A DNA stretch of 64,000 nt from Geodermatophilus sp. DSM 45219 (GTDB taxonomy: Bacteria; Actinomycetota; Actinomycetes; Mycobacteriales; Geodermatophilaceae). Where the stretch lies: contig NZ_FNIQ01000001.1 in NCBI RefSeq assembly GCF_900104025.1, positions 124,001 to 188,000 on the forward strand. The letters are read 5' to 3'. The notes under the pieces are model-generated. The model saw nothing but the letters and a program-made list of their open reading frames with translations, ran no database searches and was not told the origin of the DNA. Shown here piece by piece: positions 1 through 64,000 of the stretch. The first letter of the stretch is position 1. Each line of letters opens with the position of its first letter. Both the position numbers and the translations under genes were made by a program.

Positions 1-691
1 CCAGCTCCTCGGCGGCCACCCAGCGCAGCTCGCTGTGCTCGTGCGCGGTCAGCTGACCGCCCGGCTCGGCCCGCGCCCACCAGACCCGCAGGGTCGACGC
101 CCCGGGTGGCCCGCCGCCGACGGCGCCGTCCAGCACGACCTCCCCGAGGAACGCCTGGGGGACGACGACCGCGCCGAGCTCCTCGCCGATCTCGCGGACC
201 AGCGCGGCGAGCTCCTCCTCCCCCGGCTCGACCTTGCCGCCGGGGAACTCCCAGCGGCCGTCGAAGGGGCCGCCCGACCGCCGGGCCACGAGCACCCGGT
301 CGCCGTCCACCACCGCCGCGCCGACCACCTGCACGACGTCGAGCGCGCGGCGGGCCGCCGCGGCGGCGTGGAGGTCCAGGTGCGCCTGCACCGCCCGCAG
401 CACCCGCCGGCGGAGCAGCAGGTCCACGACCCGGCCGAGGACGCCGGGCAGCGCCGTCGCCCAGTCGACCTGCTCCTCGACGAGCGTGCCGGCGCCGGTG
501 GCGGTGTAGCGGCGCGAGTGGGTCAGCCGGCGCCAGCCGCGACCGGGCCCGACGGCGTGGACCTGGCGCACCGGGCGGACCGACACGACCTCCACCAGCG
601 GCACCGGCCAGGGGCGGCCGAGGGCGCGGCCGACGTCGAAGGCCACGGTCAGCGGCGCCTCCACCAGGGAGGTGAGACGCAGCCGGGGCAC
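1..691 (-). CDS. SRPBCC domain-Nudix hydrolase fusion (3' end cut off)
   Basis: Read on the minus strand from a GTG at 691, with a GAGGG motif just upstream. The first ~125 residues resemble an SRPBCC/polyketide-cyclase-like fold protein (a conserved run from EAPLTVAF into paired Arg-rich helices). A Nudix domain follows without a break. The Nudix box is clear: G-K-V-E-P-G-E, then REIGEELG, after a WEFPGGK lead-in. Nudix enzymes hydrolyse nucleoside diphosphate derivatives, often oxidised nucleotides (family knowledge). The role of the SRPBCC half is unknown; it may bind a hydrophobic ligand. The gene runs off the window after the segment LRWVAAEEL, near the usual Nudix end, so little is missing. 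It is divergent from the Rrf2 gene, with 35 bases between the starts. Confidence 0.8.
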   Translation of the reverse strand, partial: MPRLRLTSLVEAPLTVAFDVGRALGRPWPVPLVEVVSVRPVRQVHAVGPGRGWRRLTHSRRYTATGAGTLVEEQVDWATALPGVLGRVVDLLLRRRVLRAVQAHLDLHAAAAARRALDVVQVVGAAVVDGDRVLVARRSGGPFDGRWEFPGGKVEPGEEELAALVREIGEELGAVVVPQAFLGEVVLDGAVGGGPPGASTLRVWWARAEPGGQLTAHEHSELRWVAAEEL

Positions 692-726
692 GGTGCCACC
701 CTCGCAGACAGGGCAGACTGGTCCCC

Positions 727-1212
727 GTGCGCATCACCGCCCGCGTCGACTACGCCGTCCGGGCCGCCGTGGAGCTGGCCGCGGCGGCACCGGGGGCGCT
801 GACGTGCGACCGCATCGCCGCGGCCCAGGGCATCCCCTCCCGCTTCCTCCAGTCGATCCTCGGCGACCTCCAGCACGCCCGGCTGGTCACCAGCCAGCGC
901 GGCCGGGAGGGCGGCTACCGCCTGGCGCTGCCGCCGTCGGAGGTCTCCATCGCCCGGGTCATGCGGGTGGAACAGGGGTTCCTCGCCGAGGTGCACGGCC
1001 AGCGGCCGGAGGACGTCGAGTACTCGGGCACCGCCACCCCGCTGGCCCCGGTGTGGGTGGCCGCGCGCGAGGCCTACCGGCGGGTGCTCGAGCAGGTCAC
1101 CCTCGCCGACGTCGTGGCCGGCGAGCTGCCCGCGCCGGTCGCCGAGCTGGTCTCCCTCGAGGAGGCGTGGCGCTCCTTCGGGGACGTCGCGAACCCCGCC
1201 GAGCGCCGGTAG
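727..1212 (+). CDS. Rrf2-family transcriptional regulator
   Basis: 161 residues starting at GTG with the Rrf2 signature: an N-terminal winged helix (MRITARVDYAVRAA, then the wing segment GREGGYRLA). Rrf2 proteins are dimeric DNA-binding regulators that sense Fe-S clusters, NO or cysteine supply. This one has a single Cys (in ALTCDRI) and lacks the three-Cys cluster of IscR/NsrR, so it is more like the CymR type that controls sulfur metabolism through a partner. It lies directly upstream of the sulfate assimilation genes, so control of that block is the natural inference. Its own target sites are not identified. Confidence 0.85.
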   Translation: MRITARVDYAVRAAVELAAAAPGALTCDRIAAAQGIPSRFLQSILGDLQHARLVTSQRGREGGYRLALPPSEVSIARVMRVEQGFLAEVHGQRPEDVEYSGTATPLAPVWVAAREAYRRVLEQVTLADVVAGELPAPVAELVSLEEAWRSFGDVANPAERR

Positions 1213-1261
1213 CCGGGGGCGCCCCGCCGCCGGGCAGCCGGGCTGGGCGAGACTGGCGGGC

Positions 1262-1822
1262 ATGCCAGCTCCGTCGCGCCCGGGTGTCACCGTGTTCCTG
1301 ACCGGCCTGTCCGGGGCGGGCAAGTCCACGATCGCCGACGCCCTCGTCGCCGACCTGGCGGCCGAGGGTCGGCCGGTGACGGTCCTGGACGGCGACGTCG
1401 TCCGCACCCACCTGTCCAGCGAGCTGTCGTTCTCCCGCGCGGACCGGGACCTCAACATCCGGCGGATCGGCTTCGTCGCCGGCGAGGTGGTCAAGCACGG
1501 CGGCACGGTCGTGGTCGCGGCCATCGCCCCCTACGAGGCCGCCCGCGAGGAGGCCCGCGCGCTCGTGGAGCAGCACGGCCGGTTCGTGCTGGTGCACCTG
1601 TCCACGCCGCTGGAGGTCTGCGAGGGCCGCGACGTCAAGGGCCTCTACGCCCGGGCCCGCGCCGGCCACATCACCGGCTTCACCGGCATCGACGACCCGT
1701 ACGAGCCGCCCGCGCGCGCCGAGGTGGTCGTCGACACCTCGGTCACCCCGCTGGCGGAGTCGGTCGCGCTGATCCGCGCGGCCATGGCGGGAGGACCCCG
1801 GCCCGCCGCTCCGGTGGGATGA
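1262..1822 (+). CDS. cysC: Adenylyl-sulfate (APS) kinase
   Basis: 186 residues, the normal length for a stand-alone APS kinase, which phosphorylates APS to PAPS. The P-loop GLSGAGKS is at residues 15-22. The family segment LDGDVVRTHL, the FSRADRDLN loop and the KGLYARARAG motif are all present. It lies 49 bases after the Rrf2 gene and about 230 bases before the sulfite reductase gene, with a leader peptide between. The downstream reductase has the Fe-S cysteines of an APS-using enzyme, so PAPS from this kinase may serve sulfation or storage and not only reduction. The sulfurylase genes (cysDN or sat) are not in the window. Confidence 0.93.
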   Translation: MPAPSRPGVTVFLTGLSGAGKSTIADALVADLAAEGRPVTVLDGDVVRTHLSSELSFSRADRDLNIRRIGFVAGEVVKHGGTVVVAAIAPYEAAREEARALVEQHGRFVLVHLSTPLEVCEGRDVKGLYARARAGHITGFTGIDDPYEPPARAEVVVDTSVTPLAESVALIRAAMAGGPRPAAPVG

Positions 1823-1865
1823 GTCACCCCGCGGCCGCTCCGGCGGATGTGGGACCATGGGGGAC

Positions 1866-1952
1866 GTGACCTCCCGCGGCCTGCACCTCGTCGCGCGCCG
1901 TCACATCGACCTGGCGCTGGTGAGCAGCGCGGTCTGTCGCCTCGCGCGCTGA
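1866..1952 (+). CDS. Cysteine-type regulatory leader peptide upstream of sulfite reductase
   Basis: A 28-codon frame starting at GTG (or at the in-frame ATG at 1857). The peptide reads M-T-S-R-G-L-H-L-V-A-RRHIDLALVSSAVC-R-L-A-R. The RRHIDL...V.SA.C.R pattern is that of the short leader peptides found upstream of cysteine and sulfur genes in Streptomyces, mycobacteria and relatives. The single Cys codon (TGT) is near the end, so ribosome stalling under low Cys-tRNA could affect expression of the sulfite reductase operon that starts 100 bases downstream. The sequence match is seen directly; the attenuation mechanism is inferred from this class of leaders. Confidence 0.75.
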   Translation: MTSRGLHLVARRHIDLALVSSAVCRLAR

Positions 1953-2052
1953 CATCCCGGTCCCCTGCAGCAGTCGCTGCGCCCCCGATCCGGCAGCGCC
2001 CAACCCCGTCCGGTCCGGCGCCGCGACGGACGGCGCAGGAGGAAGTGCCCCC

Positions 2053-3723
2053 GTGACCACTCCCCGTACGAGCACCCGACCCCAGCGTGGGCAGGGCCAG
2101 TGGGCGCTGGGCTACCGCGAGCCCCTGAACCCGAACGAGCGGATGAAGAAGGACTCCGACGGGCTCGAGGTCCGTCAGCGGATCCTCGACATCTACTCCA
2201 AGGCCGGCTTCGACTCGATCGACCCGGGTGACCTCCGTGGCCGCATGCGCTGGATGGGGCTCTACACCCAGCGCGCCCAGGGCATCCCCGGCGGGAAGAC
2301 CGCCGTGCTGGAGCCCGAGGAGCTCGAGGACTCCTACTTCATGATGCGGGCCCGCATCGACGGCGGGCAGCTGACCAGCGACGCACTCCGGGTCCTCGGC
2401 GGCATCAGCACCGAGTTCGGCCGGGACGTCGCCGACGTGACCGACCGGCAGAACGTGCAGTACCACTGGATCCGCATCGAGGACGTGCCGGAGATCTGGC
2501 GTCGGCTCGAGTCGGTGGGCCTGAGCACGATGGAGGCCTGCGGGGACGTCCCGCGCGTGATGCTCGGCTGCCCGCTGGCCGGGATCCTCGAGGACGAGGT
2601 CATCGACGCCACCGACGTCATCGCCGAGACCGTGGCGAAGTACGTGGGCAGCCCTGAGTTCAGCAACCTGCCGCGCAAGTGGAAGACGTCGATGTCCGGG
2701 TGCGTGGACCACTGCACCGAGCCGGAGATCGACGACGTCTCCTTCGTCGGCGTGGTGAACGAGGCCGGTGAGGCCGGCTACGACCTGTGGGTCGGCGGCG
2801 GCCTGTCCACCAACCCGATGTTCGCCCAGCGGATCGGCGTCTTCGTCCGCCCCGACCAGGTGACCGACGTCTGGGCCGGCTGCACCGCCGTCTTCCGCGA
2901 CTACGGGTACCGCCGGCAGCGCAACCGCGCCCGCATCAAGTTCCTCATGGCCGACTGGGGCCCGGAGAAGTTCCGCCAGGTGCTGCAGGACGAGTACCTG
3001 GGTGAGGCGCTGCCCGACGGCCCCGCTCCCGCCCCGGCGAAGCACGACCAGCGCGACCACGTCGGCGTCAGCCGGCAGAAGGACGGCCTCAACGCCGTCG
3101 GCTTCGCGCTGCGCACCGGCCGGATCAGCGGCTCGCTGCTCACGACGATCGCGGACCTGGCCGACGAGTACGGCGCCGGGCGCATCCGCACGACGACCCA
3201 GCAGAAGCTGGTCATCCTCGACGTGCCGGACGAGGAGGTCGAGGCGCTGGTCGAGGCGCTCGCCGCGCACGACCTGCAGGTGCGACCCAGCGCCTTCCGC
3301 CGCGGCACCATGGCCTGCACCGGCCTGGAGTTCTGCAAGCTCGCGATCGTCGAGACCAAGCAGCACGCCCAGGACCTCTACGCGGAGCTGGAGAAGCGGC
3401 TGCCGGAGTTCGACACCCCGATCGGCATCAACGTCAACGGCTGCCCGAACAGCTGCGCCCGGTTCCAGACCGCCGACATCGGGTTCAAGGGCTCGATGGT
3501 CCGCGACGAGAACGGCGAGATGGTCGAGGGCTTCCAGGTGCACCTGGGCGGGCACCTCGGCGTGGAGGCCACCTTCGGCCGCAAGTTCCGCGGCCACAAG
3601 GTGACCAAGGCCGAGACCGCCGACTACTGCGAGCGGGTCCTCCGCGGCTACCTCGACCGGCGCGAGGACGGCGAGGCCTTCGCCTCGTACGTCGCCCGCG
3701 CCGACGAGGAGTGGCTGGTCTGA
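2053..3723 (+). CDS. sirA: Assimilatory nitrite/sulfite reductase (ferredoxin-type)
   Basis: 556 residues, starting at GTG behind a strong AGGAGG site. It is the siroheme/[4Fe-4S] enzyme that reduces sulfite to sulfide with six electrons from ferredoxin. The cluster ligands are visible as Cys422 and Cys428 (C-x5-C in ACTGLEFC) and Cys464 and Cys468 (C-x3-C in GCPNSC). The N-terminal part matches actinobacterial NirA/SirA proteins. The adjoining cysH and leader peptide point to sulfite rather than nitrite as substrate. It is first in an operon with the small zinc-ribbon gene one base downstream and cysH overlapping that gene. Confidence 0.93.
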   Translation: MTTPRTSTRPQRGQGQWALGYREPLNPNERMKKDSDGLEVRQRILDIYSKAGFDSIDPGDLRGRMRWMGLYTQRAQGIPGGKTAVLEPEELEDSYFMMRARIDGGQLTSDALRVLGGISTEFGRDVADVTDRQNVQYHWIRIEDVPEIWRRLESVGLSTMEACGDVPRVMLGCPLAGILEDEVIDATDVIAETVAKYVGSPEFSNLPRKWKTSMSGCVDHCTEPEIDDVSFVGVVNEAGEAGYDLWVGGGLSTNPMFAQRIGVFVRPDQVTDVWAGCTAVFRDYGYRRQRNRARIKFLMADWGPEKFRQVLQDEYLGEALPDGPAPAPAKHDQRDHVGVSRQKDGLNAVGFALRTGRISGSLLTTIADLADEYGAGRIRTTTQQKLVILDVPDEEVEALVEALAAHDLQVRPSAFRRGTMACTGLEFCKLAIVETKQHAQDLYAELEKRLPEFDTPIGINVNGCPNSCARFQTADIGFKGSMVRDENGEMVEGFQVHLGGHLGVEATFGRKFRGHKVTKAETADYCERVLRGYLDRREDGEAFASYVARADEEWLV

Positions 3724-3724
3724 G

Positions 3725-3907
3725 GTGAGCGAGTCCCCCGAGTCGCCGCGTCGGGGAAGGACCCGGCAGCTGCCGGTGTTCTACTGCCCGTACTGCGGTG
3801 ACGAGGAACTGACGCCGCACGGCGAGGACCCCGACGGCTGGCACTGCGGTGCCTGCCTGCGGACCTGGACCGTGCACCTGACCGGAACGGGGGTCCAGCG
3901 ACCATGA
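3725..3907 (+). CDS. Small zinc-ribbon protein of the sulfite reductase-cysH operon
   Basis: 60 residues starting at GTG one base after the sulfite reductase stop; its own stop overlaps the cysH start in ATGA. It has two Cys pairs, FYCPYCGD and WHCGACLRTW, forming a likely rubredoxin-like or zinc-ribbon knuckle. Small proteins of this kind sit at the same place between sir and cysH in many actinobacteria. Function is unknown; a scaffold or metal/Fe-S helper for the reductases is a guess. Translational coupling on both sides supports that it is a real gene. Confidence 0.85.
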   Translation: MSESPESPRRGRTRQLPVFYCPYCGDEELTPHGEDPDGWHCGACLRTWTVHLTGTGVQRP

Positions 3908-4617
3908 CGACAGCTGTCGTGGCACCCACACCCGAGCTCGCGGCCGAGGCCGATGCCCGGTTCGAGGGGATCGCCGACCCGGTCGAGCAGGCGCTCGCCG
4001 TCCTCCGCTGGGCCGGGGAGACCTTCGGCGACGACTTCGCGGTGACGTCGTCCATGGCCGACGGGCTGCTGTCCCACCTGGCCTCGCGCGCCGTGCCCGG
4101 CGTCAACGTGGTCTTCCTGGACACCGGCTACCACTTCGCCGAGACGATCGGCACCCGCGACTGGATCACCGGGGTCATGCCGATCACGCTGGTCAACGTG
4201 CAGCCCGCCCAGACGGTCGCCGAGCAGGACGCCGAGCACGGCCCCGAGCTGCACCAGCGCGACCCCGACCTGTGCTGCTCGCTGCGCAAGGTGAAGCCGC
4301 TGGCGCAGGCGCTGGCCGGCTACGCGGCGTGGGGCTCGGGCGTGCGCCGCGACGAGTCGCCCACGCGCGCCGGCACGAGGGTCGTCGACTGGGACGCCAA
4401 GCGCGGCATGGTGAAGGTCAACCCGCTGGCGGCGTGGACCCAGGACGACGTCGACGCCTACGTCGCCGAGCACCAGGTGCCGGTCAACCCGCTGCAGGAG
4501 ATCGGCTACGCCTCGATCGGCTGCGCGCCGTGCACCCGCCCGGTGGCCCCGGGCGAGGACCCGCGCGCCGGCCGCTGGGCCGGGCGCGGCAAGACGGAGT
4601 GCGGCCTGCACCTCTGA
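3904..4617 (+). CDS. cysH: Adenylyl-sulfate (APS) reductase, CysH family
   Basis: 237 residues. CysH reduces activated sulfate to sulfite using thioredoxin. The nucleotide-binding region SSMADGLLSHL and the FLDTGYHF motif are present. Cys124-Cys125 and Cys207/Cys210 are the CC and CxxC pairs that hold a [4Fe-4S] cluster; these mark an APS-using enzyme and are absent in PAPS-only reductases. Cys233 in the C-terminal ECGLH is the catalytic cysteine. It overlaps the zinc-ribbon gene by four bases and closes the operon; a family A repeat begins right after its stop. Confidence 0.94.
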   Translation: MTTAVVAPTPELAAEADARFEGIADPVEQALAVLRWAGETFGDDFAVTSSMADGLLSHLASRAVPGVNVVFLDTGYHFAETIGTRDWITGVMPITLVNVQPAQTVAEQDAEHGPELHQRDPDLCCSLRKVKPLAQALAGYAAWGSGVRRDESPTRAGTRVVDWDAKRGMVKVNPLAAWTQDDVDAYVAEHQVPVNPLQEIGYASIGCAPCTRPVAPGEDPRAGRWAGRGKTECGLHL

Positions 4618-4682
4618 GGGAGGACCTCCCTGCCCCCCGCGGCTCGCAGGCTCGCAGCGGGACCCTGGGACGAGGCCGTCGG
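4618..4682 (+). repeat. Family A GC-rich repeat, copy 1
   Basis: The segment begins GGAGGACC, then a C-run, then GCTCGCAGGCTCGC, GGGACCCTG and GAGGCCGTC. The same order of blocks recurs at 14636-14715 and 15421-15516, with a weaker copy at 8094-8150. It fills the gap between cysH and the carbinolamine dehydratase gene. Confidence 0.65.
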
Positions 4683-4692
4683 GCGCGGCAGG

Positions 4693-4995
4693 ATGACCGA
4701 CGTGCCCCGACCGCCGCGCCTGTCCCCCGACGAGCTCACCGCCGCCCTGACCGCGCTGCCGCTGTGGTCCGGGGACGGCGGGGGCATCCGCCGCAGCGTC
4801 CAGCTGCCCGGCTTCCCCGAGGCGATCGCCGCGCTGGTGCGCATCGCGTTCGTCGCCGAGGCGATGGACCACCACCCCGACGTCGACCTGCGCTGGCGCA
4901 CCCTGCACCTGACGCTGGTCACGCACTCCGCGGGTGGGGTGACCGAGCTGGACCTGGAGCTGGCCCGCCGCGTCGACGGGCTGTTCCCGGGCTGA
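4693..4995 (+). CDS. Pterin-4a-carbinolamine dehydratase family protein
   Basis: 100 residues, the typical size. The family signature is visible as AEAMDHHPDVDLRW, with the adjacent His pair followed by Pro and Trp, then a TLHLTLVTHSAGG strand. The enzyme class dehydrates 4a-hydroxytetrahydropterin and can act as a dimerisation cofactor. No aromatic amino acid hydroxylase is visible nearby, so the physiological partner is open. It is separated from cysH by a repeat and is unlikely to be in that operon. Confidence 0.85.
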   Translation: MTDVPRPPRLSPDELTAALTALPLWSGDGGGIRRSVQLPGFPEAIAALVRIAFVAEAMDHHPDVDLRWRTLHLTLVTHSAGGVTELDLELARRVDGLFPG

Positions 4996-5037
4996 AGCCC
5001 GGGGCGCCGGACCCCGTGCGGGCCTCGGCGCCCAGCG

Positions 5038-5115
5038 CCCGACGATCACGGAGCCGTGGGGGCGGCACGCCGTCCACCGACGACGCGCCGCCACCCGGAC
5101 CCCGTGATCGTCGGG
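5038..5115. repeat. Inverted repeat with 14-base perfect arms between convergent genes
   Basis: The arms CCCGACGATCACGG (5038-5051) and CCGTGATCGTCGGG (5102-5115) are perfect reverse complements with a 50-base spacer. They lie between the convergent dehydratase and phoX genes. They could form a long hairpin that ends transcription, or be a mobile palindrome. There is no T-run, as is usual in GC-rich actinobacteria. Confidence 0.6.
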
Positions 5116-5131
5116 ATGGGGGCGCGAGCCC

Positions 5132-7408
5132 TCAGCTGCCGACGCGGCCGCCGTCCTCGCGGTAGACGACCGCGACGCTCGGCCGCGGGTAGCCGCCGCT
5201 GGGCAGCCGGTCGGGCCAGGTGCTCGACGGGGTCTGCAGCGTCGACCCCGTCGTCTCACCGGGGTGCTGCACCGACACGAACACCGAGCGGCCGTCCTCC
5301 GGGATCAGCGGGCCGCTGCACTCCGCGCCGACGGGGACGGTGAGGAAGGCCTTGAGGTGCCCGCGCTCGGGACCCTCGGTCGGGACGGCGAAGAGCCCGT
5401 CGTTGGTGCCCCCGAACGTGCCGGCCTCCTGGTTGCGGGTGGAGAGCACGGTCCCGTCGGTGGAGATCCACAGGTTGCCGGCCGGGTCGAACTCCAGGTT
5501 GTCCGGGCAGGAGATGGCGCTGACCTGGGACTTGTCGTACCCGGCGAAGTAGGTACCGGGTGACTCCGGGTCACCGGCCAGGATGAAGACCCGCCAGCTG
5601 AACTCGGTGCCGCTGGCCGACCCCTTCTCCTCCCACTCGATGACGTGCCCGTTGCGGTTGCCCGGCTGCTCCTCGAAGGTCGCGGCGGTGCCGGCCTCCT
5701 CGTCCGCGGGCTCGAAGGCGAACGAGCGGGTGAGCGGGTTGGCCTCGTCGGCGCCGGGCCGCCCGTCCACGCCGGTCCGGTTGGAGTTGTTGGTCAGCGC
5801 GGCGTACACCCGGCCGTTGACCGGGTTGACCTGGATGTCCTCGGGCCGGTCCATCTTGGTGGCCACCGACGACGGGTCGTCCACGATCTCGTTGCCGGCG
5901 GCGTCGAGCACCGGGTCGCCGGCGTCGTCCAGGCGCTTGCCGAGCCGGTCGGCGGCCAGCCGGGTGTAGGTGAGCACCCAGGCGACGTCCTTGCCCTTGA
6001 TCGCCGACTTGCCGTTCCGGACCAGCGGCACCCAGCGGCCGGTGCCGTCGAACTCGCCGTCCCCGGGGAGCGCACCGCTGCCGTCGATCTCCGACGCCGG
6101 GGAGTCCCCGTCGAAGTGGGCGACGTAGAGGTCGCCCTCCTCCAGCAGCCGCATGTTGTGCGCCTTGGTGTGCCGGTCCCAGCCCTCCTCGTACTTCCGC
6201 TTCGACACGAACTTGTAGATGTAGTCGAAGCGCTCGTCGTCGCCGGTGTAGGCCACGACGTGACCGTCCTGGGCGATCTGGATGTTGGCGCCCTCGTGCT
6301 TGAGGCGCCCGAGGGCGGTGTGCTTGCGGGGCACGGAGTGCCGGTCGTAGGGGTCGACCTCGACGACCCAGCCGAAGCGGTTGACCTCGTTGGGCTCCTT
6401 CGCCAGGTCGAACCGCTCGTCGACGGTCTGCCACGCGCGGGTGGCGGCGTCGGCGCCGTCGATGCCGTAGCGCTCCAGGACGGCCAGCTGCTCGGCGTCG
6501 GTGATCGGCGCGGAGGCCCCGAAGTACTGGTTGAAGTTCTCCTCGCCGTGCAGCGTGGTGCCCCAGGGCGTGATGCCGCCGGCGCAGTTGTTCAGCGTGC
6601 CCCGGACGGTCGTCCCCGACGGGTCCTCGCGCGTCCTCAGGTACGCCGAGCCCGCGGCGGGACCGGTGAGCCGGAAGGGGGTCTCCGGGGTGATCCGGCG
6701 GTTGCGCCGGCGCTTCTCGCTCGGCTTCCAGACGCCGGAGTCGCCGTCCCGCTCGATCTGCACGACCGAGATGCCGTGCGCCATCATCGCGATCCGCTTC
6801 TGGACGTCGCTGATGGTGCCCGCGGCGTCCTCGTCGGCGACGCCGGGGAACATCAGCTGCTCGTCGGTGTACTCGTGGTTGACCACGAGCAGGGCGGCGT
6901 CGTCGCCGAGGGGCAGGAAGCCGATGAAGTCGCAGTTGTAGCCGAACTGCCGGGCCTGCGCCTCCGGCGACTGGCGGTCGATGTCGAACTCGGGCGCGCC
7001 CTCCTCGACCGGGTCGCCCCAGCGCAGCACGACGGACCAGCCGTACCCGCCGGGGACGACCAGCTCGTCGAGCAGGTTCTGCTCGACCGGCTCGAAGGTC
7101 AGCGCGCCGTCCGGTCCGCTCCCGGGGCGCCCGCCGTGCCGGGGGCGGTCGGAGGCGGCCGCCGGCAGGGCCGGCCCGGCCGCCACCATCAGGGCGCCCA
7201 CCCCGGCGGCCTTGAGCACGTTGCGACGGCTCACCGCGGACTCCACGACCGAGCGGAAGGTCGGGTTGTCGGTCCGGTTGGGCACCGGGCGGTCACAGGC
7301 GTTGCCGCACTTGTAGAAGCAGGTGGCGTGGCTCCGGCTGCCGTGCCGGAGGGTGTTGCCGCCCAGCAGCGGCAGGAGGCGACGCCGGGGATCGCGGATG
7401 TCCGTCAT
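5132..7408 (-). CDS. phoX: PhoX family secreted alkaline phosphatase (DUF839), Tat exported
   Basis: 758 residues, starting at the ATG at 7408 with AGAGGA upstream. The N terminus has the conserved FYKCGNACD segment and then a twin-arginine signal, SRRNVLK at residues 60-66, followed by a hydrophobic Ala/Gly-rich stretch. The rest matches PhoX/DUF839 phosphatases, which are Ca/Fe enzymes of the cell exterior that release phosphate from organic esters. Acidic and Asn-containing metal-site segments such as VVNHEYTDEQ, LHGEENFNQYFG and DNLEFDPAGNLWISTDG are present. The PHO-box-like repeat just upstream supports phosphate-starvation control. Confidence 0.92.
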   Translation of the reverse strand: MTDIRDPRRRLLPLLGGNTLRHGSRSHATCFYKCGNACDRPVPNRTDNPTFRSVVESAVSRRNVLKAAGVGALMVAAGPALPAAASDRPRHGGRPGSGPDGALTFEPVEQNLLDELVVPGGYGWSVVLRWGDPVEEGAPEFDIDRQSPEAQARQFGYNCDFIGFLPLGDDAALLVVNHEYTDEQLMFPGVADEDAAGTISDVQKRIAMMAHGISVVQIERDGDSGVWKPSEKRRRNRRITPETPFRLTGPAAGSAYLRTREDPSGTTVRGTLNNCAGGITPWGTTLHGEENFNQYFGASAPITDAEQLAVLERYGIDGADAATRAWQTVDERFDLAKEPNEVNRFGWVVEVDPYDRHSVPRKHTALGRLKHEGANIQIAQDGHVVAYTGDDERFDYIYKFVSKRKYEEGWDRHTKAHNMRLLEEGDLYVAHFDGDSPASEIDGSGALPGDGEFDGTGRWVPLVRNGKSAIKGKDVAWVLTYTRLAADRLGKRLDDAGDPVLDAAGNEIVDDPSSVATKMDRPEDIQVNPVNGRVYAALTNNSNRTGVDGRPGADEANPLTRSFAFEPADEEAGTAATFEEQPGNRNGHVIEWEEKGSASGTEFSWRVFILAGDPESPGTYFAGYDKSQVSAISCPDNLEFDPAGNLWISTDGTVLSTRNQEAGTFGGTNDGLFAVPTEGPERGHLKAFLTVPVGAECSGPLIPEDGRSVFVSVQHPGETTGSTLQTPSSTWPDRLPSGGYPRPSVAVVYREDGGRVGS

Positions 7409-7466
7409 CAGGGTCCTCTGATCGGGTGACACAGGGCCCCCGCACGCTAGGCAGCGCACGCCCGAG

Positions 7467-7499
7467 AGCGGGTGGCCGCGAGGTGAAGCTCCCGTGACC
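7467..7499 (-). promoter_or_regulatory. PHO-box-like triple 11-base direct repeat upstream of phoX
   Basis: Read toward phoX, three adjacent 11-base units occur: GGTCACGGGAG, CTTCACCTCGC and GGCCACCCGCT. They share the TCAC/CCAC core of actinobacterial PhoP sites. A possible -10 box TAGCGT lies at 7444-7449, 17 bases past the last unit, so PhoP would bind over the -35 position. The phosphatase gene downstream makes this a coherent regulatory site. Binding is not shown by sequence alone. Confidence 0.65.
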
Positions 7500-7525
7500 T
7501 GTGGGACCGTCGTGACGTCGCGCAC

Positions 7526-7918
7526 TCAGCCGATGACAGGCAGCACCAGCAGCTGCAGCAACCGGTCGGCCTCGGCGTCGGGGTCGTCGGTCAGCCCGGT
7601 GTGCACCGGCCCGGCCTGGACGACGGTGCTGCGCGGCGCGGTGAGCCAGCGGAACCGGGAGCCCAGCGCCTCCCGCCCGGCCGCTCCCGAGGCGGGGTCG
7701 GCGGCGCAGACGTCCGCGGCGGCCTGCAGCGCGCGGCGGATGGCCGCGGGGTCGGCGGTGGGGTCCAGCGCGCGCAGCCGGTCGGTGTCCAGGTGGACCC
7801 GCGAGCCGAGGTAGTCCCGCTGGCGGCAGTAGACCAGGACGCCGGCGTTGAGCGACTCCCCGCGCTCCACCCGCGGCACCACCCGCAGGACGGCGTACTC
7901 GAAGGTGTCCCGGCTCAC
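7526..7918 (-). CDS. DUF3037 family protein, partner of HipA-like kinase
   Basis: 130 residues starting at GTG; the start overlaps the stop of the HipA-like gene in GTGA. The N-terminal segment FEYAVLRVVPRVERGESLNAGVLVYC is typical of DUF3037. Paired HipA-like kinase plus DUF3037 genes recur in many actinobacteria. Molecular function is unknown. The tight coupling implies the two proteins act together. Confidence 0.88.
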   Translation of the reverse strand: MSRDTFEYAVLRVVPRVERGESLNAGVLVYCRQRDYLGSRVHLDTDRLRALDPTADPAAIRRALQAAADVCAADPASGAAGREALGSRFRWLTAPRSTVVQAGPVHTGLTDDPDAEADRLLQLLVLPVIG

Positions 7919-8817
7919 CGCTGGCTCATCCCCGCAGGCGGCGGCGGGCCCAGCCACGACGGCCGGTTCTCCCCGCGCGGGGCCCGGCGGCGCGACCCGC
8001 CGGCGGCCGCGGCGGCCACCAGCGGCGGCAGCCAGGCGTCGCGGGCGCCGAGCCGGGCGAGCAGCTGGTCGACGTAGCGGGTCCGCACCTCCGGGAGGAC
8101 CCCGGCCTCCCCACCCCTCGCGAGCTCGGGGCGGTGCCCTGGACGGGGCCACCCGAGTGCCGCCTCGACGAGCCAGTCGTCCGGGACCTGCGCCAGCACC
8201 GCCTCCAGCAGCGGCCGGGTGACCCGGGGCGCGAGCGCGGCGTCGGCGGCGCGGACGTCGGGCGAGCAGTCCACCAGCGCGTGCTGGGTCGCGTCGTAGG
8301 GGCGGGCCACGGCGGCGGGCGCGCCGGGCCAGTGGTGGTGGAAGGTCAGCGTGGCCCCGTGGTCGATCAGCTGCAGCCGGCCGTGCCAGAACAGCATGTT
8401 GGGGTTGCGCCAGGAGCGGTCGACGTTGCCGACCAGCGCGTCGAACCACAGCACCCGGCCGGCCAGCTCCGGGTCGACGCCGTCGGCGCCGGCCTCGAAG
8501 TCCAGCGCGCCGGGCAGGTAGTCCAGGCCCAGGTTGACCCCGGCCGAGCGCTGCAGCAGCTCCTGCACCTCGACGTCGGGCTCCCCCACGGCGAGCTCCG
8601 GGGCGACGTCCACGGTGACCAGCGCCGGCACCGGCAGCGACAGCGCGCGGGCCAGCTCGGCGCACACCACCTCGGCGACGAGCACCGTGACGCCCTGCCC
8701 CGCGGCCCGCCACTTGACCACGTAGGTGCCGAGGTCGTCGGCCTCCATCAGCCCGGGCAGCGAGCCACCCTCGCGCAGCGGGGTGACGTAGCGGGTGGCG
8801 GTGACGGCGGGCAGCAC
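7915..8817 (-). CDS. HipA-like kinase family protein
   Basis: 300 residues from a GTG start at 8817. The HipA-type kinase core is visible in VVKWRAAGQG (Lys of the ATP site), LWFDALVGNVDRSWRNPNML (catalytic Asp and Asn) and LQLIDHGATL (DHG metal site). HipA proteins are serine/threonine kinases of toxin-antitoxin systems, but this small clade pairs with DUF3037 and has no HipB. The C-terminal part around residues 222-242 is encoded by a segment resembling family A repeats (8094-8150), so this stretch may be a later in-frame insertion. No antitoxin-type DNA-binding protein is adjacent. Confidence 0.85.
   Translation of the reverse strand: MLPAVTATRYVTPLREGGSLPGLMEADDLGTYVVKWRAAGQGVTVLVAEVVCAELARALSLPVPALVTVDVAPELAVGEPDVEVQELLQRSAGVNLGLDYLPGALDFEAGADGVDPELAGRVLWFDALVGNVDRSWRNPNMLFWHGRLQLIDHGATLTFHHHWPGAPAAVARPYDATQHALVDCSPDVRAADAALAPRVTRPLLEAVLAQVPDDWLVEAALGWPRPGHRPELARGGEAGVLPEVRTRYVDQLLARLGARDAWLPPLVAAAAAGGSRRRAPRGENRPSWLGPPPPAGMSQR
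8094..8150 (+). repeat. Family A GC-rich repeat, degenerate copy 2, inside the HipA-like gene
   Basis: Plus-strand order GGAGGACCCC, CCCCACCCCTCGCGAGCTCG, then GCCCTG and GGGGCC matches the block order of copies 1, 3 and 4. It lies wholly within the coding region of the HipA-like protein and adds a Pro/Arg/Gly-rich stretch to it. Confidence 0.45.
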
Positions 8818-8862
8818 AGTGGGCCGCAATCTACCGGCGGCCGGGCCGGGGACACTCGCAGG

Positions 8863-9408
8863 ATGGGCATCCTGCGCTCCCTCGACCCCGCCGACCTCGA
8901 CGGCGTCCCGCTCACCTACCCCGAGGTGGGCGCGACGCGGGACGCCGCGCTGCCGGCCGGCTACGACCACGTGGAGCGCTCCGTCGTCGTCGGCACGGGG
9001 ACGGCGGACTTCGAGCGGGCCGCCGCCGCGGTCTTCGACTGGCGCGTGCAGCGCGGGGTCGGGCTGCGGGTGCGGGCGAGCGGGCCGGCGGGCGAGCCGG
9101 GCACCGTCGTCGTCCTCACCGCCGGGCTGCCGCGGCTGGGCTACGACATCCCCTGCCGGGTGGTGTGGGCACGGACGACCGGCGACGAGCGCGGCTTCGC
9201 CTACGGCACGCTGCCCGGCCACCCGGAGAGCGGCGAGGAGGCGTTCCTCGTCCGGCTCGAGCCCGGCGGTGACGTCGTCTTCACGCTGCGGGTGTTCGCC
9301 CGGCTGGCCTCGCCGCTGGCCCGGCTCGGCGGTCCGGTCAGCACCGTCGTCCAGCGGCTGGCCACCGAGCGGTACCTCACGGTGGTCCGGCGGGCCGCGC
9401 GCGGCTGA
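8863..9408 (+). CDS. DUF1990 family protein
   Basis: 181 residues starting at ATG with CGCAGG close upstream. It shows the DUF1990 pattern: LTYPEVGATRD near the N terminus, then LPAGYDHVERSVVVGTG, with a C-terminal VFTLRVFARLASPLARLGGP. The family is related to SRPBCC-type folds and has no firmly established reaction. The start is divergent from the HipA-like gene with only 45 bases between, so the promoters must overlap. No partner in a pathway is apparent. Confidence 0.85.
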   Translation: MGILRSLDPADLDGVPLTYPEVGATRDAALPAGYDHVERSVVVGTGTADFERAAAAVFDWRVQRGVGLRVRASGPAGEPGTVVVLTAGLPRLGYDIPCRVVWARTTGDERGFAYGTLPGHPESGEEAFLVRLEPGGDVVFTLRVFARLASPLARLGGPVSTVVQRLATERYLTVVRRAARG

Positions 9409-9441
9409 GGGCCGCCGCTCCCGGCCGACGCCGTGGTGGTC

Positions 9442-9930
9442 TCAGGGCCTGCGCCGGCCGATGGCCGATGCCGCGGCCGCGGTGGCGACCACGCCGAGCA
9501 CCACGCGGAGGTGGTGCCAGCGCGCCCACCTGCCCAGCAGCTCCGTGGTCTCGGTGTCGGTCAGGGAGCCTCCCGTGAACCGGTGGTTGGCCGGCTCGCT
9601 CACCGTGACGGTGACGGCCACGACGCCCACGGTGGCTGCCGCGGCGGTCAGCGATGCCGGGCTGCGGCGGGCGAGGAACGCGTCGGTGACCGCCGAGGCG
9701 ACGCTGGCGATCGCGGCACCGGCACCCAGCGGCACCATCAGCGTGCGGATGCGAGGGGCGTTCGCGGTGAACCAGCGGCGGAACTCGGCGGGCGGCACGC
9801 TGCGCCAGAACGGCAGGAGCACCACCTCGATGAGGACCATGCCCCCCGCGAGGAGGCCCACGAGCACCGCCGAGAGGATTTCGAGCGGCCGTGCGGATGC
9901 GCCGGCCCGACGGCGCTGTCCTGATCGCAT
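9442..9930 (-). CDS. DUF1772 / anthrone oxygenase-like membrane protein
   Basis: 162 residues with four predicted membrane segments at about 18-40, 65-82, 95-110 and 142-158. The WTANAPRI-like segment (FTANAPRIRTLMVPLGAG) and the NHRFTGG motif fit the DUF1772 family, some members of which are linked to polyketide oxidation. No polyketide genes lie nearby. It is a monocistronic minus-strand gene convergent with the DUF1990 gene. Substrate is unknown. Confidence 0.75.
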   Translation of the reverse strand: MRSGQRRRAGASARPLEILSAVLVGLLAGGMVLIEVVLLPFWRSVPPAEFRRWFTANAPRIRTLMVPLGAGAAIASVASAVTDAFLARRSPASLTAAAATVGVVAVTVTVSEPANHRFTGGSLTDTETTELLGRWARWHHLRVVLGVVATAAAASAIGRRRP

Positions 9931-10138
9931 GGACGGTCCCTCCGGACGGGTTGCCAGGGGAGGTCGACGGCAGCGTAGCCAGGAACGCCGTCCCCGGGAG
10001 CGGATCGGGACACCGGGGTCCGGCGGGAGGCGCCCTGGACGTCCCGGCGCTCCCGCAGCACCGCGCCGGTCGCCCAGACGACCAGCCCCACCGCCCAGCA
10101 CGGTGAGCACGCCGCCCTCCGCGCGGGAGGCTCCACGC

Positions 10139-10170
10139 CCAGGTGCCTCCCGCGCGCGAGAGGCACCTGG
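10139..10170. terminator. Family B palindrome, copy 1 (3' of the FNT gene)
   Basis: Arms CCAGGTGCCTC (10139-10149) and GAGGCACCTGG (10160-10170) are perfectly complementary around a CG-rich loop. It lies 9 bases beyond the stop of the formate/nitrite transporter-type gene. A near-identical hairpin (11100-11133) lies in the same place after the next gene upstream. It probably ends transcription, or is a repeated palindrome used as such. Confidence 0.65.
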
Positions 10171-10178
10171 CGGCGCGC

Positions 10179-10991
10179 TCAGGCTCCGGCGGCGTCCCGC
10201 TCCCGCTCGATGAGCTCCTTGCTGCGCACCAGCCGCAGCAGGGTGACCACGCCCAGCCCGCCGACGACGTTGAGCAGCGTCGTCCACCAGAACCAGGCCA
10301 GCCAGTCGCCGTAGCCGTACGGGGCGCCGTGGTGGATGGCGCCGAACAGGATCAGCGAGTCGAGGATCGAGTGGAACAGCACCAGGCCGGCGAGCAGGAA
10401 ACCGCCGGCCAGCGCGGCGGCCAGCTTGCCGGTCTCGGAGTCGGCGCCGTGCTGCATGCGGGTCATCAGCGTGATGAACGCACCGGCCAGCAGCGCCAGG
10501 CAGACCGACCGCAGGTCCAGCGGCGCCTCGACGAAGGTCCGGCCGGACTCGACCGCGGTGGCGCCGAGGTCGGGCAGGGCGTGCACGACCAGCCACATCA
10601 CCAGCCAGCCGCCGACCAGGTTCGCCACGAGGGTCCCGGCCCACAGCTTGGCCAGCTGCGCCGCGCTCGCCCGGCCCGCGACCACCGCGGTCACCGGCAC
10701 GAGGAACCCCTCGGTGAACAGCTCGCTCTTGGCCAGCATGAGCGCGATGAACCCGATCCCGAACGCCAGGCCGGCCAGCAGGTGGCTGCCCGTCGCGGCG
10801 TAGACGGCGAGCAGCGCGACCACGCCGGTGGCGACCTCGAGCCCGCCGGCCAGGCCGGTGGTCAGCACCTCCCGCCAGCTGCGGTGCAGGCGCTGGGCAC
10901 CCTCGTCGACGATCCGGTCGAAGGCCTCGACGACCTCGTCCTCGACCGGGGCGTCGGACTGCCCCAGTTGCTCGCGTGCGGACTGCGCCAC
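10179..10991 (-). CDS. Formate/nitrite transporter (FNT) family channel
   Basis: 270 residues, GTG start with GGAGGAG upstream. The FNT signature is seen in AKSELFTEGFLVPV and in a matching second half (LLAGAFITLMTRMQH; FHSILDSLILFGAIHHG). Six membrane helices fit the family, which forms pentameric channels for formate, nitrite, hydrosulfide or other small anions. The long charged N terminus (about 40 residues) resembles the YfdC-like branch. The substrate cannot be read from the sequence. A palindrome after its stop marks the transcript end. Confidence 0.85.
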   Translation of the reverse strand: MAQSAREQLGQSDAPVEDEVVEAFDRIVDEGAQRLHRSWREVLTTGLAGGLEVATGVVALLAVYAATGSHLLAGLAFGIGFIALMLAKSELFTEGFLVPVTAVVAGRASAAQLAKLWAGTLVANLVGGWLVMWLVVHALPDLGATAVESGRTFVEAPLDLRSVCLALLAGAFITLMTRMQHGADSETGKLAAALAGGFLLAGLVLFHSILDSLILFGAIHHGAPYGYGDWLAWFWWTTLLNVVGGLGVVTLLRLVRSKELIERERDAAGA

Positions 10992-11099
10992 GGCAGGTCT
11001 CCTCCGGTCGGGCCCGCTGTCCGGGTGCTCCGGCGGCCGGCGTGTCCGCGGGGCGACCTACCCCGCGCCGTGGCGTCCGCACACGTCCGGGGACGTCGG

Positions 11100-11133
11100 C
11101 CCAGGTGCCTTTCGCGCGCGGGAGGCACCTGGG
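11100..11133. terminator. Family B palindrome, copy 2
   Basis: Arms CCCAGGTGCCT (11100-11110) and AGGCACCTGGG (11123-11133) are perfect reverse complements; the loop is TTCGCGCGCGGG. It lies 6 bases past the stop of the 156-residue membrane protein gene and is nearly the same as 10139-10170. Confidence 0.65.
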
Positions 11134-11138
11134 GGGGC

Positions 11139-11609
11139 TCAGGCCGGGACGCGCTCCTCGGGCACGAACGGGATCTTGGTGACGTACTGCTGGTAGAGCT
11201 TGACGCCGTCCTCGACCGAGAGGTGACCGAACTCCAGCAGCGTGGACAGGCCCTCCAGCTCGGCACCGGCCGCCTCCACCGCGCCCAGCTGGGCGGCGGC
11301 CTCCTGCGGCTTGGCCACGTTGGTCAGGATCGCCGCGCCGACGGAGACCAGCAGTGACAGGAAGCAGAGGGTCTGCCACACGAACGAGGTGGTCTCCACG
11401 CCCAGGGCGTTCCGCACCGCCTCGGCGAAGGGCACGCCGCCGAGCGCGGGCCCGGCGGTGAAGACGGCCGAGGCCGAGGTCAGCGTCAGCACCACGGTGG
11501 ACCAGCGCCGCACGCGCGGCCGCCGCCGGCGCAGGTACGCGTCGATCCCCACGCGACGGGCCGCGATGCGCCGCAGCAGGTCCTGTCGGAGGTCAGTCTG
11601 GTCGGCCAT
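11139..11609 (-). CDS. Membrane protein of unknown function
   Basis: 156 residues with two hydrophobic segments at about 37-60 and 78-98, an Arg-rich N terminus (DAYLRRRRPRVRRW) and a C-terminal helical region rich in Ala and Glu (AKPQEAAAQLGAVEAAGAELEG). No family is recognised. The layout resembles SLATT-like two-helix membrane proteins, but that is only a resemblance. The gene is alone on its strand and followed by a family B hairpin. Confidence 0.7.
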   Translation of the reverse strand: MADQTDLRQDLLRRIAARRVGIDAYLRRRRPRVRRWSTVVLTLTSASAVFTAGPALGGVPFAEAVRNALGVETTSFVWQTLCFLSLLVSVGAAILTNVAKPQEAAAQLGAVEAAGAELEGLSTLLEFGHLSVEDGVKLYQQYVTKIPFVPEERVPA

Positions 11610-11731
11610 GCCGGTCCCCCCGTCTCCGTGTCACGGGCAGGACGGAGCGTAGTGGCGGTCACGGCCGGGAGGGGCCCGCGGCGACGGCCCGGCCGCGGCA
11701 CGGCCCGCCCGTGACGGGGAGGATCGGACCC

Positions 11732-12430
11732 GTGACCACGCGACGACTGGCGACCCTGCACGTGTGGGGCGTGCCCGGCCGGTCGGTGCCCGCCGCGCTG
11801 CTGCGGATGGCGACCGACCGGCGTCCGCTGCGCAGCAGCCCGGGGCTGCGGTTCGCCAAGCTGATGGGCACCGGCAGCGGGCGGACGTTCACCGTGCGCG
11901 ACGCCGACCCCCGCCGCTGGGCGCTGCTGGCGGTGTGGGACGACGAGCGGTCGGCCGACGCGTTCGAGCACGGGGACGTCGTCGGCCGGTGGCAGCGGAT
12001 CGCCCACGAGCAGTGGCGTGCCCGGATGCGCCCGCTGGCCGCCCGCGGCCGGTGGTCGGGAGAGGAGCCGTTCGGGAAGCCCTGGCCGCAGCGCTGGGAC
12101 GGCCCGGTCGCCGCGGTCACCCGCGCCCGGCTGACCGCCGTCAAGGCGGCGACCTTCTGGCGCGCCGTGCCACCGGTGTCGGCCGACCTGCACGAGAGCC
12201 CGGGCCTGCGGCTGGCACTGGGCATCGGCGAGGCGCCGCTGGGGCTGCAGGGCACCTTCAGCGTCTGGGACTCCGCGGCGGCGCTGAACGCCTTCGCCTA
12301 CGACCGCGCCCCGCACGCCGCCGTCGTCACCCGGACCGCGCAGGAGGGCTGGTACGCCGAGGAGCTGTTCGCCCGCCTGGCACTGCTCTCGGCCGAGGGG
12401 ACGCTCGGCGGCCGCGACCCACTGGGCTGA
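11732..12430 (+). CDS. CrtA-like spheroidene monooxygenase family protein
   Basis: 232 residues from the GTG at 11732, chosen because GGGGAGGA lies 9 bases upstream; an earlier GTG at 11711 has no such site. Segments such as LRFAKLMGTG, EPFGKPWPQRWDGPVAAVTRARL and WYAEELFARL match the family of heme-containing carotenoid ketolases (CrtA-type). Classical CrtA oxidises spheroidene; many actinobacterial members are of unknown substrate. No carotenoid genes lie nearby, so a pigment role is only possible. It is convergent with a GNAT gene three bases away. Confidence 0.75.
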   Translation: MTTRRLATLHVWGVPGRSVPAALLRMATDRRPLRSSPGLRFAKLMGTGSGRTFTVRDADPRRWALLAVWDDERSADAFEHGDVVGRWQRIAHEQWRARMRPLAARGRWSGEEPFGKPWPQRWDGPVAAVTRARLTAVKAATFWRAVPPVSADLHESPGLRLALGIGEAPLGLQGTFSVWDSAAALNAFAYDRAPHAAVVTRTAQEGWYAEELFARLALLSAEGTLGGRDPLG

Positions 12431-12433
12431 GCG

Positions 12434-12949
12434 CTACAGCGGGCAGGTCAGGTGCAGCTCGTCGCGGTCGTCCCCGGGAGCCACCCGGATCGCCCCGGGC
12501 ATCCGGCCGAACTCGCGGTAGCCGAAGCCGGCGTAGAACGCCTCGAGGCCGGTGCCACCACGCACGGTGAGGTGCAGGAACTCCAGCCCCCGGTCGCGCG
12601 CGATGCGGTGCACGCCGGTCATCAGCACCCGCCCGAGGCCGCCGCCCTGCCGCTCCGGGCGCACCTGAACCCGCAGCACGGTGGCCCAGTGCCGGCGCAG
12701 CGGGCTCACCGACAGCGACAGGACGGCGAACCCCGCGACCTCGCCGTCCACCCGGAGCAGGGCCAGCACCTCGCGGCCCAGGTGCACCCGCTCGACCACC
12801 GCGTCGAGGTACGGCGCCACCTCGGCCGGCGTCACCGGGGGCACGAAGCCGACCGACCCGCCGGCGTTGCTCACGTCGGTCCAGCAGGCCAGCAGCTGCG
12901 CCCGGAGCCCGTCGTCGACGGCCGTCACGGGGCTGACCTCGGTACGCAC
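12434..12949 (-). CDS. GNAT family N-acetyltransferase
   Basis: 171 residues from the GTG at 12949; a second GTG at 12928 has a better-spaced GAGG and could be the true start. The acetyl-CoA binding loop is visible in VRPERQGGGLGRVLM, followed by the motif B-like segment FYAGFGYREFGRMPG. GNAT enzymes acetylate amines on small molecules or proteins. The segment AGGSVGFVPPVTP near the N terminus is seen in a common actinobacterial subfamily. The substrate is unknown. It is a stand-alone gene. Confidence 0.85.
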   Translation of the reverse strand: MRTEVSPVTAVDDGLRAQLLACWTDVSNAGGSVGFVPPVTPAEVAPYLDAVVERVHLGREVLALLRVDGEVAGFAVLSLSVSPLRRHWATVLRVQVRPERQGGGLGRVLMTGVHRIARDRGLEFLHLTVRGGTGLEAFYAGFGYREFGRMPGAIRVAPGDDRDELHLTCPL

Positions 12950-13168
12950 GGCCCCATCTTCCGGGTGCGGCCGCGGACCCCCGGACACGGGCGCCCGACC
13001 GCACCCGCCGCCATGACGTGGCTCACAGGAGAGTCCCAGGTGCAGTGGGTCAGGAAACGCGTCGGAGCGCGGAGGGAGCCGGTCCGGATCGGGTCGCAAC
13101 CGGTGGTGGCGCCGCTAGCGTCCGGCCGTCCCGGTGGCGGGACGACGACCCGACACCCGGGAGGGGCC

Positions 13169-14635
13169 ATGGCCCGCAGCGCCGCGGTACTGGTGACGAC
13201 GACGGTCGTGGTGGGGCTGCTCCCCGCCCCGGCGCTCGCGGGCGGGGGGCACGGGGAGCCCACACCGGGCGCGCCGGGGATCGGCGACGCCTACTACCCG
13301 CTGGACGGCAACGGCGGGTACGACGTCGAGCACTACGACCTGGACCTGTCCTACGACCCGGCCAACGACACCATCGCCGGCACCGCCACCGTCGAGGCGC
13401 GGGCCACCCAGCACCTGTCGGCGTTCAACCTGGACCTCAGCGGGCTGGAGGTCCGAGAGATCACGGTGGACGGCCGGTCGGCGTCCTGGACCCGCGAGGG
13501 CCAGGAGCTGACCGTCGAGCCGCGGCGTCCCCTCCGGGAGGGCCGGTCGTTCGAGGTCGCCGTCACCTACGACGGCGTGCCGCAGACGGTGCAGGACGCG
13601 CTCGGCGGGTCGGGGTTCTTCCACACCGACGACGGCGCGGTCGTCGCCGGGCAGCCCGAGGGCGCCGCCACCTGGTTCCCCGCGAACGACCACCCGCTCG
13701 ACGCGGCCTCGGTGCACGTCTCGATCGCCGTGCCCGAGGGCCTGGAGGGCGTCTCCAACGGGGTGCTCGAGGAGTCCTGGACCCACGACGGGTGGACGAC
13801 CTGGGAGTGGGACGCCGAGGAGCCCATGGCCACCTACCTGGTGACCCTCGCCGTCGGCGAGTTCGACCTGCGCGCCTACGAGGCCGACGGGGTCCGCTGG
13901 TGGGACGCCGTCGACCCGGGCGTGGCCACCCTCGACCTGGACCCGGCCGAGGGGCCGCTGGTCGGCGAGTACGTCGACGCGGCCCTGGCCCGGCAGCCGG
14001 AGGTCCTGGCGTTCCTCGCCGACACCTTCGGCCCGTACCCGTTCAGCGCGGCCGGCGCGATCGTGGACGACACCCCGGACCTCGGCTTCGCCCTGGAGAC
14101 ACAGACCCGGCCGGTGTACTCGCCGGTGTTCTTCACCGACCCGGTGCTCGCCGAGATCGTCGTGGTCCACGAGCTGGCGCACCAGTGGTACGGCGACTCG
14201 GTGCGGCTGGCCGCGTGGCGCGACATCTGGCTCAACGAGGGCTTCGCGACCTACGCCGAGTGGCTGTGGCTCGAGCGCGAGGGGATCGCCACGGTCCAGC
14301 AGCAGTTCGACGACCTCTACGCCAACGCCGAGACGGTGTTCGCCGACGGCGGGCCGCCGTTCTGGACGGTCCTGCCCGGCGACCCCGGCGCGGAGACCTC
14401 GCTGCTGTTCCACCCGGCCGTCTACAACCGCGGAGCGATGACGCTGCACGCGCTGCGGCAGGTCGTCGGCGACACCGCCTTCTTCCAGGTGCTGCGGGAG
14501 TGGGCCGACACCCGGGCCGGCGAGGCGGTGACCACCGAGGAGTTCGTGGCACTGGCCGAGGAGGTCGCCGGACGCGACCTCGAGGACCTCTTCCAGGCCT
14601 GGCTGTACACCCCCGAGCGGCCCGCGCTCGGCTGA
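13169..14635 (+). CDS. Secreted M1-family zinc metallopeptidase
   Basis: 488 residues with a Sec-type signal (hydrophobic residues 5-23, ending PALAGG). ATG start with GGGAGGGG upstream. The zinc site is HELAHQWYGDSV (His334, Glu335, His338) with Glu357 in NEGFATYAEW. The exopeptidase GAMEN-like position reads GFALETQT, as in other secreted actinobacterial M1 proteins. It lacks the large C-terminal domain of cytoplasmic aminopeptidase N. It probably trims peptides outside the cell for nutrition. Its stop is followed at once by a hairpin repeat. Confidence 0.9.
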   Translation: MARSAAVLVTTTVVVGLLPAPALAGGGHGEPTPGAPGIGDAYYPLDGNGGYDVEHYDLDLSYDPANDTIAGTATVEARATQHLSAFNLDLSGLEVREITVDGRSASWTREGQELTVEPRRPLREGRSFEVAVTYDGVPQTVQDALGGSGFFHTDDGAVVAGQPEGAATWFPANDHPLDAASVHVSIAVPEGLEGVSNGVLEESWTHDGWTTWEWDAEEPMATYLVTLAVGEFDLRAYEADGVRWWDAVDPGVATLDLDPAEGPLVGEYVDAALARQPEVLAFLADTFGPYPFSAAGAIVDDTPDLGFALETQTRPVYSPVFFTDPVLAEIVVVHELAHQWYGDSVRLAAWRDIWLNEGFATYAEWLWLEREGIATVQQQFDDLYANAETVFADGGPPFWTVLPGDPGAETSLLFHPAVYNRGAMTLHALRQVVGDTAFFQVLREWADTRAGEAVTTEEFVALAEEVAGRDLEDLFQAWLYTPERPALG

Positions 14636-14715
14636 AGAAGGACCCTCCTGCCCCCGGCCCCCTCGCAGGGTCCCGCCGCGAGCCTGCGAGGGGTGGGGGG
14701 CGAGGGGGTCCTCTT
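14636..14715. repeat. Family A repeat, copy 3, acting as a likely bidirectional terminator
   Basis: Left arm AGAAGGACCCTCCTGCCCCC (14636-14655) pairs imperfectly with the right arm ending GGGGGTCCTCTTT (to 14715). Inside are the CTCGCAGG, GGGACC and GCGAGCCTGCGAGG blocks that mark family A. It fills the gap exactly between the convergent M1 peptidase and FAD oxidoreductase genes. Confidence 0.7.
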
Positions 14716-15534
14716 TCAGCCGCTGGCGCCGAAGCGCTCGACCCGGACGTCCGCGGCCGGGGTGCCGAGCTCGAGGAGCAGCTGGCTGGCCGCCTCGGCG
14801 AAGCCGGTCGACCCGCACACGTAGGCGGTCCGGCCGGGCTCCCACAGCGGCACGAGGTCGGCCGGGGTCAGCCGCCCGGCCGGCCGCACGCCGCGCGGCT
14901 CGCGGGTGGTGACCACCAGGGCGCCGGAGTCGAGCAGCTCGTCGGCGTACGGCAGCTCGGCGAGGGTGCGGGTGGAGACGGCGATGCGCAGCAGGTCGGT
15001 GCGGCCGAGCTCGCGGGCGGTGCGCAGCATGGCCACCAGCGGGACGACGCCGGTGCCCCCGCCGACCAGCAACGCAGGGCGCTCGCCGTCCCAGACGAAC
15101 CAGCCGCCGATCGGCCCGCGGACCTCCAGCCGGTCACCGGGCTCGACGACGTCGGCCAGGAACGTGGACACCTCGCCGTCGTCCAGCCGCTCGACGAACA
15201 GCTCGACCAGCGGGTCGCCCGGCGGCGACGCCACCGAGTAGGACCGCTGGGCGGTGTAGCCGTCCTCGGCGGTCAGCCGGACGACGTAGTGCTGCCCGGC
15301 CAGGTGCTGCACCCGGCCGGGGACGTCGAGCCGCAGCTCCACCGCGCGTGGTACCGGCCGCCGCACGCCCGCGACGGTCGCGGTGCGCCACCCGCCGCTC
15401 GGCGCCCGGGCGGCCCCGTCCCGAGGCTCGCCCCGAGCCTGCGAGGGGTCTGACGGCCTCGGTGCAGGGTCCCGGCGCGAGCTCGCGAGCGATGGGGGGC
15501 AGCGAGGTCCTTCCGGGGGGCCTTCATCAGTCAC
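14716..15534 (-). CDS. FAD/NAD(P)H oxidoreductase, partner of the molybdopterin enzyme
   Basis: 272 residues from the GTG at 15534, which overlaps the end of the upstream gene by 8 bases. It is a ferredoxin-NADP reductase fold: FAD site RSYSVASPPGD, nucleotide loop VGGGTGVVPLVAML, and C-terminal YVCGSTGFAEAASQLL. It lacks a [2Fe-2S] domain. It should pass electrons to or from the adjacent molybdopterin protein; such pairs are common in actinobacteria. The first ~45 residues are Pro/Arg-rich and encoded by a family A repeat, so the ancestral N terminus was probably shorter, with the fold starting near GGWRTATVAGV. Confidence 0.85.
   Translation of the reverse strand: MTDEGPPEGPRCPPSLASSRRDPAPRPSDPSQARGEPRDGAARAPSGGWRTATVAGVRRPVPRAVELRLDVPGRVQHLAGQHYVVRLTAEDGYTAQRSYSVASPPGDPLVELFVERLDDGEVSTFLADVVEPGDRLEVRGPIGGWFVWDGERPALLVGGGTGVVPLVAMLRTARELGRTDLLRIAVSTRTLAELPYADELLDSGALVVTTREPRGVRPAGRLTPADLVPLWEPGRTAYVCGSTGFAEAASQLLLELGTPAADVRVERFGASG
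15421..15516 (-). repeat. Family A repeat, copy 4, within the 5' end of the FAD oxidoreductase gene
   Basis: On the minus strand the blocks GGACCTC, CTGCCCCCC, CGCTCGCGAGCTCGCG, GGGACCCTG and GAGGCCGTC occur in the same order as in copy 1 (4618-4682). The copy keeps the reading frame open between the start codon and the conserved FAD domain. Confidence 0.6.
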
Positions 15535-16135
15535 CCTGGTACCGCTGCTCGCGCCAGGGGTCGCCGCGGTCGTGGTAGCCGTTCTGCTCCCAGAACCCGG
15601 GCTGGTCGCGCTGCAGCAGCGTGAGCCGGGTGACCCACTTGGCGCTCTTCCAGAAGTACAGGTGCGGGACGAGCAGGCGCACCGGGCCGCCGTGCTCGAC
15701 CGGCAGCGGGCCGCCGTCGTACTCCCAGACGATCCAGGCCTTGCCGCCGGTGACGTCCTCGATCGGCAGGTTGGTGGTGTAGCCGGTCTTGGACGTCGCG
15801 ACGACGAAGTGCGCGTCGGCCGTCGGGCGGGCCGCCTCGAGCAGGGTGTCGACGCTGACCCCGGCGAACCAGGTGTCGAACTTCGACCACGTGGTGACGC
15901 AGTGGATGTCCCCGCGGTACTCCGCGCGCGGCAGCCGGTGCGCCTCGTCCCAGGTCCACGTCGTCGGGTGCTCCACCCGGCCGTCGACGGTGATGCTCCA
16001 GGTCTCGGGGGAGATCCGCGGCGTCGGCTCCGCGGTGAGCACCGGCCAGTCACGGCCGGTGTCGTACTGTCCCGGGGGCAGCCGGGGGTCGCGCTCACGG
16101 CGCCTGCCGAGGAAGCCTCGCGTGGGTCCAGCCAT
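15527..16135 (-). CDS. Molybdopterin-dependent oxidoreductase (sulfite oxidase/YedY-like fold)
   Basis: 202 residues from the ATG at 16135 (GGAGGAG upstream). It is the single oxidoreductase molybdopterin-binding domain. The Mo-ligand cysteine lies in [13 protein letters not shown]. Other family segments are [24 protein letters not shown] and [17 protein letters not shown]. No signal peptide or Tat motif is seen, so it is cytoplasmic, unlike MsrP. The overlapping FAD reductase downstream would supply or take electrons. The substrate (sulfite, sulfoxide or other) cannot be told. Confidence 0.87.
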
Positions 16136-16224
16136 GCCGTGCTCCTCCCCCGCCGGGGTGTTGGCCAACCGCTCCGCGGGTGTGGTGCGCCCCTCGCGGG
16201 CGCGAACTGTAACCGCTCGGGCCG

Positions 16225-16240
16225 GTAAGGGCACCCTTAC
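16225..16240. promoter_or_regulatory. Perfect palindrome between molybdo-oxidoreductase and sdh genes
   Basis: GTAAGGG and CCCTTAC flank a CA spacer, giving 7-base perfect arms in the 167-base gap between two divergent genes. Size and position fit a repressor operator. It does not match the 19-base DtxR/IdeR box. The cognate regulator is unknown. Confidence 0.4.
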
Positions 16241-16260
16241 GAGAGCTGAGTCACCTCGTG

Positions 16261-16302
16261 TTGACGTGGTCGCAACCCTGGTAGGGGCCTACCTTTGCCT
16301 CT
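16261..16302 (+). promoter_or_regulatory. Likely sdh promoter giving a nearly leaderless transcript
   Basis: TTGACG at 16261-16266 and TAGGGG at 16282-16287, 15 bases apart, lie 16-42 bases before the sdhC GTG at 16303. There is no Shine-Dalgarno sequence before that GTG. Together this suggests transcription starts only a few bases before the coding region. This is inference from the base pattern. Confidence 0.4.
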
Positions 16303-17007
16303 GTGGTGACGGTGACGCAACCGGGTCAGCGCAGGACCCCCAAGGTGGCCAAGACCAACTCGGTGGCCAAGAAGGCCGTCGTGGCGGTCACCGGCATCAT
16401 CATGATCCTGTACTTGATCGCGCACATGATCGGGAACCTCAAGGTCTTCGCCGGCCGCGAGTCCTTCAACGGGTACTCGGAGTGGATCCGGACGATCGGC
16501 GAGCCGGCCGTCCCCGCGCAGACGACGCTGACGATCATCCGCATCGTCCTGCTCACCGTGGTCATCGCGCACTTCTGGGCCGTGATCTCGCTGTGGCGAC
16601 AGGCCAAGCGCGCCCGGCCGAACGGCTACGTCACCAAGAAGGCCGTGGCCCAGAGCTACGCCTCGCGGACCATGCGCTGGGGCGGCGTGATCGTCGGCCT
16701 CTTCATCATCTACCACATCCTCGACCTCACGATGGGCGTGGCGAACCCCGAGGGCCCCGACGGCACGCCGTACGACCGCCTGGTCGCCGGCTTCTCCAAC
16801 CCGTTCATCACCGCGGTCTACGTGCTCGCGCTGGTCCTGCTCGGCATGCACCTGCGGCACGGCATCTGGAGCGCCACCCAGACCCTCGGGCAGAGCAACA
16901 AGCGCCGGGAGAAGACGGTCAACCTCTTCGCCCTGGTCTTCTCCGTGGTCCTCATCGGCGGCTTCCTGATCGTCCCCTTCAGCGTTCTCTTCGGCCTCGT
17001 CGGCTAA
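16303..17007 (+). CDS. sdhC: Succinate dehydrogenase cytochrome b subunit
   Basis: 234 residues with five membrane helices, the B-type subunit that anchors the complex and holds two hemes. Likely heme-ligand histidines stand within helices at [26 protein letters not shown] and [10 protein letters not shown]. This single five-helix form replaces separate SdhC and SdhD proteins. The complex moves electrons from succinate to menaquinone at the membrane. First gene of sdhCAB; the sdhA start is 14 bases after the stop with an AAAGGAG site between. Confidence 0.92.
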
Positions 17008-17021
17008 AGGAGCCCATCGCG

Positions 17022-18968
<1,947 letters not shown>

Positions 18969-18990
18969 CGACTACCCAGCGGAGACACCA

Positions 18991-19830
18991 GTGACAGCGA
19001 CAGCCGAGGGCACGACCTTCGCGTCCGGCACCGCGTCCGACCCGGCCATGGCCAAGCACGACATGACGCTGACCCTGCGGATCTGGCGGCAGAAGGGCCC
19101 GCGGGACAAGGGCCGGATGGTGACCTACCAGGTCGAGGACATCTCCCCGGACATGTCGTTCCTCGAGATGCTCGACGTCCTGAACGAGAAGCTGATCCTC
19201 GCCGGTGACGACCCGGTGGTCTTCGACCACGACTGCCGCGAGGGCATCTGCGGCAGCTGCGGCCTGATGATCAACGGTACGGCGCACGGCCGCGGCACCT
19301 CGGGTGGTCCCACGACCACCTGCCAGCTGCACATGCGCAAGTTCAAGGACGGCGACACGATCGACATCGAGCCGTGGCGCGCGACGGCGTTCCCGGTGAT
19401 CAAGGACCTCTCGGTCGACCGCAGCGCCCTGGACCGGATCATCCAGTCCGGCGGCTACATCAGCGCGCCGACCGGGACCGCGCCCGAGGCGCACTCGATC
19501 CTGGTGCCGAAGAAGGACTCCGACGCGGCGTTCGACGCGGCGACCTGCATCGGCTGCGGCGCCTGCGTGGCGGCCTGCCCGAACGCCTCCTCGATGCTGT
19601 TCACCGCGGCCAAGGTCAGCCACCTGGGCCTCGTGCCGCAGGGCCAGCCCGAGCGCAACGACCGGGTGGTCAACATGGTCGCCCAGCAGGACCGCGAGGG
19701 CTTCGGCGGCTGCACCAACATCGGCGAGTGCTCGGCGGCCTGCCCCAAGGGCATCTCGATGGAGAACATCTCCCGGCTCAACCACGACCTGCTCGGTGCC
19801 CTGCGCGCCGGCGCCCGGCCGAAGAGCTGA
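18991..19830 (+). CDS. sdhB: Succinate dehydrogenase iron-sulfur subunit
   Basis: 279 residues, GTG start with CGGAG upstream. Three Fe-S sites are visible: [10 protein letters not shown] for the [2Fe-2S] cluster, [12 protein letters not shown] for [4Fe-4S], and [15 protein letters not shown] for [3Fe-4S]. An insertion in the first domain ([20 protein letters not shown]) is usual in actinobacterial B-type SdhB. It carries electrons from the flavoprotein to the cytochrome. Last gene of sdhCAB; a strong hairpin follows 46 bases after the stop. Confidence 0.94.
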
Positions 19831-19876
19831 GCGATCACATCGTCATCCTCCGGATGACACCGCCGCCAGGAGCCGT

Positions 19877-19915
19877 CCCCGACGAGGGCTGAGCCCCCAC
19901 GAGCCCTCGTCGGGG
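19877..19915. terminator. Hairpin terminator after sdhB
   Basis: Arms CCCCGACGAGGGCT (19877-19890) and AGCCCTCGTCGGGG (19902-19915) are perfect reverse complements with an 11-base loop. It separates the convergent sdhB and GGDEF-EAL genes and may serve both. Confidence 0.75.
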
Positions 19916-19940
19916 AGGCCTCCGGCCCGCCTCCTCGGAC

Positions 19941-22262
19941 TCAGGGCACGACCGCCACGGCTGCCGGCTCGCGCTCGGTGAGCCACTGCTCCAGCGCAGC
20001 GGCCGGCAGCGGGCGGCTCAGGTGGTATCCCTGGACGACGTCGCAGCCCAGCGCGGCGAGCGCGTCGACGGTCGCCTGGTCCTCGGCGCCCTCGGCGACG
20101 AGCACCAGGTCCAGCGCGTGCGCCAGCTGCAGCGTCGAGGTCACGATCGACGCCGCCCGCGGGCTGCCGGTCATCGCGCCGACGAACGTGCGGTCGAGCT
20201 TCAGCTCGGTCACCGGCAGCGTCGCCAGGTAGGCGAGGCTGGAGTAGCCGGTGCCGTAGTCGTCGATGGCGATCCCGATGCCGGCGTCCCGCAGCGCCAC
20301 CAGGACCCGGATGGCGCGCTCCCGGTCGGCCACCAGCAGGCTCTCGGTGACCTCGAGGACCAGCGCTGTGGCCGGGACGCCGTGCCGCACGAGCAGCGCG
20401 GCCACCTCCTCGGGGAAGTGCTCGTCGACCAGGTTCGACGGGCTGACGTTGACCGCGACGGTGAGCTCGTGGCCCCGGTCGGCCCAGACGCGCCGCTGCG
20501 CGAGGGCGGCGTCCAGCACCGCGCTGGTCAGCGGACCCATGAGGCCGGCGGACTCGGCCAGGTCGATGAAGGCGTCGGGGGCCAGCAGCCCGCGCTCGGG
20601 GTGCTGCCACCGCACGAGGGCCTCCACCCCCTCGATCCGGCCGGTCGCCAGGGTCAGCTTGGGCTGGTGGTGCAGGACCAGCTCGCCGGCCTCGATCCCC
20701 CGGCGGAGCCGGGCGACCGCCTCCAGCCGGTGCCGGCCGGAGCCGTGGTGCTCCTCGTCGTACACGACCGGGCCGCCGCGCCCGGCCTTCGCCGAGTACA
20801 TGGCCAGGTCGGCCAGCTGCAGCAGCTCCTCGGCGTGCGTGGAGTCCCGCGGCCCGAGCGCGATGCCGACGCTGGCGTCCACGGTGAGCGCGGTACCACC
20901 GAGCCGGAACGGCCGCTGCAGCGTCGCGCACAGCCGCTCGGCCAGCGCCCGCGCACCGTCGTCGTCGAGGCCGTCGGCCAGCACCACGAACTCGTCGCCC
21001 CCCAGCCGGGCGAGCAGGTCCCCGCTGCGCAGGTGGCGGGACAGCCGCGGGCCCACCTCACGCAGCAGCGCGTCACCGACGGCGTGGCCGAGCGAGTCGT
21101 TGATCTCCTTGAAGCGGTCGAGGTCCAGGACGAGGACGGCGGTGGTCCCGCCGCGGGCCATCCGCGCGTCGGCGGCGGCCAGGGCCTCGAAGACCCGCCT
21201 GCGGTTGGCCAGGCCGGTGAGCTCGTCGGTGCGCGCCTGGTGCCGGCTGTCGGCCAGCGCCCGGACCTCGCGGAAGGTCAGCGCGGTACGGGCGAGGGCG
21301 GCGACGACGGCGCCGAACGCCAGGACGCCGGCCAGCGGGTCCCCGATGCGCAGGTAGCCCTGCAGCAGCAGGGCGAGCGCGGCGATCGCGCACAGGGCCG
21401 GGACGACCAGCGCCCCGACGCGCGGCACCTGGTCGCCGGCCCGTGGCGCGGGGGCCTGGCAGGCGGCCAGGCCGTAGCACAGGAAGGCCATCCCCCAGCC
21501 GACGTCCAGCAGGCCGCCGACGACGTAGGTCCCGTTCGCGACCTGGTAGGCGTACAGGGTGTCGGTCAGCACGAACAGCGTGGTGCCGGCGGTGAGCCAC
21601 CACCAGACCGCGCCGGCGCCGCGGCCGATGACGACGAGCGCTCCGGCGATGAACACCAGCAGCAGCAGGTCGGCGATGGGGTAGACGGCGATCAGCAGGG
21701 CGCCGTCGAGCGCGGTGTGCAGGAAGTCGCCGATGGCGAGCGCCGTCGCCATGGCCGCCGCGGTCAGCCCGGTCACGACGGCGTCCAGCCACATGCTCGA
21801 CGTCAGCCGCCGGACCCGCGTGCGGAGCAGGCGGAACAGCGCGGCGCAGGCCAGCGGGTGGAAGCCCACGAAGGCGATGTCGAACCAGGCGGGCCGGGTG
21901 ATCGGCCCCGGTGCGGCGTCGGCCACCGCGTAGCCGAGCGAGCCGACCGCGTAGGACCCGACCGCCGCGGCGAACAGCAACCAGACACCCCGGTCGGCCG
22001 GGACGACGACCGCCCGCAGGACCAGCAGCCCGGTGAGCCCGACGACGAACGACCACTTCCCGCCGGCCGCCAGGGTCGCGAGCACGCCGCTGTCCCCCAC
22101 CGCGACCGCCAGCAGCGACAGCAGGTAGACCGCCACGAGGACGGCCGCCGGCACGCGGACGACCCGCAGCGACCGGTCGGCGGTCTCGCGGGTCCGCGCA
22201 CGCCGGCCGGTGAGCTGCTGGACCACGGTGCAAGCATCGGTCGCTGGTCCGCGGACCTTCAC
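19941..22262 (-). CDS. Membrane diguanylate cyclase/phosphodiesterase (GGDEF-EAL)
   Basis: 773 residues from a GTG at 22262 (a GTG at 22226 is also possible). The first ~330 residues are about nine to ten hydrophobic helices, a likely sensory module. The GGDEF motif is intact at residues 421-425, followed by an EAL domain with EALVRW from residue 547 and DDYGTGYSSL. Both halves keep their catalytic signatures, so the protein could make and break cyclic di-GMP. The sensed signal is unknown. No c-di-GMP effector is adjacent. Confidence 0.9.
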   Translation of the reverse strand: MKVRGPATDACTVVQQLTGRRARTRETADRSLRVVRVPAAVLVAVYLLSLLAVAVGDSGVLATLAAGGKWSFVVGLTGLLVLRAVVVPADRGVWLLFAAAVGSYAVGSLGYAVADAAPGPITRPAWFDIAFVGFHPLACAALFRLLRTRVRRLTSSMWLDAVVTGLTAAAMATALAIGDFLHTALDGALLIAVYPIADLLLLVFIAGALVVIGRGAGAVWWWLTAGTTLFVLTDTLYAYQVANGTYVVGGLLDVGWGMAFLCYGLAACQAPAPRAGDQVPRVGALVVPALCAIAALALLLQGYLRIGDPLAGVLAFGAVVAALARTALTFREVRALADSRHQARTDELTGLANRRRVFEALAAADARMARGGTTAVLVLDLDRFKEINDSLGHAVGDALLREVGPRLSRHLRSGDLLARLGGDEFVVLADGLDDDGARALAERLCATLQRPFRLGGTALTVDASVGIALGPRDSTHAEELLQLADLAMYSAKAGRGGPVVYDEEHHGSGRHRLEAVARLRRGIEAGELVLHHQPKLTLATGRIEGVEALVRWQHPERGLLAPDAFIDLAESAGLMGPLTSAVLDAALAQRRVWADRGHELTVAVNVSPSNLVDEHFPEEVAALLVRHGVPATALVLEVTESLLVADRERAIRVLVALRDAGIGIAIDDYGTGYSSLAYLATLPVTELKLDRTFVGAMTGSPRAASIVTSTLQLAHALDLVLVAEGAEDQATVDALAALGCDVVQGYHLSRPLPAAALEQWLTEREPAAVAVVP

Positions 22263-22339
22263 CCCGGCGGGACGCCGAACGGAGCGGCCTCACCCCCCGG
22301 AGGGGACCGCACACGCACCGGTCGCCCGCGCGGCAGCGA

Positions 22340-23056
22340 TCAGCGGCTCTGCAGCGCGTCCAGCGCGACGGCCATGGACGCCGCGACGCGGAAGTCCAGC
22401 CGCGGGTCCGGGACCGTCACGGTGTAGCGGTCCCGGACGGCCTTCTGCCGCTCGCTGACCAGGACCGTGGCCCCGGTCGCGGTGTCGACGAAGTCGAAGT
22501 GGAAGACGAACGGCACCCACACGTCGCCGACGTAGGGGATGAGGTCCCAGACCCGGCGCAGGATCGCGATGGACTGCCGGCGCTCCCGGCCCACGGCCTC
22601 GATGCCCGGTGCCGACAGGTCCCAGGTGGAGCGCAGCAGGCTGGCGCCGAACTGCTTCCGGAAGTAGCCCAGCGGCGTCCCGTACTCGTCGAAGACGTCG
22701 TGCTGGGCGGCGACGTCGAGCCGCTGCCGCGCCTTGAAGCTGAACACCGCGCGGTTCTTCGAGGCGTCGGCGTAGAAGACGACCTCCTCCCTGAGCTTCA
22801 TCCGCTTCTGCTCGGCGAAGGCCAGCAGCGGGCCCTCCGAGCCGTCGGGGTTCATCCCGATGACCTCGTAGCGGTTCACCATCACGGTGATCCGCTGCTT
22901 GACGAAGAACGCCGGGACCACCATCGGGGCGGGCGGCTGCGGTCCGGTCGGAAGGGTCACGTCGGGTCTCCCGTGCTGGTCGGGGGGCGTGTGCTGGGGC
23001 GCCATCGTGGCCCATCCGGGGGTCACGCCGCTGCCCGTCGTCCCCCGGTCGCTCAT
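22340..23056 (-). CDS. LURP-one-related/scramblase-like protein
   Basis: 238 residues; the start ATG overlaps the stop of the PspC gene in ATGA. After a disordered Pro-rich N terminus (~50 residues) comes a tubby-like fold of the LURP-one-related family: FVKQRITVMVNRYEVI, then LAFAEQKRMKLREEVVFYAD, and VFDEYGTPLGYFRKQFGASLL. Such proteins may bind membrane lipids; function in bacteria is unsettled. Coupling to a PspC-domain protein suggests an envelope-stress role. This is inference from context. Confidence 0.75.
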   Translation of the reverse strand: MSDRGTTGSGVTPGWATMAPQHTPPDQHGRPDVTLPTGPQPPAPMVVPAFFVKQRITVMVNRYEVIGMNPDGSEGPLLAFAEQKRMKLREEVVFYADASKNRAVFSFKARQRLDVAAQHDVFDEYGTPLGYFRKQFGASLLRSTWDLSAPGIEAVGRERRQSIAILRRVWDLIPYVGDVWVPFVFHFDFVDTATGATVLVSERQKAVRDRYTVTVPDPRLDFRVAASMAVALDALQSR

Positions 23057-23364
23057 GCCCGCTCCCCGGGCCGTGCGGTCGTGAGCGCCGCGTGCAGCCG
23101 GTCGACGAACGGGTCGAGCACGCCGGGACGGCGTCCCGCGGGGAGCGGGGCCGAGGGCAGCAGCACCCACAGCAGCAGGTAGACGACGACGCCGGCGCCG
23201 CCGGCGACGGTGAGCCCGACGGCGCCGACCCGCCAGAGGACGGCGTCGATGCCGCTGTACTCGGCCAGGCCACCGCAGACCCCGCCGAGCATGCGGTCGG
23301 TGCCGCTGCGGCGGAGCTCGGGCCGGACGGGCTGGGGGGACGGGGACGGGAGTGCGCTGGTCAT
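23053..23364 (-). CDS. PspC domain protein
   Basis: 103 residues with the PspC signature RMLGGVCGGLAEYSGIDAVLWRV followed by one or two membrane segments (VGLTVAGGAGVVVYLLLWVLLP). PspC proteins respond to membrane stress. The C-terminal tail is Arg-rich. It is the first gene of a two-gene unit with the LURP-one-like gene, sharing an ATGA overlap. No PspA homologue is present in the window. Confidence 0.88.
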   Translation of the reverse strand: MTSALPSPSPQPVRPELRRSGTDRMLGGVCGGLAEYSGIDAVLWRVGAVGLTVAGGAGVVVYLLLWVLLPSAPLPAGRRPGVLDPFVDRLHAALTTARPGERA

Positions 23365-23552
23365 GGCACGAGCCTGGCGCCGGCGCGGGGCCGCGGGAAC
23401 CGGGGAACACCCGGATCGGTCCCCCGTTCCGGCGCTCGGGGTGCTCCCGGGCGACCCCCGACGGAGCGGACGGCGCCGTGTCGTGCACGACCACGTCTCC
23501 CGGTGTGGTCTCGTGGGCCCCCGTGTCGTGCGACCCCGTGTGCGAGGCCCCG

Positions 23553-23969
23553 ATGACGTCCCGCTCCACCGTGTCCGGCCCCCTGGTCGCGGCAGGCACC
23601 GCGACGGCCGCAGCTGTCGGCGCGGTGCTCGGTCCGGTCCTGCTGACCGACGGCTTCGCCCTGCCCGCGCGGCTGTTCTACGGGGGGCTGGGCGGGCTGG
23701 TGACCGGCGCTCTCATCGGCGCCGTCGCCTCCCTGCTCGCCTGCGCCGCAGCCGCCGTCGTCCGGCAGGGGGGACGACGGCTCCCGCTCCAGCGTGGCGC
23801 GTTCACGCTCGTGGGCACCGTCGCCACCCTCGCGCTGTCGGAGTCGGCGCTCCCGCCGCTGGCGACCGGACCGAGGCTGCTGGTGCTCGCCGGCCTCGCC
23901 GTCGTCACCGTGACGGCCGGGACCGCGCTGGCCCGGCAGTTCCTCATCGCACCCGACGCCAGCGGCTGA
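23553..23969 (+). CDS. Hypothetical membrane protein
   Basis: 138 residues from the ATG at 23553. Four hydrophobic segments make up most of the protein (about 10-30, 40-65, 88-105, 112-128). There is a Gly-rich stretch, FYGGLGGLVTGALIGAVAS. No family is recognised. The frame extends further upstream without a credible start. It stands between convergent and divergent neighbours and is probably monocistronic. Confidence 0.55.
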   Translation: MTSRSTVSGPLVAAGTATAAAVGAVLGPVLLTDGFALPARLFYGGLGGLVTGALIGAVASLLACAAAAVVRQGGRRLPLQRGAFTLVGTVATLALSESALPPLATGPRLLVLAGLAVVTVTAGTALARQFLIAPDASG

Positions 23970-23993
23970 GCCGCCCACGGCACGGGCCGGCGC

Positions 23994-25019
23994 TCAGGGC
24001 CCGGCGGGCTCGCGGCTGCGCTGCTCGGCCCCGACGTCGCCGTACGGGTAGTCGGCGCGGCCGGGGTCGCTCACGGCGTCCAGTCGTGCGACGTCATCGG
24101 CGGTCAGCTGCACCGTCCCCAGGTTGTCGCGCAGCTGGTCGGTCGTGCGGGCGCCGAGGATGACCGACGTGACGGCGGGCCGGGCGGCCAGCCAGGCGAG
24201 CGCGACCTGCGGCATCGACGCCCCGTGGGCCTCGGCGACGTCCTGCACGACCTCCAGCACGTCCCAGGTGCGCTGCCGGGAGCCGACCCGGTCGTAGGCC
24301 TCCATGCCCCGGCCCGGGTCCTCCCCCAGCCGGGTCGCGCCCTCGGGCCGCTGGTCGCGGGTGTACTTGCCGGACAGCCAGCCGCCGCCGAGCGGGCCCC
24401 ACGGCAGCAGGCCCAGCCCGTTGTGCAGGCAGGCGGGGACGATCTCGAACTCGACGTCCCGCACCAGCAGGCTGTAGGAGGGTTGCAGGGTGACCGGGAC
24501 GGCGAGGTGCCGGTGCTCGGCGAGGTCGACGGCCTGCTGCACCTGCCAGGCGGTGAAGTTGGACAGGCCCGGGTAGCCGACCTTGCCCGCGGAGACGGCG
24601 TCGTCGAGGAAGCGCAGCGACTCCTCGAGCGGGGTGAGCGGGTCCCAGGCGTGCAGCTGGTAGAGGTCGACGTGGTCGACGCCGAGCCGGCGCAGCGAGG
24701 CGTCGAGGGCGCGGCGCAGGTGGCGGCGGGAGTTGCCGAGCGCGTTGGGCTCCGCCCCCATCGGGAAGCGCCCCTTGGTGGCGAGGACGACGCGGTCGCG
24801 GACGTCGGCCGGCCGGCTGGCGAGCCAGCGCCCGACGATCTCCTCGGCCGCGCCCGCGGAGTACACGTCGGCGAGGTCGACCAACGTGCCGCCGGCCTCG
24901 GCGAAGAGGTCGAGCTGCTCGTGCGCGCCGGCCTCGTCGGTCTCGGCGCCGAAGGTCATCGTGCCCAGCGCGAGGGCCGAGACCGAGCAGCCGCTGCGGC
25001 CGAGCGTGCGGTACTCCAC
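23994..25019 (-). CDS. Aldo/keto reductase family oxidoreductase
   Basis: 341 residues, GTG start with AGGAG upstream. The AKR tetrad is visible: Asp and Tyr in VDLADVYSAG, Lys in ATKGRF and His in YQLHAWD. NADPH-site segments are WGPLGGGWLSGKY and VILGARTTDQLRDNL near the C terminus. The length and the sequence GRSGCSVSALALGTMTFG fit the AKR11/12-like group that reduces aldehydes and ketones. The true substrate is not known. Single gene, divergent from the DUF1761 gene. Confidence 0.9.
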   Translation of the reverse strand: MEYRTLGRSGCSVSALALGTMTFGAETDEAGAHEQLDLFAEAGGTLVDLADVYSAGAAEEIVGRWLASRPADVRDRVVLATKGRFPMGAEPNALGNSRRHLRRALDASLRRLGVDHVDLYQLHAWDPLTPLEESLRFLDDAVSAGKVGYPGLSNFTAWQVQQAVDLAEHRHLAVPVTLQPSYSLLVRDVEFEIVPACLHNGLGLLPWGPLGGGWLSGKYTRDQRPEGATRLGEDPGRGMEAYDRVGSRQRTWDVLEVVQDVAEAHGASMPQVALAWLAARPAVTSVILGARTTDQLRDNLGTVQLTADDVARLDAVSDPGRADYPYGDVGAEQRSREPAGP

Positions 25020-25146
25020 GACGGGCTCCTGTCCTCGGGGATCCCGCAGGACGTTGCCGCAGCGCTCCGGTGATCACCACCGGAGGCCGCGCTGCCTGGT
25101 CTACTGCGGTGGACCGCACCGCGGCGTGTCCGATCGAGGAGGAACC

Positions 25147-25545
25147 GTGCGCACCGTCGAGGACCTGCCGGCGACCGTTCTCGCCACCGCAGCAGCCGTC
25201 GCCGCGAGCGGGACGTGGTACGCGGCGTTCGGCCGCCGGCTGGCGGAGCTGGACGACGCCTACGCGGAGGACACCGCAGCGGCCGGCTGGGTCGTGCCCG
25301 TCGAGCTGGTCCGGAGCGGCACCGTGGCGGTCGCCGTCTCCGCGCTCGCCGCCGGTACCGGGGCGACCGGTCCGTGGGAACGGGCGCGGCTGGGCCTGAC
25401 GCTGTGGGGCGCGTTCCCCGTCGTCCTGCTCTCCGGGTCCGTGGTGCACGAGAAGGTCCCCTGGCGGCTGGCCGCGATCCACGCGGGCGACTGGCTGGTC
25501 AAGCTGCTCCTGGTGTCCGTGGTCACCGGGGTCCGCGGGCGCTGA
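25147..25545 (+). CDS. DUF1761 family membrane protein
   Basis: 132 residues, GTG start with GAGGAGGAACC just upstream. Four membrane segments fit DUF1761; the family pattern of Trp-Tyr early (ASGTWYAAFGRRLAELDD) and a C-terminal HAGDWLVKLLLVSVVTG helix is visible. Function is unknown. It lies divergent to the aldo/keto reductase, with 127 bases between the starts. Confidence 0.75.
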   Translation: MRTVEDLPATVLATAAAVAASGTWYAAFGRRLAELDDAYAEDTAAAGWVVPVELVRSGTVAVAVSALAAGTGATGPWERARLGLTLWGAFPVVLLSGSVVHEKVPWRLAAIHAGDWLVKLLLVSVVTGVRGR

Positions 25546-25553
25546 CGCCGGGG

Positions 25554-26522
25554 TCAGCGCCCGGCGGCCGCCCTGAGGAGGTCGGACACCTCCGGGGTGG
25601 CGGCGTGCGCGCCGGCCGCCAGGAAGGACTGCTGGATGACCCCGCCCAGGTCCTGCCGCGACATCATGTCGTTGCCCATGGCCCGCTGCTCGGCCGCACC
25701 GGGCGCGAAGACGACCGTCCGGGTCCCCGCACGCTGCAGCGCCCTGACCTCGTACCGCAGCAGGCGTGCGGCGTGCCGGCGGGATGCCGCGTAGAAGTCG
25801 GGCAGCCATCCCGCGGGGCCGCTCATCGGTGAGATGACGACGACGAGGTCCAGTCCGCGACCGCGGAGGACGGCGGCGTTGGTCGGCGAGTGCACCCCGC
25901 CGTCGACGTAGCTGTGCAGACCGATCTGGACGGGGGCGAAGTACCCGGGCACCGCACAGGACGCCGCGACCGCCTGGTGCACCGGGACCTCGGGCGCGCC
26001 CGGGCGGCCGAACACGACCCGCCGCCCGTCGCGCCGGCGGACGGCACAGATCCACAGGTCGGCCTCCGGCCAGCCCGGTCCCTCCAGCTCACGCAGGGCG
26101 GCCAGCTGCTCGGCGACGTCGTGCCGGCCGGGCGCGATCAGGGCCATGCCGGCCGCCAGCGGCCGGAATCGCCACGGCCGGACCAGCGCGCGCTGCACCA
26201 TGTGCCGATCCGGGAACCGCAGCGGCCGGCGCAGGGCGTGCAGCGGGTTGAACGGCGCGAGCTCGGGGACGGGGGTGCCGGCCACGTGGCGGAGGACGTC
26301 GCCGTCGTCCGACAGCGGGGCCTTCACCGTCCAGGCGGCGAGGTCCTCCGCCGAGACGCCCAGCCGCAGCAGCGTGCCGGTGATGGAGCCGGCCGAGGTC
26401 CCGACGATCACGTCGACGGTGCGCGCGTCGAAGCCGAAGTCGTGCTCGAGCACCGCCAGGACGGCGGAGTGGTACGCCTGGCCCACGACGCCGCCACCGC
26501 CCAGCACCACGCCGACGCGCAT
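25554..26522 (-). CDS. Patatin-like phospholipase family protein
   Basis: 322 residues from the ATG at 26522 (a GTG one codon upstream is possible). Glycine-rich oxyanion loop VLGGGGVVGQAYH, nucleophile GTSAG with Ser43, and the DGG partner Asp207 in SYVDGG complete a Ser-Asp dyad. The family hydrolyses acyl chains from lipids. No signal or membrane segment is seen. A long Arg-rich C-terminal part follows the catalytic core. It is a single gene convergent with the DUF1761 gene, 8 bases apart. Confidence 0.88.
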   Translation of the reverse strand: MRVGVVLGGGGVVGQAYHSAVLAVLEHDFGFDARTVDVIVGTSAGSITGTLLRLGVSAEDLAAWTVKAPLSDDGDVLRHVAGTPVPELAPFNPLHALRRPLRFPDRHMVQRALVRPWRFRPLAAGMALIAPGRHDVAEQLAALRELEGPGWPEADLWICAVRRRDGRRVVFGRPGAPEVPVHQAVAASCAVPGYFAPVQIGLHSYVDGGVHSPTNAAVLRGRGLDLVVVISPMSGPAGWLPDFYAASRRHAARLLRYEVRALQRAGTRTVVFAPGAAEQRAMGNDMMSRQDLGGVIQQSFLAAGAHAATPEVSDLLRAAAGR

Positions 26523-26625
26523 CACGCCGGGGAGCCTGCCAGCCGGCCCGGCCCCCTACCAGGGCCCGCAGGGCCCGGGCGCTGCGCTCCGGTGGTCACC
26601 ACCGGGCGCCGTCGTCCGCGGTCGG

Positions 26626-26724
26626 TCAGCGGTTCCTGCCGAGCAGCCACACGAGGAGCCCGAGGACCAGGACCACCACCGTGATGGTCCCGATGACGAT
26701 CAGGTCTGTCGTGGTGACGAGCAT
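26626..26724 (-). CDS. Single-pass membrane microprotein, 32 residues
   Basis: ATG at 26724 with GGGAGG 7 bases upstream. The peptide MLVTTTDLIVIG leads into one strongly hydrophobic helix (residues 8-28) ending WLLGRNR. Tiny proteins of this shape are frequent in actinobacteria and often missed. No function is known. It lies about 200 bases downstream of the SRPBCC gene on the same strand and could be co-transcribed. Confidence 0.6.
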   Translation of the reverse strand: MLVTTTDLIVIGTITVVVLVLGLLVWLLGRNR

Positions 26725-26926
26725 CGGCCGGCCTCCCGTGGAACGCGCGCGGCCAGGTCCTGCCGCAGCGCTGGTGGCCGGGACGCTAGGGAGGGTCGCG
26801 CCGTGCGGGGCCGGTTCGTCGGAGCGTTGACCGTCTGCTTGCACGTCCATGGTCTGCTCCTTGCCCGCGGGGCCGCCGTCGGCCGGTGGAGGCCACGCCG
26901 GGCCCGCCTCCACCGGCCGCTGCGGC

Positions 26927-27757
26927 TCAGCGGCGGCTGCCGCCCCCGATCATCGGGTCGTCGCCGTCGTCCCGCACGCCCTGCTCGACGCCTTCCGTGG
27001 AGGACGGAGCGGTGTAGCCCGCCGGGTTCGTCTCCTCGGTCAGCGCGTCGTCGCGCACCACGTCGGCGGGCGGCTGCTCGACGACGGTGACCTCCTGGGG
27101 CTGGCGGATGCCCTCCGGCTGCTGCGGCTGCGGCGCCGTCTGCTCGCTCCCCTTGGACGCCGCCACGGCGGCACCGGCCGCCGCCGCGACACCGGCCACG
27201 GCCGCGACGCCGGCGGCGACGGCCTTCCCGGACACGCCCGCCTTGCCCTGGTCCCCGTGCGAGCCGACGGCGTCCTCGACCCCGGGGGTGCCGACGTCGA
27301 GGTGCTCGTTCACCGACCCGCGCCAGGCACCGGTGGCGTAGCCCTCGTCCTCGATCAGCTCCTTGAACCGCCCCAGGTCGGAGGTGACCTGCCGCTCGAC
27401 GATCCCGAGCTTGTCGCCGACCTGCTCCACGGCACCCTCGGGCTCGTACTCGAGGGCCAGGTACACGATCGTCGAGCTCGGCCCGGCGGCCTCGAAGCGG
27501 ACCGCACCCGCGTTCGTGGCCCCGCTGGTGGCGGCCCAGGCGACCTTGCGGTCCGGCTCCTGCTCCAGGATCGCGGCGTCCCACTCGCGCCGGACACCGG
27601 CGATCTCGGCCACCCAGTGCAGGTGCGTGTCGTCGAGCTGGCGGACCTCCTTCACCCCGCCCATGAAGTGCGGGAAGTCCTCGAACTGGGTCCACTGGTT
27701 GTAGGCCTGGTTCACCGGGACGTCGACCTGGACCGACTTCTCGACCTTGGTGGTCAT
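26927..27757 (-). CDS. SRPBCC family protein with a low-complexity tail
   Basis: 276 residues. The first ~145 form a cyclase/dehydrase-type SRPBCC domain: VEKSVQVDVPVNQAYNQWTQFEDFPHFM, then WVAEIAGVRREWDAAI. The remainder is an Ala/Val-rich stretch (about 175-205) and a polar Gln/Pro/Asp tail, which may insert in or lie along the membrane. Proteins of this kind are common and of unknown ligand. ATG start at 27757; single gene. Confidence 0.82.
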   Translation of the reverse strand: MTTKVEKSVQVDVPVNQAYNQWTQFEDFPHFMGGVKEVRQLDDTHLHWVAEIAGVRREWDAAILEQEPDRKVAWAATSGATNAGAVRFEAAGPSSTIVYLALEYEPEGAVEQVGDKLGIVERQVTSDLGRFKELIEDEGYATGAWRGSVNEHLDVGTPGVEDAVGSHGDQGKAGVSGKAVAAGVAAVAGVAAAAGAAVAASKGSEQTAPQPQQPEGIRQPQEVTVVEQPPADVVRDDALTEETNPAGYTAPSSTEGVEQGVRDDGDDPMIGGGSRR

Positions 27758-27880
27758 CGCTGGCCTCTCTCGTCGCTGACGTGCTCACATCGGATGCCTC
27801 GCGCTACCCGTCGGTGCAACGGGTGATGCACGCCACTGCCGAGGTCTGCAGGACCCGGCTGTGGCCTGGGGCCCCGGGTC

Positions 27881-27914
27881 GGCGGCGGGCGTCCTCGCGG
27901 GAGCGCCCGCCGCC
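27881..27914. terminator. Hairpin after the VOC protein gene
   Basis: Arms GGCGGCGGGCG (27881-27891) and CGCCCGCCGCC (27904-27914) are perfectly complementary around a 12-base loop, ending 6 bases beyond the stop of the minus-strand VOC gene. Confidence 0.65.
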
Positions 27915-27919
27915 GGGGC

Positions 27920-28339
27920 TCAGTGGGGAACCGGGTGGTGGCACACGGCTTCGAGGTTGATCCCGTGCGGGTCGTCCACGAACCCGCCGTAGTAGTCGGT
28001 GTGGTACTCGCGGCGCACCGCGGGTGCCTCGCGGACGGTCGCGCCCGCGGCCAGGGCCGCGTCGTAGAAGACGTGCACCTCCTCGCGCGTGTCGACGGTG
28101 AAGGCCAGGTGCGTGTTCGTGCCGACCGTCCCGCGGTCGACGAGCCAGAAGTACGGCTTGACCCGGGCCAGGCCGAAGCCGGTCATGGCCGGCCGGCCGG
28201 TGACGGGGTCCGGCGGGATCTCGAGCATCTTCGTGATGCCGATGGAGGCCAGCGTGGGTTCGTAGAACCGCACGGCCGCCGCCAGGTCGGGGACGGCGAT
28301 GTTCAGGTGGTCGATGCGGGAGCCGGAGCGATCGGTCAT
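27920..28339 (-). CDS. VOC (glyoxalase/bleomycin-resistance fold) family protein
   Basis: 139 residues from the ATG at 28339. The vicinal oxygen chelate pattern is clear: IDHLNIAVPDLAAAVRFYEPTLASIG at the start, HLAFTVDTREEV in the middle and YYGGFVDDPHGINLEAVCH at the end, with metal ligands His, His and Glu in place. The substrate is unknown. Its start is 62 bases from that of a divergent WYL regulator, which may control it. Confidence 0.88.
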   Translation of the reverse strand: MTDRSGSRIDHLNIAVPDLAAAVRFYEPTLASIGITKMLEIPPDPVTGRPAMTGFGLARVKPYFWLVDRGTVGTNTHLAFTVDTREEVHVFYDAALAAGATVREAPAVRREYHTDYYGGFVDDPHGINLEAVCHHPVPH

Positions 28340-28401
28340 GGGCGTCACGGTGACCGCGGAAGCGGCCACCGGGTGTCCGCCTCGTGCCGCAACCTGGAGC
28401 C

Positions 28402-29394
28402 GTGTCCTCGACGTCCGCGCGCCTGCTCACGCTGCTGTCCCTGCTGGGTGCGCGTCCGAGGTGGGCGGGTGCGGAGCTGTCCGACCGGCTCGGCATCAGC
28501 ACCCGCACCCTGCGCCGGGACGTCGAGGACCTGCGCGGACTGGGCTACCCGATCTCGGTCCTCAAGGGGCCGAACGGGGGCTACCGGCTCGGCACGGGCG
28601 GCCGGCTCCCGCCGCTCCTGCTCGACGACGAGCAGGCGGTCGCGGTGGCCGTCGCCCTCCAGACCACCCCCACGAGCGTGTCCGGCATCGACGATGCGGT
28701 GGCCCGGGCCCTGACGAGCCTCAAGCAGGTGATGCCCGCCCGGCTGCGCGCCGAGGCCGACGCCCTCCACCTGACCACCATCCGCAACTACTGGGAGTTC
28801 CCGGCGCCACCGATCCCGTCGGCCACCCTGAGGACGGTCGGTCACGCCGTCCGGAACCGGCATCTCCTGCGGTTCGACCAGCTCACCCCCGACGGGCGCC
28901 GCCCCGACCCCGGCGACCCCGACTTCGCGCCTCCGGTGCGGGCCGAGGCCCACCACCTGGTGGTGTGGGCGGGGCGCTGGTACCTCGTCGCCTACGTGCC
29001 CGGGGAGGAGGCCTGGCGCGTCTACCGCGTCGAGCGGATCCACCCGCACGCCCCCACGGGGGTCGGCTTCGAGCCGCGCCCGCTCCCCGCCCCCGACGTG
29101 ACGAGCTACGTCATGGCCACGTACGACCGCGGGGACACCCCGGCCCGGTGGCAGTGCACCGGCACCGTGGTGATGGACCTGCCCGCCGACGTCGTGGCCC
29201 GCTGGGCTCCCGGCGGCTCCGTCGTCGAGTTCGTCGACACCACCCGGAGCCGGCTCACCCTCGGCGCCTGGTCCTGGGCCGGGATCGCCGGGCTGCTCGC
29301 CACCTTCGACGCCGACATCAGCGACGTCCGACCCGCCGAGCTGAGGGACGCCTGCCGGACGATCGCCGACCGCTACGCGCGGGCGAGCAGGTGA
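28402..29394 (+). CDS. WYL-domain transcriptional regulator (YafY/DeoR type)
   Basis: 330 residues from the GTG at 28402, where GGAG is near; a GTG at 28384 is less likely. N-terminal HTH_11: LLTLLSLLGARPRWAG, then LGISTRTLRRDVEDLRGLGYP and the wing GPNGGYRLG. The WYL domain covers about residues 135-215 (HHLVVWAGRWYLVAYVPGEEAWRVYRVERI), followed by a WCX-like C-terminal region. WYL proteins sense ligands such as nucleotides and often govern defence or DNA-damage genes. It lies between a VOC gene and a Pycsar-effector-like gene. Confidence 0.88.
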   Translation: MSSTSARLLTLLSLLGARPRWAGAELSDRLGISTRTLRRDVEDLRGLGYPISVLKGPNGGYRLGTGGRLPPLLLDDEQAVAVAVALQTTPTSVSGIDDAVARALTSLKQVMPARLRAEADALHLTTIRNYWEFPAPPIPSATLRTVGHAVRNRHLLRFDQLTPDGRRPDPGDPDFAPPVRAEAHHLVVWAGRWYLVAYVPGEEAWRVYRVERIHPHAPTGVGFEPRPLPAPDVTSYVMATYDRGDTPARWQCTGTVVMDLPADVVARWAPGGSVVEFVDTTRSRLTLGAWSWAGIAGLLATFDADISDVRPAELRDACRTIADRYARASR

Positions 29395-29605
29395 CGAGGC
29401 GTCACCGCGGGAACGCCTCCCGGAGGGCCGTCCTCGACTCCGCCCCGACCGGACACACCGCCTCCTCGGCCCACCCCCTGGCCGTTCGGCTGGAGGCGGG
29501 ACCGGACGTGTCGAGAACCCGGGGGACGCCGTGCCACGCGGGCCGGCGGTCGCCACCGCAGCCGCGCTCCACCGAGAGCCCCCGTCACCGGAGGACACCC
29601 ACCCC

Positions 29606-30154
29606 GTGTTCCGTTGCAGAGCGCAGGCACCAGCGCCCGACCCTCAGCCCCCGTCCCGGCCGCCGGCGCCGTACACGGACGACGCGTACCTGGCGCTCCA
29701 GACGATCGCTCCGCTCGCGAACAACGCCGACACCAAGATCGGGCTGCTGGCGGCTGCGCTCGCCATCCTGGCCGGCGGGGCCGTCCGGCAGCGGACGAAG
29801 GTGGCAGCCCTCTGGCTCGGCGACCTCGGCGTGCGCGAGGTGGTGGCCCTGGGGCTGCTGACCGTCTGCGCGACCGCCCTGGTCGCAGCCGGCCTGTGGC
29901 TCTTCCGGGCGCTGAGGCCCCGGCTCACCAGCGGGCAGCCCAGCCGGTTCGCCTTCCCCCACCTGGCCGACGCCGATCTCGACGAGCTGGTCGCTGCCTC
30001 ACCGGCGCAGGCACGGCGGGAGGCGTGGATCCAGGCGCAGTCCATCTCGGTCATCGTGCGGGCGAAGTACCGGCACTTCAGCAGAGCGCTGCAGGCGAGC
30101 ATCGTCTCCGGAGCGGCCTTCGTCGGCTGGCTGCTCGTCGTCCCCACGCCCTAG
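29606..30154 (+). CDS. Pycsar-effector-like two-helix membrane protein (DUF5706-like)
   Basis: 182 residues from the GTG at 29606, chosen for the GGAGGA ten bases upstream; GTG 29531 is an alternative. Family-like features are NNADTKIGLLAAALAIL with the first helix, a second helix after VVALGLLTVCATAL, the LRPRL turn, and a C-terminal WIQAQSISVIVRAKYRHFSRAL amphipathic region leading to a third helix. In Pycsar defence such proteins damage the membrane on cCMP or cUMP binding (family knowledge). No pyrimidine cyclase gene is adjacent, so this is either an orphan effector or a housekeeping relative. Confidence 0.65.
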   Translation: MFRCRAQAPAPDPQPPSRPPAPYTDDAYLALQTIAPLANNADTKIGLLAAALAILAGGAVRQRTKVAALWLGDLGVREVVALGLLTVCATALVAAGLWLFRALRPRLTSGQPSRFAFPHLADADLDELVAASPAQARREAWIQAQSISVIVRAKYRHFSRALQASIVSGAAFVGWLLVVPTP

Positions 30155-30266
30155 CCGACACGGGGTCCGACTCGTCCAAGGCTCCCCGACGACTGACGGT
30201 GTGGCGACTGGGACGCGTGCGATGCCCGGGTTCCCGCCGGGCCCGTGGTCCGCCGATGGAGCGGGC

Positions 30267-30563
30267 ATGCGCGCCAGCCACGTCGCCACCGCCCTCGCCG
30301 CCTTCCTCGCCGGGTCGTCCGCCGCCACGGCCCTGCACCGCCGCGCCGCCCGCCCGGCCCCGACCGCCACCCCACTCCCCGCCGCGCCGGTCGACGAGCA
30401 GGACGCCGTCGTCCTGCCCTTCCCGCGACCCGTGGCCGAGCAGCCGGCTGCTGCCGCTCCGGCCCGCTGCGGCGACAGCGGCGGCCTGACCAAGGCGGGC
30501 GCGCCGTGCGGTGCCCGGGCCACTGCCGGTGGCCGGTGCCACCACCACCCGCTGGCCGCCTGA
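30267..30563 (+). CDS. Small protein with N-terminal hydrophobic helix and Cys/His zinc-type tail
   Basis: 98 residues from the ATG at 30267. An N-terminal hydrophobic stretch (THVATALAAFLAG-like, residues 5-16) is followed by a Pro/Ala linker. The tail has C-x12-C-x8-C-x3-H spacing (ARCGDSGGLTKAGAPC, then GGRCHHH), which could bind zinc. A similar short Cys/His module occurs at the ends of many actinobacterial and phage proteins. Function is unknown. The gene precedes a long palindrome. Confidence 0.5.
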   Translation: MRASHVATALAAFLAGSSAATALHRRAARPAPTATPLPAAPVDEQDAVVLPFPRPVAEQPAAAAPARCGDSGGLTKAGAPCGARATAGGRCHHHPLAA

Positions 30564-30634
30564 GACCTCCCCGCGGGGACGTCCCCACCGGGGCGGACCT
30601 GCGACGACCGTCGGACCGGGCGGCTGGAGCCGTG

Positions 30635-30697
30635 GCGACAGTGTGCGCGGATGCGCAGTGATCGGCGCGAACCCTGCGCATCCGCGCACGCTGTCGC
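30635..30697. repeat. Family C palindrome, copy 1
   Basis: Arms of 24 bases at 30635-30658 and 30674-30697, with one wobble mismatch and a 15-base loop. The core is TGTGCGCGGATGCGCAG. The same core builds a perfect palindrome at 35282-35330. It lies about 70 bases after the small Cys/His protein gene, in the 324-base gap before the next gene; nothing else is recognised in that gap. A terminator role is likely here. Confidence 0.7.
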
Positions 30698-30887
30698 CTG
30701 GTCAGCGGGAGCAGTAGCGCGGGTGCGGGCCGGATCGCCGTGGCCCGGGACCGTGCCACACGTCCCCGACCCAGCCCGTGCCGGTGTCGTATCCGACCGA
30801 CGGTGCGGGTTGGCGCGCCACCTGGTGGGTAGCTGCGGGCGACGGCCGTCGACACGGCGGCCCGGTCACCCACGACAGGAAGCAGCC

Positions 30888-32339
30888 ATGACACTGCCCG
30901 ATCGGGACGCGGCGAGGGACTGGATCGGCCGGGCGGTGGTCGACCGCGACGGCGCCGAGATCGGGGTCTGCGCCGCCCTGCTGGCCGACGAGGCCACCGG
31001 GCTGCCGGAGTGGATGTACGCCGAGCGCGGCGAGGAGACCGTGGTGGTCCCGCTGCTCGACGCCACCGGGAGCGGTGACCGGGTGCAGGTCACGGTCACC
31101 CGGGCCGACGCAGACGGCGCGCCGCGGTTCGGTTCATCCCGCGAGCTGACCCAGGACCAGGAGGCGGAGCTCTACCGGCACTACGGGATCGAGTACTCGA
31201 AGGCCACCTCCGACAGCCTCCTGCCGGCCGCCGAGCCGGCCGTCGCCGCACCGACGGAGCCCGAGCCCGCTGCGGCCGGGTCGCCCGTCGCGGTGACCAC
31301 CGAGCCCGCGCCGACACCGGGTGCGACCGCCGACGAGCGCGCGACGGGCGGCGCCGCGCAGCGCGGTCGCGGGGTGGCGGCCGCCGTGGCGGTGCTCGCG
31401 GCTCTCGCGGCTGCCGTCGCGGGCGTGCGCCTGCGACGGGGGTCGAGCCTCGGGTGGGCGCGCCTGCTGCGACGCGGGGCTCCCCCGCCGCCGACGGTCG
31501 CGCAGCGCGCCCTCGCCGGCGCGGCTGCCGCCCGCGCTCGAGCCGTCCAGGCCGCCGCGGCGGCCGGGCCGGTGGCGGAGGCCTCGACCCGCCTGGCACG
31601 GCGGGGAGCGAGCGCAGGTGTGGAGTCGGCCCGCCGCACGGCCGTGGACGTCGCCCGGCGGGGTCGCGCGGCGTCGACGGCGGCGAGGAGCTACACCGAC
31701 GAGGCCGCGGCTCGCCTCCTGCCGGTGGTGTCCACGACCGGGCAGGCGGCCTGGCGTGCCGTCCGCACCGGGACGGACACGGCCCTGCGGGCCAGCGATG
31801 CGGCCACCCTGGCCGTCGCGGGAGCCGTGCCGCGGGTGGCCGCGGGCATCGTCGGTGCCGGACGGACGGGCCTGCGTGCCGTGCTCACCGTGGGCGCGGC
31901 AGCCGAGGCGGTGCCCGAGGTGGTCGCCGAGACCGGTGAACGACTGGAGAAGGGCTGGAGGAGAGTCATGGGCAGGTTGTCGCTGGGGCTCGGGTTCGGT
32001 GTGGGGTACGTGCTGGGTGCGCGCGCCGGCCGGGACCGGTACGAGCAGATCAAGCAGGCCGCGGCCGGGTTGATGGAGCGGCCGGAGGTGCAGCAGGCGC
32101 TGGAGCAGGCCCGGGCCGCCGCTCCCGGTCCCCTGCAGAGCAGCATCGACAAGCTGACCGGGGGTGGGTCGGGGCGGCACAGCGCCGAGACGGTCGACAT
32201 CGACGGGGTCGACGTCGTCGTGGCGCCGCCCCCGCCGGTGGCCGGGACGGGTGGGCCGGTCGGGACGGACGCCCCGCTGCCGGACCCGTTGATCCCGCCC
32301 ACCAAGTCGTCGGGCACCGACTCCCCCGGACGGCCGTGA
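30888..32339 (+). CDS. PRC-barrel-like protein with long helical linker and YtxH-like tail
   Basis: 483 residues. Residues 1-100 look like a PRC-barrel/DUF2171-type domain (RDWIGRAVVDRDGAEIGV, then EWMYAERGEETVVVPL). A Pro/Glu/Ala linker leads to a membrane segment near residue 165-182 and a long Ala/Arg-rich helical stretch. The C-terminal part holds GLGFGVGYVLGARAGRDRYEQI, a motif usually found in small separate YtxH-like proteins. This looks like a fusion. No function is established; PRC-barrel proteins often adapt RNA or photosystem components or respond to stress. Confidence 0.7.
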   Translation: MTLPDRDAARDWIGRAVVDRDGAEIGVCAALLADEATGLPEWMYAERGEETVVVPLLDATGSGDRVQVTVTRADADGAPRFGSSRELTQDQEAELYRHYGIEYSKATSDSLLPAAEPAVAAPTEPEPAAAGSPVAVTTEPAPTPGATADERATGGAAQRGRGVAAAVAVLAALAAAVAGVRLRRGSSLGWARLLRRGAPPPPTVAQRALAGAAAARARAVQAAAAAGPVAEASTRLARRGASAGVESARRTAVDVARRGRAASTAARSYTDEAAARLLPVVSTTGQAAWRAVRTGTDTALRASDAATLAVAGAVPRVAAGIVGAGRTGLRAVLTVGAAAEAVPEVVAETGERLEKGWRRVMGRLSLGLGFGVGYVLGARAGRDRYEQIKQAAAGLMERPEVQQALEQARAAAPGPLQSSIDKLTGGGSGRHSAETVDIDGVDVVVAPPPPVAGTGGPVGTDAPLPDPLIPPTKSSGTDSPGRP

Positions 32340-32382
32340 CGACGGCGTAGCCGGAGCGGCCACTGCGGGTCCCGACCTCCGT

Positions 32383-32431
32383 CCACACACCGGTGCCGGT
32401 GAGCTGTGCGCTCACCGGCACCGGCGTGTGG
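32383..32431. terminator. Long hairpin between convergent genes
   Basis: 21-base arms at 32383-32403 and 32411-32431 with one wobble pair and a 7-base loop CTGTGCG. It lies between the plus-strand PRC-barrel gene and the minus-strand monooxygenase gene and may end both transcripts. Confidence 0.75.
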
Positions 32432-32469
32432 TCGTCACCCTGAGGGCTCGCGCCGGGGCGCGCCCGGGC

Positions 32470-33987
32470 TCAGCGGTAGACGAGTGTGCCGTCGTCGAGG
32501 TCGGCCTTAGGGAGCAGTTCCATCTCCTGCGCGTGCTCCAGCATGTGGGTCCACGGCTCCCGGTCGCCCTGCTTGAAGAGGGCGTGCTGCGAGCGCAGGA
32601 CGTACCCGGCGTTGAAGTTCTCCGGGTCCGACCACGGCCGGATCTGCATGTCGGCGTCCTCCGGCCGGAGGGTCGGGACGACCATGGTCGCGCCCTTCGT
32701 CTCCATGCTCTCGAACAGCCGGCAGACCAGGTCGCTGACGAGGTCGGCGCGCAGTGTCCAGCTGTGCCGGAAGTAGCCGAAGACGTATGCCATGTTCGGG
32801 ATCCCGCTGATCATGATGCCCCGCCAGGTGATGCGTTCGGCGAAGTCGACCGGCTCGCCGTCCACGGCGAACGGGATGTCGCCGAAGGCCGACAGGTTGA
32901 ACCCGGTGGCGGTGACGACGACGTCGGCCGGGACCTCCTCGCCGGAGCTGACCCGGATCCCCGCCTCGGTGAACGTCTCGATGGTGTCGGTGACGATCGA
33001 GGCCTTCCCCTCGCGCAGTGCCGCGAACAGGTCGCCCTCCGGGACGATCGCGATGCGCTGCTGCCACGGGCGGTAGCGGGGGGTGAAGTGCTTCTCGACG
33101 TCGAAGCCCTCGGGCAGCAGCGGCTTCATGGACTCCATGAGGTACGTGTGCAGCTCGTCGGGCGCCTCGTGCGACATGCGCGCCAGCTCGTTGAACTCGC
33201 CTGCGTAGGCGCGCCGGAGGATCTCGTGCGTCCAGTCCTCGGGGATGTCCAGCTGGCGCAGCGTCACCGCGAGCTCGTGCGTCAGGGGCGGGGCGAGGAA
33301 GTAGGAAGGCGAGCGCTGCAGCATCGTCACGTGCTCCGCCTCCTGCGCGATCGCCGGGATCAGCGTCGCGGCCGTGGACCCCGACCCGATGACGACGACG
33401 CGCTTGCCGGCGAGGTCGAGGTCCTGGGGCCACTGCTGGGGGTGGATGACCTGGCCCTGGAACCGGTCCATGCCCTCCCACCGCGGCTGGTAGGGCTTGG
33501 TGTGGTTGTAGTAGCCCTGGCACATCCACAGGAAGTCGGTGGTGAAGCGCAGCTGCTCGTCGGTGTCGCCGCGGGTGACCTCCACGGTCCACCGGCGGTC
33601 CTCGGTGGACCAGCCGGCCGCGGTGACCCGGTGGTGGTAGCGGATGTGCTGGGCGAGATCGTCCTCCTCGATGACCTCGTCGAGGTAGTTGAGGATCTCC
33701 TCCCCCGCGGCGATCGACGGGCCGCGCCAGGGCTTGAAGCGGTAGCCGTAGGTGAACAGGTCGCTGTCGGAGCGCACACCCGGGTACCGGTGGGTCCACC
33801 AGGTGCCGCCGCGGTTGTCCTGCGCGTCCAGGAGGACGAAGGACCGGTCGGGGAACTGCTCCTGCAGGTGGTGCGCGGCGCCGATCCCGGAGACTCCCGC
33901 CCCGACGATGAGGACGTCGACGTGCTGGGTCCCGGACCCCCCGCCGCGTGACTCCTGGACGGTTGTCGATTCGGTGATCGTCGTCAT
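32470..33987 (-). CDS. FAD-dependent Baeyer-Villiger monooxygenase, EthA type
   Basis: 505 residues. The FAD loop VGAGVSGIGAAHHL lies near residues 27-40, with GGTWWTHRYPGVRSDSD after it. The Baeyer-Villiger fingerprint F-x-G-x3-H-x3-W-P is exact at residues 176-187. A second Rossmann motif, VIGSGSTAATLIPA, binds NADPH. Overall layout matches mycobacterial EthA, which oxidises ketones to esters and activates ethionamide. It lies 268 bases downstream of an alpha/beta hydrolase gene on the same strand. Such a hydrolase could cleave the ester product. A palindrome at 34009-34022 lies just upstream of its start. Confidence 0.9.
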   Translation of the reverse strand: MTTITESTTVQESRGGGSGTQHVDVLIVGAGVSGIGAAHHLQEQFPDRSFVLLDAQDNRGGTWWTHRYPGVRSDSDLFTYGYRFKPWRGPSIAAGEEILNYLDEVIEEDDLAQHIRYHHRVTAAGWSTEDRRWTVEVTRGDTDEQLRFTTDFLWMCQGYYNHTKPYQPRWEGMDRFQGQVIHPQQWPQDLDLAGKRVVVIGSGSTAATLIPAIAQEAEHVTMLQRSPSYFLAPPLTHELAVTLRQLDIPEDWTHEILRRAYAGEFNELARMSHEAPDELHTYLMESMKPLLPEGFDVEKHFTPRYRPWQQRIAIVPEGDLFAALREGKASIVTDTIETFTEAGIRVSSGEEVPADVVVTATGFNLSAFGDIPFAVDGEPVDFAERITWRGIMISGIPNMAYVFGYFRHSWTLRADLVSDLVCRLFESMETKGATMVVPTLRPEDADMQIRPWSDPENFNAGYVLRSQHALFKQGDREPWTHMLEHAQEMELLPKADLDDGTLVYR

Positions 33988-34008
33988 GCCGGACCTCCAG
34001 TGCGGGAA

Positions 34009-34022
34009 GTGACCTAAGTCAC
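34009..34022. promoter_or_regulatory. Operator-like palindrome before the monooxygenase gene
   Basis: GTGAC-CTAA-GTCAC, a perfect 5-base inverted repeat, lies 22 bases upstream of the monooxygenase start codon. Its size and place suit a TetR-type repressor such as those that control EthA homologues. No regulator gene is adjacent. Confidence 0.4.
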
Positions 34023-34255
34023 ACTAGCGCCCGGTGGAGGTTGCCACGGAACCGGAGCGACCAGAAAGGACCGCCGGGGTGCGCCGGACGGACGGCGGAG
34101 GTGCGGCGATCCAGGACGGCCGTGTCCATGCCCGACCCCGTCACCGAGCAGGCCGGAGGACGGCGTGCCGGCACGTCCGCGTCCTCGCTGTCCTCACGGT
34201 GGGCCCACAGCCGTGGAGGGGCCGGCCGTTGACCGACCGGTCCCTCCACAGCTCG

Positions 34256-35089
34256 TCAGGAGAGCGGGTGCCCGGAGAGGAAGTCCTGCACCAGGGGCAG
34301 GAACTCCTCGGCGCGCTCGACGCCGAGGGCGTGGCTGGAGCCCGGGCCGGTGAACAGGTGCCACTGCGCGCCGGGGATCGAGTCGGCCACCTTCCGGCCC
34401 TGCCACGGCGGGGTGAGCAGGTCCTGCTCGCCGGCGATGACGAGGGTGGGCGCGGTGATGTCGCCGAGCCGGTCGAGGGTGTCGTGGGCCAGGTCGGCGT
34501 CCCACTGCTCGGCGGTGGTCCGGATCTGCTGCTCGGTGCTCGGGAACAGCGGCAGCAGCTGCTCGACCAGCTCGCCGAACTCCGGGCTGTCGAGCAGCTG
34601 CGGCGAGAAGGCGATGCCCAGGGCCCCGAGCGCGGCCTCCATGTCGCCGGTGCGCCACGGGTGCGCCAGACCCGTGATGACCGCACGCTGGAAGCCGTCG
34701 GTGCGGCCCCAGGTGCAGTAGAGGACGAGCGAGGCGACCCGCTCCGGAGCGGCCAGGGCGAGCTCCTGCGCGATGGCGCTGCCCAGGGAGTAACCGAGGA
34801 CGTGCGCCCGCTCGATCTCGAGCGCCTCGAGCAGCGCCCGGGCGTCCGCCGCCAGCGAGGCGACGCTGATCTTCCCCGCCCCTCGCTCCGACCCGCCCAT
34901 GCCGCGCAGGTCGTAGGTGACCACGCGGTGGCGGCTCGCCAGGACCGGCGCGAGTTCGGCCCAGAAGCCCAGCGACTGGGTCGTCCCGTTGATGATCAGC
35001 AGCGGTTCGCCCTCGCCGTACTCCTGGACGGCGACGGAGATGTCGCCGACCTGGACGGTCCGTTGCGGGTGCGTGGTGGGAGTGGTCAC
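34256..35089 (-). CDS. Alpha/beta hydrolase
   Basis: 277 residues from a GTG at 35089 with GGAG upstream. The nucleophile elbow reads VLGYSLGSAIAQELAL. The oxyanion region is LIINGTTQSLGFWAELAP, with the strand HRVVTYDLRGMGGSE. The acid residue is in VIAGEQDLLTPPWQG and the catalytic His in SSHALGVERAEEF. The fold covers esterases, lactonases and dehalogenases. Its position before an EthA-type monooxygenase suggests hydrolysis of esters or lactones made by that enzyme. This is contextual inference. Confidence 0.88.
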   Translation of the reverse strand: MTTPTTHPQRTVQVGDISVAVQEYGEGEPLLIINGTTQSLGFWAELAPVLASRHRVVTYDLRGMGGSERGAGKISVASLAADARALLEALEIERAHVLGYSLGSAIAQELALAAPERVASLVLYCTWGRTDGFQRAVITGLAHPWRTGDMEAALGALGIAFSPQLLDSPEFGELVEQLLPLFPSTEQQIRTTAEQWDADLAHDTLDRLGDITAPTLVIAGEQDLLTPPWQGRKVADSIPGAQWHLFTGPGSSHALGVERAEEFLPLVQDFLSGHPLS

Positions 35090-35281
35090 GGCGTCTCCAT
35101 CGCTGTTCGTGGGAGGGGAAACGGGGCGTGAGCACACCACAGGGACAAGCCGTCCCGGAAGGGCGCCGGCGCGACCGGGCAGCGGGCCACAGCGTGTCGG
35201 GAACCGGCTGCCGGCGACACGACCTGGGCCTCCGTCCACGTTCCCGCGGGAAGGCCCCGTCTGCCGCCGCCACCGGAACGG

Positions 35282-35330
35282 TGTGTGCGGATGCGCAGTC
35301 CTCGCGAGGAGGACTGCGCATCCGCACACA
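35282..35330. repeat. Family C palindrome, copy 2
   Basis: Perfect 22-base arms at 35282-35303 and 35309-35330 around a 5-base loop. The core TGCGGATGCGCAG is shared with copy 1 at 30635-30697. It lies 41 bases past the stop of the M15-type peptidase gene and so would end the 35-43 kb operon. Confidence 0.75.
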
Positions 35331-35370
35331 GGTCGGTCCGGGTCGACCGGTGCGCTGACGGGCGTGCCCG

Positions 35371-36606
35371 TCAGCGCAGGCGCAGCCCCCGACGCAACTC
35401 CTCCGGGCTGACGTTGATCTGGAAGTGCATCGCGTCCTTGACCGACCTCCACCGCCCGCCCCAGGTGATGGCCTGCAGGCCGTCCACCGTCGTGATGGCC
35501 TCGACCACGGCGACCTGCCGGGGGATGAACGCCGTGTCGGCGAGACGCGCCCGCACCTCAGCACACCGCTGTTCCTGGGTCGGCTGCGTCGAGAAGCGGA
35601 CGAGGGGCTGGTCAGGGGTCACGCGATAGGGGTTGCAGGGCGGGTCGATGTCAGTGGCGATGCCGTAGGCGTGCAGCGAGGGCGCGGACCCGCCGGTGAT
35701 CGACCGGTTGTTGAAGTTCCACACGCTGCGCGGCCGGTACCCGGTGGCGGTGAGCGCCCGCTCCAGCGCGCGCCATGCGTCGACGGTGTACGGGTGTACT
35801 GGCGTGGCGGGCAGGCCGAACAGCCGCAGTGGGACCATCGGGACGGTCTTGCCACCGAGGTGCTCGGCCCAGGCCCGGCGCAGCCACGTCGTGGAGCGGA
35901 CGACGGGGACGGCGGCCGGCGGCCCGACCGGCCCGGGTGAGTACGCCGCTTGCAGCGCCGGGCGCACGAGGCCGTCCCGGATGCGCTTCCACTCCTGCGC
36001 CAGGGACCTCTCGTGCGGGGCGATCGGCCTCCCCCGCCGCTCGGGATGCGCCGCGGAGAAGACCAGGTCGGTCAGGGCGTTCTCGTCGCGGGTCCCGAGA
36101 GCGATCGCCCCCGCGATCGCCTGCGGCCAGCGCCGCTGGGCCAGGGCGGTGCGCACCTGCTGGTCCAGGCCCGGGGCGGGGCCCCGGCGCTCCCGCTCCT
36201 CCTGGGCCGCCTCCCAGGCCGCGTCCGCCTCCGGTGGCACGGCCGTGGTCGCGGGCAGGGGTGCAGCAGCGCCCCTCCCGGCGAAGCCTGGCCTGCGGCT
36301 GCCCTCCCCCGAGCGCAGAGGGTCCGGACGGGCCCCGCCGTAGAAGTAGCGGGCACCGATCCGACGCCGTGCCGGCCGACCGTCCCGATGACGGGTCAGC
36401 CGCGCGAGGTGGTAGTGCGGGCGCGGCCGAGGGTCGTGCACGACGGTCCATCCCGGTCCGAGGGCCCGGGCCCGGCGCACCGCCCAGGCCCGCGCCTGGG
36501 ACTCCGCGGCGTACCAGTGGTCTTCCCGGCCGGGCACGCCTGCCATCCCGGCTCTCCCTCCGCCGTGCAGGGCGGGTCCCTCTCCCGTCAGGGACGGCTG
36601 GCGCAT
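35371..36606 (-). CDS. M15-type peptidase domain protein, last gene of the cluster
   Basis: 411 residues, ATG start with GGGGAGGAG upstream. The N-terminal ~80 residues contain a basic domain (HWYAAESQARAWAVRRARAL) and an Arg-rich hinge. The C-terminal ~130 residues form an M15C-like D,D- or L,D-peptidase: SLHAYGIATDIDP supplies His312 and Asp319, and KDAMHFQI gives Asp391 and His394. Such enzymes cleave peptidoglycan peptides. No signal peptide is seen, unusual for a wall enzyme. It could be exported by another route or be a cargo protein. The 36-base gap from the upstream gene fits an operon. Confidence 0.75.
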   Translation of the reverse strand: MRQPSLTGEGPALHGGGRAGMAGVPGREDHWYAAESQARAWAVRRARALGPGWTVVHDPRPRPHYHLARLTRHRDGRPARRRIGARYFYGGARPDPLRSGEGSRRPGFAGRGAAAPLPATTAVPPEADAAWEAAQEERERRGPAPGLDQQVRTALAQRRWPQAIAGAIALGTRDENALTDLVFSAAHPERRGRPIAPHERSLAQEWKRIRDGLVRPALQAAYSPGPVGPPAAVPVVRSTTWLRRAWAEHLGGKTVPMVPLRLFGLPATPVHPYTVDAWRALERALTATGYRPRSVWNFNNRSITGGSAPSLHAYGIATDIDPPCNPYRVTPDQPLVRFSTQPTQEQRCAEVRARLADTAFIPRQVAVVEAITTVDGLQAITWGGRWRSVKDAMHFQINVSPEELRRGLRLR

Positions 36607-36642
36607 GGCGACTCCTCCCCGGTGTCCGCGCTTGCCTGTCGG

Positions 36643-37791
36643 CTATCCGAGCGCCAGGTCGCGCCGCCGGTCGGACCGCACCGCCGCCACCGGGCGCGGC
36701 CGCCGGTCGTGGGCCGGCAGGGCCGCGACCTGCGGAGCCCGCCGGTCGGCGACCACGCCGATGGCCTGAGCGCTGGTCAGCCACTCCTCGGAGTGCTCGG
36801 CGACCTGGAGCAGCAGCGCCTCGAACTCGGTCCTGCCGGTCTGCAGGACGTGCGCCTGGGCGAGCCAGCGGAGGATCTCCCGGCCGGTGACGGCCATGCG
36901 CTGTCGTGGCGAGGTCATCAGCGGCTCGTGGAAGTAGCGCGTGAGGACCTCCTCGATCACGTCCCACGCGTTGTCGGCCCCGAAGACCCGCTTCACGTCG
37001 TCGGAGTCGAGGATGCGGAAGGCCTCCTCGAGCAGCTGCATGACCTCGACCCGGAGGACGTTGATGTTGCCGTAGGACACGAACTTCAGGTTGTTGCGCA
37101 GGTCGAGGCCGGCCCGCCGCACCACCGCGATGCTGCCGAAGGTCGGGTCGTTGGCGCGGTCGCGGATCACGTCCGAGATGCGCTTGTCCCGCCAGTACTG
37201 CGCGACGTGCCGGTTGAACAGCGTGAACAGCGGGTGGAACTCGCGGTTGGGACGAGCGTCGCCCAGCGGCGCCTTGGCCCCGTAGCCGAACGCGCGCCGG
37301 TAGGCGGCCGCCCGCTCGTGCCGGGTCCCCCGCAGGACCTCGCGACGGTCGAACTGGTAGAGCCCGTACGCACCCGGTCCCGACGACAGCCGGACGGCGC
37401 CGTTGCGGAAGAGCTCCCGCAGCTTGCGCACGACGCGGAAGACCCCGACGCGTTCGTGCTGGTAGATGTAGTAGAGGTCGCCGATCGCGATGATGCGTTC
37501 GGACGTGACCGTCTCGTCGTAGCCCTCGACCCCCTGGGGGATGCGCGTCTGCCCGAACTGCCGCGCCGCCTCCGGGCCGATCCCGACGAGTTGGGCCAGG
37601 CCGCTGTCTGGCGGGGCCGGAGCGGCGCTGTCGGCGTCCGCCGCCTGACGCATGTAGTCGTCGATCTGGCCCACGAGGGCATCGGCCAGTCGGGGGGTCT
37701 CCAGCAGGTCCACCCCGAGCTGGTCGATCGCCTCCTGCCGCAGCTGGGCAAACCGGTCCAGGAGTGCCTGGTACTGCGCCTCGGTCGCCAT
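36643..37791 (-). CDS. Unknown protein of the metalloprotease/acidic-repeat cluster
   Basis: 382 residues; the ATG shares its first base with the stop codon of the upstream gene (TGATG). No known family is recognised. It is mixed alpha/beta in look, with a helical N terminus (QYQALLDRFAQLRQEAIDQLG), a central RIIAIGDLYYIYQHERVGVF segment, an AFGYGAKAPLGD turn and RHVAQYWRDKRISDVI. The last ~40 residues are Pro/Arg-rich and probably unfolded. There is no signal peptide and no membrane helix. The coupling shows it is made together with the neighbouring proteins. Confidence 0.7.
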   Translation of the reverse strand: MATEAQYQALLDRFAQLRQEAIDQLGVDLLETPRLADALVGQIDDYMRQAADADSAAPAPPDSGLAQLVGIGPEAARQFGQTRIPQGVEGYDETVTSERIIAIGDLYYIYQHERVGVFRVVRKLRELFRNGAVRLSSGPGAYGLYQFDRREVLRGTRHERAAAYRRAFGYGAKAPLGDARPNREFHPLFTLFNRHVAQYWRDKRISDVIRDRANDPTFGSIAVVRRAGLDLRNNLKFVSYGNINVLRVEVMQLLEEAFRILDSDDVKRVFGADNAWDVIEEVLTRYFHEPLMTSPRQRMAVTGREILRWLAQAHVLQTGRTEFEALLLQVAEHSEEWLTSAQAIGVVADRRAPQVAALPAHDRRPRPVAAVRSDRRRDLALG

Positions 37792-39269
37792 CAGAACACC
37801 TCCACCCGGCCTGCATGCCTGCCATTCGGGTCGGCCTGGGCCAGCTTGCAGTCGAAGATCAGCACGTACCGCCGGTCATCACGGGCGACGCCGGAGTAGT
37901 TGTGGGGGAATCCCCGGGGATAGTCCAGCCGCCCGTCACCCCGGCCCTCGAACACGGTGAACTGCACCGTCCCGGTCCCGGGGGGCAGGTACAGGGGCCC
38001 CATGCGGTACAGGTGCTCGTCGCACCTCGCCATGTCGATCTCCTCGGACCACCTCTCGTTGGCGTCCGAGTTCCACGTCACGAAGAACCGCCCGCAGGGG
38101 CGACAGTCGCTGGCCCCCTCGGCCAGGGCGAGCAGGTGCCGCTCGAGCGCGCGCAGGGCCTCTTGCACCGACAACGCGCCGAGCCCCAGTCCGTCGTCCG
38201 GCTCGTTGAAGACGATGGCTCCCTCGACCAGGCGGCGAAGTCGGCGCGCCCCCGACTCCAATGCCCCGGTGATCGCGAGGCGGCCCCCGTCCTTCACCAG
38301 CCGCGGGCCCTCCTGAGTCGCGAAGTCCTCGGTCCACTCGAGCAGGTCCTCCAGCAGGATGCGCTCGGTCTCGGAGACCCGGATCGACCGCGTACGTCGT
38401 TCGTCGGCGTCGATGAGCACGGCATCGAGGGCGGCGCGAAGCTCTCCGACAGAGCCGGCCACGACGGCCAACCTGCGTTCGAGCTGGACCAGCTGGATGC
38501 CGAGGAACGCCGAGGCGCCGGCCTGGTCGAACGATCCCTTGTCGCGCTCCCAGTTGGTGCGCAGCGAGGCCAGGTCGTCGGTGATGATGCGGAAGTTGGT
38601 GAGCTGTTGCTCCTCCCCGGCGACGTTGACCCGCCCGGCCGGAGCGTTCCCCTCGAGGCCGAGGACCGAACGCAGTCGGCCCAGCTCGCCATCGACCAGG
38701 TCGGGGTCGGTCACCAACGGGCTCTCGCCCAGGAGCACCTCCCACAGCTGGTCGACCCGTGAGACCCGTGGCCCACCCAGTCGACCGAGCTCCACGACCA
38801 GCTCACGGAACTCCGTCGCGATCACGCTCCTCGTGGCCGCCGCGATCTCCTCGTCCGCGTCCTCGATCAGCGGTTCGAGCCCCTCCAGCAGCGGGAGCGA
38901 GCGGTTGAGCGCTTCGGTGGCCCGCACGTGCAGGCTGGCCTGGGCACCGACCACACCGCCGTCGAGCTCGCTGTGGAAGCTGGCGATGCCCGGCTTGTGG
39001 CGGTAGAGCACCCGTCCGTGCTGCTCGTAGGGCTCGAACGCGTGCTCCAGCGCGGTGAGGACGCCGTCGATCCGGGCCGGCTTCCGGCGCCAGCCCAGCA
39101 CGTCACCGATGGCACCCTCCACGGCGTCCTTGAGGTCGCCGGTGCCGCGCTCCTCCCGCTCCCGGGTGGCGGTGGCCGCCGTGGTCCTCACCGGATAGGT
39201 CAGGAACTGGCGCACCGCCTGGAGGAGGTCGTCGTTCTGGTTCCGGCCGTTCCTCAGTGGCTGGTTCAT
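37791..39269 (-). CDS. Unknown 492-residue protein of the cluster
   Basis: The ATG overlaps the stop of the upstream gene in ATGA. No family is recognised. The central part (about residues 90-330) is predicted helical with Leu/Glu repeats (ALNRSLPLLEGLEPLIEDADEE), suggesting a coiled or bundle fold. The C-terminal part has CRPCGRFFVTWNSD and a beta-rich end (YLPPGTGTVQFTVFEGRGDGR; FIFDCKLA-like). Cys pairs near residue 395 could bind metal. It is soluble and without export signals. Likely a structural component, but this is a guess from shape only. Confidence 0.7.
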   Translation of the reverse strand: MNQPLRNGRNQNDDLLQAVRQFLTYPVRTTAATATREREERGTGDLKDAVEGAIGDVLGWRRKPARIDGVLTALEHAFEPYEQHGRVLYRHKPGIASFHSELDGGVVGAQASLHVRATEALNRSLPLLEGLEPLIEDADEEIAAATRSVIATEFRELVVELGRLGGPRVSRVDQLWEVLLGESPLVTDPDLVDGELGRLRSVLGLEGNAPAGRVNVAGEEQQLTNFRIITDDLASLRTNWERDKGSFDQAGASAFLGIQLVQLERRLAVVAGSVGELRAALDAVLIDADERRTRSIRVSETERILLEDLLEWTEDFATQEGPRLVKDGGRLAITGALESGARRLRRLVEGAIVFNEPDDGLGLGALSVQEALRALERHLLALAEGASDCRPCGRFFVTWNSDANERWSEEIDMARCDEHLYRMGPLYLPPGTGTVQFTVFEGRGDGRLDYPRGFPHNYSGVARDDRRYVLIFDCKLAQADPNGRHAGRVEVF

Positions 39270-39775
39270 CCCGCCCTCCCCGGCGTCTGTACGTAGACCG
39301 GCCCGATGGGGGCGCGGTCAGCGAGCTCCTGCCAGCACCGGCACTGCGCCTCCTGGACCGCGGCGACCCGCGGCCGACAGCGGTCGATGCCCTGCCGGAC
39401 CACCCGCACCCAGGCCGGCCACTCGCCGCCGCGTTGCCGCAGCGCCGCGACCGGTTCCAGTGCCTCGTAGGAGACGACGTCGTCCCGGTAGCGGTCGGCG
39501 AGCACGGTCAGCGCCATCTGCGCCGCCGCCAACTGGCGTTGGGCACCGACCAGGTCGAGCCGCTGCGCGGCCTCTGCAGCGAGCAGTGCGCTGTGGTGAG
39601 CCTCCTCGGCACGCCCGTCCAGGTCGTCCACGGCCCTCCCGAGCCGGTCGACGACCGACAGGTCTGCCGGTGCGTCCTCGCTCAGCGTCAGGCCCAGCGA
39701 GCGGATCTCGGCCCGGAGCTGCCGGCAGCCCTCGGTGAGCTCGGCGACCGCGGTGGGGACACTCATCGCGCTCAC
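39266..39775 (-). CDS. Small helical protein of the cluster
   Basis: 169 residues from a GTG at 39775 that overlaps the protease stop in GTGA; an ATG at 39766 is an alternative. The protein is almost wholly helical, with heptad-like leucines (AVAELTEGCRQLRAEIRSLGL; GAQRQLAAAQMALTVLADRY). It ends with Cys/Trp residues (EAQCRCWQEL). No family is known. It is coupled on both sides to other cluster genes. Confidence 0.7.
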   Translation of the reverse strand: MSAMSVPTAVAELTEGCRQLRAEIRSLGLTLSEDAPADLSVVDRLGRAVDDLDGRAEEAHHSALLAAEAAQRLDLVGAQRQLAAAQMALTVLADRYRDDVVSYEALEPVAALRQRGGEWPAWVRVVRQGIDRCRPRVAAVQEAQCRCWQELADRAPIGPVYVQTPGRAG

Positions 39776-41094
39776 CGTCGGGCGAGGTCGCGGTAGAAGT
39801 GGCGGGTGATGACCTCGGGCGGGGCGAGCCGGCGGTCGAAGGCCAGCCGGGCGGCCCCGATGAGGAACCGCTCCGGCAGGATGCCGGGGTCGATCCCGCG
39901 AGCCAGGCGTCTGGCCGCCTCCTCGATCATCTGCTGCTCCTTCGGAGCGAAGCGGATCACCTGGGCCAGCGACCGACGTCCGAGCGTCTCGTACGGCCGG
40001 AAGCACATGGTGTCGACGACGAGGCGCACGGCGTCGTCCGCCGACTCCAGCATCGCCTTCGGATAGGGGGCCGCGCGCCGGCCGTACGTGCGCCGCCACG
40101 CCTTGCGGGAGCCGTCGGCGTCCTCGGGGAACCCCATCCGCGACAGCAGCTCGGCACTGACGAACAGCCGCAGCCACGGCGTCGGGTGCACCGCGGTCGG
40201 GTTGTACGTCCACACACTCGCCGGCGCGCGGGCCAGGATGTCCATCAGCGAGGCGACGACGGCGGGGCCGCCCAGGAGCAGGCCGCACAGGTCGGCGAAG
40301 GTCTCCCTGTTCCACCGGCGCCACACCCGGGCGACCTCCGGCGGGTGCCCCGCCTCCGCCAGCCTCCGCTCGAGCGTCTCCGGGACGACGCGGGCGAGGC
40401 CGAGCTCGTTCTGCAAGTTGTGGCTGACCTCGTGGAGCACCGCCCCGAGCGTCCAGGGGTTCACCAGCCGGTGGTAGGGCAGCTGGATCTGCGGGAAGGG
40501 GTTGCGCTGGAAACCCAGCCGCCGCAGCCGGACGTCCCTCCGGAACGTGGCCGGGGTGGGGCCGGCCTCCATGCAGCTCATGGGCGCCGGCTGGGGGACC
40601 GACTTGGCGGTGCCGAGCCCCAGGAAAGCGTCCTGGTAGCAGTCGAGGGCGATCCGGTCGCAGCCGAGGAGCCACTCGCCGAACCTCCCCTGCCGCTGAC
40701 CGAAGAAGCCCATGTAGAAGTCCCAGATCCGCTCCACGGCCCGCACGTGCTCGTGCGCGACCTCCCCGGCCGTGACCAGCTGCCGCAGCCGCTCGGGACT
40801 CGGGTCGGCCTGCGCCCGGGCGGCGATGGCGGCGACCCGCCGGTTGAGCGTCAGCAGCGGCTCGCGCAGCCGGGTGATGAGCGCGTTGACCGCCTCCACG
40901 TGTCCCTGCGTGGGTGCGGCGTGCCCGGTGCCGAACTCCTCACGGGTGAAGGGGCGCAGGGCCAGGGCGTGGCGTTCGAGGTTGCGGGTCTGCGCGCTGG
41001 TCCACCGCCCGAGGACCGCCGGGGACCGCGGCGGCGACGGGCGGGGGTCGCTGCTCCGCCCGCGCTGCGTCACCGCTGCGGCTGGCGCGCTCAT
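39772..41094 (-). CDS. HEXXH metalloprotease-like protein
   Basis: 440 residues from the ATG at 41094 (GGGAG upstream); a GTG two codons earlier is less likely. The gluzincin-type zinc site is HEVSHN with His221, Glu222 and His225. The third ligand is probably Glu or Asp in RETFADLCGLLLGGP, about 40 residues on, on a helix as in zincins. The N-terminal ~200 residues are helical and unknown. No signal peptide is present, so it is cytoplasmic or carried out by a non-Sec route. It is followed by a coupled gene and preceded, 36 bases away, by a small acidic protein gene. Confidence 0.75.
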   Translation of the reverse strand: MSAPAAAVTQRGRSSDPRPSPPRSPAVLGRWTSAQTRNLERHALALRPFTREEFGTGHAAPTQGHVEAVNALITRLREPLLTLNRRVAAIAARAQADPSPERLRQLVTAGEVAHEHVRAVERIWDFYMGFFGQRQGRFGEWLLGCDRIALDCYQDAFLGLGTAKSVPQPAPMSCMEAGPTPATFRRDVRLRRLGFQRNPFPQIQLPYHRLVNPWTLGAVLHEVSHNLQNELGLARVVPETLERRLAEAGHPPEVARVWRRWNRETFADLCGLLLGGPAVVASLMDILARAPASVWTYNPTAVHPTPWLRLFVSAELLSRMGFPEDADGSRKAWRRTYGRRAAPYPKAMLESADDAVRLVVDTMCFRPYETLGRRSLAQVIRFAPKEQQMIEEAARRLARGIDPGILPERFLIGAARLAFDRRLAPPEVITRHFYRDLARR

Positions 41095-41130
41095 GACCAC
41101 GCTCCCTGACTGGACCCGGTGGGGTGCTCC

Positions 41131-41745
41131 TCAGCACCGGCACCAGCGCTGTCCGTTGACGACGATCGACCGGCCCGGGACGGCGGCCGGACGACCCGGC
41201 CCCACGCGGTTGGCCTGCTGGGCCCGCCGCCGCGCCTCCGCGATCCACGCCCGGTCGGCTTGCCGGGACCGCTGGACCACCCGGCGGCGCCGGCGCGGAT
41301 CGCGCAGCGCCCGGGAGGCGTGGTGTGCGAAGCGACGCGTCACGAGGTCCAGGGAGACCGGGGCCCCTCGCGAGTACCGCCCCGCCACGTCGGCCGTCGT
41401 GCGGCGCACGACGTGCGGGAGCGCCTGGACGTACGGCCTGGCCGCCGGGCTGTTCCACAGCTGCCGGCCGACCTGCACCGCACGCTTCGTCAGCTCGGGG
41501 ACCCACCGGGCCGCCGCGGGGGCGAGCCGGGCCGCCAGTGCGGGCAGTGCACCGAGGAATGCCTCCGCCTCCGACTCGGACTCCGTCTGCGCGGCCATGG
41601 CCGCCAGGTGCTCCATGAGCCGGATCTCGGCCGCCGGGGACGACGCGGACTCGAACTCGGGGTCGCCGAAGTACTCGTCCTCCGGGTCGCCGTAGAGCTC
41701 GAGCTCCTGGTCGGCCGGGAGGAGGTCCTCCATCATGATCGACAT
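41131..41745 (-). CDS. Acidic-N-terminus protein with basic tail, cluster component
   Basis: 204 residues. The first ~45 residues are rich in Glu/Asp with aromatic spacing (LELYGDPEDEYFGDPEFES). The middle is helical and hydrophobic (FLGALPALAARLAPAAARWVPEL). The C-terminal ~80 residues are strongly basic (LRDPRRRRRVVQRSRQ). Its layout is a shorter version of the larger acidic protein just upstream, so the two are probably related by duplication. No family is known. The start follows the acidic repeat gene by 22 bases. Confidence 0.7.
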   Translation of the reverse strand: MSIMMEDLLPADQELELYGDPEDEYFGDPEFESASSPAAEIRLMEHLAAMAAQTESESEAEAFLGALPALAARLAPAAARWVPELTKRAVQVGRQLWNSPAARPYVQALPHVVRRTTADVAGRYSRGAPVSLDLVTRRFAHHASRALRDPRRRRRVVQRSRQADRAWIAEARRRAQQANRVGPGRPAAVPGRSIVVNGQRWCRC

Positions 41746-41767
41746 CGCTGCGCCTCCTCGGAGGGTG

Positions 41768-42739
41768 TCAGCCGGTCAGCGCGCCGCGGCGGGCGCGCGG
41801 GAGCTGGGTCACGCGGCGGACGGCCCGCTGGTTGCGCTGTGCGGCGCGGGCGGCCACCGTCGGCTGGGTCAGGGCACGGCGGGTCTGCGTCTGGACGACG
41901 CGGCCGACGGTGCTCCTGGTCACCGGCTGCCCGCGACGCGCGCGGCGCACCAGCGGCCGGACGGTCGCGCGGGTCACCGCCGTGGGCAGGATCGTGACGA
42001 TCGGCTGGGTCCCCTGCCGGCGCCGCGCCATGCGGGTGAGGATGCTGTTGACCTGCACCAGTTTGGGCACGATGTCGGGGACCAGACGCTGCAGCACGGC
42101 CTGCTCGCGCGGGGTGATCATCATGACCGTCGCCGCCCCGATCAGCGCCTCCGCCTCGTGGGTCGAGGGCGTCCGGGCGGCCGCCGCGGCCATCGTCTGG
42201 GCGATCGCCTCGTTCTTCGTGATGGGTGCGGCCGGGGACTCGTCCTCGTACTCCAGCTCGTACTCGAGCTCGTCCTCGTACTCCCCCTCGTACTCGCCCT
42301 CGCGGCGACGGACCCGCCTGCGGCGGCGGCCGAACAGGCCGCTGATGGCGCTCATGGCGCCTGGCAGGAACTTGGCTGCCAGGGGCAACGCCTTGGCCGC
42401 GAGCGGCGCCGCCGCGGCGAGCAGCGGCAGGAACTGCTCGTCCTCGTACTCGCCCTGACCCGCGGGGGTCGCGCCGAGGACCTCGTCCTCGAACTCGTCC
42501 TCGAGCTCGAACTCGTCCTCGAACTCACCTTCGCCGAGGCCGAGCGCACCGCCGAGGCCCTTGAGCAGTCCTCCGAGGAAGTCCTCGCCTTCGTCCTCGA
42601 ACTCGTCCTCGTACTCGCCGAGCGGGCTCTCCGTCGACGGCTCGCCGAACAACTCGTCCTCGAACTCGTCCTCGGGCTCGCCCGCCAGTTCCGGATCGAG
42701 TGCCTCGAACCCGACCGCGCCGTCCTGCGAAACGCTCAT
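41768..42739 (-). CDS. Acidic Glu-Asp/Phe-Tyr repeat protein
   Basis: 323 residues from the ATG at 42739 with GGGAGGGCC upstream. Residues ~17-100 and ~135-160 are repeats of E-D-E-F/Y-E (for example EFEDEFELEDEFEDE and EYEGEYEDELEYELEYEDE), separated by hydrophobic segments such as FLGGLLKGLGGALGLG and FLPLLAAAAPLAAKALPLAAKFLPG. The C-terminal ~100 residues are basic and Thr/Arg-rich. No signal peptide. The DNA shows matching short repeats of CTCGTCCTCGAA on the plus strand. It is the first structural gene of the cluster, 65 bases after the LuxR-type gene. Function unknown. Confidence 0.75.
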   Translation of the reverse strand: MSVSQDGAVGFEALDPELAGEPEDEFEDELFGEPSTESPLGEYEDEFEDEGEDFLGGLLKGLGGALGLGEGEFEDEFELEDEFEDEVLGATPAGQGEYEDEQFLPLLAAAAPLAAKALPLAAKFLPGAMSAISGLFGRRRRRVRRREGEYEGEYEDELEYELEYEDESPAAPITKNEAIAQTMAAAAARTPSTHEAEALIGAATVMMITPREQAVLQRLVPDIVPKLVQVNSILTRMARRRQGTQPIVTILPTAVTRATVRPLVRRARRGQPVTRSTVGRVVQTQTRRALTQPTVAARAAQRNQRAVRRVTQLPRARRGALTG

Positions 42740-42804
42740 GAGGCCCTCCCTCATCGTGCATTCCTGGCTGCCCGAGACTAGGGAGAGCCCGGATTCCGGC
42801 CCAT

Positions 42805-43302
42805 TCACACGTTCCTGGGTCGCGCGTTCCCACGTCGCTCGGATGCGGGACGCCGGCCGCCGTCGGCGAAGAGCCGGGCGACCATGGCAGCCCGGGAGTT
42901 CACCTCCAACTTCTGGAAGACGCGACGGAGATGGGTCCCGACCGTCCACTCGCTGATGTCGAGGACCGACGCGATCATCCGGTTCGTGCACCCGCGGGCG
43001 ACCATGCGGACGATCTCCTCCTCGCGCGGGCTGAGCGAGACCCCCGCGGGCTGCGCGGGTTCGTCCAGCACGACGACCTGGCAGCTCAGCCCGTCGACGT
43101 CGAACCGGACGAGGACCTCGCCGTCCGCGCCGGACCGGAGGTGCAGCAGCGCGCGGACGACGCGGCGCAGCTCCGGCACGGCCGCGGCCGTCGGGTCCTC
43201 TGCCCCGGGATGCCCTCCCGGCGCCTCTGCCGCGTCCGTCTCGACCGCACCCTGGGCGATCCGGGACTCCGCTGTCCGGCTGGCTCCTGCGGTCGCTCGC
43301 AC
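42805..43302 (-). CDS. LuxR-type HTH transcriptional regulator
   Basis: 165 residues from the GTG at 43302, chosen for GGAGG close upstream; the frame stays open further upstream. The C-terminal ~65 residues are a clear GerE/LuxR HTH: LSPREEEIVRMVARGCTNRMIASVLDISEWTVGTHLRRVF. The N-terminal part has VRRALLHLRSGADGEVLVRFDVDG-like strands of no known sensor family. There is no receiver domain. Its place at the head of the operon, same strand, suggests it controls the cluster. Confidence 0.8.
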   Translation of the reverse strand: MRATAGASRTAESRIAQGAVETDAAEAPGGHPGAEDPTAAAVPELRRVVRALLHLRSGADGEVLVRFDVDGLSCQVVVLDEPAQPAGVSLSPREEEIVRMVARGCTNRMIASVLDISEWTVGTHLRRVFQKLEVNSRAAMVARLFADGGRRPASERRGNARPRNV

Positions 43303-44625
43303 CCCGGCCTCCGCTCCCCCTGGGTCCGGTCGAACGGCGCCGACGGTATCCCGCGTGTAATGCGACCTCGCGTCACACGTATTCGGGACCCGCGAGGGTC
43401 CTGATCTCCGGCGACCATTCCGGCTGCATTCCTCGAGACACGCGGAATGAGGTGCAGCGCAGTTCCCAGGAAGACCGTGGACGCAGCCCCCTGCGCCCCA
43501 CACCCACCGGATCACCCGGCTCGATCCCGGCCGGCGCGACCGCCCGCTCGGAGAGGATGCACGCCAGCCGTCACCGGTACGTCACCACCACGTCACGGCT
43601 CCCGTGTGCCGCGAGCGCGCGGGCGGTCGCCGTCCCGCTCCGAGCCACGACCACCAGAGGACGGCGACAGGGATCAGCACCGGTTGGTCCACCAGGACGG
43701 CGAGCCTCACCGCTGACGGCTGCCCTCCTCGAGGACCTGAGCGCCACGATCCCGCCGACCGCCGACGTCGTCGGCTCCCTCCGTGCAGGAGAAGACGGGG
43801 TGGGCCCGTACGGCCGACAGGTCATCCATGATCGGCGGGAACAGGGCTCGCCCGTCATCGTGGTCGTCCGCGTCAGTGGACGACCACCAGTGGTGCCGAC
43901 CGTGTCATCTGACTCCTGTGGCGACCGGACCGGCGGACACCCGGGGGTAGGACGGTTCACCGCTCTTCAGGAAGAGTGACCCGCGTTCTCGGCTTGGAAG
44001 GACGATCGACCCCCGCTCGGCGGAATGTGCTCGGCGTCGCCGGGGACGAGCTCGTCGGCGACCTGATGGATCAGATGGATGGCACCGAAGGCTTCGACGT
44101 GGAGGTCGAAGACCCGATCACGAAGGCGCCTGCCGTGCAGATACTCCCGGTGGCCACCCTCATCTGACGGGCGGTCGACGTCGGGCAGCGCGTGGAACGG
44201 CCTCAGCCGTCGACGTACAGGAGCACGTCCCCGTTCGACTCCGGATCGGCGCGATCGGTGTTCAGACGTTGAAGCGGAACGTCCCCGGCGTGATTGAGCG
44301 ATCTTGGACATGACTGGAAAGCCCGGCTGACCTGCATGTATGTGGTTGGGCGGTAGTGGTCGTCGACGGACTGAATTGACAGTCTTGTGGACTGAGTGTG
44401 GACTGACGTCCACGAGCTCGGGCGTGTCGCAGCCGACGAACTGCGCCGACGTAAAGGGCTTCATGGCTCCGGCTGAGGTGCACCGATCGCGGCTCGGCGG
44501 GGCTCCGCCCGGAGCGGCCCCAACCGCACCTCTCGGCAACCGACGCAGCCGGCACGCTGACCCGGACGGGTAGCGGTCCACCGACGCTGGACCCATCACC
44601 CGAGGTTCTCGATATCCTGCTGATC
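43303..44625. other. 1.3 kb without a convincing gene; accessory debris
   Basis: Several open frames of 60-210 codons exist, but none has normal actinobacterial third-position bias, a good ribosome site or a recognised domain. The stretch includes three 11-base-spaced GTCAC repeats (43570, 43581, 43592) and an 18-base segment at 44262-44279 that reads FRFNV-stop on the minus strand, like the end of the GTPase YchF. It marks the border between the chromosomal operon and the accessory region. Confidence 0.5.
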
Positions 44626-44886
44626 ATGAGCTCCGCCGACGGATGGGACCTGACCGTCCCGGAGGACGCAGCCGAGCTCCTCGCCGAGCTGCGCCGCCAC
44701 GGCGTGCGGCCCGGTCAGCGCCTGCACGTGGTGCAGGCTGCGGACGCCCCGACCCAGCTACCGGACAGCGCCCCTGCACCGCCGGAGCGCCGCGAGCTGG
44801 ACTTCATTAGATCGGTCCACGGCGGTCCTGACGACCTGTCCATCCGGACCGAAGAGTGCCTCCGGCGCGGCTTCGGCCGCGAGTGA
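44626..44886 (+). CDS. Antitoxin-like small protein
   Basis: 86 residues. Sequence DLTVPEDAAELLAELRRHGVRPGQRLHVV is like the AbrB/MazE-type or Phd-like antitoxins of PIN toxins in actinobacteria, though the match is loose. It is followed directly, in the same frame after its stop, by a broken PIN domain. The pair therefore looks like the remains of a VapBC-type toxin-antitoxin module. With the toxin broken, the antitoxin may be kept by chance or may still repress. Confidence 0.6.
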   Translation: MSSADGWDLTVPEDAAELLAELRRHGVRPGQRLHVVQAADAPTQLPDSAPAPPERRELDFIRSVHGGPDDLSIRTEECLRRGFGRE

Positions 44887-45189
44887 TCCTCTTCCGACAC
44901 CAACTTCCTCGTCGCTGCTGCCCGGACCGGAGACGTCGACCACCACCTCGCGGTGCAGCTGCTCAACACCATGATCGAACCGCCACCGGTCACGCCCACC
45001 GTGGTCGCCGAATGCTGCTACCTCCTCGGCGAGTGGGGTGGCCCGGACGCCGAGGTCCAGTTCCCACGGGGACTTCCGGCTCGGCCGCCTACGGTTTGAC
45101 CGAACTGACCGACACTAATGCCGTTCGTATGGCCGACCTCCCCGAGCGTTACGCCGGCCTCGGCAAGGAGCACGCCCGGCACTTCAAGC
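44887..45189 (+). pseudogene. Broken PIN-domain toxin
   Basis: Directly after the antitoxin stop the same frame reads SSSDTNFLVAAARTGDVDHHL and then VTPTVVAECCYLLGEW, the first half of a PIN ribonuclease with its first catalytic Asp. It stops at 45097-45099. A +1 frame then gives YGLTELTDTNAVRMADLPERY, the second half of the same fold. No start codon is available and at least one frameshift is present, so no active toxin can be made from this copy. Confidence 0.65.
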
Positions 45190-45362
45190 GGAAGTCGTCG
45201 AGCCGGACCTTCCGCCGCCGCAGCCTGAGCTCTCCCACTGACCAGAACACTGCCACCTCACAGAAGGGCTGGCGGCGCCAGCGTTCGCGTCCGGCCTTCA
45301 CGCACTTGCGAGTGGAGCTGCTCATCCATACGTCCTGCTGACCTGCGGGCTCTACCCGTTGG

Positions 45363-45572
45363 TCACCGGTGTCCGGCCGCTTCGGCGCGCTGGTGCTCGA
45401 TCCAGGCGTGGAGGTCCTCGCGGCGGTAGAGGACGCGGCGGCCGAGGCGGAAGCTGTGCGGGCCGGTGCCTTGGTGTCGCCAGTACCGGAGGGTGGCGAC
45501 CGGTGCGCGCAGGAGGTCGGCGGCTTCGGTGATGGTGAGCAGGTCGGGCTGGCTGCCGGTGGGCTGGGTCAT
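45363..45572 (-). CDS. Excisionase-type helix-turn-helix protein
   Basis: 69 residues. The MerR/excisionase-like winged HTH pattern is plain: LLTITEAADLLRAPVATLRYWRHQGTGP, then SFRLGRRVLYRREDLHAWIE. Such proteins are Xis or small regulators on integrative elements. It lies about 200 bases downstream of the relaxase gene on the same strand. The gap holds a purine-rich repeat region. No integrase gene is seen beside it in this window. Confidence 0.8.
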   Translation of the reverse strand: MTQPTGSQPDLLTITEAADLLRAPVATLRYWRHQGTGPHSFRLGRRVLYRREDLHAWIEHQRAEAAGHR

Positions 45573-45658
45573 GGCGGACTCCGGATCTGGTCGGCTGGTG
45601 AGGGGCCGTACGCCTGTAGAAGGCGTGGTTTTCGGCCGTTTGGTGACAGCTCACAGCC

Positions 45659-45730
45659 ATGTTTTTCAGGTTCCTTCCGTTGTCCTCCGGTACTCCTCCC
45701 GGTCCTCCGGTACTTCTCCTGTGTTCCTCC
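45659..45730 (-). repeat. Short direct repeats with Shine-Dalgarno-like units
   Basis: On the minus strand the block AGTACCGGAGGAC or a close variant is repeated and flanked by further AGGAGG-like units (CAGGAGGAACACAGGAGAA). It lies between the relaxase stop and the HTH gene start. It could be a set of iterons for the HTH protein or part of its expression signal. Confidence 0.4.
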
Positions 45731-45770
45731 TGCCGATCCTGCGGCCGCTCACCGGAGATGCTGCGCGCGG

Positions 45771-48700
45771 TCAGCACCCGAACGAGGGGCCGACCTCACG
45801 ACCGCTGGCGGGAAGGTCGTGGTGCCCTGGCCTCGGGCCGCCGATCCAGGCCGCGGCAGGCGCCGGCCGACGGGGGCTCGACCGGGACTGCCGGCGGTCG
45901 GCGGCTCGGGCGGCGCGCCAGGCGTCGCGCTCTGTGGCGAGCCGGCCGGCCGGCTGGGCGGCCAGAGCGGGTTCGGCCTGCAGTTCGGTGATGCGCGTCC
46001 GTGCGGCGGCTAGCCCGTGCTGGTCGGCGGCGATGTGGCGGCCGAGGTCGGCCAGTCTGCCCGCGGGGTCCGGGTTGCGGCCCAGGGCGCCGAACGAGCT
46101 CAGCTCGTCATCGCGCCGGCGGGCGGCGTCGGCCAGCGCGCGTCGCGCCCGCTCGTGCTCGTGGCGGGTGGCATCGGCGGCCGCGCGCAGGACCCCGTGC
46201 TCGGGGTGGGCGGCCTCGGCGGTGCGGCGGGCGGCGGCGTCGAAGGCCCGCCACAGCGCCGGCCGGTCATCGGACCGGTCGGCGTACTGGGCGAGCCGGC
46301 CGGGGTCGGCGGGTAGCTGCGGCAGGTAGGGGCGCCATCGGTCGGCCCAGTCGCCGAGCTGTCCGCTGGCGTGGGTGACGGCGGCCCGCCGCAGCCACAG
46401 CCGCCCCGGACCGTCGAGCACGGCCCGGGCCGCGGCGCGGGCTGCGTCGCGGTCGTCGTCCCAGCGGCCGAGCAGGTCTTCGCGGACCCGGTCGGTCTCC
46501 GCCGTCACCGCTCGGCCACTGACCTCGACCTGCTGGGTGGCCCGTTCAGCGATAAGGGCCGCCGTCCGGCACTGGACCTCGAGGGCTGTGATCCGGTCGG
46601 CGTGGCCGGCGGCCAGCGGGACGACCTCGGCCAGCCGGTCACGCGTTGGCTGCAGCAGGGCCAGCCGGGTCTGGCAGTCGTGCTCGGCTGTCCACGCCTG
46701 GTGCAGCTCGGTGAGGACCTGCTCGAGCGGGCGGGGTGCGGCGTAGCAGGCGACCTCGGCGGCGGCCAGTCGCGCGGCGTGCGCAGGGCCGTGGTCGGCC
46801 CGGTCGCGGCCGAAGGCGGCGATCCACTGCTGCCGCGCCTCAACGAGGTCGGCGGCGACCAGGTGAGCGGTGTTGGCGGCCCGGCCGCGGGTCATCCCGA
46901 CGTAGGCAGCGGCGGCCCCGGTGTGCTCACCGATCACGAGATGCGCCGCCTGGACGGTGTCGCCCTGCACCCCGTGCGCGGTGCTGGCGTAGGCCAGCTC
47001 CGTATGGGAGTTGACGTAGTCCGCGGGCAACACTCGCCCTCGCATGGGCGGGGTGACACCGGCCGGGGTGACGTTGGCGGCTGGGGTGACGTCCCCGGCG
47101 GTGGGGGTGACAGTGAGCCGGCCGTCGTCGTGGACGGCGGCGACGGTCCAGGTGTCACGGTTGGCCACGCCAAGGGTGCGGTCGTTGCGGCGGGTGGCGA
47201 TCCGGTCGCCGGCGCCGATCCGCTGCCCTGCCCCCGTGACCGCGACCTGGGCGTCGTCGACGCAGCCGTCGGCGACCAGCCAGTCGCGGATGGCGGCACC
47301 CGCCTCGGCGGCCTGCTCGCGGGTGTCGACCACCACCGCCACCCGCTGGCTCTCGCGGTGATGGGCGGCGGTAGCCGTGGCCAGCGCCTGCTGCAGCGCG
47401 GCGGCATCGGGATGCAGCCGGATCTGGCCGCGGGCGACCAGCGCGTCGAACACGCCGGCGGGGTCGGCACCGGAGCGCATGGCCAAGCTCAGCTCGGCGT
47501 AGGCGGCATCGGGCACCCGATGCCCGGCCTGATCGATGCGGGTGAACCGGTGCACCACGTCCAGGGTCAGGTGAGCGGCCGGGTCGACCTGCCCGGCGGC
47601 CAGGTCCAGCACGCCGCCACGGCCGACCGCGGCCAACTGGTGCCGGTCGCCGACCAGCGCCACCCGCACCGCGCACTCGTCGGCGACGGTGAGCAGCGCC
47701 CGGGCGGTGTCCTGGTCGAGCATCCCGGCCTCGTCCACCACCAGCAGGTCCTTCGGCCGCAGCCGGGCACTCTGCGCCGGGCCGACGTAGACGCCGCCGG
47801 TGAGCGGGTCGGCGTCGCCGGCGCCCAGCCGGGTCCAGGCCCCGTCGTCAGTCCACCGCCAGCCGTGCTGGTGGGCCAGCCACGCCGCCGACCCCGCGGC
47901 GGTGCCGACCTCGGCGGCGGCGACCTTGGCCGCCTTCAGCGTCGGGGTCACCACCATCAACCGGCGGTCTCGCGCCTCCAGCAGGGTGCGGGTGGCGGCC
48001 AGCAGGGTGGTCTTGCCCGCCCCAGCCGCACCCTCCACCACGACCAGCTGCGCGCCACCGGCCAGCGAGGCGGCCGCCGCCGCCTGACCGGCGTCCAGCC
48101 GCGCGAGCGCGGACAGCGGCAACTCCGGCTCGTGCCGACGATCGGCCGCAGGATGAGCGCGTCGGGCGGCGAGCCGGTCGACCAGGTCGGCCTCGACGTC
48201 GAGCACCGACTGAGAGGTCCACGCCCGGACGTGCTCAGGGACATCGGTTCCGTCGCGGTCGAGCAGTGGCACACACCGCGCCATCGCCCGCGCGGTGAGG
48301 TCCTCGGCCAGCTCCACCCGGACCGCTGCGTCGACGACGATGCCCTCGGCGGCGATCAGCTGCTCGACCTCCCCGCGGACGTCGCCCAAGTTCCACGCCG
48401 ACCGGCCGGCGGCCAGCCGGGACAACACGGTGACGACGACAGCGTCGCGGTCCAGCCCGCCGATCGAGGCTGGCGTCAGGTCGACGGGGACGTCGGGGTC
48501 GCGATAGCCCGAGGCGGTCAGCTCGCCCACCCAGCGGGCGGTGAGGTCCTCGCCCGGTTGCGGGGTGACCTTGTCCGGGCGGCCCTCCGCCCAGGCTCGC
48601 CTGTCCCAGGTCTGCCGCAGGACCGGCCCTGGTGTCTGGCCAGGGTGCGCGGCGGTCCATTCTCGTTCGTAGCGGTCCAGGTTGCGGCTGATCTGCGCCG

Positions 48701-49421
48701 CCCGGGCGCTGAAGGCACCCACGTACTCGGCCAACTCCTGTACTTCTCCGGTGCCGTCCAGGGTGTAGCCGTGCGCGGCCAGTGCAGCCCGAAACTGCGG
48801 GTTGGTGACCACCGCGGCGTGCCCGATCCCGTTGATCGCCCCCAGCGAGTCCCGCACGCCCACGGTGTGCAGCCCCCGCCACCTCCCGGCGGCGAACACT
48901 CGGGCGTTGACCTGCAGGTGCAGGTGCCGGTGCGGATCCCCAGCGCGGGAGGTGTAGTGCCGCACCGTCACGGCCTCCAGCACCTCGACGGGCACCTGCA
49001 GCTGCCCACCGCGGGGCCCAACGCGGGTGGTGGCGTGCTCCGCCAGCCAGCCGACGATCTGGGTGGCGGCCCGGTCCTGCGCGGCGTCGTAGGCCGCGGC
49101 GACGTCGGGGTGCAGCGCGGCGGCCAGCGACCAGGACTTGGGCCCATTGACCACCACCTCGACGAACCGCACGGCGCGGTCATCGGTGCGCAGCCACCCG
49201 CGGGCTGTTTCGGTGTCGGGGTCCACGCCGGCCACCCACGCCTCATAGGCGTCGCCGGCCAACGCGGCGAGCTCAGCCACCCTCCCGCCGGAGGCGGTGT
49301 AACGCCGCGCGATACCGGTGCCCTCGGCGAGGTAGTAGTCATCGGCTCGACCCCGGCCGGCCTCCACGTAGTGGCGGGCCGCCGAAGCAGCCCCGGCGTA
49401 GATCTTCATTCCGCCATGCAT
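45771..49421 (-). CDS. MobF-family conjugative relaxase/helicase (TrwC/TraA-like)
   Basis: 1216 residues from the ATG at 49421 (alternatives GTG 49433, ATG 49409). The relaxase domain has tandem Tyr (DDYYL) as nucleophile and the three-His metal site DPHRHLHLQVN. A superfamily 1 (RecD-like) helicase follows, with Walker A GAAGAGKTT near residues 464-472, the VVDEAGML box, and a late STAHGVQGDTVQAAHLVIGE motif. MobF proteins nick at oriT and unwind the transferred strand. The ~350-residue C terminus is Ala/Arg-rich and coiled. The gene points away from the likely oriT at 49450-49590. Confidence 0.92.
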   Translation of the reverse strand: MHGGMKIYAGAASAARHYVEAGRGRADDYYLAEGTGIARRYTASGGRVAELAALAGDAYEAWVAGVDPDTETARGWLRTDDRAVRFVEVVVNGPKSWSLAAALHPDVAAAYDAAQDRAATQIVGWLAEHATTRVGPRGGQLQVPVEVLEAVTVRHYTSRAGDPHRHLHLQVNARVFAAGRWRGLHTVGVRDSLGAINGIGHAAVVTNPQFRAALAAHGYTLDGTGEVQELAEYVGAFSARAAQISRNLDRYEREWTAAHPGQTPGPVLRQTWDRRAWAEGRPDKVTPQPGEDLTARWVGELTASGYRDPDVPVDLTPASIGGLDRDAVVVTVLSRLAAGRSAWNLGDVRGEVEQLIAAEGIVVDAAVRVELAEDLTARAMARCVPLLDRDGTDVPEHVRAWTSQSVLDVEADLVDRLAARRAHPAADRRHEPELPLSALARLDAGQAAAAASLAGGAQLVVVEGAAGAGKTTLLAATRTLLEARDRRLMVVTPTLKAAKVAAAEVGTAAGSAAWLAHQHGWRWTDDGAWTRLGAGDADPLTGGVYVGPAQSARLRPKDLLVVDEAGMLDQDTARALLTVADECAVRVALVGDRHQLAAVGRGGVLDLAAGQVDPAAHLTLDVVHRFTRIDQAGHRVPDAAYAELSLAMRSGADPAGVFDALVARGQIRLHPDAAALQQALATATAAHHRESQRVAVVVDTREQAAEAGAAIRDWLVADGCVDDAQVAVTGAGQRIGAGDRIATRRNDRTLGVANRDTWTVAAVHDDGRLTVTPTAGDVTPAANVTPAGVTPPMRGRVLPADYVNSHTELAYASTAHGVQGDTVQAAHLVIGEHTGAAAAYVGMTRGRAANTAHLVAADLVEARQQWIAAFGRDRADHGPAHAARLAAAEVACYAAPRPLEQVLTELHQAWTAEHDCQTRLALLQPTRDRLAEVVPLAAGHADRITALEVQCRTAALIAERATQQVEVSGRAVTAETDRVREDLLGRWDDDRDAARAAARAVLDGPGRLWLRRAAVTHASGQLGDWADRWRPYLPQLPADPGRLAQYADRSDDRPALWRAFDAAARRTAEAAHPEHGVLRAAADATRHEHERARRALADAARRRDDELSSFGALGRNPDPAGRLADLGRHIAADQHGLAAARTRITELQAEPALAAQPAGRLATERDAWRAARAADRRQSRSSPRRPAPAAAWIGGPRPGHHDLPASGREVGPSFGC

Positions 49422-49433
49422 TCTCAACGCCAC

Positions 49434-50129
49434 CCAACAATGACCAACACGCCACCCCCAGAAACGGCAGTGGGCCCCGCGAAGCGGGCCCGGACTACCC
49501 CTATGGGTAGCATGCGTACCGTTCTCTAGTAAATGAGTGAGTGTCGATTGTCGACGTCGACAGGTGCGAGTTGTCGACTAGAGCGATTGTGAAATTGGAT
49601 GAGCGATGGCTATTGGTGGCTCCGAAAGAGCTTGACGGGCATCAGCACAAGGATGGCGCCTCGAAGGTCCACGGAAGCAGGAGCACACGAGGGCTCAAGC
49701 TTCGGACCAGGCCCCCGCCGGGCATGACCGCAGCCGCGCACTCCCCGGCTCAGAAGCTTCGGCCCACGGGTCGACGTACCGCGCTCAACGGAACCGAGCC
49801 AGCCGCAGAGGGGGTCTTGCTCTGTAGAGCACGGTCTCCCAGAAGGCGGCTTAAGCCCTCGGTCGGCGGGCTACGAGCAGCGCATCGTCTTGTCCGAGGT
49901 GGCACCAGTGGAGCAGGACCTCCACGTCGAAACCATGCTGCCGGAGGTCGCCGAAGACCTGCTGGCCTTCACCCGTGGTAGCGCAACGTCAGCCGATGAG
50001 CACTTAGAGCTGTAACGATCTTATAACGCGGCGTAGTCACCAGCTGTGTGGCCTAGCTAACAAGCCAGGCTGCTTCCGGTCCCCATCGGGTGTCAGTACA
50101 GCCGGCCGTTGCCTTGCGAGGTCTTGCAC
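49434..50129. other. Gap with oriT-like structure and a possible gene fragment
   Basis: This 0.7 kb between the divergent relaxase and large secreted protein genes has lower GC than its surroundings. A hairpin TACCC-CTAT-GGGTA lies at 49496-49509 next to a GC hairpin near 49472-49490. Repeated GTCGAC units occur at 49545-49580. These are features of transfer origins. Around 49866-50015 a frame reads GYEQRIVLSEVAPVEQ and ends at TAA, which looks like the end of a lost gene. Confidence 0.45.
49472..49590. other. Candidate origin of transfer (oriT)
   Basis: Located 50-170 bases upstream of the relaxase start, the usual place. Contains an imperfect GC hairpin, the perfect 5-base-arm hairpin 49496-49509, and direct repeats of TTGTCGAC at about 49548 and 49573. 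No nick site can be assigned from sequence alone. Confidence 0.4.
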
Positions 50130-53100
50130 ATGCGCGCTCAGCACCCCGTTCGTCGCCGTGAGGTTCGACCTGTGCGTTCCCGGCGCAGCCTGGTCCTAGC
50201 GGCCGCTGTAGTGGCCGGTCTGACGTCCGCCCCGGTGCCGGCGGTTGCCGCTCCGTCCGAGACTCCTGCGACGGAGCAGGAGGCGCGCGAAGCTGCACAC
50301 GAACAGGCGCCACGGCTCGGCGACCTCGGTGACGACTCCCGTCCGCCGGAGGTCGGGACCCTGGCGGACCTGTCGGACCCGCTGCCCGACGATGAGCTTG
50401 GCGCGGCGCTGACCGAGGCGGGTGCCACCGGTGAGCGGGTCGAAATCGCCTCGCAGACGACCGAGACCTCCATCAGCTACGCCCAGCCAGACGGCACGGT
50501 GCAGATCGAGAGCGCAGCTGGCCCGGTGCGTACCCAGGTCGGTGGCGAGTGGGTGGAGGTGGACACCACGCTCCAGCTGACCGAGGCGGGGGTGCAGCCG
50601 CTGGCGGTCACCGGGGACATCACCTTCTCCGCCGGCGGCGCGCAGCCGATGGCCGTCCTCGGCGACGGCGAGGGCACCTCGATCAGCCTGCGGTGGCCCG
50701 GCGAGCTGCCCGAGCCCGAGCTGTCCGGCGACACCGCCACCTACCCCGACGTGCTGCCCGGCGTGGACCTGGTACTGACTGCCACCCGGCAGGGCTTCAC
50801 CCAGCACCTGGTCGTCAACGAGCGGCCCACCGACCCGGCGGTGATCGAAGCGCTGAGCGCGTTGGAGTTCGACCTGTCTACCGAAGGCGCCACCGTCGCC
50901 GAGGGCGCCGGCGGGCAGCTGCAGGTGCTCGACGGGGCCGGCGCGGTGGTCGGCACCGCCGCCGCGCCGCTGATGTGGGACGCGCGCAACGACGCGCGCA
51001 GCGGCGAGCCGGCCGCCCTCGAACCGATCGAGCTGGACCTGGCCGCGCCCAGTGACCCGGCCGACGACGCGACACTGGTGCTCAGCCCGCCGGCCGAGTT
51101 CCTCACCGACCCGGCCACCGTCTACCCGGTCGTCATCGACCCCACCCAGGCCCTCGGCGCGCTCGGGGACACCTTCGTGCAGAGCAACATCGCCACCACC
51201 CCCCAGGGCGGATCCACCGAGCTGCGCAGCGGCACCTACGACGGCGGGGCGACCCGGGCCCGCGGACTGCTGCGGTTCGACGTCGGCGGGGTGAAGAACA
51301 GGGTGGTGCAATCGGCCAACCTGGCGCTATTCGAGACCTACTCCGGCTCCTGCAGCCCCCGCTGGGTCGACATCCGCAAGGCCGGCGACTTCGACCCCAA
51401 CACCGTCACCTGGAACAACCAGCCCTGGATCGGCTGGGCCGTGGCCGACCTCGTCGGCAACGCCAATGCCGCCTTCGGTTACAGCTCGGCCTGCCCGGCC
51501 CGCTGGGTCGACTTCAACCTCACCGGCTGGACCGCCCACTTCGCCGACACCCGCACCAACGCCGGCAACGTCATGGCCCTGGCCGTCACCGCCAGCAGCG
51601 AGACCGACACCCCCTCGTGGAAGAAGTTCGCCTCCGGCAACGCCGGCAGCAACGTGCCGCTGCTGACCGTCACCTACGACGGCAGCTGCGATCAGTACAA
51701 CGGCAACACCGTCTGCGGCGCCGTCCGCGACAAGTACTACGCCCTCGGCGGCCCCGGCGGCACCCTCGGCCTGCCCACCAACAGCACGGCCCCGCTGCGG
51801 GACAGCGGCAGCTTTAACCACTTCCAGCACGGATCGATCTACTTCTCCCCGGCCACCGGAGCCCACCTGATCAAGGGCGGCACCCGGGACAAGTGGGCGT
51901 CGCTCGGCTGGGAGAACTCCTACCTCGGCTTCCCCACCACCGACGAAATCTGCGGACTGCGGAACAACGGCTGCTTCAACCACTTCCAGGGCGGCTCCAT
52001 CTACGGCTCCCCGGCCTCCGGCGTGCACACCATCCGCGGCGCCATCCGCGACAAGTGGGCCTCCCTCGGCTGGGAGAACTCCACCCTGGGCTACCCCACC
52101 ACCGACCACACGGCCCTCACCGGCGGAGCGTTCAACCACTTCCAGAGCGGCTCCATCTACTGGTCGGCGTCGAGTGGGGCCCACACCGTCGCTGGCGCGA
52201 TCCGGGACAAGTGGGCCTCCCTCGGCTGGGAGAACTCCACCCTGGGCTACCCCACTACCGACGACACGGCCCTCACCGGCGGGGCGTTCAACCACTTCCA
52301 GGGCGGCTCCATCTACTGGTCCGATCCCACTGGAGCTCACACCATTCGAGGGTGGATCCGTGATAAGTGGGCGCAGCTAGGTTGGGAGCGCTCCTACCTC
52401 GGCTATCCCATCATCGACGAAACCGCTGTGTCCGGCGGTGCCTACAACGACTTCAGCGGTGGTTCCATATACTCGTCCGTTGATAGCGGCGCGCATGCGC
52501 TCCACGGTCAATTCCGAGATTACTGGAACGCGTTGGGTGCCACCGCCAGCACGCTCGGGTTTCCCGCAAGTGACCAGTATGCCACTGACTACGGGTCCCG
52601 CCAAGATTTTCCGGGCGGTCAGATCATCTTGACTGCCGACAGTGGCGGGCCGCGTGATTGCACCATCACCGGCTCCTCAAACGCAGATCAACTTATTGGC
52701 ACTGCTGATGACGACATCATCTGTGCGCTTGATGGCGATGACATTGTTGATGGCCTGGAAGGTGCAGACGTCATCCTTGGAGAGGCCGGCAACGACACTT
52801 TGGCTGGAGGTCTCGGCGCCGACAGCCTTCGGGGTGGTTCAGGGCATGACTTTCTGCTGGGCGATGCCGATTCCGACGTCTTGGAGGGCGAAGGTGGCGA
52901 TGACCGACTGACTGGCGGACTTGCCGATGACCAACTGAGGGGTGGAGCTGGCGCTGACGAACTCACGGGCGGTGACGGCGCCGACACACTTCTCGGCGAG
53001 GCGGAAGCTGACACTGTCTCGGCCGGTGACGGAGACGACTCCGCCGACGGCGGTGACGGCGCCGACATTCTTGCAGGCGGTGCCGGCGCGGACACCATTC

Positions 53101-54383
53101 TTGGTGGTCGGGGTGCGGACGGACTGACCGGTGATGCTGGCACCGACGTCCTAGCAGGCCACGATGGCGACGACGATTTGCAGGGTGGGGATGACAGCGA
53201 TGAACTCTTCGGAGGTCTCGGCCAGGACGCGCTAACCGGCGGTTCCGGAGACGACCGGCTGGACGGCGGTCCGACGGGGGACAGTGTTGATGGCGCCGAC
53301 GGATCCGATGCTTGCATCATGGCCGATGCTCGCACCCACCTGCTGGCTTGCGAGGACGTGCATACGAATACTGCTGTGGACACCACGGCAAGCTATGTCA
53401 CGGAGGCCGCGCCTGTTCGGATGGCAACCGATATCCTCGTGATTAGCGGAAGCGAGCTCGTGGCCGACAGCGCCAGCGCGACCGTGACGACAAACATCGT
53501 GCCCGAAGGAGGCGCTCGCCTCGTCACGCCCTCCGCCACCGGCACCGAGGCGACGGTTGAAATCGGCCTCGGCCTGCCACACGCGGAGTCGCTTGACGAC
53601 GCCCGTGTAGCCGCCGGAGGTACAGCCGTTTATGCGCATGACCAAGGCCTTTTCGATGTTGCCGTGCAAGCCATTGGAGGAAGTCTTCGTCTTGCGACGG
53701 TTATTTCATCCGCAGCTGCTCCCACTCGTTATGAGTATCCCGTCGCCCTGCCGCCGGGCGCCATCGTCCGATTCGACTCGGACGGGGAGGTTGTGATGTT
53801 CGCGGCAGATGGCACATTCGTGGGCGGCTTGGCTCAGCCGTGGGCGAAAAGCGCCGATGGTTTCGACGTGCCGACGCACTACGAGTTGGACGGTACTACC
53901 CTGACTCAAGTCGTTGATCACACAGCGCCTGGGGTTATCTACCCAGTGATCGCAGATCCCCACCTTGGAACGTATACGCGCTACGCAATCACCGCTGGGG
54001 GCGCTCCTGCTTCATCGAGCGGAGTCGCGGCGGCGGCGGACGTCATCAACTGTACGGTCAAGGCGCATAACCCCCATCCCTCAACGCATGCCCGCGGCGC
54101 TCGGGTCAATGCCGAGGTCAGGATCACATGCACCAAGCCCGTGGCGCGGATGTTTGCTGCTACGAGTCTCTATAGGGGAAACGGCTCCTTCTACCGCGCT
54201 GGCGATGCGAGCACTGTGTACGGGCGGAAGCAGTCGTCATGGTTCGCGAATGGGCCATGTGTAACGGACAGCTATTACATCCGAGGTCAGGTCGTCGTCA
54301 CCTTCCCGCCCGGTTACAAGCCTGATCGTCTGCAAACATCGGTGAAAAGCACGACGGCGTGGATCCACTGTGGAGTACGCTAG
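50130..54383 (+). CDS. Large secreted mosaic protein: DNRLRE domain, LGFP repeats, RTX repeats
   Basis: 1417 residues from the ATG at 50130 (GAGG upstream). A Sec signal lies at residues ~15-40 (RSLVLAAAVVAGL, then AVAA). About 345-520 is a DNRLRE-type beta domain (DTFVQSNIATTP; LLRFDV; VTWNNQPWIG). About 525-840 holds at least six LGFP repeats (RDKWASLGWENSTLGYPTT), as in mycolate-layer or wall-binding proteins; two are almost identical in DNA with a 156-base period (52041 and 52197). About 850-1055 holds RTX calcium-binding repeats (GGDGADTL). The C-terminal ~350 residues are unknown. Codon use loosens sharply after about 52340, suggesting the 3' part came from another source. Confidence 0.85.
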   Translation: MRAQHPVRRREVRPVRSRRSLVLAAAVVAGLTSAPVPAVAAPSETPATEQEAREAAHEQAPRLGDLGDDSRPPEVGTLADLSDPLPDDELGAALTEAGATGERVEIASQTTETSISYAQPDGTVQIESAAGPVRTQVGGEWVEVDTTLQLTEAGVQPLAVTGDITFSAGGAQPMAVLGDGEGTSISLRWPGELPEPELSGDTATYPDVLPGVDLVLTATRQGFTQHLVVNERPTDPAVIEALSALEFDLSTEGATVAEGAGGQLQVLDGAGAVVGTAAAPLMWDARNDARSGEPAALEPIELDLAAPSDPADDATLVLSPPAEFLTDPATVYPVVIDPTQALGALGDTFVQSNIATTPQGGSTELRSGTYDGGATRARGLLRFDVGGVKNRVVQSANLALFETYSGSCSPRWVDIRKAGDFDPNTVTWNNQPWIGWAVADLVGNANAAFGYSSACPARWVDFNLTGWTAHFADTRTNAGNVMALAVTASSETDTPSWKKFASGNAGSNVPLLTVTYDGSCDQYNGNTVCGAVRDKYYALGGPGGTLGLPTNSTAPLRDSGSFNHFQHGSIYFSPATGAHLIKGGTRDKWASLGWENSYLGFPTTDEICGLRNNGCFNHFQGGSIYGSPASGVHTIRGAIRDKWASLGWENSTLGYPTTDHTALTGGAFNHFQSGSIYWSASSGAHTVAGAIRDKWASLGWENSTLGYPTTDDTALTGGAFNHFQGGSIYWSDPTGAHTIRGWIRDKWAQLGWERSYLGYPIIDETAVSGGAYNDFSGGSIYSSVDSGAHALHGQFRDYWNALGATASTLGFPASDQYATDYGSRQDFPGGQIILTADSGGPRDCTITGSSNADQLIGTADDDIICALDGDDIVDGLEGADVILGEAGNDTLAGGLGADSLRGGSGHDFLLGDADSDVLEGEGGDDRLTGGLADDQLRGGAGADELTGGDGADTLLGEAEADTVSAGDGDDSADGGDGADILAGGAGADTILGGRGADGLTGDAGTDVLAGHDGDDDLQGGDDSDELFGGLGQDALTGGSGDDRLDGGPTGDSVDGADGSDACIMADARTHLLACEDVHTNTAVDTTASYVTEAAPVRMATDILVISGSELVADSASATVTTNIVPEGGARLVTPSATGTEATVEIGLGLPHAESLDDARVAAGGTAVYAHDQGLFDVAVQAIGGSLRLATVISSAAAPTRYEYPVALPPGAIVRFDSDGEVVMFAADGTFVGGLAQPWAKSADGFDVPTHYELDGTTLTQVVDHTAPGVIYPVIADPHLGTYTRYAITAGGAPASSSGVAAAADVINCTVKAHNPHPSTHARGARVNAEVRITCTKPVARMFAATSLYRGNGSFYRAGDASTVYGRKQSSWFANGPCVTDSYYIRGQVVVTFPPGYKPDRLQTSVKSTTAWIHCGVR

Positions 54384-54389
54384 GTCGCT

Positions 54390-55175
54390 ATGTTGGGCGG
54401 AGAGTTAGGCGAATCAATGGGGTCGATGGGGTCATCCGTGAGCGCGGCTAATGCAGATGAACTTGGCCTGGTACCGCTAACCGATTCGTCAGCTGAGTTT
54501 GGGTCGGTCTTCAGCATCATCCCCGGCGGTTATGACGCTTACGTACGGGTATTGCATCCGCCGGAGACGCCCGAAGGTGCATTGGAAACGTGGGAGGCGG
54601 TGGCTCGGCGCTCAGGTGCCGTCCCACACGCACTGATGCAATGGCACGCGATCTCGTCAAGCGCTCACGAGACGACGCTCGGACCACCGCAACTGGGCGG
54701 TATGCCAGCCTCCACATTGGCCGCGCTCATCGAGGTTTTGCAAACTGAATCAGTAGACACGGACTGTCAGGTTCTTGCTGCATACTGGGACGGATATGCG
54801 TGGCTCGGTCGACCTCCAGCTCTGGACTTAAGTAGCGTCACGAAGGGTCGTTCGGCCATTAAGCGCATCCCTCTCGCGGGGCCGAGTGTGGAACTTATTC
54901 CTAGTCGCAAATTCTACCTAGTGCAGGCGCCGCTGGGGGAATTGATGCATATTGGACACAGCGAGTCGGCCGACTGGTTCATTGCCGAGTCACCGAACCT
55001 TATATTTCCCACTGATAAGAAGTGGCTCGTATCGAGCGAGATTGACTTTGACTCAACGATCGTCGGATGCAGTAGTAGATTGGCGGATGCATTGCTCGCT
55101 CATCCCGATCTCGAAACGTGGCCGGTCGCAGGTGGAGACTCTTTGGCATTTGATGGCGATACTGTCAACTGCTGA
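54390..55175 (+). CDS. Unknown protein, possible partner or immunity protein of the large secreted protein
   Basis: 261 residues, starting 6 bases after the large secreted gene; an in-frame ATG at 54417 is an alternative start. No signal peptide. The pattern GYDAYVRVLHPPETPEGALETWEAVARRSG, then LAAYWDGYAWLG and DFDSTIVGCSSRLADALLAHPDLETWPV resembles a widespread actinobacterial family of unknown function. Base composition is lower in GC than the chromosome. The close spacing downstream of a large secreted mosaic fits a toxin-immunity layout, but no toxin domain is recognised, so this stays a guess. Confidence 0.65.
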   Translation: MLGGELGESMGSMGSSVSAANADELGLVPLTDSSAEFGSVFSIIPGGYDAYVRVLHPPETPEGALETWEAVARRSGAVPHALMQWHAISSSAHETTLGPPQLGGMPASTLAALIEVLQTESVDTDCQVLAAYWDGYAWLGRPPALDLSSVTKGRSAIKRIPLAGPSVELIPSRKFYLVQAPLGELMHIGHSESADWFIAESPNLIFPTDKKWLVSSEIDFDSTIVGCSSRLADALLAHPDLETWPVAGGDSLAFDGDTVNC

Positions 55176-55430
55176 ATTGTTATGGCACTAAGGTCGCTCT
55201 GGCGGATGCGCGATCTAGTGCGCTGAACCTATGGGGCGGCGGATGGACGTTCAGGGGTCGATGAACACCCACTGAGGTTTTCTCTACGGTTCGATTGCTC
55301 GACGGTGGGTTAGTACGAGTGCTGCCTTACAGGTCAGGAGACCTTCGTATTGCAGAAGCAACTCAATGTATCATGCGCAGTGAAAGCCTTGGGCTAATTG
55401 ATGGCGTCGCTGGTCGCAGCCGGGGTACGG

Positions 55431-55631
55431 CTACAGATGGCTCTTCAACGTCTTGAGGATTCCGGTCCAGCGGAGCTCAGGCGTGTGACCGCCAACGAAT
55501 GGCCCCAGCTTGTCCTGGTGTTCGCTCAGGCACTTCAGCATGTCCAGGCTCGCAACGGACATCCGCCCGCCCTGGACGTACTCACCTTGGTTCGTGACCC
55601 AGTACTCCGTCATGCCTTCCTTGAAGAGCAT
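55431..55631 (-). CDS. Small unknown protein downstream of the Cys-rich gene
   Basis: 66 residues (MLFKEGMTEYWVTNQGEYVQ...). It starts 15 bases after the stop of the Cys-rich protein gene on the same strand, so it may be a second gene of a pair or a piece detached from it by a stop mutation. No family is recognised. Codon use is weak. Confidence 0.4.
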   Translation of the reverse strand: MLFKEGMTEYWVTNQGEYVQGGRMSVASLDMLKCLSEHQDKLGPFVGGHTPELRWTGILKTLKSHL

Positions 55632-55646
55632 CCAGCCGCGACGTCG

Positions 55647-56201
55647 CTAGTGGTCGATCAAGTGGCGAGAGCCAGCTTTGTAGATCTTGTACCGCGTCGA
55701 GCCTCGATTGCCCCGGCGGCACAGCTCGTCGAGCACCTCCCGCACCTGGCGACGGGCCTGCGTCTCGACAGCGATTTCAGCCGCCTCCTTCTCTTCTGCG
55801 GCTTTCCGCTCGGCGTTCCAGTGGGCGTAGAACGCCCGCTGCCTCTCCCACTCGGCTCGGGCGTCGGCGGCTACCTTCGCCTCGAACTTCACCTCGTAGT
55901 GCTCGTCGCAGAGCCTTTGTGCGTCCCAGAGACCGCTGTGGCTGCCGCAGACGGGCCGCTGGCACTCAGAGCAGTAGCCGATCGCCCCTGTGTTGCACCG
56001 GCACAGGCCCAGGTTCGCCGGTGTGGTTGACGCCTCGACGTAGCGCTGGCCGCAGACCCGAGTGTCGTATAGGACCGGCGGGCCGGAGCCGGGGCGCTGG
56101 AACCCGGGTCCCTCTCGCTCGATGGTGATCTTCGAGTCGCAGCGCCAGTAGCCGGGTGAGATCTCGGTCCTCGTCGTGCCATGACACGTCGGACAAGCCA
56201 T
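55647..56201 (-). CDS. Cys-rich zinc-ribbon protein with helical tail
   Basis: 184 residues. At least three metal-binding knuckles are visible: MACPTCHG, GLCRCNTGAIGYCSEC and RPVCGSH, with a later RLCDEHY. A charged helix (KVAADARAEWERQRAFYAHWNAERKAAEEKEAAEI) fills the second half. No family is recognised. Zinc binding is likely; partner unknown. The gene lies in low-density accessory DNA between the mosaic protein operon and Lsr2. Confidence 0.6.
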   Translation of the reverse strand: MACPTCHGTTRTEISPGYWRCDSKITIEREGPGFQRPGSGPPVLYDTRVCGQRYVEASTTPANLGLCRCNTGAIGYCSECQRPVCGSHSGLWDAQRLCDEHYEVKFEAKVAADARAEWERQRAFYAHWNAERKAAEEKEAAEIAVETQARRQVREVLDELCRRGNRGSTRYKIYKAGSRHLIDH

Positions 56202-56467
56202 GGCTGGATGTTGCCAGTCAAGCAGCCGTTACGAGTAGGCACGGGCGATCGGCGCAGCCGGCTCGCTGACCGGGTGGGGAGCGACAACTAGGGCCGCCGG
56301 GCTACTGCTCGGGGGCGATAACCCGGCGGGCCAGTCCGCACAGAGTCCGCAGATTGTCCACAGAACGGCCACAACGAGCCATCGTCAGCCCACCGCCTTC
56401 GACACCGATAAACGCAGGTCACAGCCACACCCAGGGCCGTCCTAGCAGGTCAGCGGAACGTGCCGAG

Positions 56468-56922
56468 ATGATGTCCGGGATCATGTACATCGAGTCCAGG
56501 GCCGGTGGGCAGTCCGGGCTGGCGCGCATCGGGCGGGAGCGCTTCTCCAAGAGTCGGCGGACTCTGTACTACGGCGATCAGCAGCTGCGTCGCCCACCTA
56601 CAGGCGGTACAAGGCCAATCACTATGACGTGGCCACCGGCGAGGAATACTGGGTCTCGGGGCCGATGACTGACGGCAAGGACCGTCTGTACGGTGAGCGG
56701 ATACCGGTGTACGTCGATAAGGACGTGCGCGTCGAGTACTGGAGCCAGATTCGCGGCTCCCGCACCGGGCGCAGGAAGCCGACGCCAGCCGCGGACTGGC
56801 CGCCGCCCGCAGTTGGTGGACTGAGCGGCTCTGCTGCTTCCCAGATCGTGGAGCGAGATCGGATCCGCTCCACGATCTCGGAAGTGCCAGACTCCTCGCA
56901 ATTACCTAAAGTGAGTCATTGA
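56468..56922 (+). pseudogene. Frameshifted small conserved protein gene
   Basis: The first frame reads MMSGIMYIESRAGGQSGL, then ARIGRERFSKSRRTLYYGDQ, which is the start of a common small protein family. The frame then breaks between about 56590 and 56608; another frame carries on with RYKANHYDVATGEEYWVSGP and ends with DKDVRVEYWSQIRG, the normal end of that family. The two parts together are the expected length, so this is one gene disabled by a small indel. The function of the family is not known. Confidence 0.65.
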
Positions 56923-56972
56923 TCACGGTTGTCACGTTGACAAGCGGAAAAGCCGCTTGAACCCTTGCAGGC

Positions 56973-57305
56973 ATGGCTACCAAAACCGAGGTCCGGCTGA
57001 TCGACGACCTGACCGGCGAAGCCGCCGACACGACCGTAAAGTTCGCCCTCGACGGCACGGACTACGAACTGGACCTATCCGACAAGAACGCCGGCGAGAT
57101 GCGTGAGACGTTCGCGAAGTACGTCATCGCGGCCCGAAAGGTGGCTGGCGGGGGTCGTCGCGGTGGTCGCGCTTCCAAGCCGACATTCGCCGAGGTGGAC
57201 CCTGCTGCAGTCCGGGCGTGGGCCGCTGCGCAGGGCGTAGCTGTCTCGTCCCGTGGACGCATCAGCAAGGACGTGATCGAGAAGTACCGCGCCGCCGGCA
57301 ACTGA
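56973..57305 (+). CDS. lsr2: Lsr2 family nucleoid-associated silencer
   Basis: 110 residues, ATG start. N-terminal dimerisation part VRLIDDLTGEAADTTVKFALDGTDYELDLS and C-terminal DNA-binding part with the RGR clamp (SSRGRISKDVIEKYRAAGN). Lsr2 binds AT-rich DNA in the minor groove and silences foreign genes in actinobacteria. The linker is Arg/Gly-rich. Its place in the accessory region suggests an element-borne copy in addition to a core one, which is not in the window. Confidence 0.9.
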   Translation: MATKTEVRLIDDLTGEAADTTVKFALDGTDYELDLSDKNAGEMRETFAKYVIAARKVAGGGRRGGRASKPTFAEVDPAAVRAWAAAQGVAVSSRGRISKDVIEKYRAAGN

Positions 57306-57403
57306 CTGCTCATGACTGAGTAGTAGGAGCGTCACGAGAGCATCAGTGGAGCCGCGATGCTGAGTCCGGGTTGCGCGGTCACCGTCGTGACGCGCGGGCG
57401 GAA

Positions 57404-57880
57404 TCAGTAGTTGCGGCACCTCACCGCTGCCTCGAAACTGCGATGCTGGATTGGGCAGGAGCCGTGCCGATGTCCCGATGCCGGGGCCCCTGCTGGTCGA
57501 CTCGGTGGCTGGGAGGGTGCTGGCCGATCCGCGTAGTCGGTCACAGCCCTGGCTGGGGACTCGGCGTGCATCGCTTCATCGGGCTGCTCTTCGGTGAGCG
57601 CCGATGCGATGTCGCGAGGGAGCAGCTGCAGCACCTCGTTGTGCGAGATGATGCCGTCGTCCTCAGGGATAGGCGGTGTGCGCGGCGCCGCGGGAAGCGA
57701 CACCGTTGCGTCGTTTCGGCGGTTCTTTGTGATCAGGTAGATGGGGACGGTCACGACGGCGCCGATGGCAAGGATGGTCAAGGGGACGACGAGCAACTTC
57801 ACGACCTGGATCACCACGCCGAGAATCAGCAGAAGCCCGAAGACAGCGCCCAGGCCCACGCGGTGTGGTCTATTGCTCAT
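57404..57880 (-). CDS. Hypothetical membrane protein
   Basis: 158 residues with two hydrophobic segments (GAVFGLLLILGVVIQVVKLLVV and TILAIGAVVTVPIYLI, residues ~10-50), then a polar Pro-rich tail of ~100 residues. No family is recognised. It lies directly downstream (53 bases) of the HNH/excalibur gene on the same strand and may be its operon partner. Confidence 0.55.
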   Translation of the reverse strand: MSNRPHRVGLGAVFGLLLILGVVIQVVKLLVVPLTILAIGAVVTVPIYLITKNRRNDATVSLPAAPRTPPIPEDDGIISHNEVLQLLPRDIASALTEEQPDEAMHAESPARAVTDYADRPAPSQPPSRPAGAPASGHRHGSCPIQHRSFEAAVRCRNY

Positions 57881-57933
57881 CTCAGTCCTTCCTGGGGCCA
57901 GTAGCTATGAGCATGGCAGTCGTTGGTGCGACG

Positions 57934-59886
57934 TCATGCGTCACAGGCGGTTCCGTCCTTGTCGCGGTCGAGGGCGGAGCGGTATCCGGGTTCCCCGATC
58001 CGGAGTGGGGCGGCCCCGGCGGCGCGGGCGGCGTCGCAGTTGGCGTAGTAGACGCTCGACTCCGGCACGGGAGCAGGCTCCGGTGCCGGTGCCGGTGCCG
58101 GTGCCGGTGCCGGTGCCGGTGCCGGTGCCGGTGCGGGTGCAGGGGCTGGAGCGGGGGCGGGGGCGGGGATAGGCACCCGCCGTGGGTCGGGGTCCGGCGG
58201 ATCGACCGGCACGGGCACCAGTACGGGCCCGGGATCCGGCGTCGGTGAGGGCGTGGGCTCCTCCTCGGGCAGGTCGACGACCACACCAGCCGGCAGCGGC
58301 TCGTTGGGGCAGCTGGCGAGCACGGTGGCGATGGCGTTCTTCTCGGCTTGGGTCATCCACAGGTCGTAGGTGGCCTTCACCGCGACCTGCCGGGCGACGT
58401 AGGGGCAGCGGTAAGAGCGGTTGGGGGGCAGCCAGGTGGCGGCGTCCCCGTCGCCCTTCTGACTGTTGAGCGGGCCGTCGACGGCAAGCAGGTTGAGCGG
58501 GTCGTTGCCGAATCGGGTGCGCTTGGCGGTGTCCCAGCCCTGGGCGCCTTTCTGCCAGGCGTCCGACAGCGCGACGACGTGGTCGATCTGCACGTCGTCG
58601 CTGGTGTCCTGGCCACGGGTGAAGGCGATGCTGCGCCCGGAGTAGGGGTCGGCCAGGGTGCCGGTGAGCACGACGCAGTTGCGGGTGCCGGGCTTGAAGG
58701 TCTCGCCGGTGAGGTCGCGGGCGAGGATGTCGTTGCGGGTGTCGCAGCCGTTGCGGTCGACGTCGACCCAGCCGTCGCCGAACAGGTCGCGGTCGTAGCC
58801 GGTCCGCGGCGCCCGGCCTTGGACCTCGACCGCGGCGAGGGCGGCCAGGGCGGTCGTCGGCTCGGCCGACTCCACCGCGGCCTGCGCGGCGTCGTTGGAG
58901 AGCAGACCGGTGGCCGGGTCGACGCCGGTGTTGGGGCGCTCGCTGGTCTCGGCCTGGGCGAGGGACGCCTCGGCGGCGGCGATGGCCGCCTCCGACGGCG
59001 TGGAGGGACCGGCCGCCTGCGTCGGCTGCGGTGCTGCGCCCTGCTGAGCGGAGGGAACTGTGGTCGTCGGGGCCAGCGCACCGCCGACGACCATGAGCGC
59101 CAGGCCACCGGCGGCGACGGCGGTGCCGACACCGCGCGAGGCGATGCGGGCCCAGCGGGCGCGTCCGCGGATGAGGGCGACGACACCCACGGCCAGGGCG
59201 GCGAGCCCGGCCAGGCCGAGCACGGGGCCGAGCGCTCCTGCGGCCGTGACCACGACCAGGAGGAGTGCCGCTCCGATCGCGGCGATGACCAGCTTGCGTC
59301 GCCGGGGGGATGGCTCCGGTGCTGCAGCCGGAGCGCGCCATGTCGACGAGCCGGCCACGGGTGCTCCAGCCGGCGAGGGGGACGGGAGGTGGTCGGCCGC
59401 CGGCTGCGTTTCCCAGGGTGGCCGCGGTCTTCCCCTTGGCGTCGACGCCTGTGCCTTCACAGACGTTTTGGGGCTGTCGGGAGGGACGATGTCGAGCCGC
59501 CGGGCCTCAGCACGGGGGGTCTCGGCGGGGTCCTGCCCGCCCGTTGCGGCCCAGCCGGCGACCGCGTCGAGGACCTTGTTCCCGACGCTGCCGAGGGGAA
59601 ACTGAGCGTCCCGGTTGGTCACCACAGCCCCCGGCAGGGACGCGGCGAACGGGCGCACCTGTTTGCCGTTGGCGATGAGCCGGTTGCCCTCGAGGTAGAG
59701 GGTCACCGGGATGCCGGGCGGCTGCGCGTCGAGGACCAGCCGGAGGTATTTGGCCTGACCGCTGCCGCCGGGCGGGATGAGCCGGTATCCCAGCTGCTGC
59801 GCCCGTTCGGCGGTCTGGCGCATGAGGGTGTCGCCGGTCTTGCTCTCGTGGTGCGCAAAGATCGCGGCAACAGCCGGCTCGAACAC
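57934..59886 (-). CDS. Membrane protein with GmrSD-type HNH (DUF1524) nuclease and excalibur domains
   Basis: 650 residues from a GTG at 59886, immediately after a stop; an ATG at 59823 is possible. The N-terminal ~110 residues are an unknown soluble domain. Three membrane helices lie at ~198-272. The DUF1524 HNH region is plain: DVQIDHVVALSDAWQKGAQGW with NDPLNLLAVDGPLNSQKGD and WLPPNRSYRCPYVA. A Pro-Ala repeat (encoded by eight GGTGCC units at 58082-58129) links to a C-terminal excalibur calcium-binding domain, SVYYANCDAARAAG...DKDGTACDA. Topology would place the nuclease outside or inside depending on helix count. Such nucleases may act on entering DNA. Confidence 0.82.
   Translation of the reverse strand: MFEPAVAAIFAHHESKTGDTLMRQTAERAQQLGYRLIPPGGSGQAKYLRLVLDAQPPGIPVTLYLEGNRLIANGKQVRPFAASLPGAVVTNRDAQFPLGSVGNKVLDAVAGWAATGGQDPAETPRAEARRLDIVPPDSPKTSVKAQASTPRGRPRPPWETQPAADHLPSPSPAGAPVAGSSTWRAPAAAPEPSPRRRKLVIAAIGAALLLVVVTAAGALGPVLGLAGLAALAVGVVALIRGRARWARIASRGVGTAVAAGGLALMVVGGALAPTTTVPSAQQGAAPQPTQAAGPSTPSEAAIAAAEASLAQAETSERPNTGVDPATGLLSNDAAQAAVESAEPTTALAALAAVEVQGRAPRTGYDRDLFGDGWVDVDRNGCDTRNDILARDLTGETFKPGTRNCVVLTGTLADPYSGRSIAFTRGQDTSDDVQIDHVVALSDAWQKGAQGWDTAKRTRFGNDPLNLLAVDGPLNSQKGDGDAATWLPPNRSYRCPYVARQVAVKATYDLWMTQAEKNAIATVLASCPNEPLPAGVVVDLPEEEPTPSPTPDPGPVLVPVPVDPPDPDPRRVPIPAPAPAPAPAPAPAPAPAPAPAPAPAPAPEPAPVPESSVYYANCDAARAAGAAPLRIGEPGYRSALDRDKDGTACDA
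58082..58135. repeat. Hexanucleotide repeat GGTGCC, eight units
   Basis: Eight perfect tandem copies of GGTGCC followed by a changed unit, encoding the Pro-Ala linker of the HNH/excalibur protein. Slippage would change linker length without shifting the frame. Confidence 0.85.
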
Positions 59887-60253
59887 TTAGGTACGCCCCG
59901 TTCACCCATGGCTGGGCGGCCCGCCCCGTTCGGTCCAGAGATTCCCAGCCAGGCCATGGAAGTGTGACCGACGATGCCGTCGCGTGGAAGCCCGTGCTCG
60001 GCGCTCTTGTCCTCGCGCGTCCTAGCTTTCGCCTCAGCAGTCAAGCCCGGTAGCGGGCAGGAGCCATCGGGCCGGGCGCCTCTGCGTCCGGCCGTAGGGT
60101 GCAGCGCGGTGGTCGGGTCCGGCGGTGGGGCCAGGTTCGGCAGGCTGATCAGACGCCATCGAGCGGCTGGCTTTCGTGTGCGCCGTAGGCGGCCCCAGGG
60201 CGAGCGGGCGGCAAGCTAGGTTGCGCCGTGGTGCGGCATAGCTGTCGCAGCCG
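59887..60253. other. Non-coding stretch 3' of the IS110-type transposase
   Basis: 367 bases between the HNH/excalibur gene start and the transposase stop. No gene is seen. It should contain one end of the insertion sequence and, if the element is of the IS1111-like subgroup, could encode its guide (bridge) RNA. GC-rich paired segments occur around 60090-60200. Ends were not defined. Confidence 0.4.
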
Positions 60254-61489
60254 TCACCGCTCGCTCTGGTGCCGGGCTCGACGGTAGCGCTGTTCGTCGA
60301 AGGGTTGTTGGGTCCGCAGCAGCGTGTAGGCCAGCCGGCAGGCGTGGCGGGCGAGGGCGACCCGGGCCTGGATCGGGCGCATGCCTCGGGCGCGCAGCTC
60401 GTCGTGGCGCTCGATGAAGACACCGCAGTGCTGGGAGAGGCCCCAGGCCAGGTTCATCAGGGCGTCGCGGTGTTCGGGCAGCCCCTGGCGGGAGATGCGG
60501 CCGCGTCGATGAAGGCTGGCCGACTGGTAGCTGGCCGGGGCCAGGCCGGTGGCCGAGTAGCGATGCTCGGCGCTGGGAAAGCGGGCGATGGGCAGGCTGA
60601 ACGCGGCAAACGCGGCTGCCCGGCTGGTGGCCACGCCGGGCAGCGTGGTCAGGATCTGCCCGTCGGTGCCGGCCAGCAGGCCGGTGAGGTCGCCGTCGAC
60701 GGCGGTGATGTCGGCGGCCAGCGCCCGCCAGCGGGCCAGGCCGCGGCCCAGCCGGGCGGCCCTGGCCGGCGCGTCGGCCGGCGGCCGCAGGCAGCTCCGC
60801 CACCGGTCGACCCAAAACTGCGCCTCCGAGTCGAGGACCCGGCCAGGCGCCCGCGAGCGCAGCGACCGGACCGAGGGTGGTCGACCGACGAAGGCGACCG
60901 CGCAGTCCAACACCGCCTGCCCGATGACGCCCTCCAGCTTCAGCGCCCGGCCGTGCCCGACCGGCGCGGACAGTCCCGGGCACAGGGCATGCAGCTGGTC
61001 GTGCAGCCGCTGCTGAGCGACCTTGCGTTCGGCGACCAGGCCCCGGCGGTGACGCACCGCGGCGGCCAGAGCGTCATCGACCCGATCGGTGACGACCCGC
61101 CCTTGCCCCTGGCGGGCCAGGTAGGTCAGCGCGGCGCAGTCCCGGTCGTCGGTCTTGAACCGGCGAGAGCCCAGCTGCGCGCGGGCGGCGGTGGTCTCCG
61201 ACGGCGCGAACAGCCGCACCGACCCAGGAAACCGCTGGTCAAGCTCGCGGACCCAGACCTGATGCAGACCTCCGGTCGCCTCGATGGCGAACACCGGGTT
61301 GCTTCCATCCGAATGCTCGAGAACCAGCCGCTGCAGTGCTTCCAGGCCGGGACGAAGCACCGGCAAAGACAGCGGCTCAACGACCATTCCGGCCGCACTG
61401 GAGCTCAGCCACACCCGGTTGCTGACCTTGCCCGGATCGATTGCGATCACCAGCGTCGACGCCGGCAACGCCTCATGCAGCAGTCCCAC
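60254..61489 (-). mobile_element. IS110-family transposase
   Basis: 411 residues, GTG start behind GGGAGG. The DEDD (RuvC-like) N-terminal domain shows AIDPGKVSNRVWL with the first Asp, VFAIEATGGLH and KTDDRDCAAL. The C-terminal Transposase_20 domain has LTTLPGVATSRAAAFAAF and GRISRQGLPEHRDALMNLAW with the catalytic Ser region (YQSASLHRRG). The reading frame is full length, so the enzyme may be active. IS110 elements use a structured bridge RNA encoded in their own flanks. The space to the next gene on the start side is only about 125 bases. Confidence 0.92.
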
Positions 61490-61627
61490 AACGGCCTCCC
61501 GCCCTCCACAGCAACGTCAGGACGACGCTTCCGCAGAGGGCGGGTCAACGGCTATCAGCTGTCGCTCTCGCATTTGGCTGATGGCCCTGCGACTGAGTGT
61601 CGTGCATTCTGCTCAGGAGTCACGGGG

Positions 61628-62755
61628 GTGCAAGACATGGGCTTCTCGATCAAAATCGCGCCAGGTGTCCGGGTGCGTGCGTCCAGCCGTGGCGTCCGCA
61701 CGAGCATCGGCCCGCGGGCCGCTCGGTTGCACGTGGGCGGTGGGCGCACCGGGTTCTCCACCGGCGTCGGCCCCGTGGGCTACTACACGACCCTGGGCGG
61801 CGGGAACCGCGGACGACGGTCCACCACGACGCGCCGTCCCTCGGCGGGCTCCTACCAGCGCCAGCTGGCCGCGAGCTCGGCCGCCGCGGCGAAGGCGGAG
61901 GAGGCGCAACGGCTCGCCGGGCTGTTCCAGGGCCTGCTGGACATCCATCGCGAGGCTTTTCAGCCGGCTCAGCCACCTGTGGCACCGCCAGCCCCGGCAC
62001 CCGACGCGGACGCGATCCGTGCTCACCACCGCAAGGCCGCCCTCGCCGGCATCGGGCTGCTGCGGCGGCGGGAGCGTGCCGCCGCCCAGGAACGGGCCGA
62101 CCGCGCGGCGGAGGCGGAGCTGCAGGCCCGCTGGGCCGAGGTGCAGCGCATGCAAGCCGACTACCAGGCCCAGCTGGACGCCTGGTGGGCGGCGCTGCTG
62201 CGCAACGAACCGGACGCCGTCATCGGCACACTTGCCGAGGCGTTCGAGGACAACGAGGCCGCCGCCGCACCCCTCGGCGTCGACGGCGACGAGCTGTCTC
62301 TCGTCGTCCTGGCGCCCAGCGAGGACATCGTCCCGGAGCGGATGCCGGGCACGACCGCCAGCGGCAACCTGAGCCTCCGCAAGGTCCCCAAGGGCGAACG
62401 CGCCGCCCTCTACACCCAGGCCGTGATGGGGCACGCCCTGGTGACCATCAAGGAAGTCCTCGCGGTCGCTCCGGGTATCCAGCGGGTGCGGCTCATCTTC
62501 CTGCGTCACGCCGGCGCCGACGCCTACGGCCAACCCAAGCTCGAATGCCTGCTGGCCGGCACGTGGACCCGACAAGCCCTACAAGGTGTCGCCTGGGCCA
62601 CCGCCGACGCCGCCACGGTCGCGCAGGACACCGCCACCGAGCTCCTCGTCAAGCTGCGCGGCGGCAAGGAACTGGCACCGCTGAACCTGGACTCGCAACC
62701 GGAGATCCAGCAGCTGCTGGAGGTCGTCGACATCGAGGATCTCGTCTCCGATTGA
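61628..62755 (+). CDS. DUF4236 domain protein
   Basis: 375 residues from the GTG at 61628 with AGGAG 9 bases upstream; the ATG three codons on is possible. N-terminal DUF4236: GFSIKIAPGVRVRASSRGVRTSIGP, then GRTGFSTGVGPVGYYTTLGG. A helical region with Ala/Glu/Gln heptads (RRRERAAAQERADRAAEAEL) follows. The C-terminal ~130 residues are a mixed domain (SLVVLAPSEDIVPER; VRLIFLRHAGADAYGQ) shared with actinobacterial relatives. Function is unknown. It is often found on phages and elements. Confidence 0.8.
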   Translation: MQDMGFSIKIAPGVRVRASSRGVRTSIGPRAARLHVGGGRTGFSTGVGPVGYYTTLGGGNRGRRSTTTRRPSAGSYQRQLAASSAAAAKAEEAQRLAGLFQGLLDIHREAFQPAQPPVAPPAPAPDADAIRAHHRKAALAGIGLLRRRERAAAQERADRAAEAELQARWAEVQRMQADYQAQLDAWWAALLRNEPDAVIGTLAEAFEDNEAAAAPLGVDGDELSLVVLAPSEDIVPERMPGTTASGNLSLRKVPKGERAALYTQAVMGHALVTIKEVLAVAPGIQRVRLIFLRHAGADAYGQPKLECLLAGTWTRQALQGVAWATADAATVAQDTATELLVKLRGGKELAPLNLDSQPEIQQLLEVVDIEDLVSD

Positions 62756-63174
62756 TTGAGTTGTGACCGGGCTTCGCCAAGGACGCGCAGATGCCGTACC
62801 GCGGCTTTGGGCAGGGCCGCCCGACGCCCGTCGACCAGGGCAGTGGAGCCTCCTCGAGCGTTGTCCTTCGGGGGCATGGCAGTGCCGTGGTCACCTGAGC
62901 GGCCCACGCAGGGACACAGCACCCACCGGGACCTGTGCCCGCGGTCGCACCGCTGGCCGAGGTACCTGTGCCGCAATGTGGGGGCGCGGTCTTCAGTCAT
63001 TCACGCAGACGGGCAACAGGTGGGACCCGTGGGGTCTATGCGAGCTGACCTGGCGAGAAGCGCTAACCCGGGGGCCGAACCTAGGCATGAGCGGAACGTG
63101 GAGTATCGGTAACGCTGTGAAACCTTACCTGTGAGGGCGACAGTCGCCTCGCCCCGCAGACTCTGGAGCCAATC
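62756..63174. other. 419-base stretch with no recognised gene
   Basis: Frames here lack domain matches and good start sites. The last 60 bases are likely the promoter and leader of the excalibur gene; no known riboswitch motif was recognised. Confidence 0.45.
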
Positions 63175-63618
63175 ATGCGTTGTCGTACCACTGCTGCTGC
63201 CGGTGTCCTCTTCACCGCTGCTCTGTCCCTCGGCGTCTCTGGCACGGCCCACGCCGCCGACACCTACAACTGCCCGGACTTCGTCTCGCAGGCGGACGCC
63301 CAGGCTGTCTACAACGCCAACCCGAGCGACCCGAACCAGCTGGACCGCGACAACGACGCCCAGGCCTGCGAGGACCACGACTACATCGCCAGCCCGGGGA
63401 CCGTCACCAGCGCCATGGCCCTCGGCACCACGAGCCAGGTGACCCCCGGTACCACGAGCCAGGTGACCAGCCGTCCGGCGGGGGCCGTGGCCGCCGGCGA
63501 CGGCAGCTCCTCCGGTGGCGAGGCCAGCGCGCTTCCCTACGTCCTGGGCGGCGTCGCGCTGACCGCGGCCGGTGGGGCCGCGTTCGCTGCGCGGCGCAGC
63601 TCCCGCGCGACCGTCTGA
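63175..63618 (+). CDS. Secreted excalibur calcium-binding domain protein with C-terminal anchor
   Basis: 147 residues, ATG start with CTGGAG upstream. Signal peptide residues 1-27 (AGVLFTAALSLGVSGTAHAA). The excalibur motif follows: YNCPDFVSQADAQAVYNAN, then DPNQLDRDNDAQACED with the DxDxDxxxCE calcium loop. A Ser/Gly/Thr linker, with a duplicated TTSQVT unit, leads to a C-terminal hydrophobic helix and Arg tail (ALPYVLGG...RRSSR). There is no strict LPXTG motif, but the layout is that of a wall- or membrane-anchored protein. Confidence 0.85.
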   Translation: MRCRTTAAAGVLFTAALSLGVSGTAHAADTYNCPDFVSQADAQAVYNANPSDPNQLDRDNDAQACEDHDYIASPGTVTSAMALGTTSQVTPGTTSQVTSRPAGAVAAGDGSSSGGEASALPYVLGGVALTAAGGAAFAARRSSRATV

Positions 63619-63688
63619 CCGTCGGGACGTGCACCATCGCGCACGCACCACCCACCCCGGTCCCTCAGTGGCCGGGGCGGGTGGTGCG

Positions 63689-64000
63689 GTGCGCATCGTC
63701 GGGGCATACCCCCCGCCAATACCTCCAGCACTGACTTCGGACGCCGACGCCGAGCTCGAGGCCCTGCTCGCCCGGCCGCCCCGGGTCACCCGCTACGGAC
63801 AGCCCGGTCGCCCCGCTGTCCGGACGGCCCGGCCCCGCGCCGCCCGTGTCTGGGCGGCCACCTCCGCGGTACTCGCCGCCGCGGGGATCGCTGCGGTCGT
63901 CGTCCTGCCTCAGGACACGAGCGACCCCGTCCGACTCGACGTTCCTCTCGCCGTGGTCGCCCCGCCGGTCACCGCGACGCCAGACATGCCCGCGCCTCTT
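63689..64000 (+). CDS. Start of a possible membrane protein (cut off)
   Basis: Possible GTG start at 63689 (63668 also in frame). Visible N terminus: a polar region with LLARPPRVTRYGQPGRP, then one hydrophobic helix (TSAVLAAAGIAAVVVLP) and a polar Pro/Thr-rich segment that would lie outside the membrane. This resembles the N terminus of class F (E-like) sortases, which often sit beside short anchored secreted genes. The catalytic part is beyond the window, so this remains tentative. Confidence 0.4.
   Translation, partial: MRIVGAYPPPIPPALTSDADAELEALLARPPRVTRYGQPGRPAVRTARPRAARVWAATSAVLAAAGIAAVVVLPQDTSDPVRLDVPLAVVAPPVTATPDMPAPL

What the first reader, a model, noticed from the sequence alone, without database searches (positions are those of the whole stretch)
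35371..43302. Uncharacterised eight-gene operon: LuxR-type regulator, acidic aromatic-repeat proteins, HEXXH protease and M15 peptidase
One minus-strand unit: regulator (43302), acidic repeat protein (42739), smaller acidic protein (41745), HEXXH protein (41094), helical protein (39775), 492-residue protein (39269), 382-residue protein (37791) and M15-type peptidase (36606). Starts and stops overlap at 39772/39775, 39266/39269 and 37791. Five products match no family I know. None has a Sec or Tat signal, yet two are hydrolases, one of a kind that acts on cell wall. Together this suggests a protein assembly with packaged or non-classically exported enzymes, or an internal lysis or development system. 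Function is inference.
Basis: partly seen in the sequence, partly recalled or inferred. Interest (0 to 1): 0.85.

Follow-up and report, generated by a model that had tools for sequence, protein, structure and literature searches.

The report
Multi-phylum operon with swappable enzymes
Six unrecognised genes, nearly always kept in the same order, turn up in bacteria from about eight phyla, usually followed by an interchangeable set of cutting enzymes and with an interchangeable binding end on one protein, so this looks like an undescribed bacterial device for deploying enzymes or toxins, though nobody has yet shown what it does.

Summary
The eight minus-strand genes are real. Six products (A, B acidic; C HEXXH; D; E; F) match no family above cut-off. 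The unit is not local: 103 relatives of C were found in one-genome-per-species data, 80 kept, 45-91% identical. C, E and F lie in that order on one strand in 69 of 84 loci, 62 of 67 with room to tell, in seven phyla; C itself is in eight. What varies is telling. Genes after F are exchangeable: M20 peptidase, amidohydrolase, M15, M74, trypsin, M35, Het-C, nucleases, SLT, peptidoglycan-binding, mosaic in build: shared docking-like domains joined to different enzymes. The window's own M15 protein shares two such domains with M74, DUF2272 and OmpA proteins of other lineages. E's end changes too. Core and 34 payload proteins lack obvious signal peptides, one E excepted. E and F models match no solved fold, F no viral one. 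This genome has no contractile sheath or eCIS core protein. Best reading: a new modular enzyme/toxin deployment system; export route, target and toxicity are unproven.

The parts
42805..43302 (-). R: stand-alone LuxR-type (GerE) regulator, 165 aa
   Evidence: PF00196 E=2e-17; a best-scoring relative lies in 65 of 84 loci, 40 of them upstream and divergent; GerE genes are common (30 in this genome), so some may be chance
41768..42739 (-). A: acidic-aromatic repeat protein with hydrophobic stretch and basic C-terminal domain, 323 aa (start could be 42754)
   Evidence: no family; A/B-family gene upstream of C in 70 of 78 loci with 1.5 kb there
41131..41745 (-). B: shorter paralogue of A sharing the C-terminal domain, 204 aa
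   Evidence: no family; A and B hit each other's relatives
39772..41094 (-). C: HEXXH metallopeptidase-like protein, 440 aa, most widely found part
   Evidence: H221 E222 H225 E264 D268 invariant in 58 rows
39266..39766 (-).
   Evidence: relatives by tblastn in 51 of 87 loci; not detected in most cyanobacteria
37791..39269 (-). E: helical core plus variable C-terminal domain, 492 aa
   Evidence: AF2 model pLDDT 79.8, confident helices about 108-387; end 28-34% identical to sister species over 361-480
36643..37791 (-). F: all-helical protein, 382 aa, 49-66% identical across 61 relatives
35371..36606 (-). G: exchangeable payload; residues 29-94 and 164-220 are domains shared with other payloads, M15_4 peptidase at 305-397
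   Evidence: 'payload' is inference

Best explanation
A-F are the conserved core of an undescribed, patchily spread system that is built in the cytoplasm and deploys exchangeable enzymes. Shown: the fixed core order, the exchangeable enzymes after F, their mosaic build, the exchangeable end of E, the lack of obvious signal peptides, a zinc-peptidase signature in C. Inferred: A and B, with acidic-aromatic first halves, hydrophobic stretches and basic second halves, self-assemble or coacervate and hold the payload, which docks through short shared domains or acidic-aromatic N-terminal tags or is fused to the A/B domain. F, D and the helical part of E make the scaffold; E's changing end binds a target surface; C cuts A/B or payload for maturation or release; the LuxR-type protein switches the unit on. 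The payload (here an endolysin-like M15 peptidase) then acts on a competitor, prey or host, or on the producer itself. How it leaves the cell and what it hits are not known.
For: Order: C, E, F in order on one strand in 62 of 67 loci with 5.5 kb after C, A/B upstream in 70 of 78; C identities track F (r=0.83, 50 loci) and E (r=0.80, 48), 0 of 999 permutations as high. Exchange: Pfam on 63 of 91 downstream genes gives M20 24, amidohydrolase 12, PG-binding 4, OmpA 3, M15_3 2, M35 2, and one each of Het-C, DUF4056, trypsin, GIY-YIG, NS endonuclease, SLT; by tblastn M20 and/or amidohydrolase follow F in 40 of 73 loci with F (67 with 1.5 kb after it), always on the same strand. Mosaic: a 50-60 residue domain of the window's M15 protein recurs at 57-59% in a DUF2272 protein (L068) and an M74 endopeptidase (L099); its N-terminal domain at 39% in an OmpA protein (L025); three further N-terminal domains are each shared by three or more proteins with different ends; one C-terminal domain sits on two carriers (L044, L061; 29% over 62 residues). 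E ends: SdrD_B, SpaA, collagen, CarboxypepD_reg, CshA, TTR-52 hits.
Against: No payload was shown to be toxic, no core protein to assemble, nothing to leave the cell. The two commonest payloads, M20 peptidase and amidohydrolase, are not typical toxins and may mean metabolism. The Amycolatopsis and Saccharopolyspora loci show no M20, amidohydrolase or other recognised payload after F. Nucleases, SLT and Het-C are single cases; most of E's domain hits come from single members. E's synonymous divergence is raised too (dS 0.74 against 0.31-0.41), so allele exchange explains part of its change. Immunity genes were not sought systematically.
Confidence: 0.45

Rival explanations
1. Intracellular conflict or self-killing system: A-F hold the enzymes inactive in the cell and C releases them on infection or stress.
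For: No obvious signals in core or 34 payload proteins; distant C relatives (26-29% identity) on rhizobial plasmids, two of which were looked at and lie beside CHAT, patatin, phospholipase D and S8/C25 peptidase genes, a setting I recall as typical of conflict systems.
Against: No PADLOC match in the seven proteins scanned; several payloads act on peptidoglycan, outside the cytoplasm; E's adhesin-type ends suggest an outside target.
Confidence: 0.2
2. A protein compartment or surface assembly with a metabolic or matrix-remodelling job: A/B form a condensate or coat that concentrates hydrolases such as M20 and amidohydrolase.
For: A/B are charge-segregated (median -33 first half, +22 second half; acidic-aromatic triplets 1427 against 144 in shuffles, 119 proteins); M20 and amidohydrolase are the commonest tail enzymes and occur together in 10 loci.
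Against: The range of other enzymes (nucleases, M35, Het-C, murein endopeptidases) and their mosaic build fit no one pathway.
Confidence: 0.2
3. Accessory module of contractile injection systems, adding loading or release functions.
For: Sheath PF04984 in 27 of 40 holder genomes tested (25 over cut-off) and eCIS_core PF13699 in 18 of 27; in Nucisporomicrobium sheath- and tube-like genes follow the operon directly (L068); C has the HExxHxxQ signature.
Against: This genome has neither, nor has Blastococcus xanthinilyticus; adjacency noticed in one locus only; C and eCIS_core profiles match over 8 residues only, probability 4.5; no base rate in matched genomes without the operon.
Confidence: 0.07

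Closest known systems
Polymorphic toxin systems (Zhang et al. 2012, PMC3482391; passages read)
   Same: Constant domains joined to changing enzymes, among them nucleases, peptidases, Het-C and peptidoglycan-acting domains; broad, patchy spread.
   Different: No recognised trafficking domain or secretion gene found beside it here, no signal; payloads mostly separate genes after a six-gene core; commonest are M20 and amidohydrolase; immunity genes not noticed but not systematically sought.
eCIS / PVC-type delivery (PF13699 eCIS_core, PF04984 sheath)
   Same: Metallopeptidase with HExxHxxQ...E signature, varied payloads, overlapping host phyla; the paper says many PVC loci lack immunity genes.
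   Different: C shows no detectable kinship to eCIS_core; no sheath or eCIS_core in the window's genome; no structural match of E or F to any PDB chain at E<=0.001.
Phage endolysins / M15 murein peptidases
   Same: The window's last gene carries the PF13539 domain and weak PHROG endolysin matches, best 4.6e-6.
   Different: Its front half is two domains shared with other payloads of this system.

Membership tests
Polymorphic toxin system | One constant domain with different C-terminal enzyme domains | tested here: met
   Shared domains with different ends, e.g. GIY-YIG on L062 and NS endonuclease on L035; a handful of cases
Polymorphic toxin system | Known secretion route (signal or trafficking domain) | tested here: not met
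   No strong N-terminal hydrophobic segment in 34 payload proteins (M20 and amidohydrolases not included); no Pfam trafficking domain seen among those scanned
Polymorphic toxin system | Immunity gene beside the toxin | not tested
   none noticed; no systematic search
Polymorphic toxin system | Toxicity of the variable domain | not testable with these tools
   needs an assay
Contractile injection system (eCIS/T6SS) | Tail sheath in the genome | tested here: not met
   PF04984 0 matches in own genome; present in 27 of 40 holders
Contractile injection system (eCIS/T6SS) | eCIS_core kinship of the HEXXH protein | tested here: not met
   hhalign probability 4.5, 8 columns; no PF13699 in own genome
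Capsid or phage-tail derived particle | Viral fold or family | tested here: not met
   PHROGs: only weak endolysin matches of G and chance-level ones; no relative of C in viral contigs or phage records, none of E in viral contigs; F no BFVD match at E<=0.001; E not searched against BFVD
Known anti-phage defence system | PADLOC model match | tested here: not met
   0 families for A-G
Gluzincin-type zinc peptidase (C only) | HEXXH plus downstream Glu with ExxxD | tested here: met
   H221 E222 H225 E264 D268 invariant in 58 rows; the class name is recalled, fold and activity untested

The most novel reading that the evidence does not exclude
A categorically new protein-deployment machine that needs neither Sec/Tat signals nor a contractile tail: two polyampholytic assembly proteins, a maturation metallopeptidase and three helical scaffold proteins form a particle or condensate with an exchangeable targeting end (E) and an exchangeable enzyme payload that docks through short shared domains, passed among some eight bacterial phyla.
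Probability: 0.35. Interest if true: 0.95.

Novelty: categorically new. Interest (0 to 1): 0.85.

Why it matters
Six protein families without a model in the four libraries searched form an operon kept in order across distant phyla, with the exchange of enzymes and of a binding end that usually marks weapons or delivery devices. If it is one, it adds a deployment route without signal peptides or contractile tails, testable at once in laboratory actinomycetes. If it is a compartment, it is a new kind of bacterial protein assembly. Either way many 'hypothetical proteins' gain a context and a test.

Tried and rejected
Kinship of C to eCIS_core: suggested by the HExxHxxQ signature, not supported by profile comparison. 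Contractile injection as a required carrier: own genome lacks sheath and eCIS_core. Viral or phage origin: nothing for E or C in viral contigs, C in phage records, F among viral models. PDB kin by sequence for F, C, E: only non-credible rows (best 0.0026 for F against an antifreeze protein over 42 residues). PDB kin by fold: none at E<=0.001; E's first row is a clostridial phospholipase with TM 0.09 and probability 0.15, its second a PilJ periplasmic region with probability 0.89 and TM 0.21, both taken as generic helices. A genome-wide QWLFEAP tag: one exact hit in each of 3 of 14 cyanobacterial genomes, and by coordinates all three are the N-termini of the operon's own payload genes in L096, L097, L100, so it is no dispersed tag. 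Prevalence: 6 of 149 other genomes of the order with E, 0 of 395 others of the phylum with C, a lower bound because only 4 candidates a genome were scored in the rows shown. Literature: seven word searches of an open-access library; listings only, apart from passages of PMC3482391; no description seen; subscription papers and preprints not searched. No tRNA or Rfam match in the window.

Limits. Genes in relatives come from my own script; no core gene was called in nine loci and others were partial, so searches use tblastn. Rows dropped: C alignment 57 of 70 called relatives, E 51 of 64, F 61 of 61. The payload Pfam scan used 63 of 91 downstream genes; the 28 dropped were the Amycolatopsis lyase/CoA-binding genes, LuxR genes, short genes and some that looked unrelated. 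The 'M15' count of 5 is not a count of peptidases: in L068 and L099 the match is the shared middle domain, and L030 is weak (1e-10). LuxR counts have no distance limit within a locus. MAG records may be misbinned.

Full report
Observation. The eight ORFs are present on the minus strand at the stated places. R is a GerE protein (2e-17), G has an M15_4 peptidase domain (8.6e-12); A-F have no family above a curated cut-off in Pfam or NCBIfam and nothing convincing in PHROGs or PADLOC. The C/D overlap is doubtful because D probably starts at 39766; D/E and E/F overlaps stand.

Neighbourhood. In 150 genomes of the order E was found in 7, own included. Taking 20 kb around the six others showed A/B-C-D-E-F together in all six (D of L020 only by the later tblastn), with only the sister sharing the M15 gene. 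A scan of one genome per species with a C profile found 103 relatives; 80 were kept. Four early loci are the same contigs as named ones and were dropped; the sister is Geodermatophilus saharensis (L022). A search of plasmids added a complete Paraburkholderia megaplasmid with A, C, D, E, F, M20, amidohydrolase and LuxR gene by tblastn and a B-like gene between A and C (L116). Of these 84 loci, C, E and F lie in order on one strand in 69, and in 62 of the 67 that have 5.5 kb after C. The five exceptions each lack an E or F hit by single-query tblastn; in three of them (L087, L096, L101) a profile had found E. An A/B-family gene lies upstream of C in 70 of 78 and a LuxR-type gene is found in 65 of 84, 40 upstream and divergent. 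Loci by phylum: Actinomycetota 37, Cyanobacteriota 17, Acidobacteriota 14, Chloroflexota 10, Planctomycetota 2, Pseudomonadota 2, Armatimonadota 1, Thermomicrobiota 1; with C, E, F in order: 37, 13, 10, 6, 1, 1, 0, 1.

Spread. In the C tree (58 rows) phyla cluster but are not clean: 10 changes for 7 groups, 6 the least possible. Paraburkholderia C is closest to a set of mainly acidobacterial ones (63-70%). C identities track those of F and E (r=0.83 and 0.80), so the core travels as a unit. It is sparse in the phylum (0 of 395 other genomes, a lower bound). This suits horizontal transfer but does not prove it.

Core proteins. A and B are paralogues with acidic first halves (median charge -33) and basic second halves (+22), and acidic-aromatic triplets ten times over shuffles (1427 against 144 in 119 proteins). 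C keeps H221, E222, H225, E264 and D268 in all 58 rows, Q228 in at least 90%. F is 49-66% identical to the window's copy in 61 relatives, modelled as all-helical (pLDDT 80.7), with no PDB or viral match at E<=0.001. E has a confident helical core and a poorly predicted beta-rich end (pLDDT 79.8) and no PDB match at that level. By simple hydropathy none of 119 A/B, 71 C, 48 D, 62 F and 34 payload proteins has a strongly hydrophobic N-terminus, and 1 of 65 E does; 19 of 71 C have one hydrophobic stretch inside.

What varies: payload. Among 73 loci with F (67 with 1.5 kb after it), M20 follows in 33, amidohydrolase in 17, either in 40, both in 10, trypsin-like in 3, always on the operon's strand. 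Pfam on 63 of 91 downstream genes adds PG-binding, OmpA, M15_3, M35, Het-C, DUF4056, GIY-YIG, NS endonuclease and SLT; single proteins add M74 in L099 and DUF2272 in L068. They are mosaic. L025 (Chloroflexales), L049 and L062 (cyanobacteria) share about 100-145 N-terminal residues (52-78%) and nothing at E<=0.001 after that; L062 ends in GIY-YIG. L035, L061 and L064 share about 100 residues (27-53%); L035 ends in an NS endonuclease. Both L097 proteins and L101 share a QWLFEAP/QWLFEIP tag plus PG-binding domain (56-68%), and L096 shares the tag. The A/B domain lies inside L044, L045 and L096 payload-position genes. One C-terminal domain sits on two carriers (L061 and L044, 29% over 62 residues). 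The window's own M15 protein is such a mosaic: residues 29-94 recur at 39% in the OmpA protein of L025, residues 164-220 at 57-59% in the DUF2272 protein of L068 and the M74 protein of L099.

What varies: E. Among 52 E proteins Pfam finds TTR-52 in 4 and SdrD_B, SpaA, collagen, CarboxypepD_reg, CshA and others in single members; a PASTA-like end in Blastococcus was seen by eye. Between window and sister, A is 94%, F 93%, C 91%, B 89%, D 82%, M15 76%, R 68% identical, E 57%, falling to 28-34% over residues 361-480; E's raised dS points to allele exchange as well as fast change.

Interpretation. A fixed core with exchangeable enzymes built from shared docking-like domains, and an exchangeable binding end, is the pattern of a deployment device. 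It works like a polymorphic toxin system (compare PMC3482391, passages read). It failed each membership test for a known carrier that I could run: no sheath or eCIS_core protein in this genome, no kinship of C to eCIS_core, no viral kin. Contractile genes are frequent in holders (27 of 40, 18 of 27) and in Nucisporomicrobium lie directly behind the operon; without a base rate in matched genomes this is only a lead. Against my reading: M20 and amidohydrolase are odd weapons, the Amycolatopsis and Saccharopolyspora loci show no recognised payload, and no function was shown. The intracellular-conflict rival gains from missing signals and from distant C relatives beside CHAT, patatin and phospholipase D genes on two rhizobial plasmids looked at.

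Novelty. Seven word searches of an open-access library showed no description. With no family, fold or named system for the core, I class it as categorically new, with function uncertain.

Noticed in passing
window 45771-49433, 60254-61489; GC dip 52000-58000: A TrwC relaxase with AAA helicase domain (3.9e-50) and an IS110-type transposase, with lower GC between, suggest an inserted mobile element beside the operon.
   Followed up: partly
window 57934-59886: An ORF with a GmrSD_C nuclease-type domain (1.7e-24) and an Excalibur calcium-binding end, next to a long proline-alanine run.
   Followed up: partly
window 50109-54383: A 1424-residue ORF with LGFP-like and RTX-like repeats (names recalled from sequence, not scanned).
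   Followed up: no
L068 17476-20581: Sheath-like, tube-like and a further tail-like gene follow the operon's M20 gene in Nucisporomicrobium flavum (sheath confirmed by PF04984 in that genome).
   Followed up: partly
L117 and L118 around 10000: Distant C relatives (26%) on rhizobial plasmids sit among CHAT, patatin, phospholipase D, S8 or C25 peptidase genes: possibly a separate uncharacterised conflict locus.
   Followed up: no
L020, L077, L080, L082 after F: In Amycolatopsis the core is followed by a cystathionine-lyase-like and a CoA-binding-like gene (names recalled), conserved in these species.
   Followed up: no
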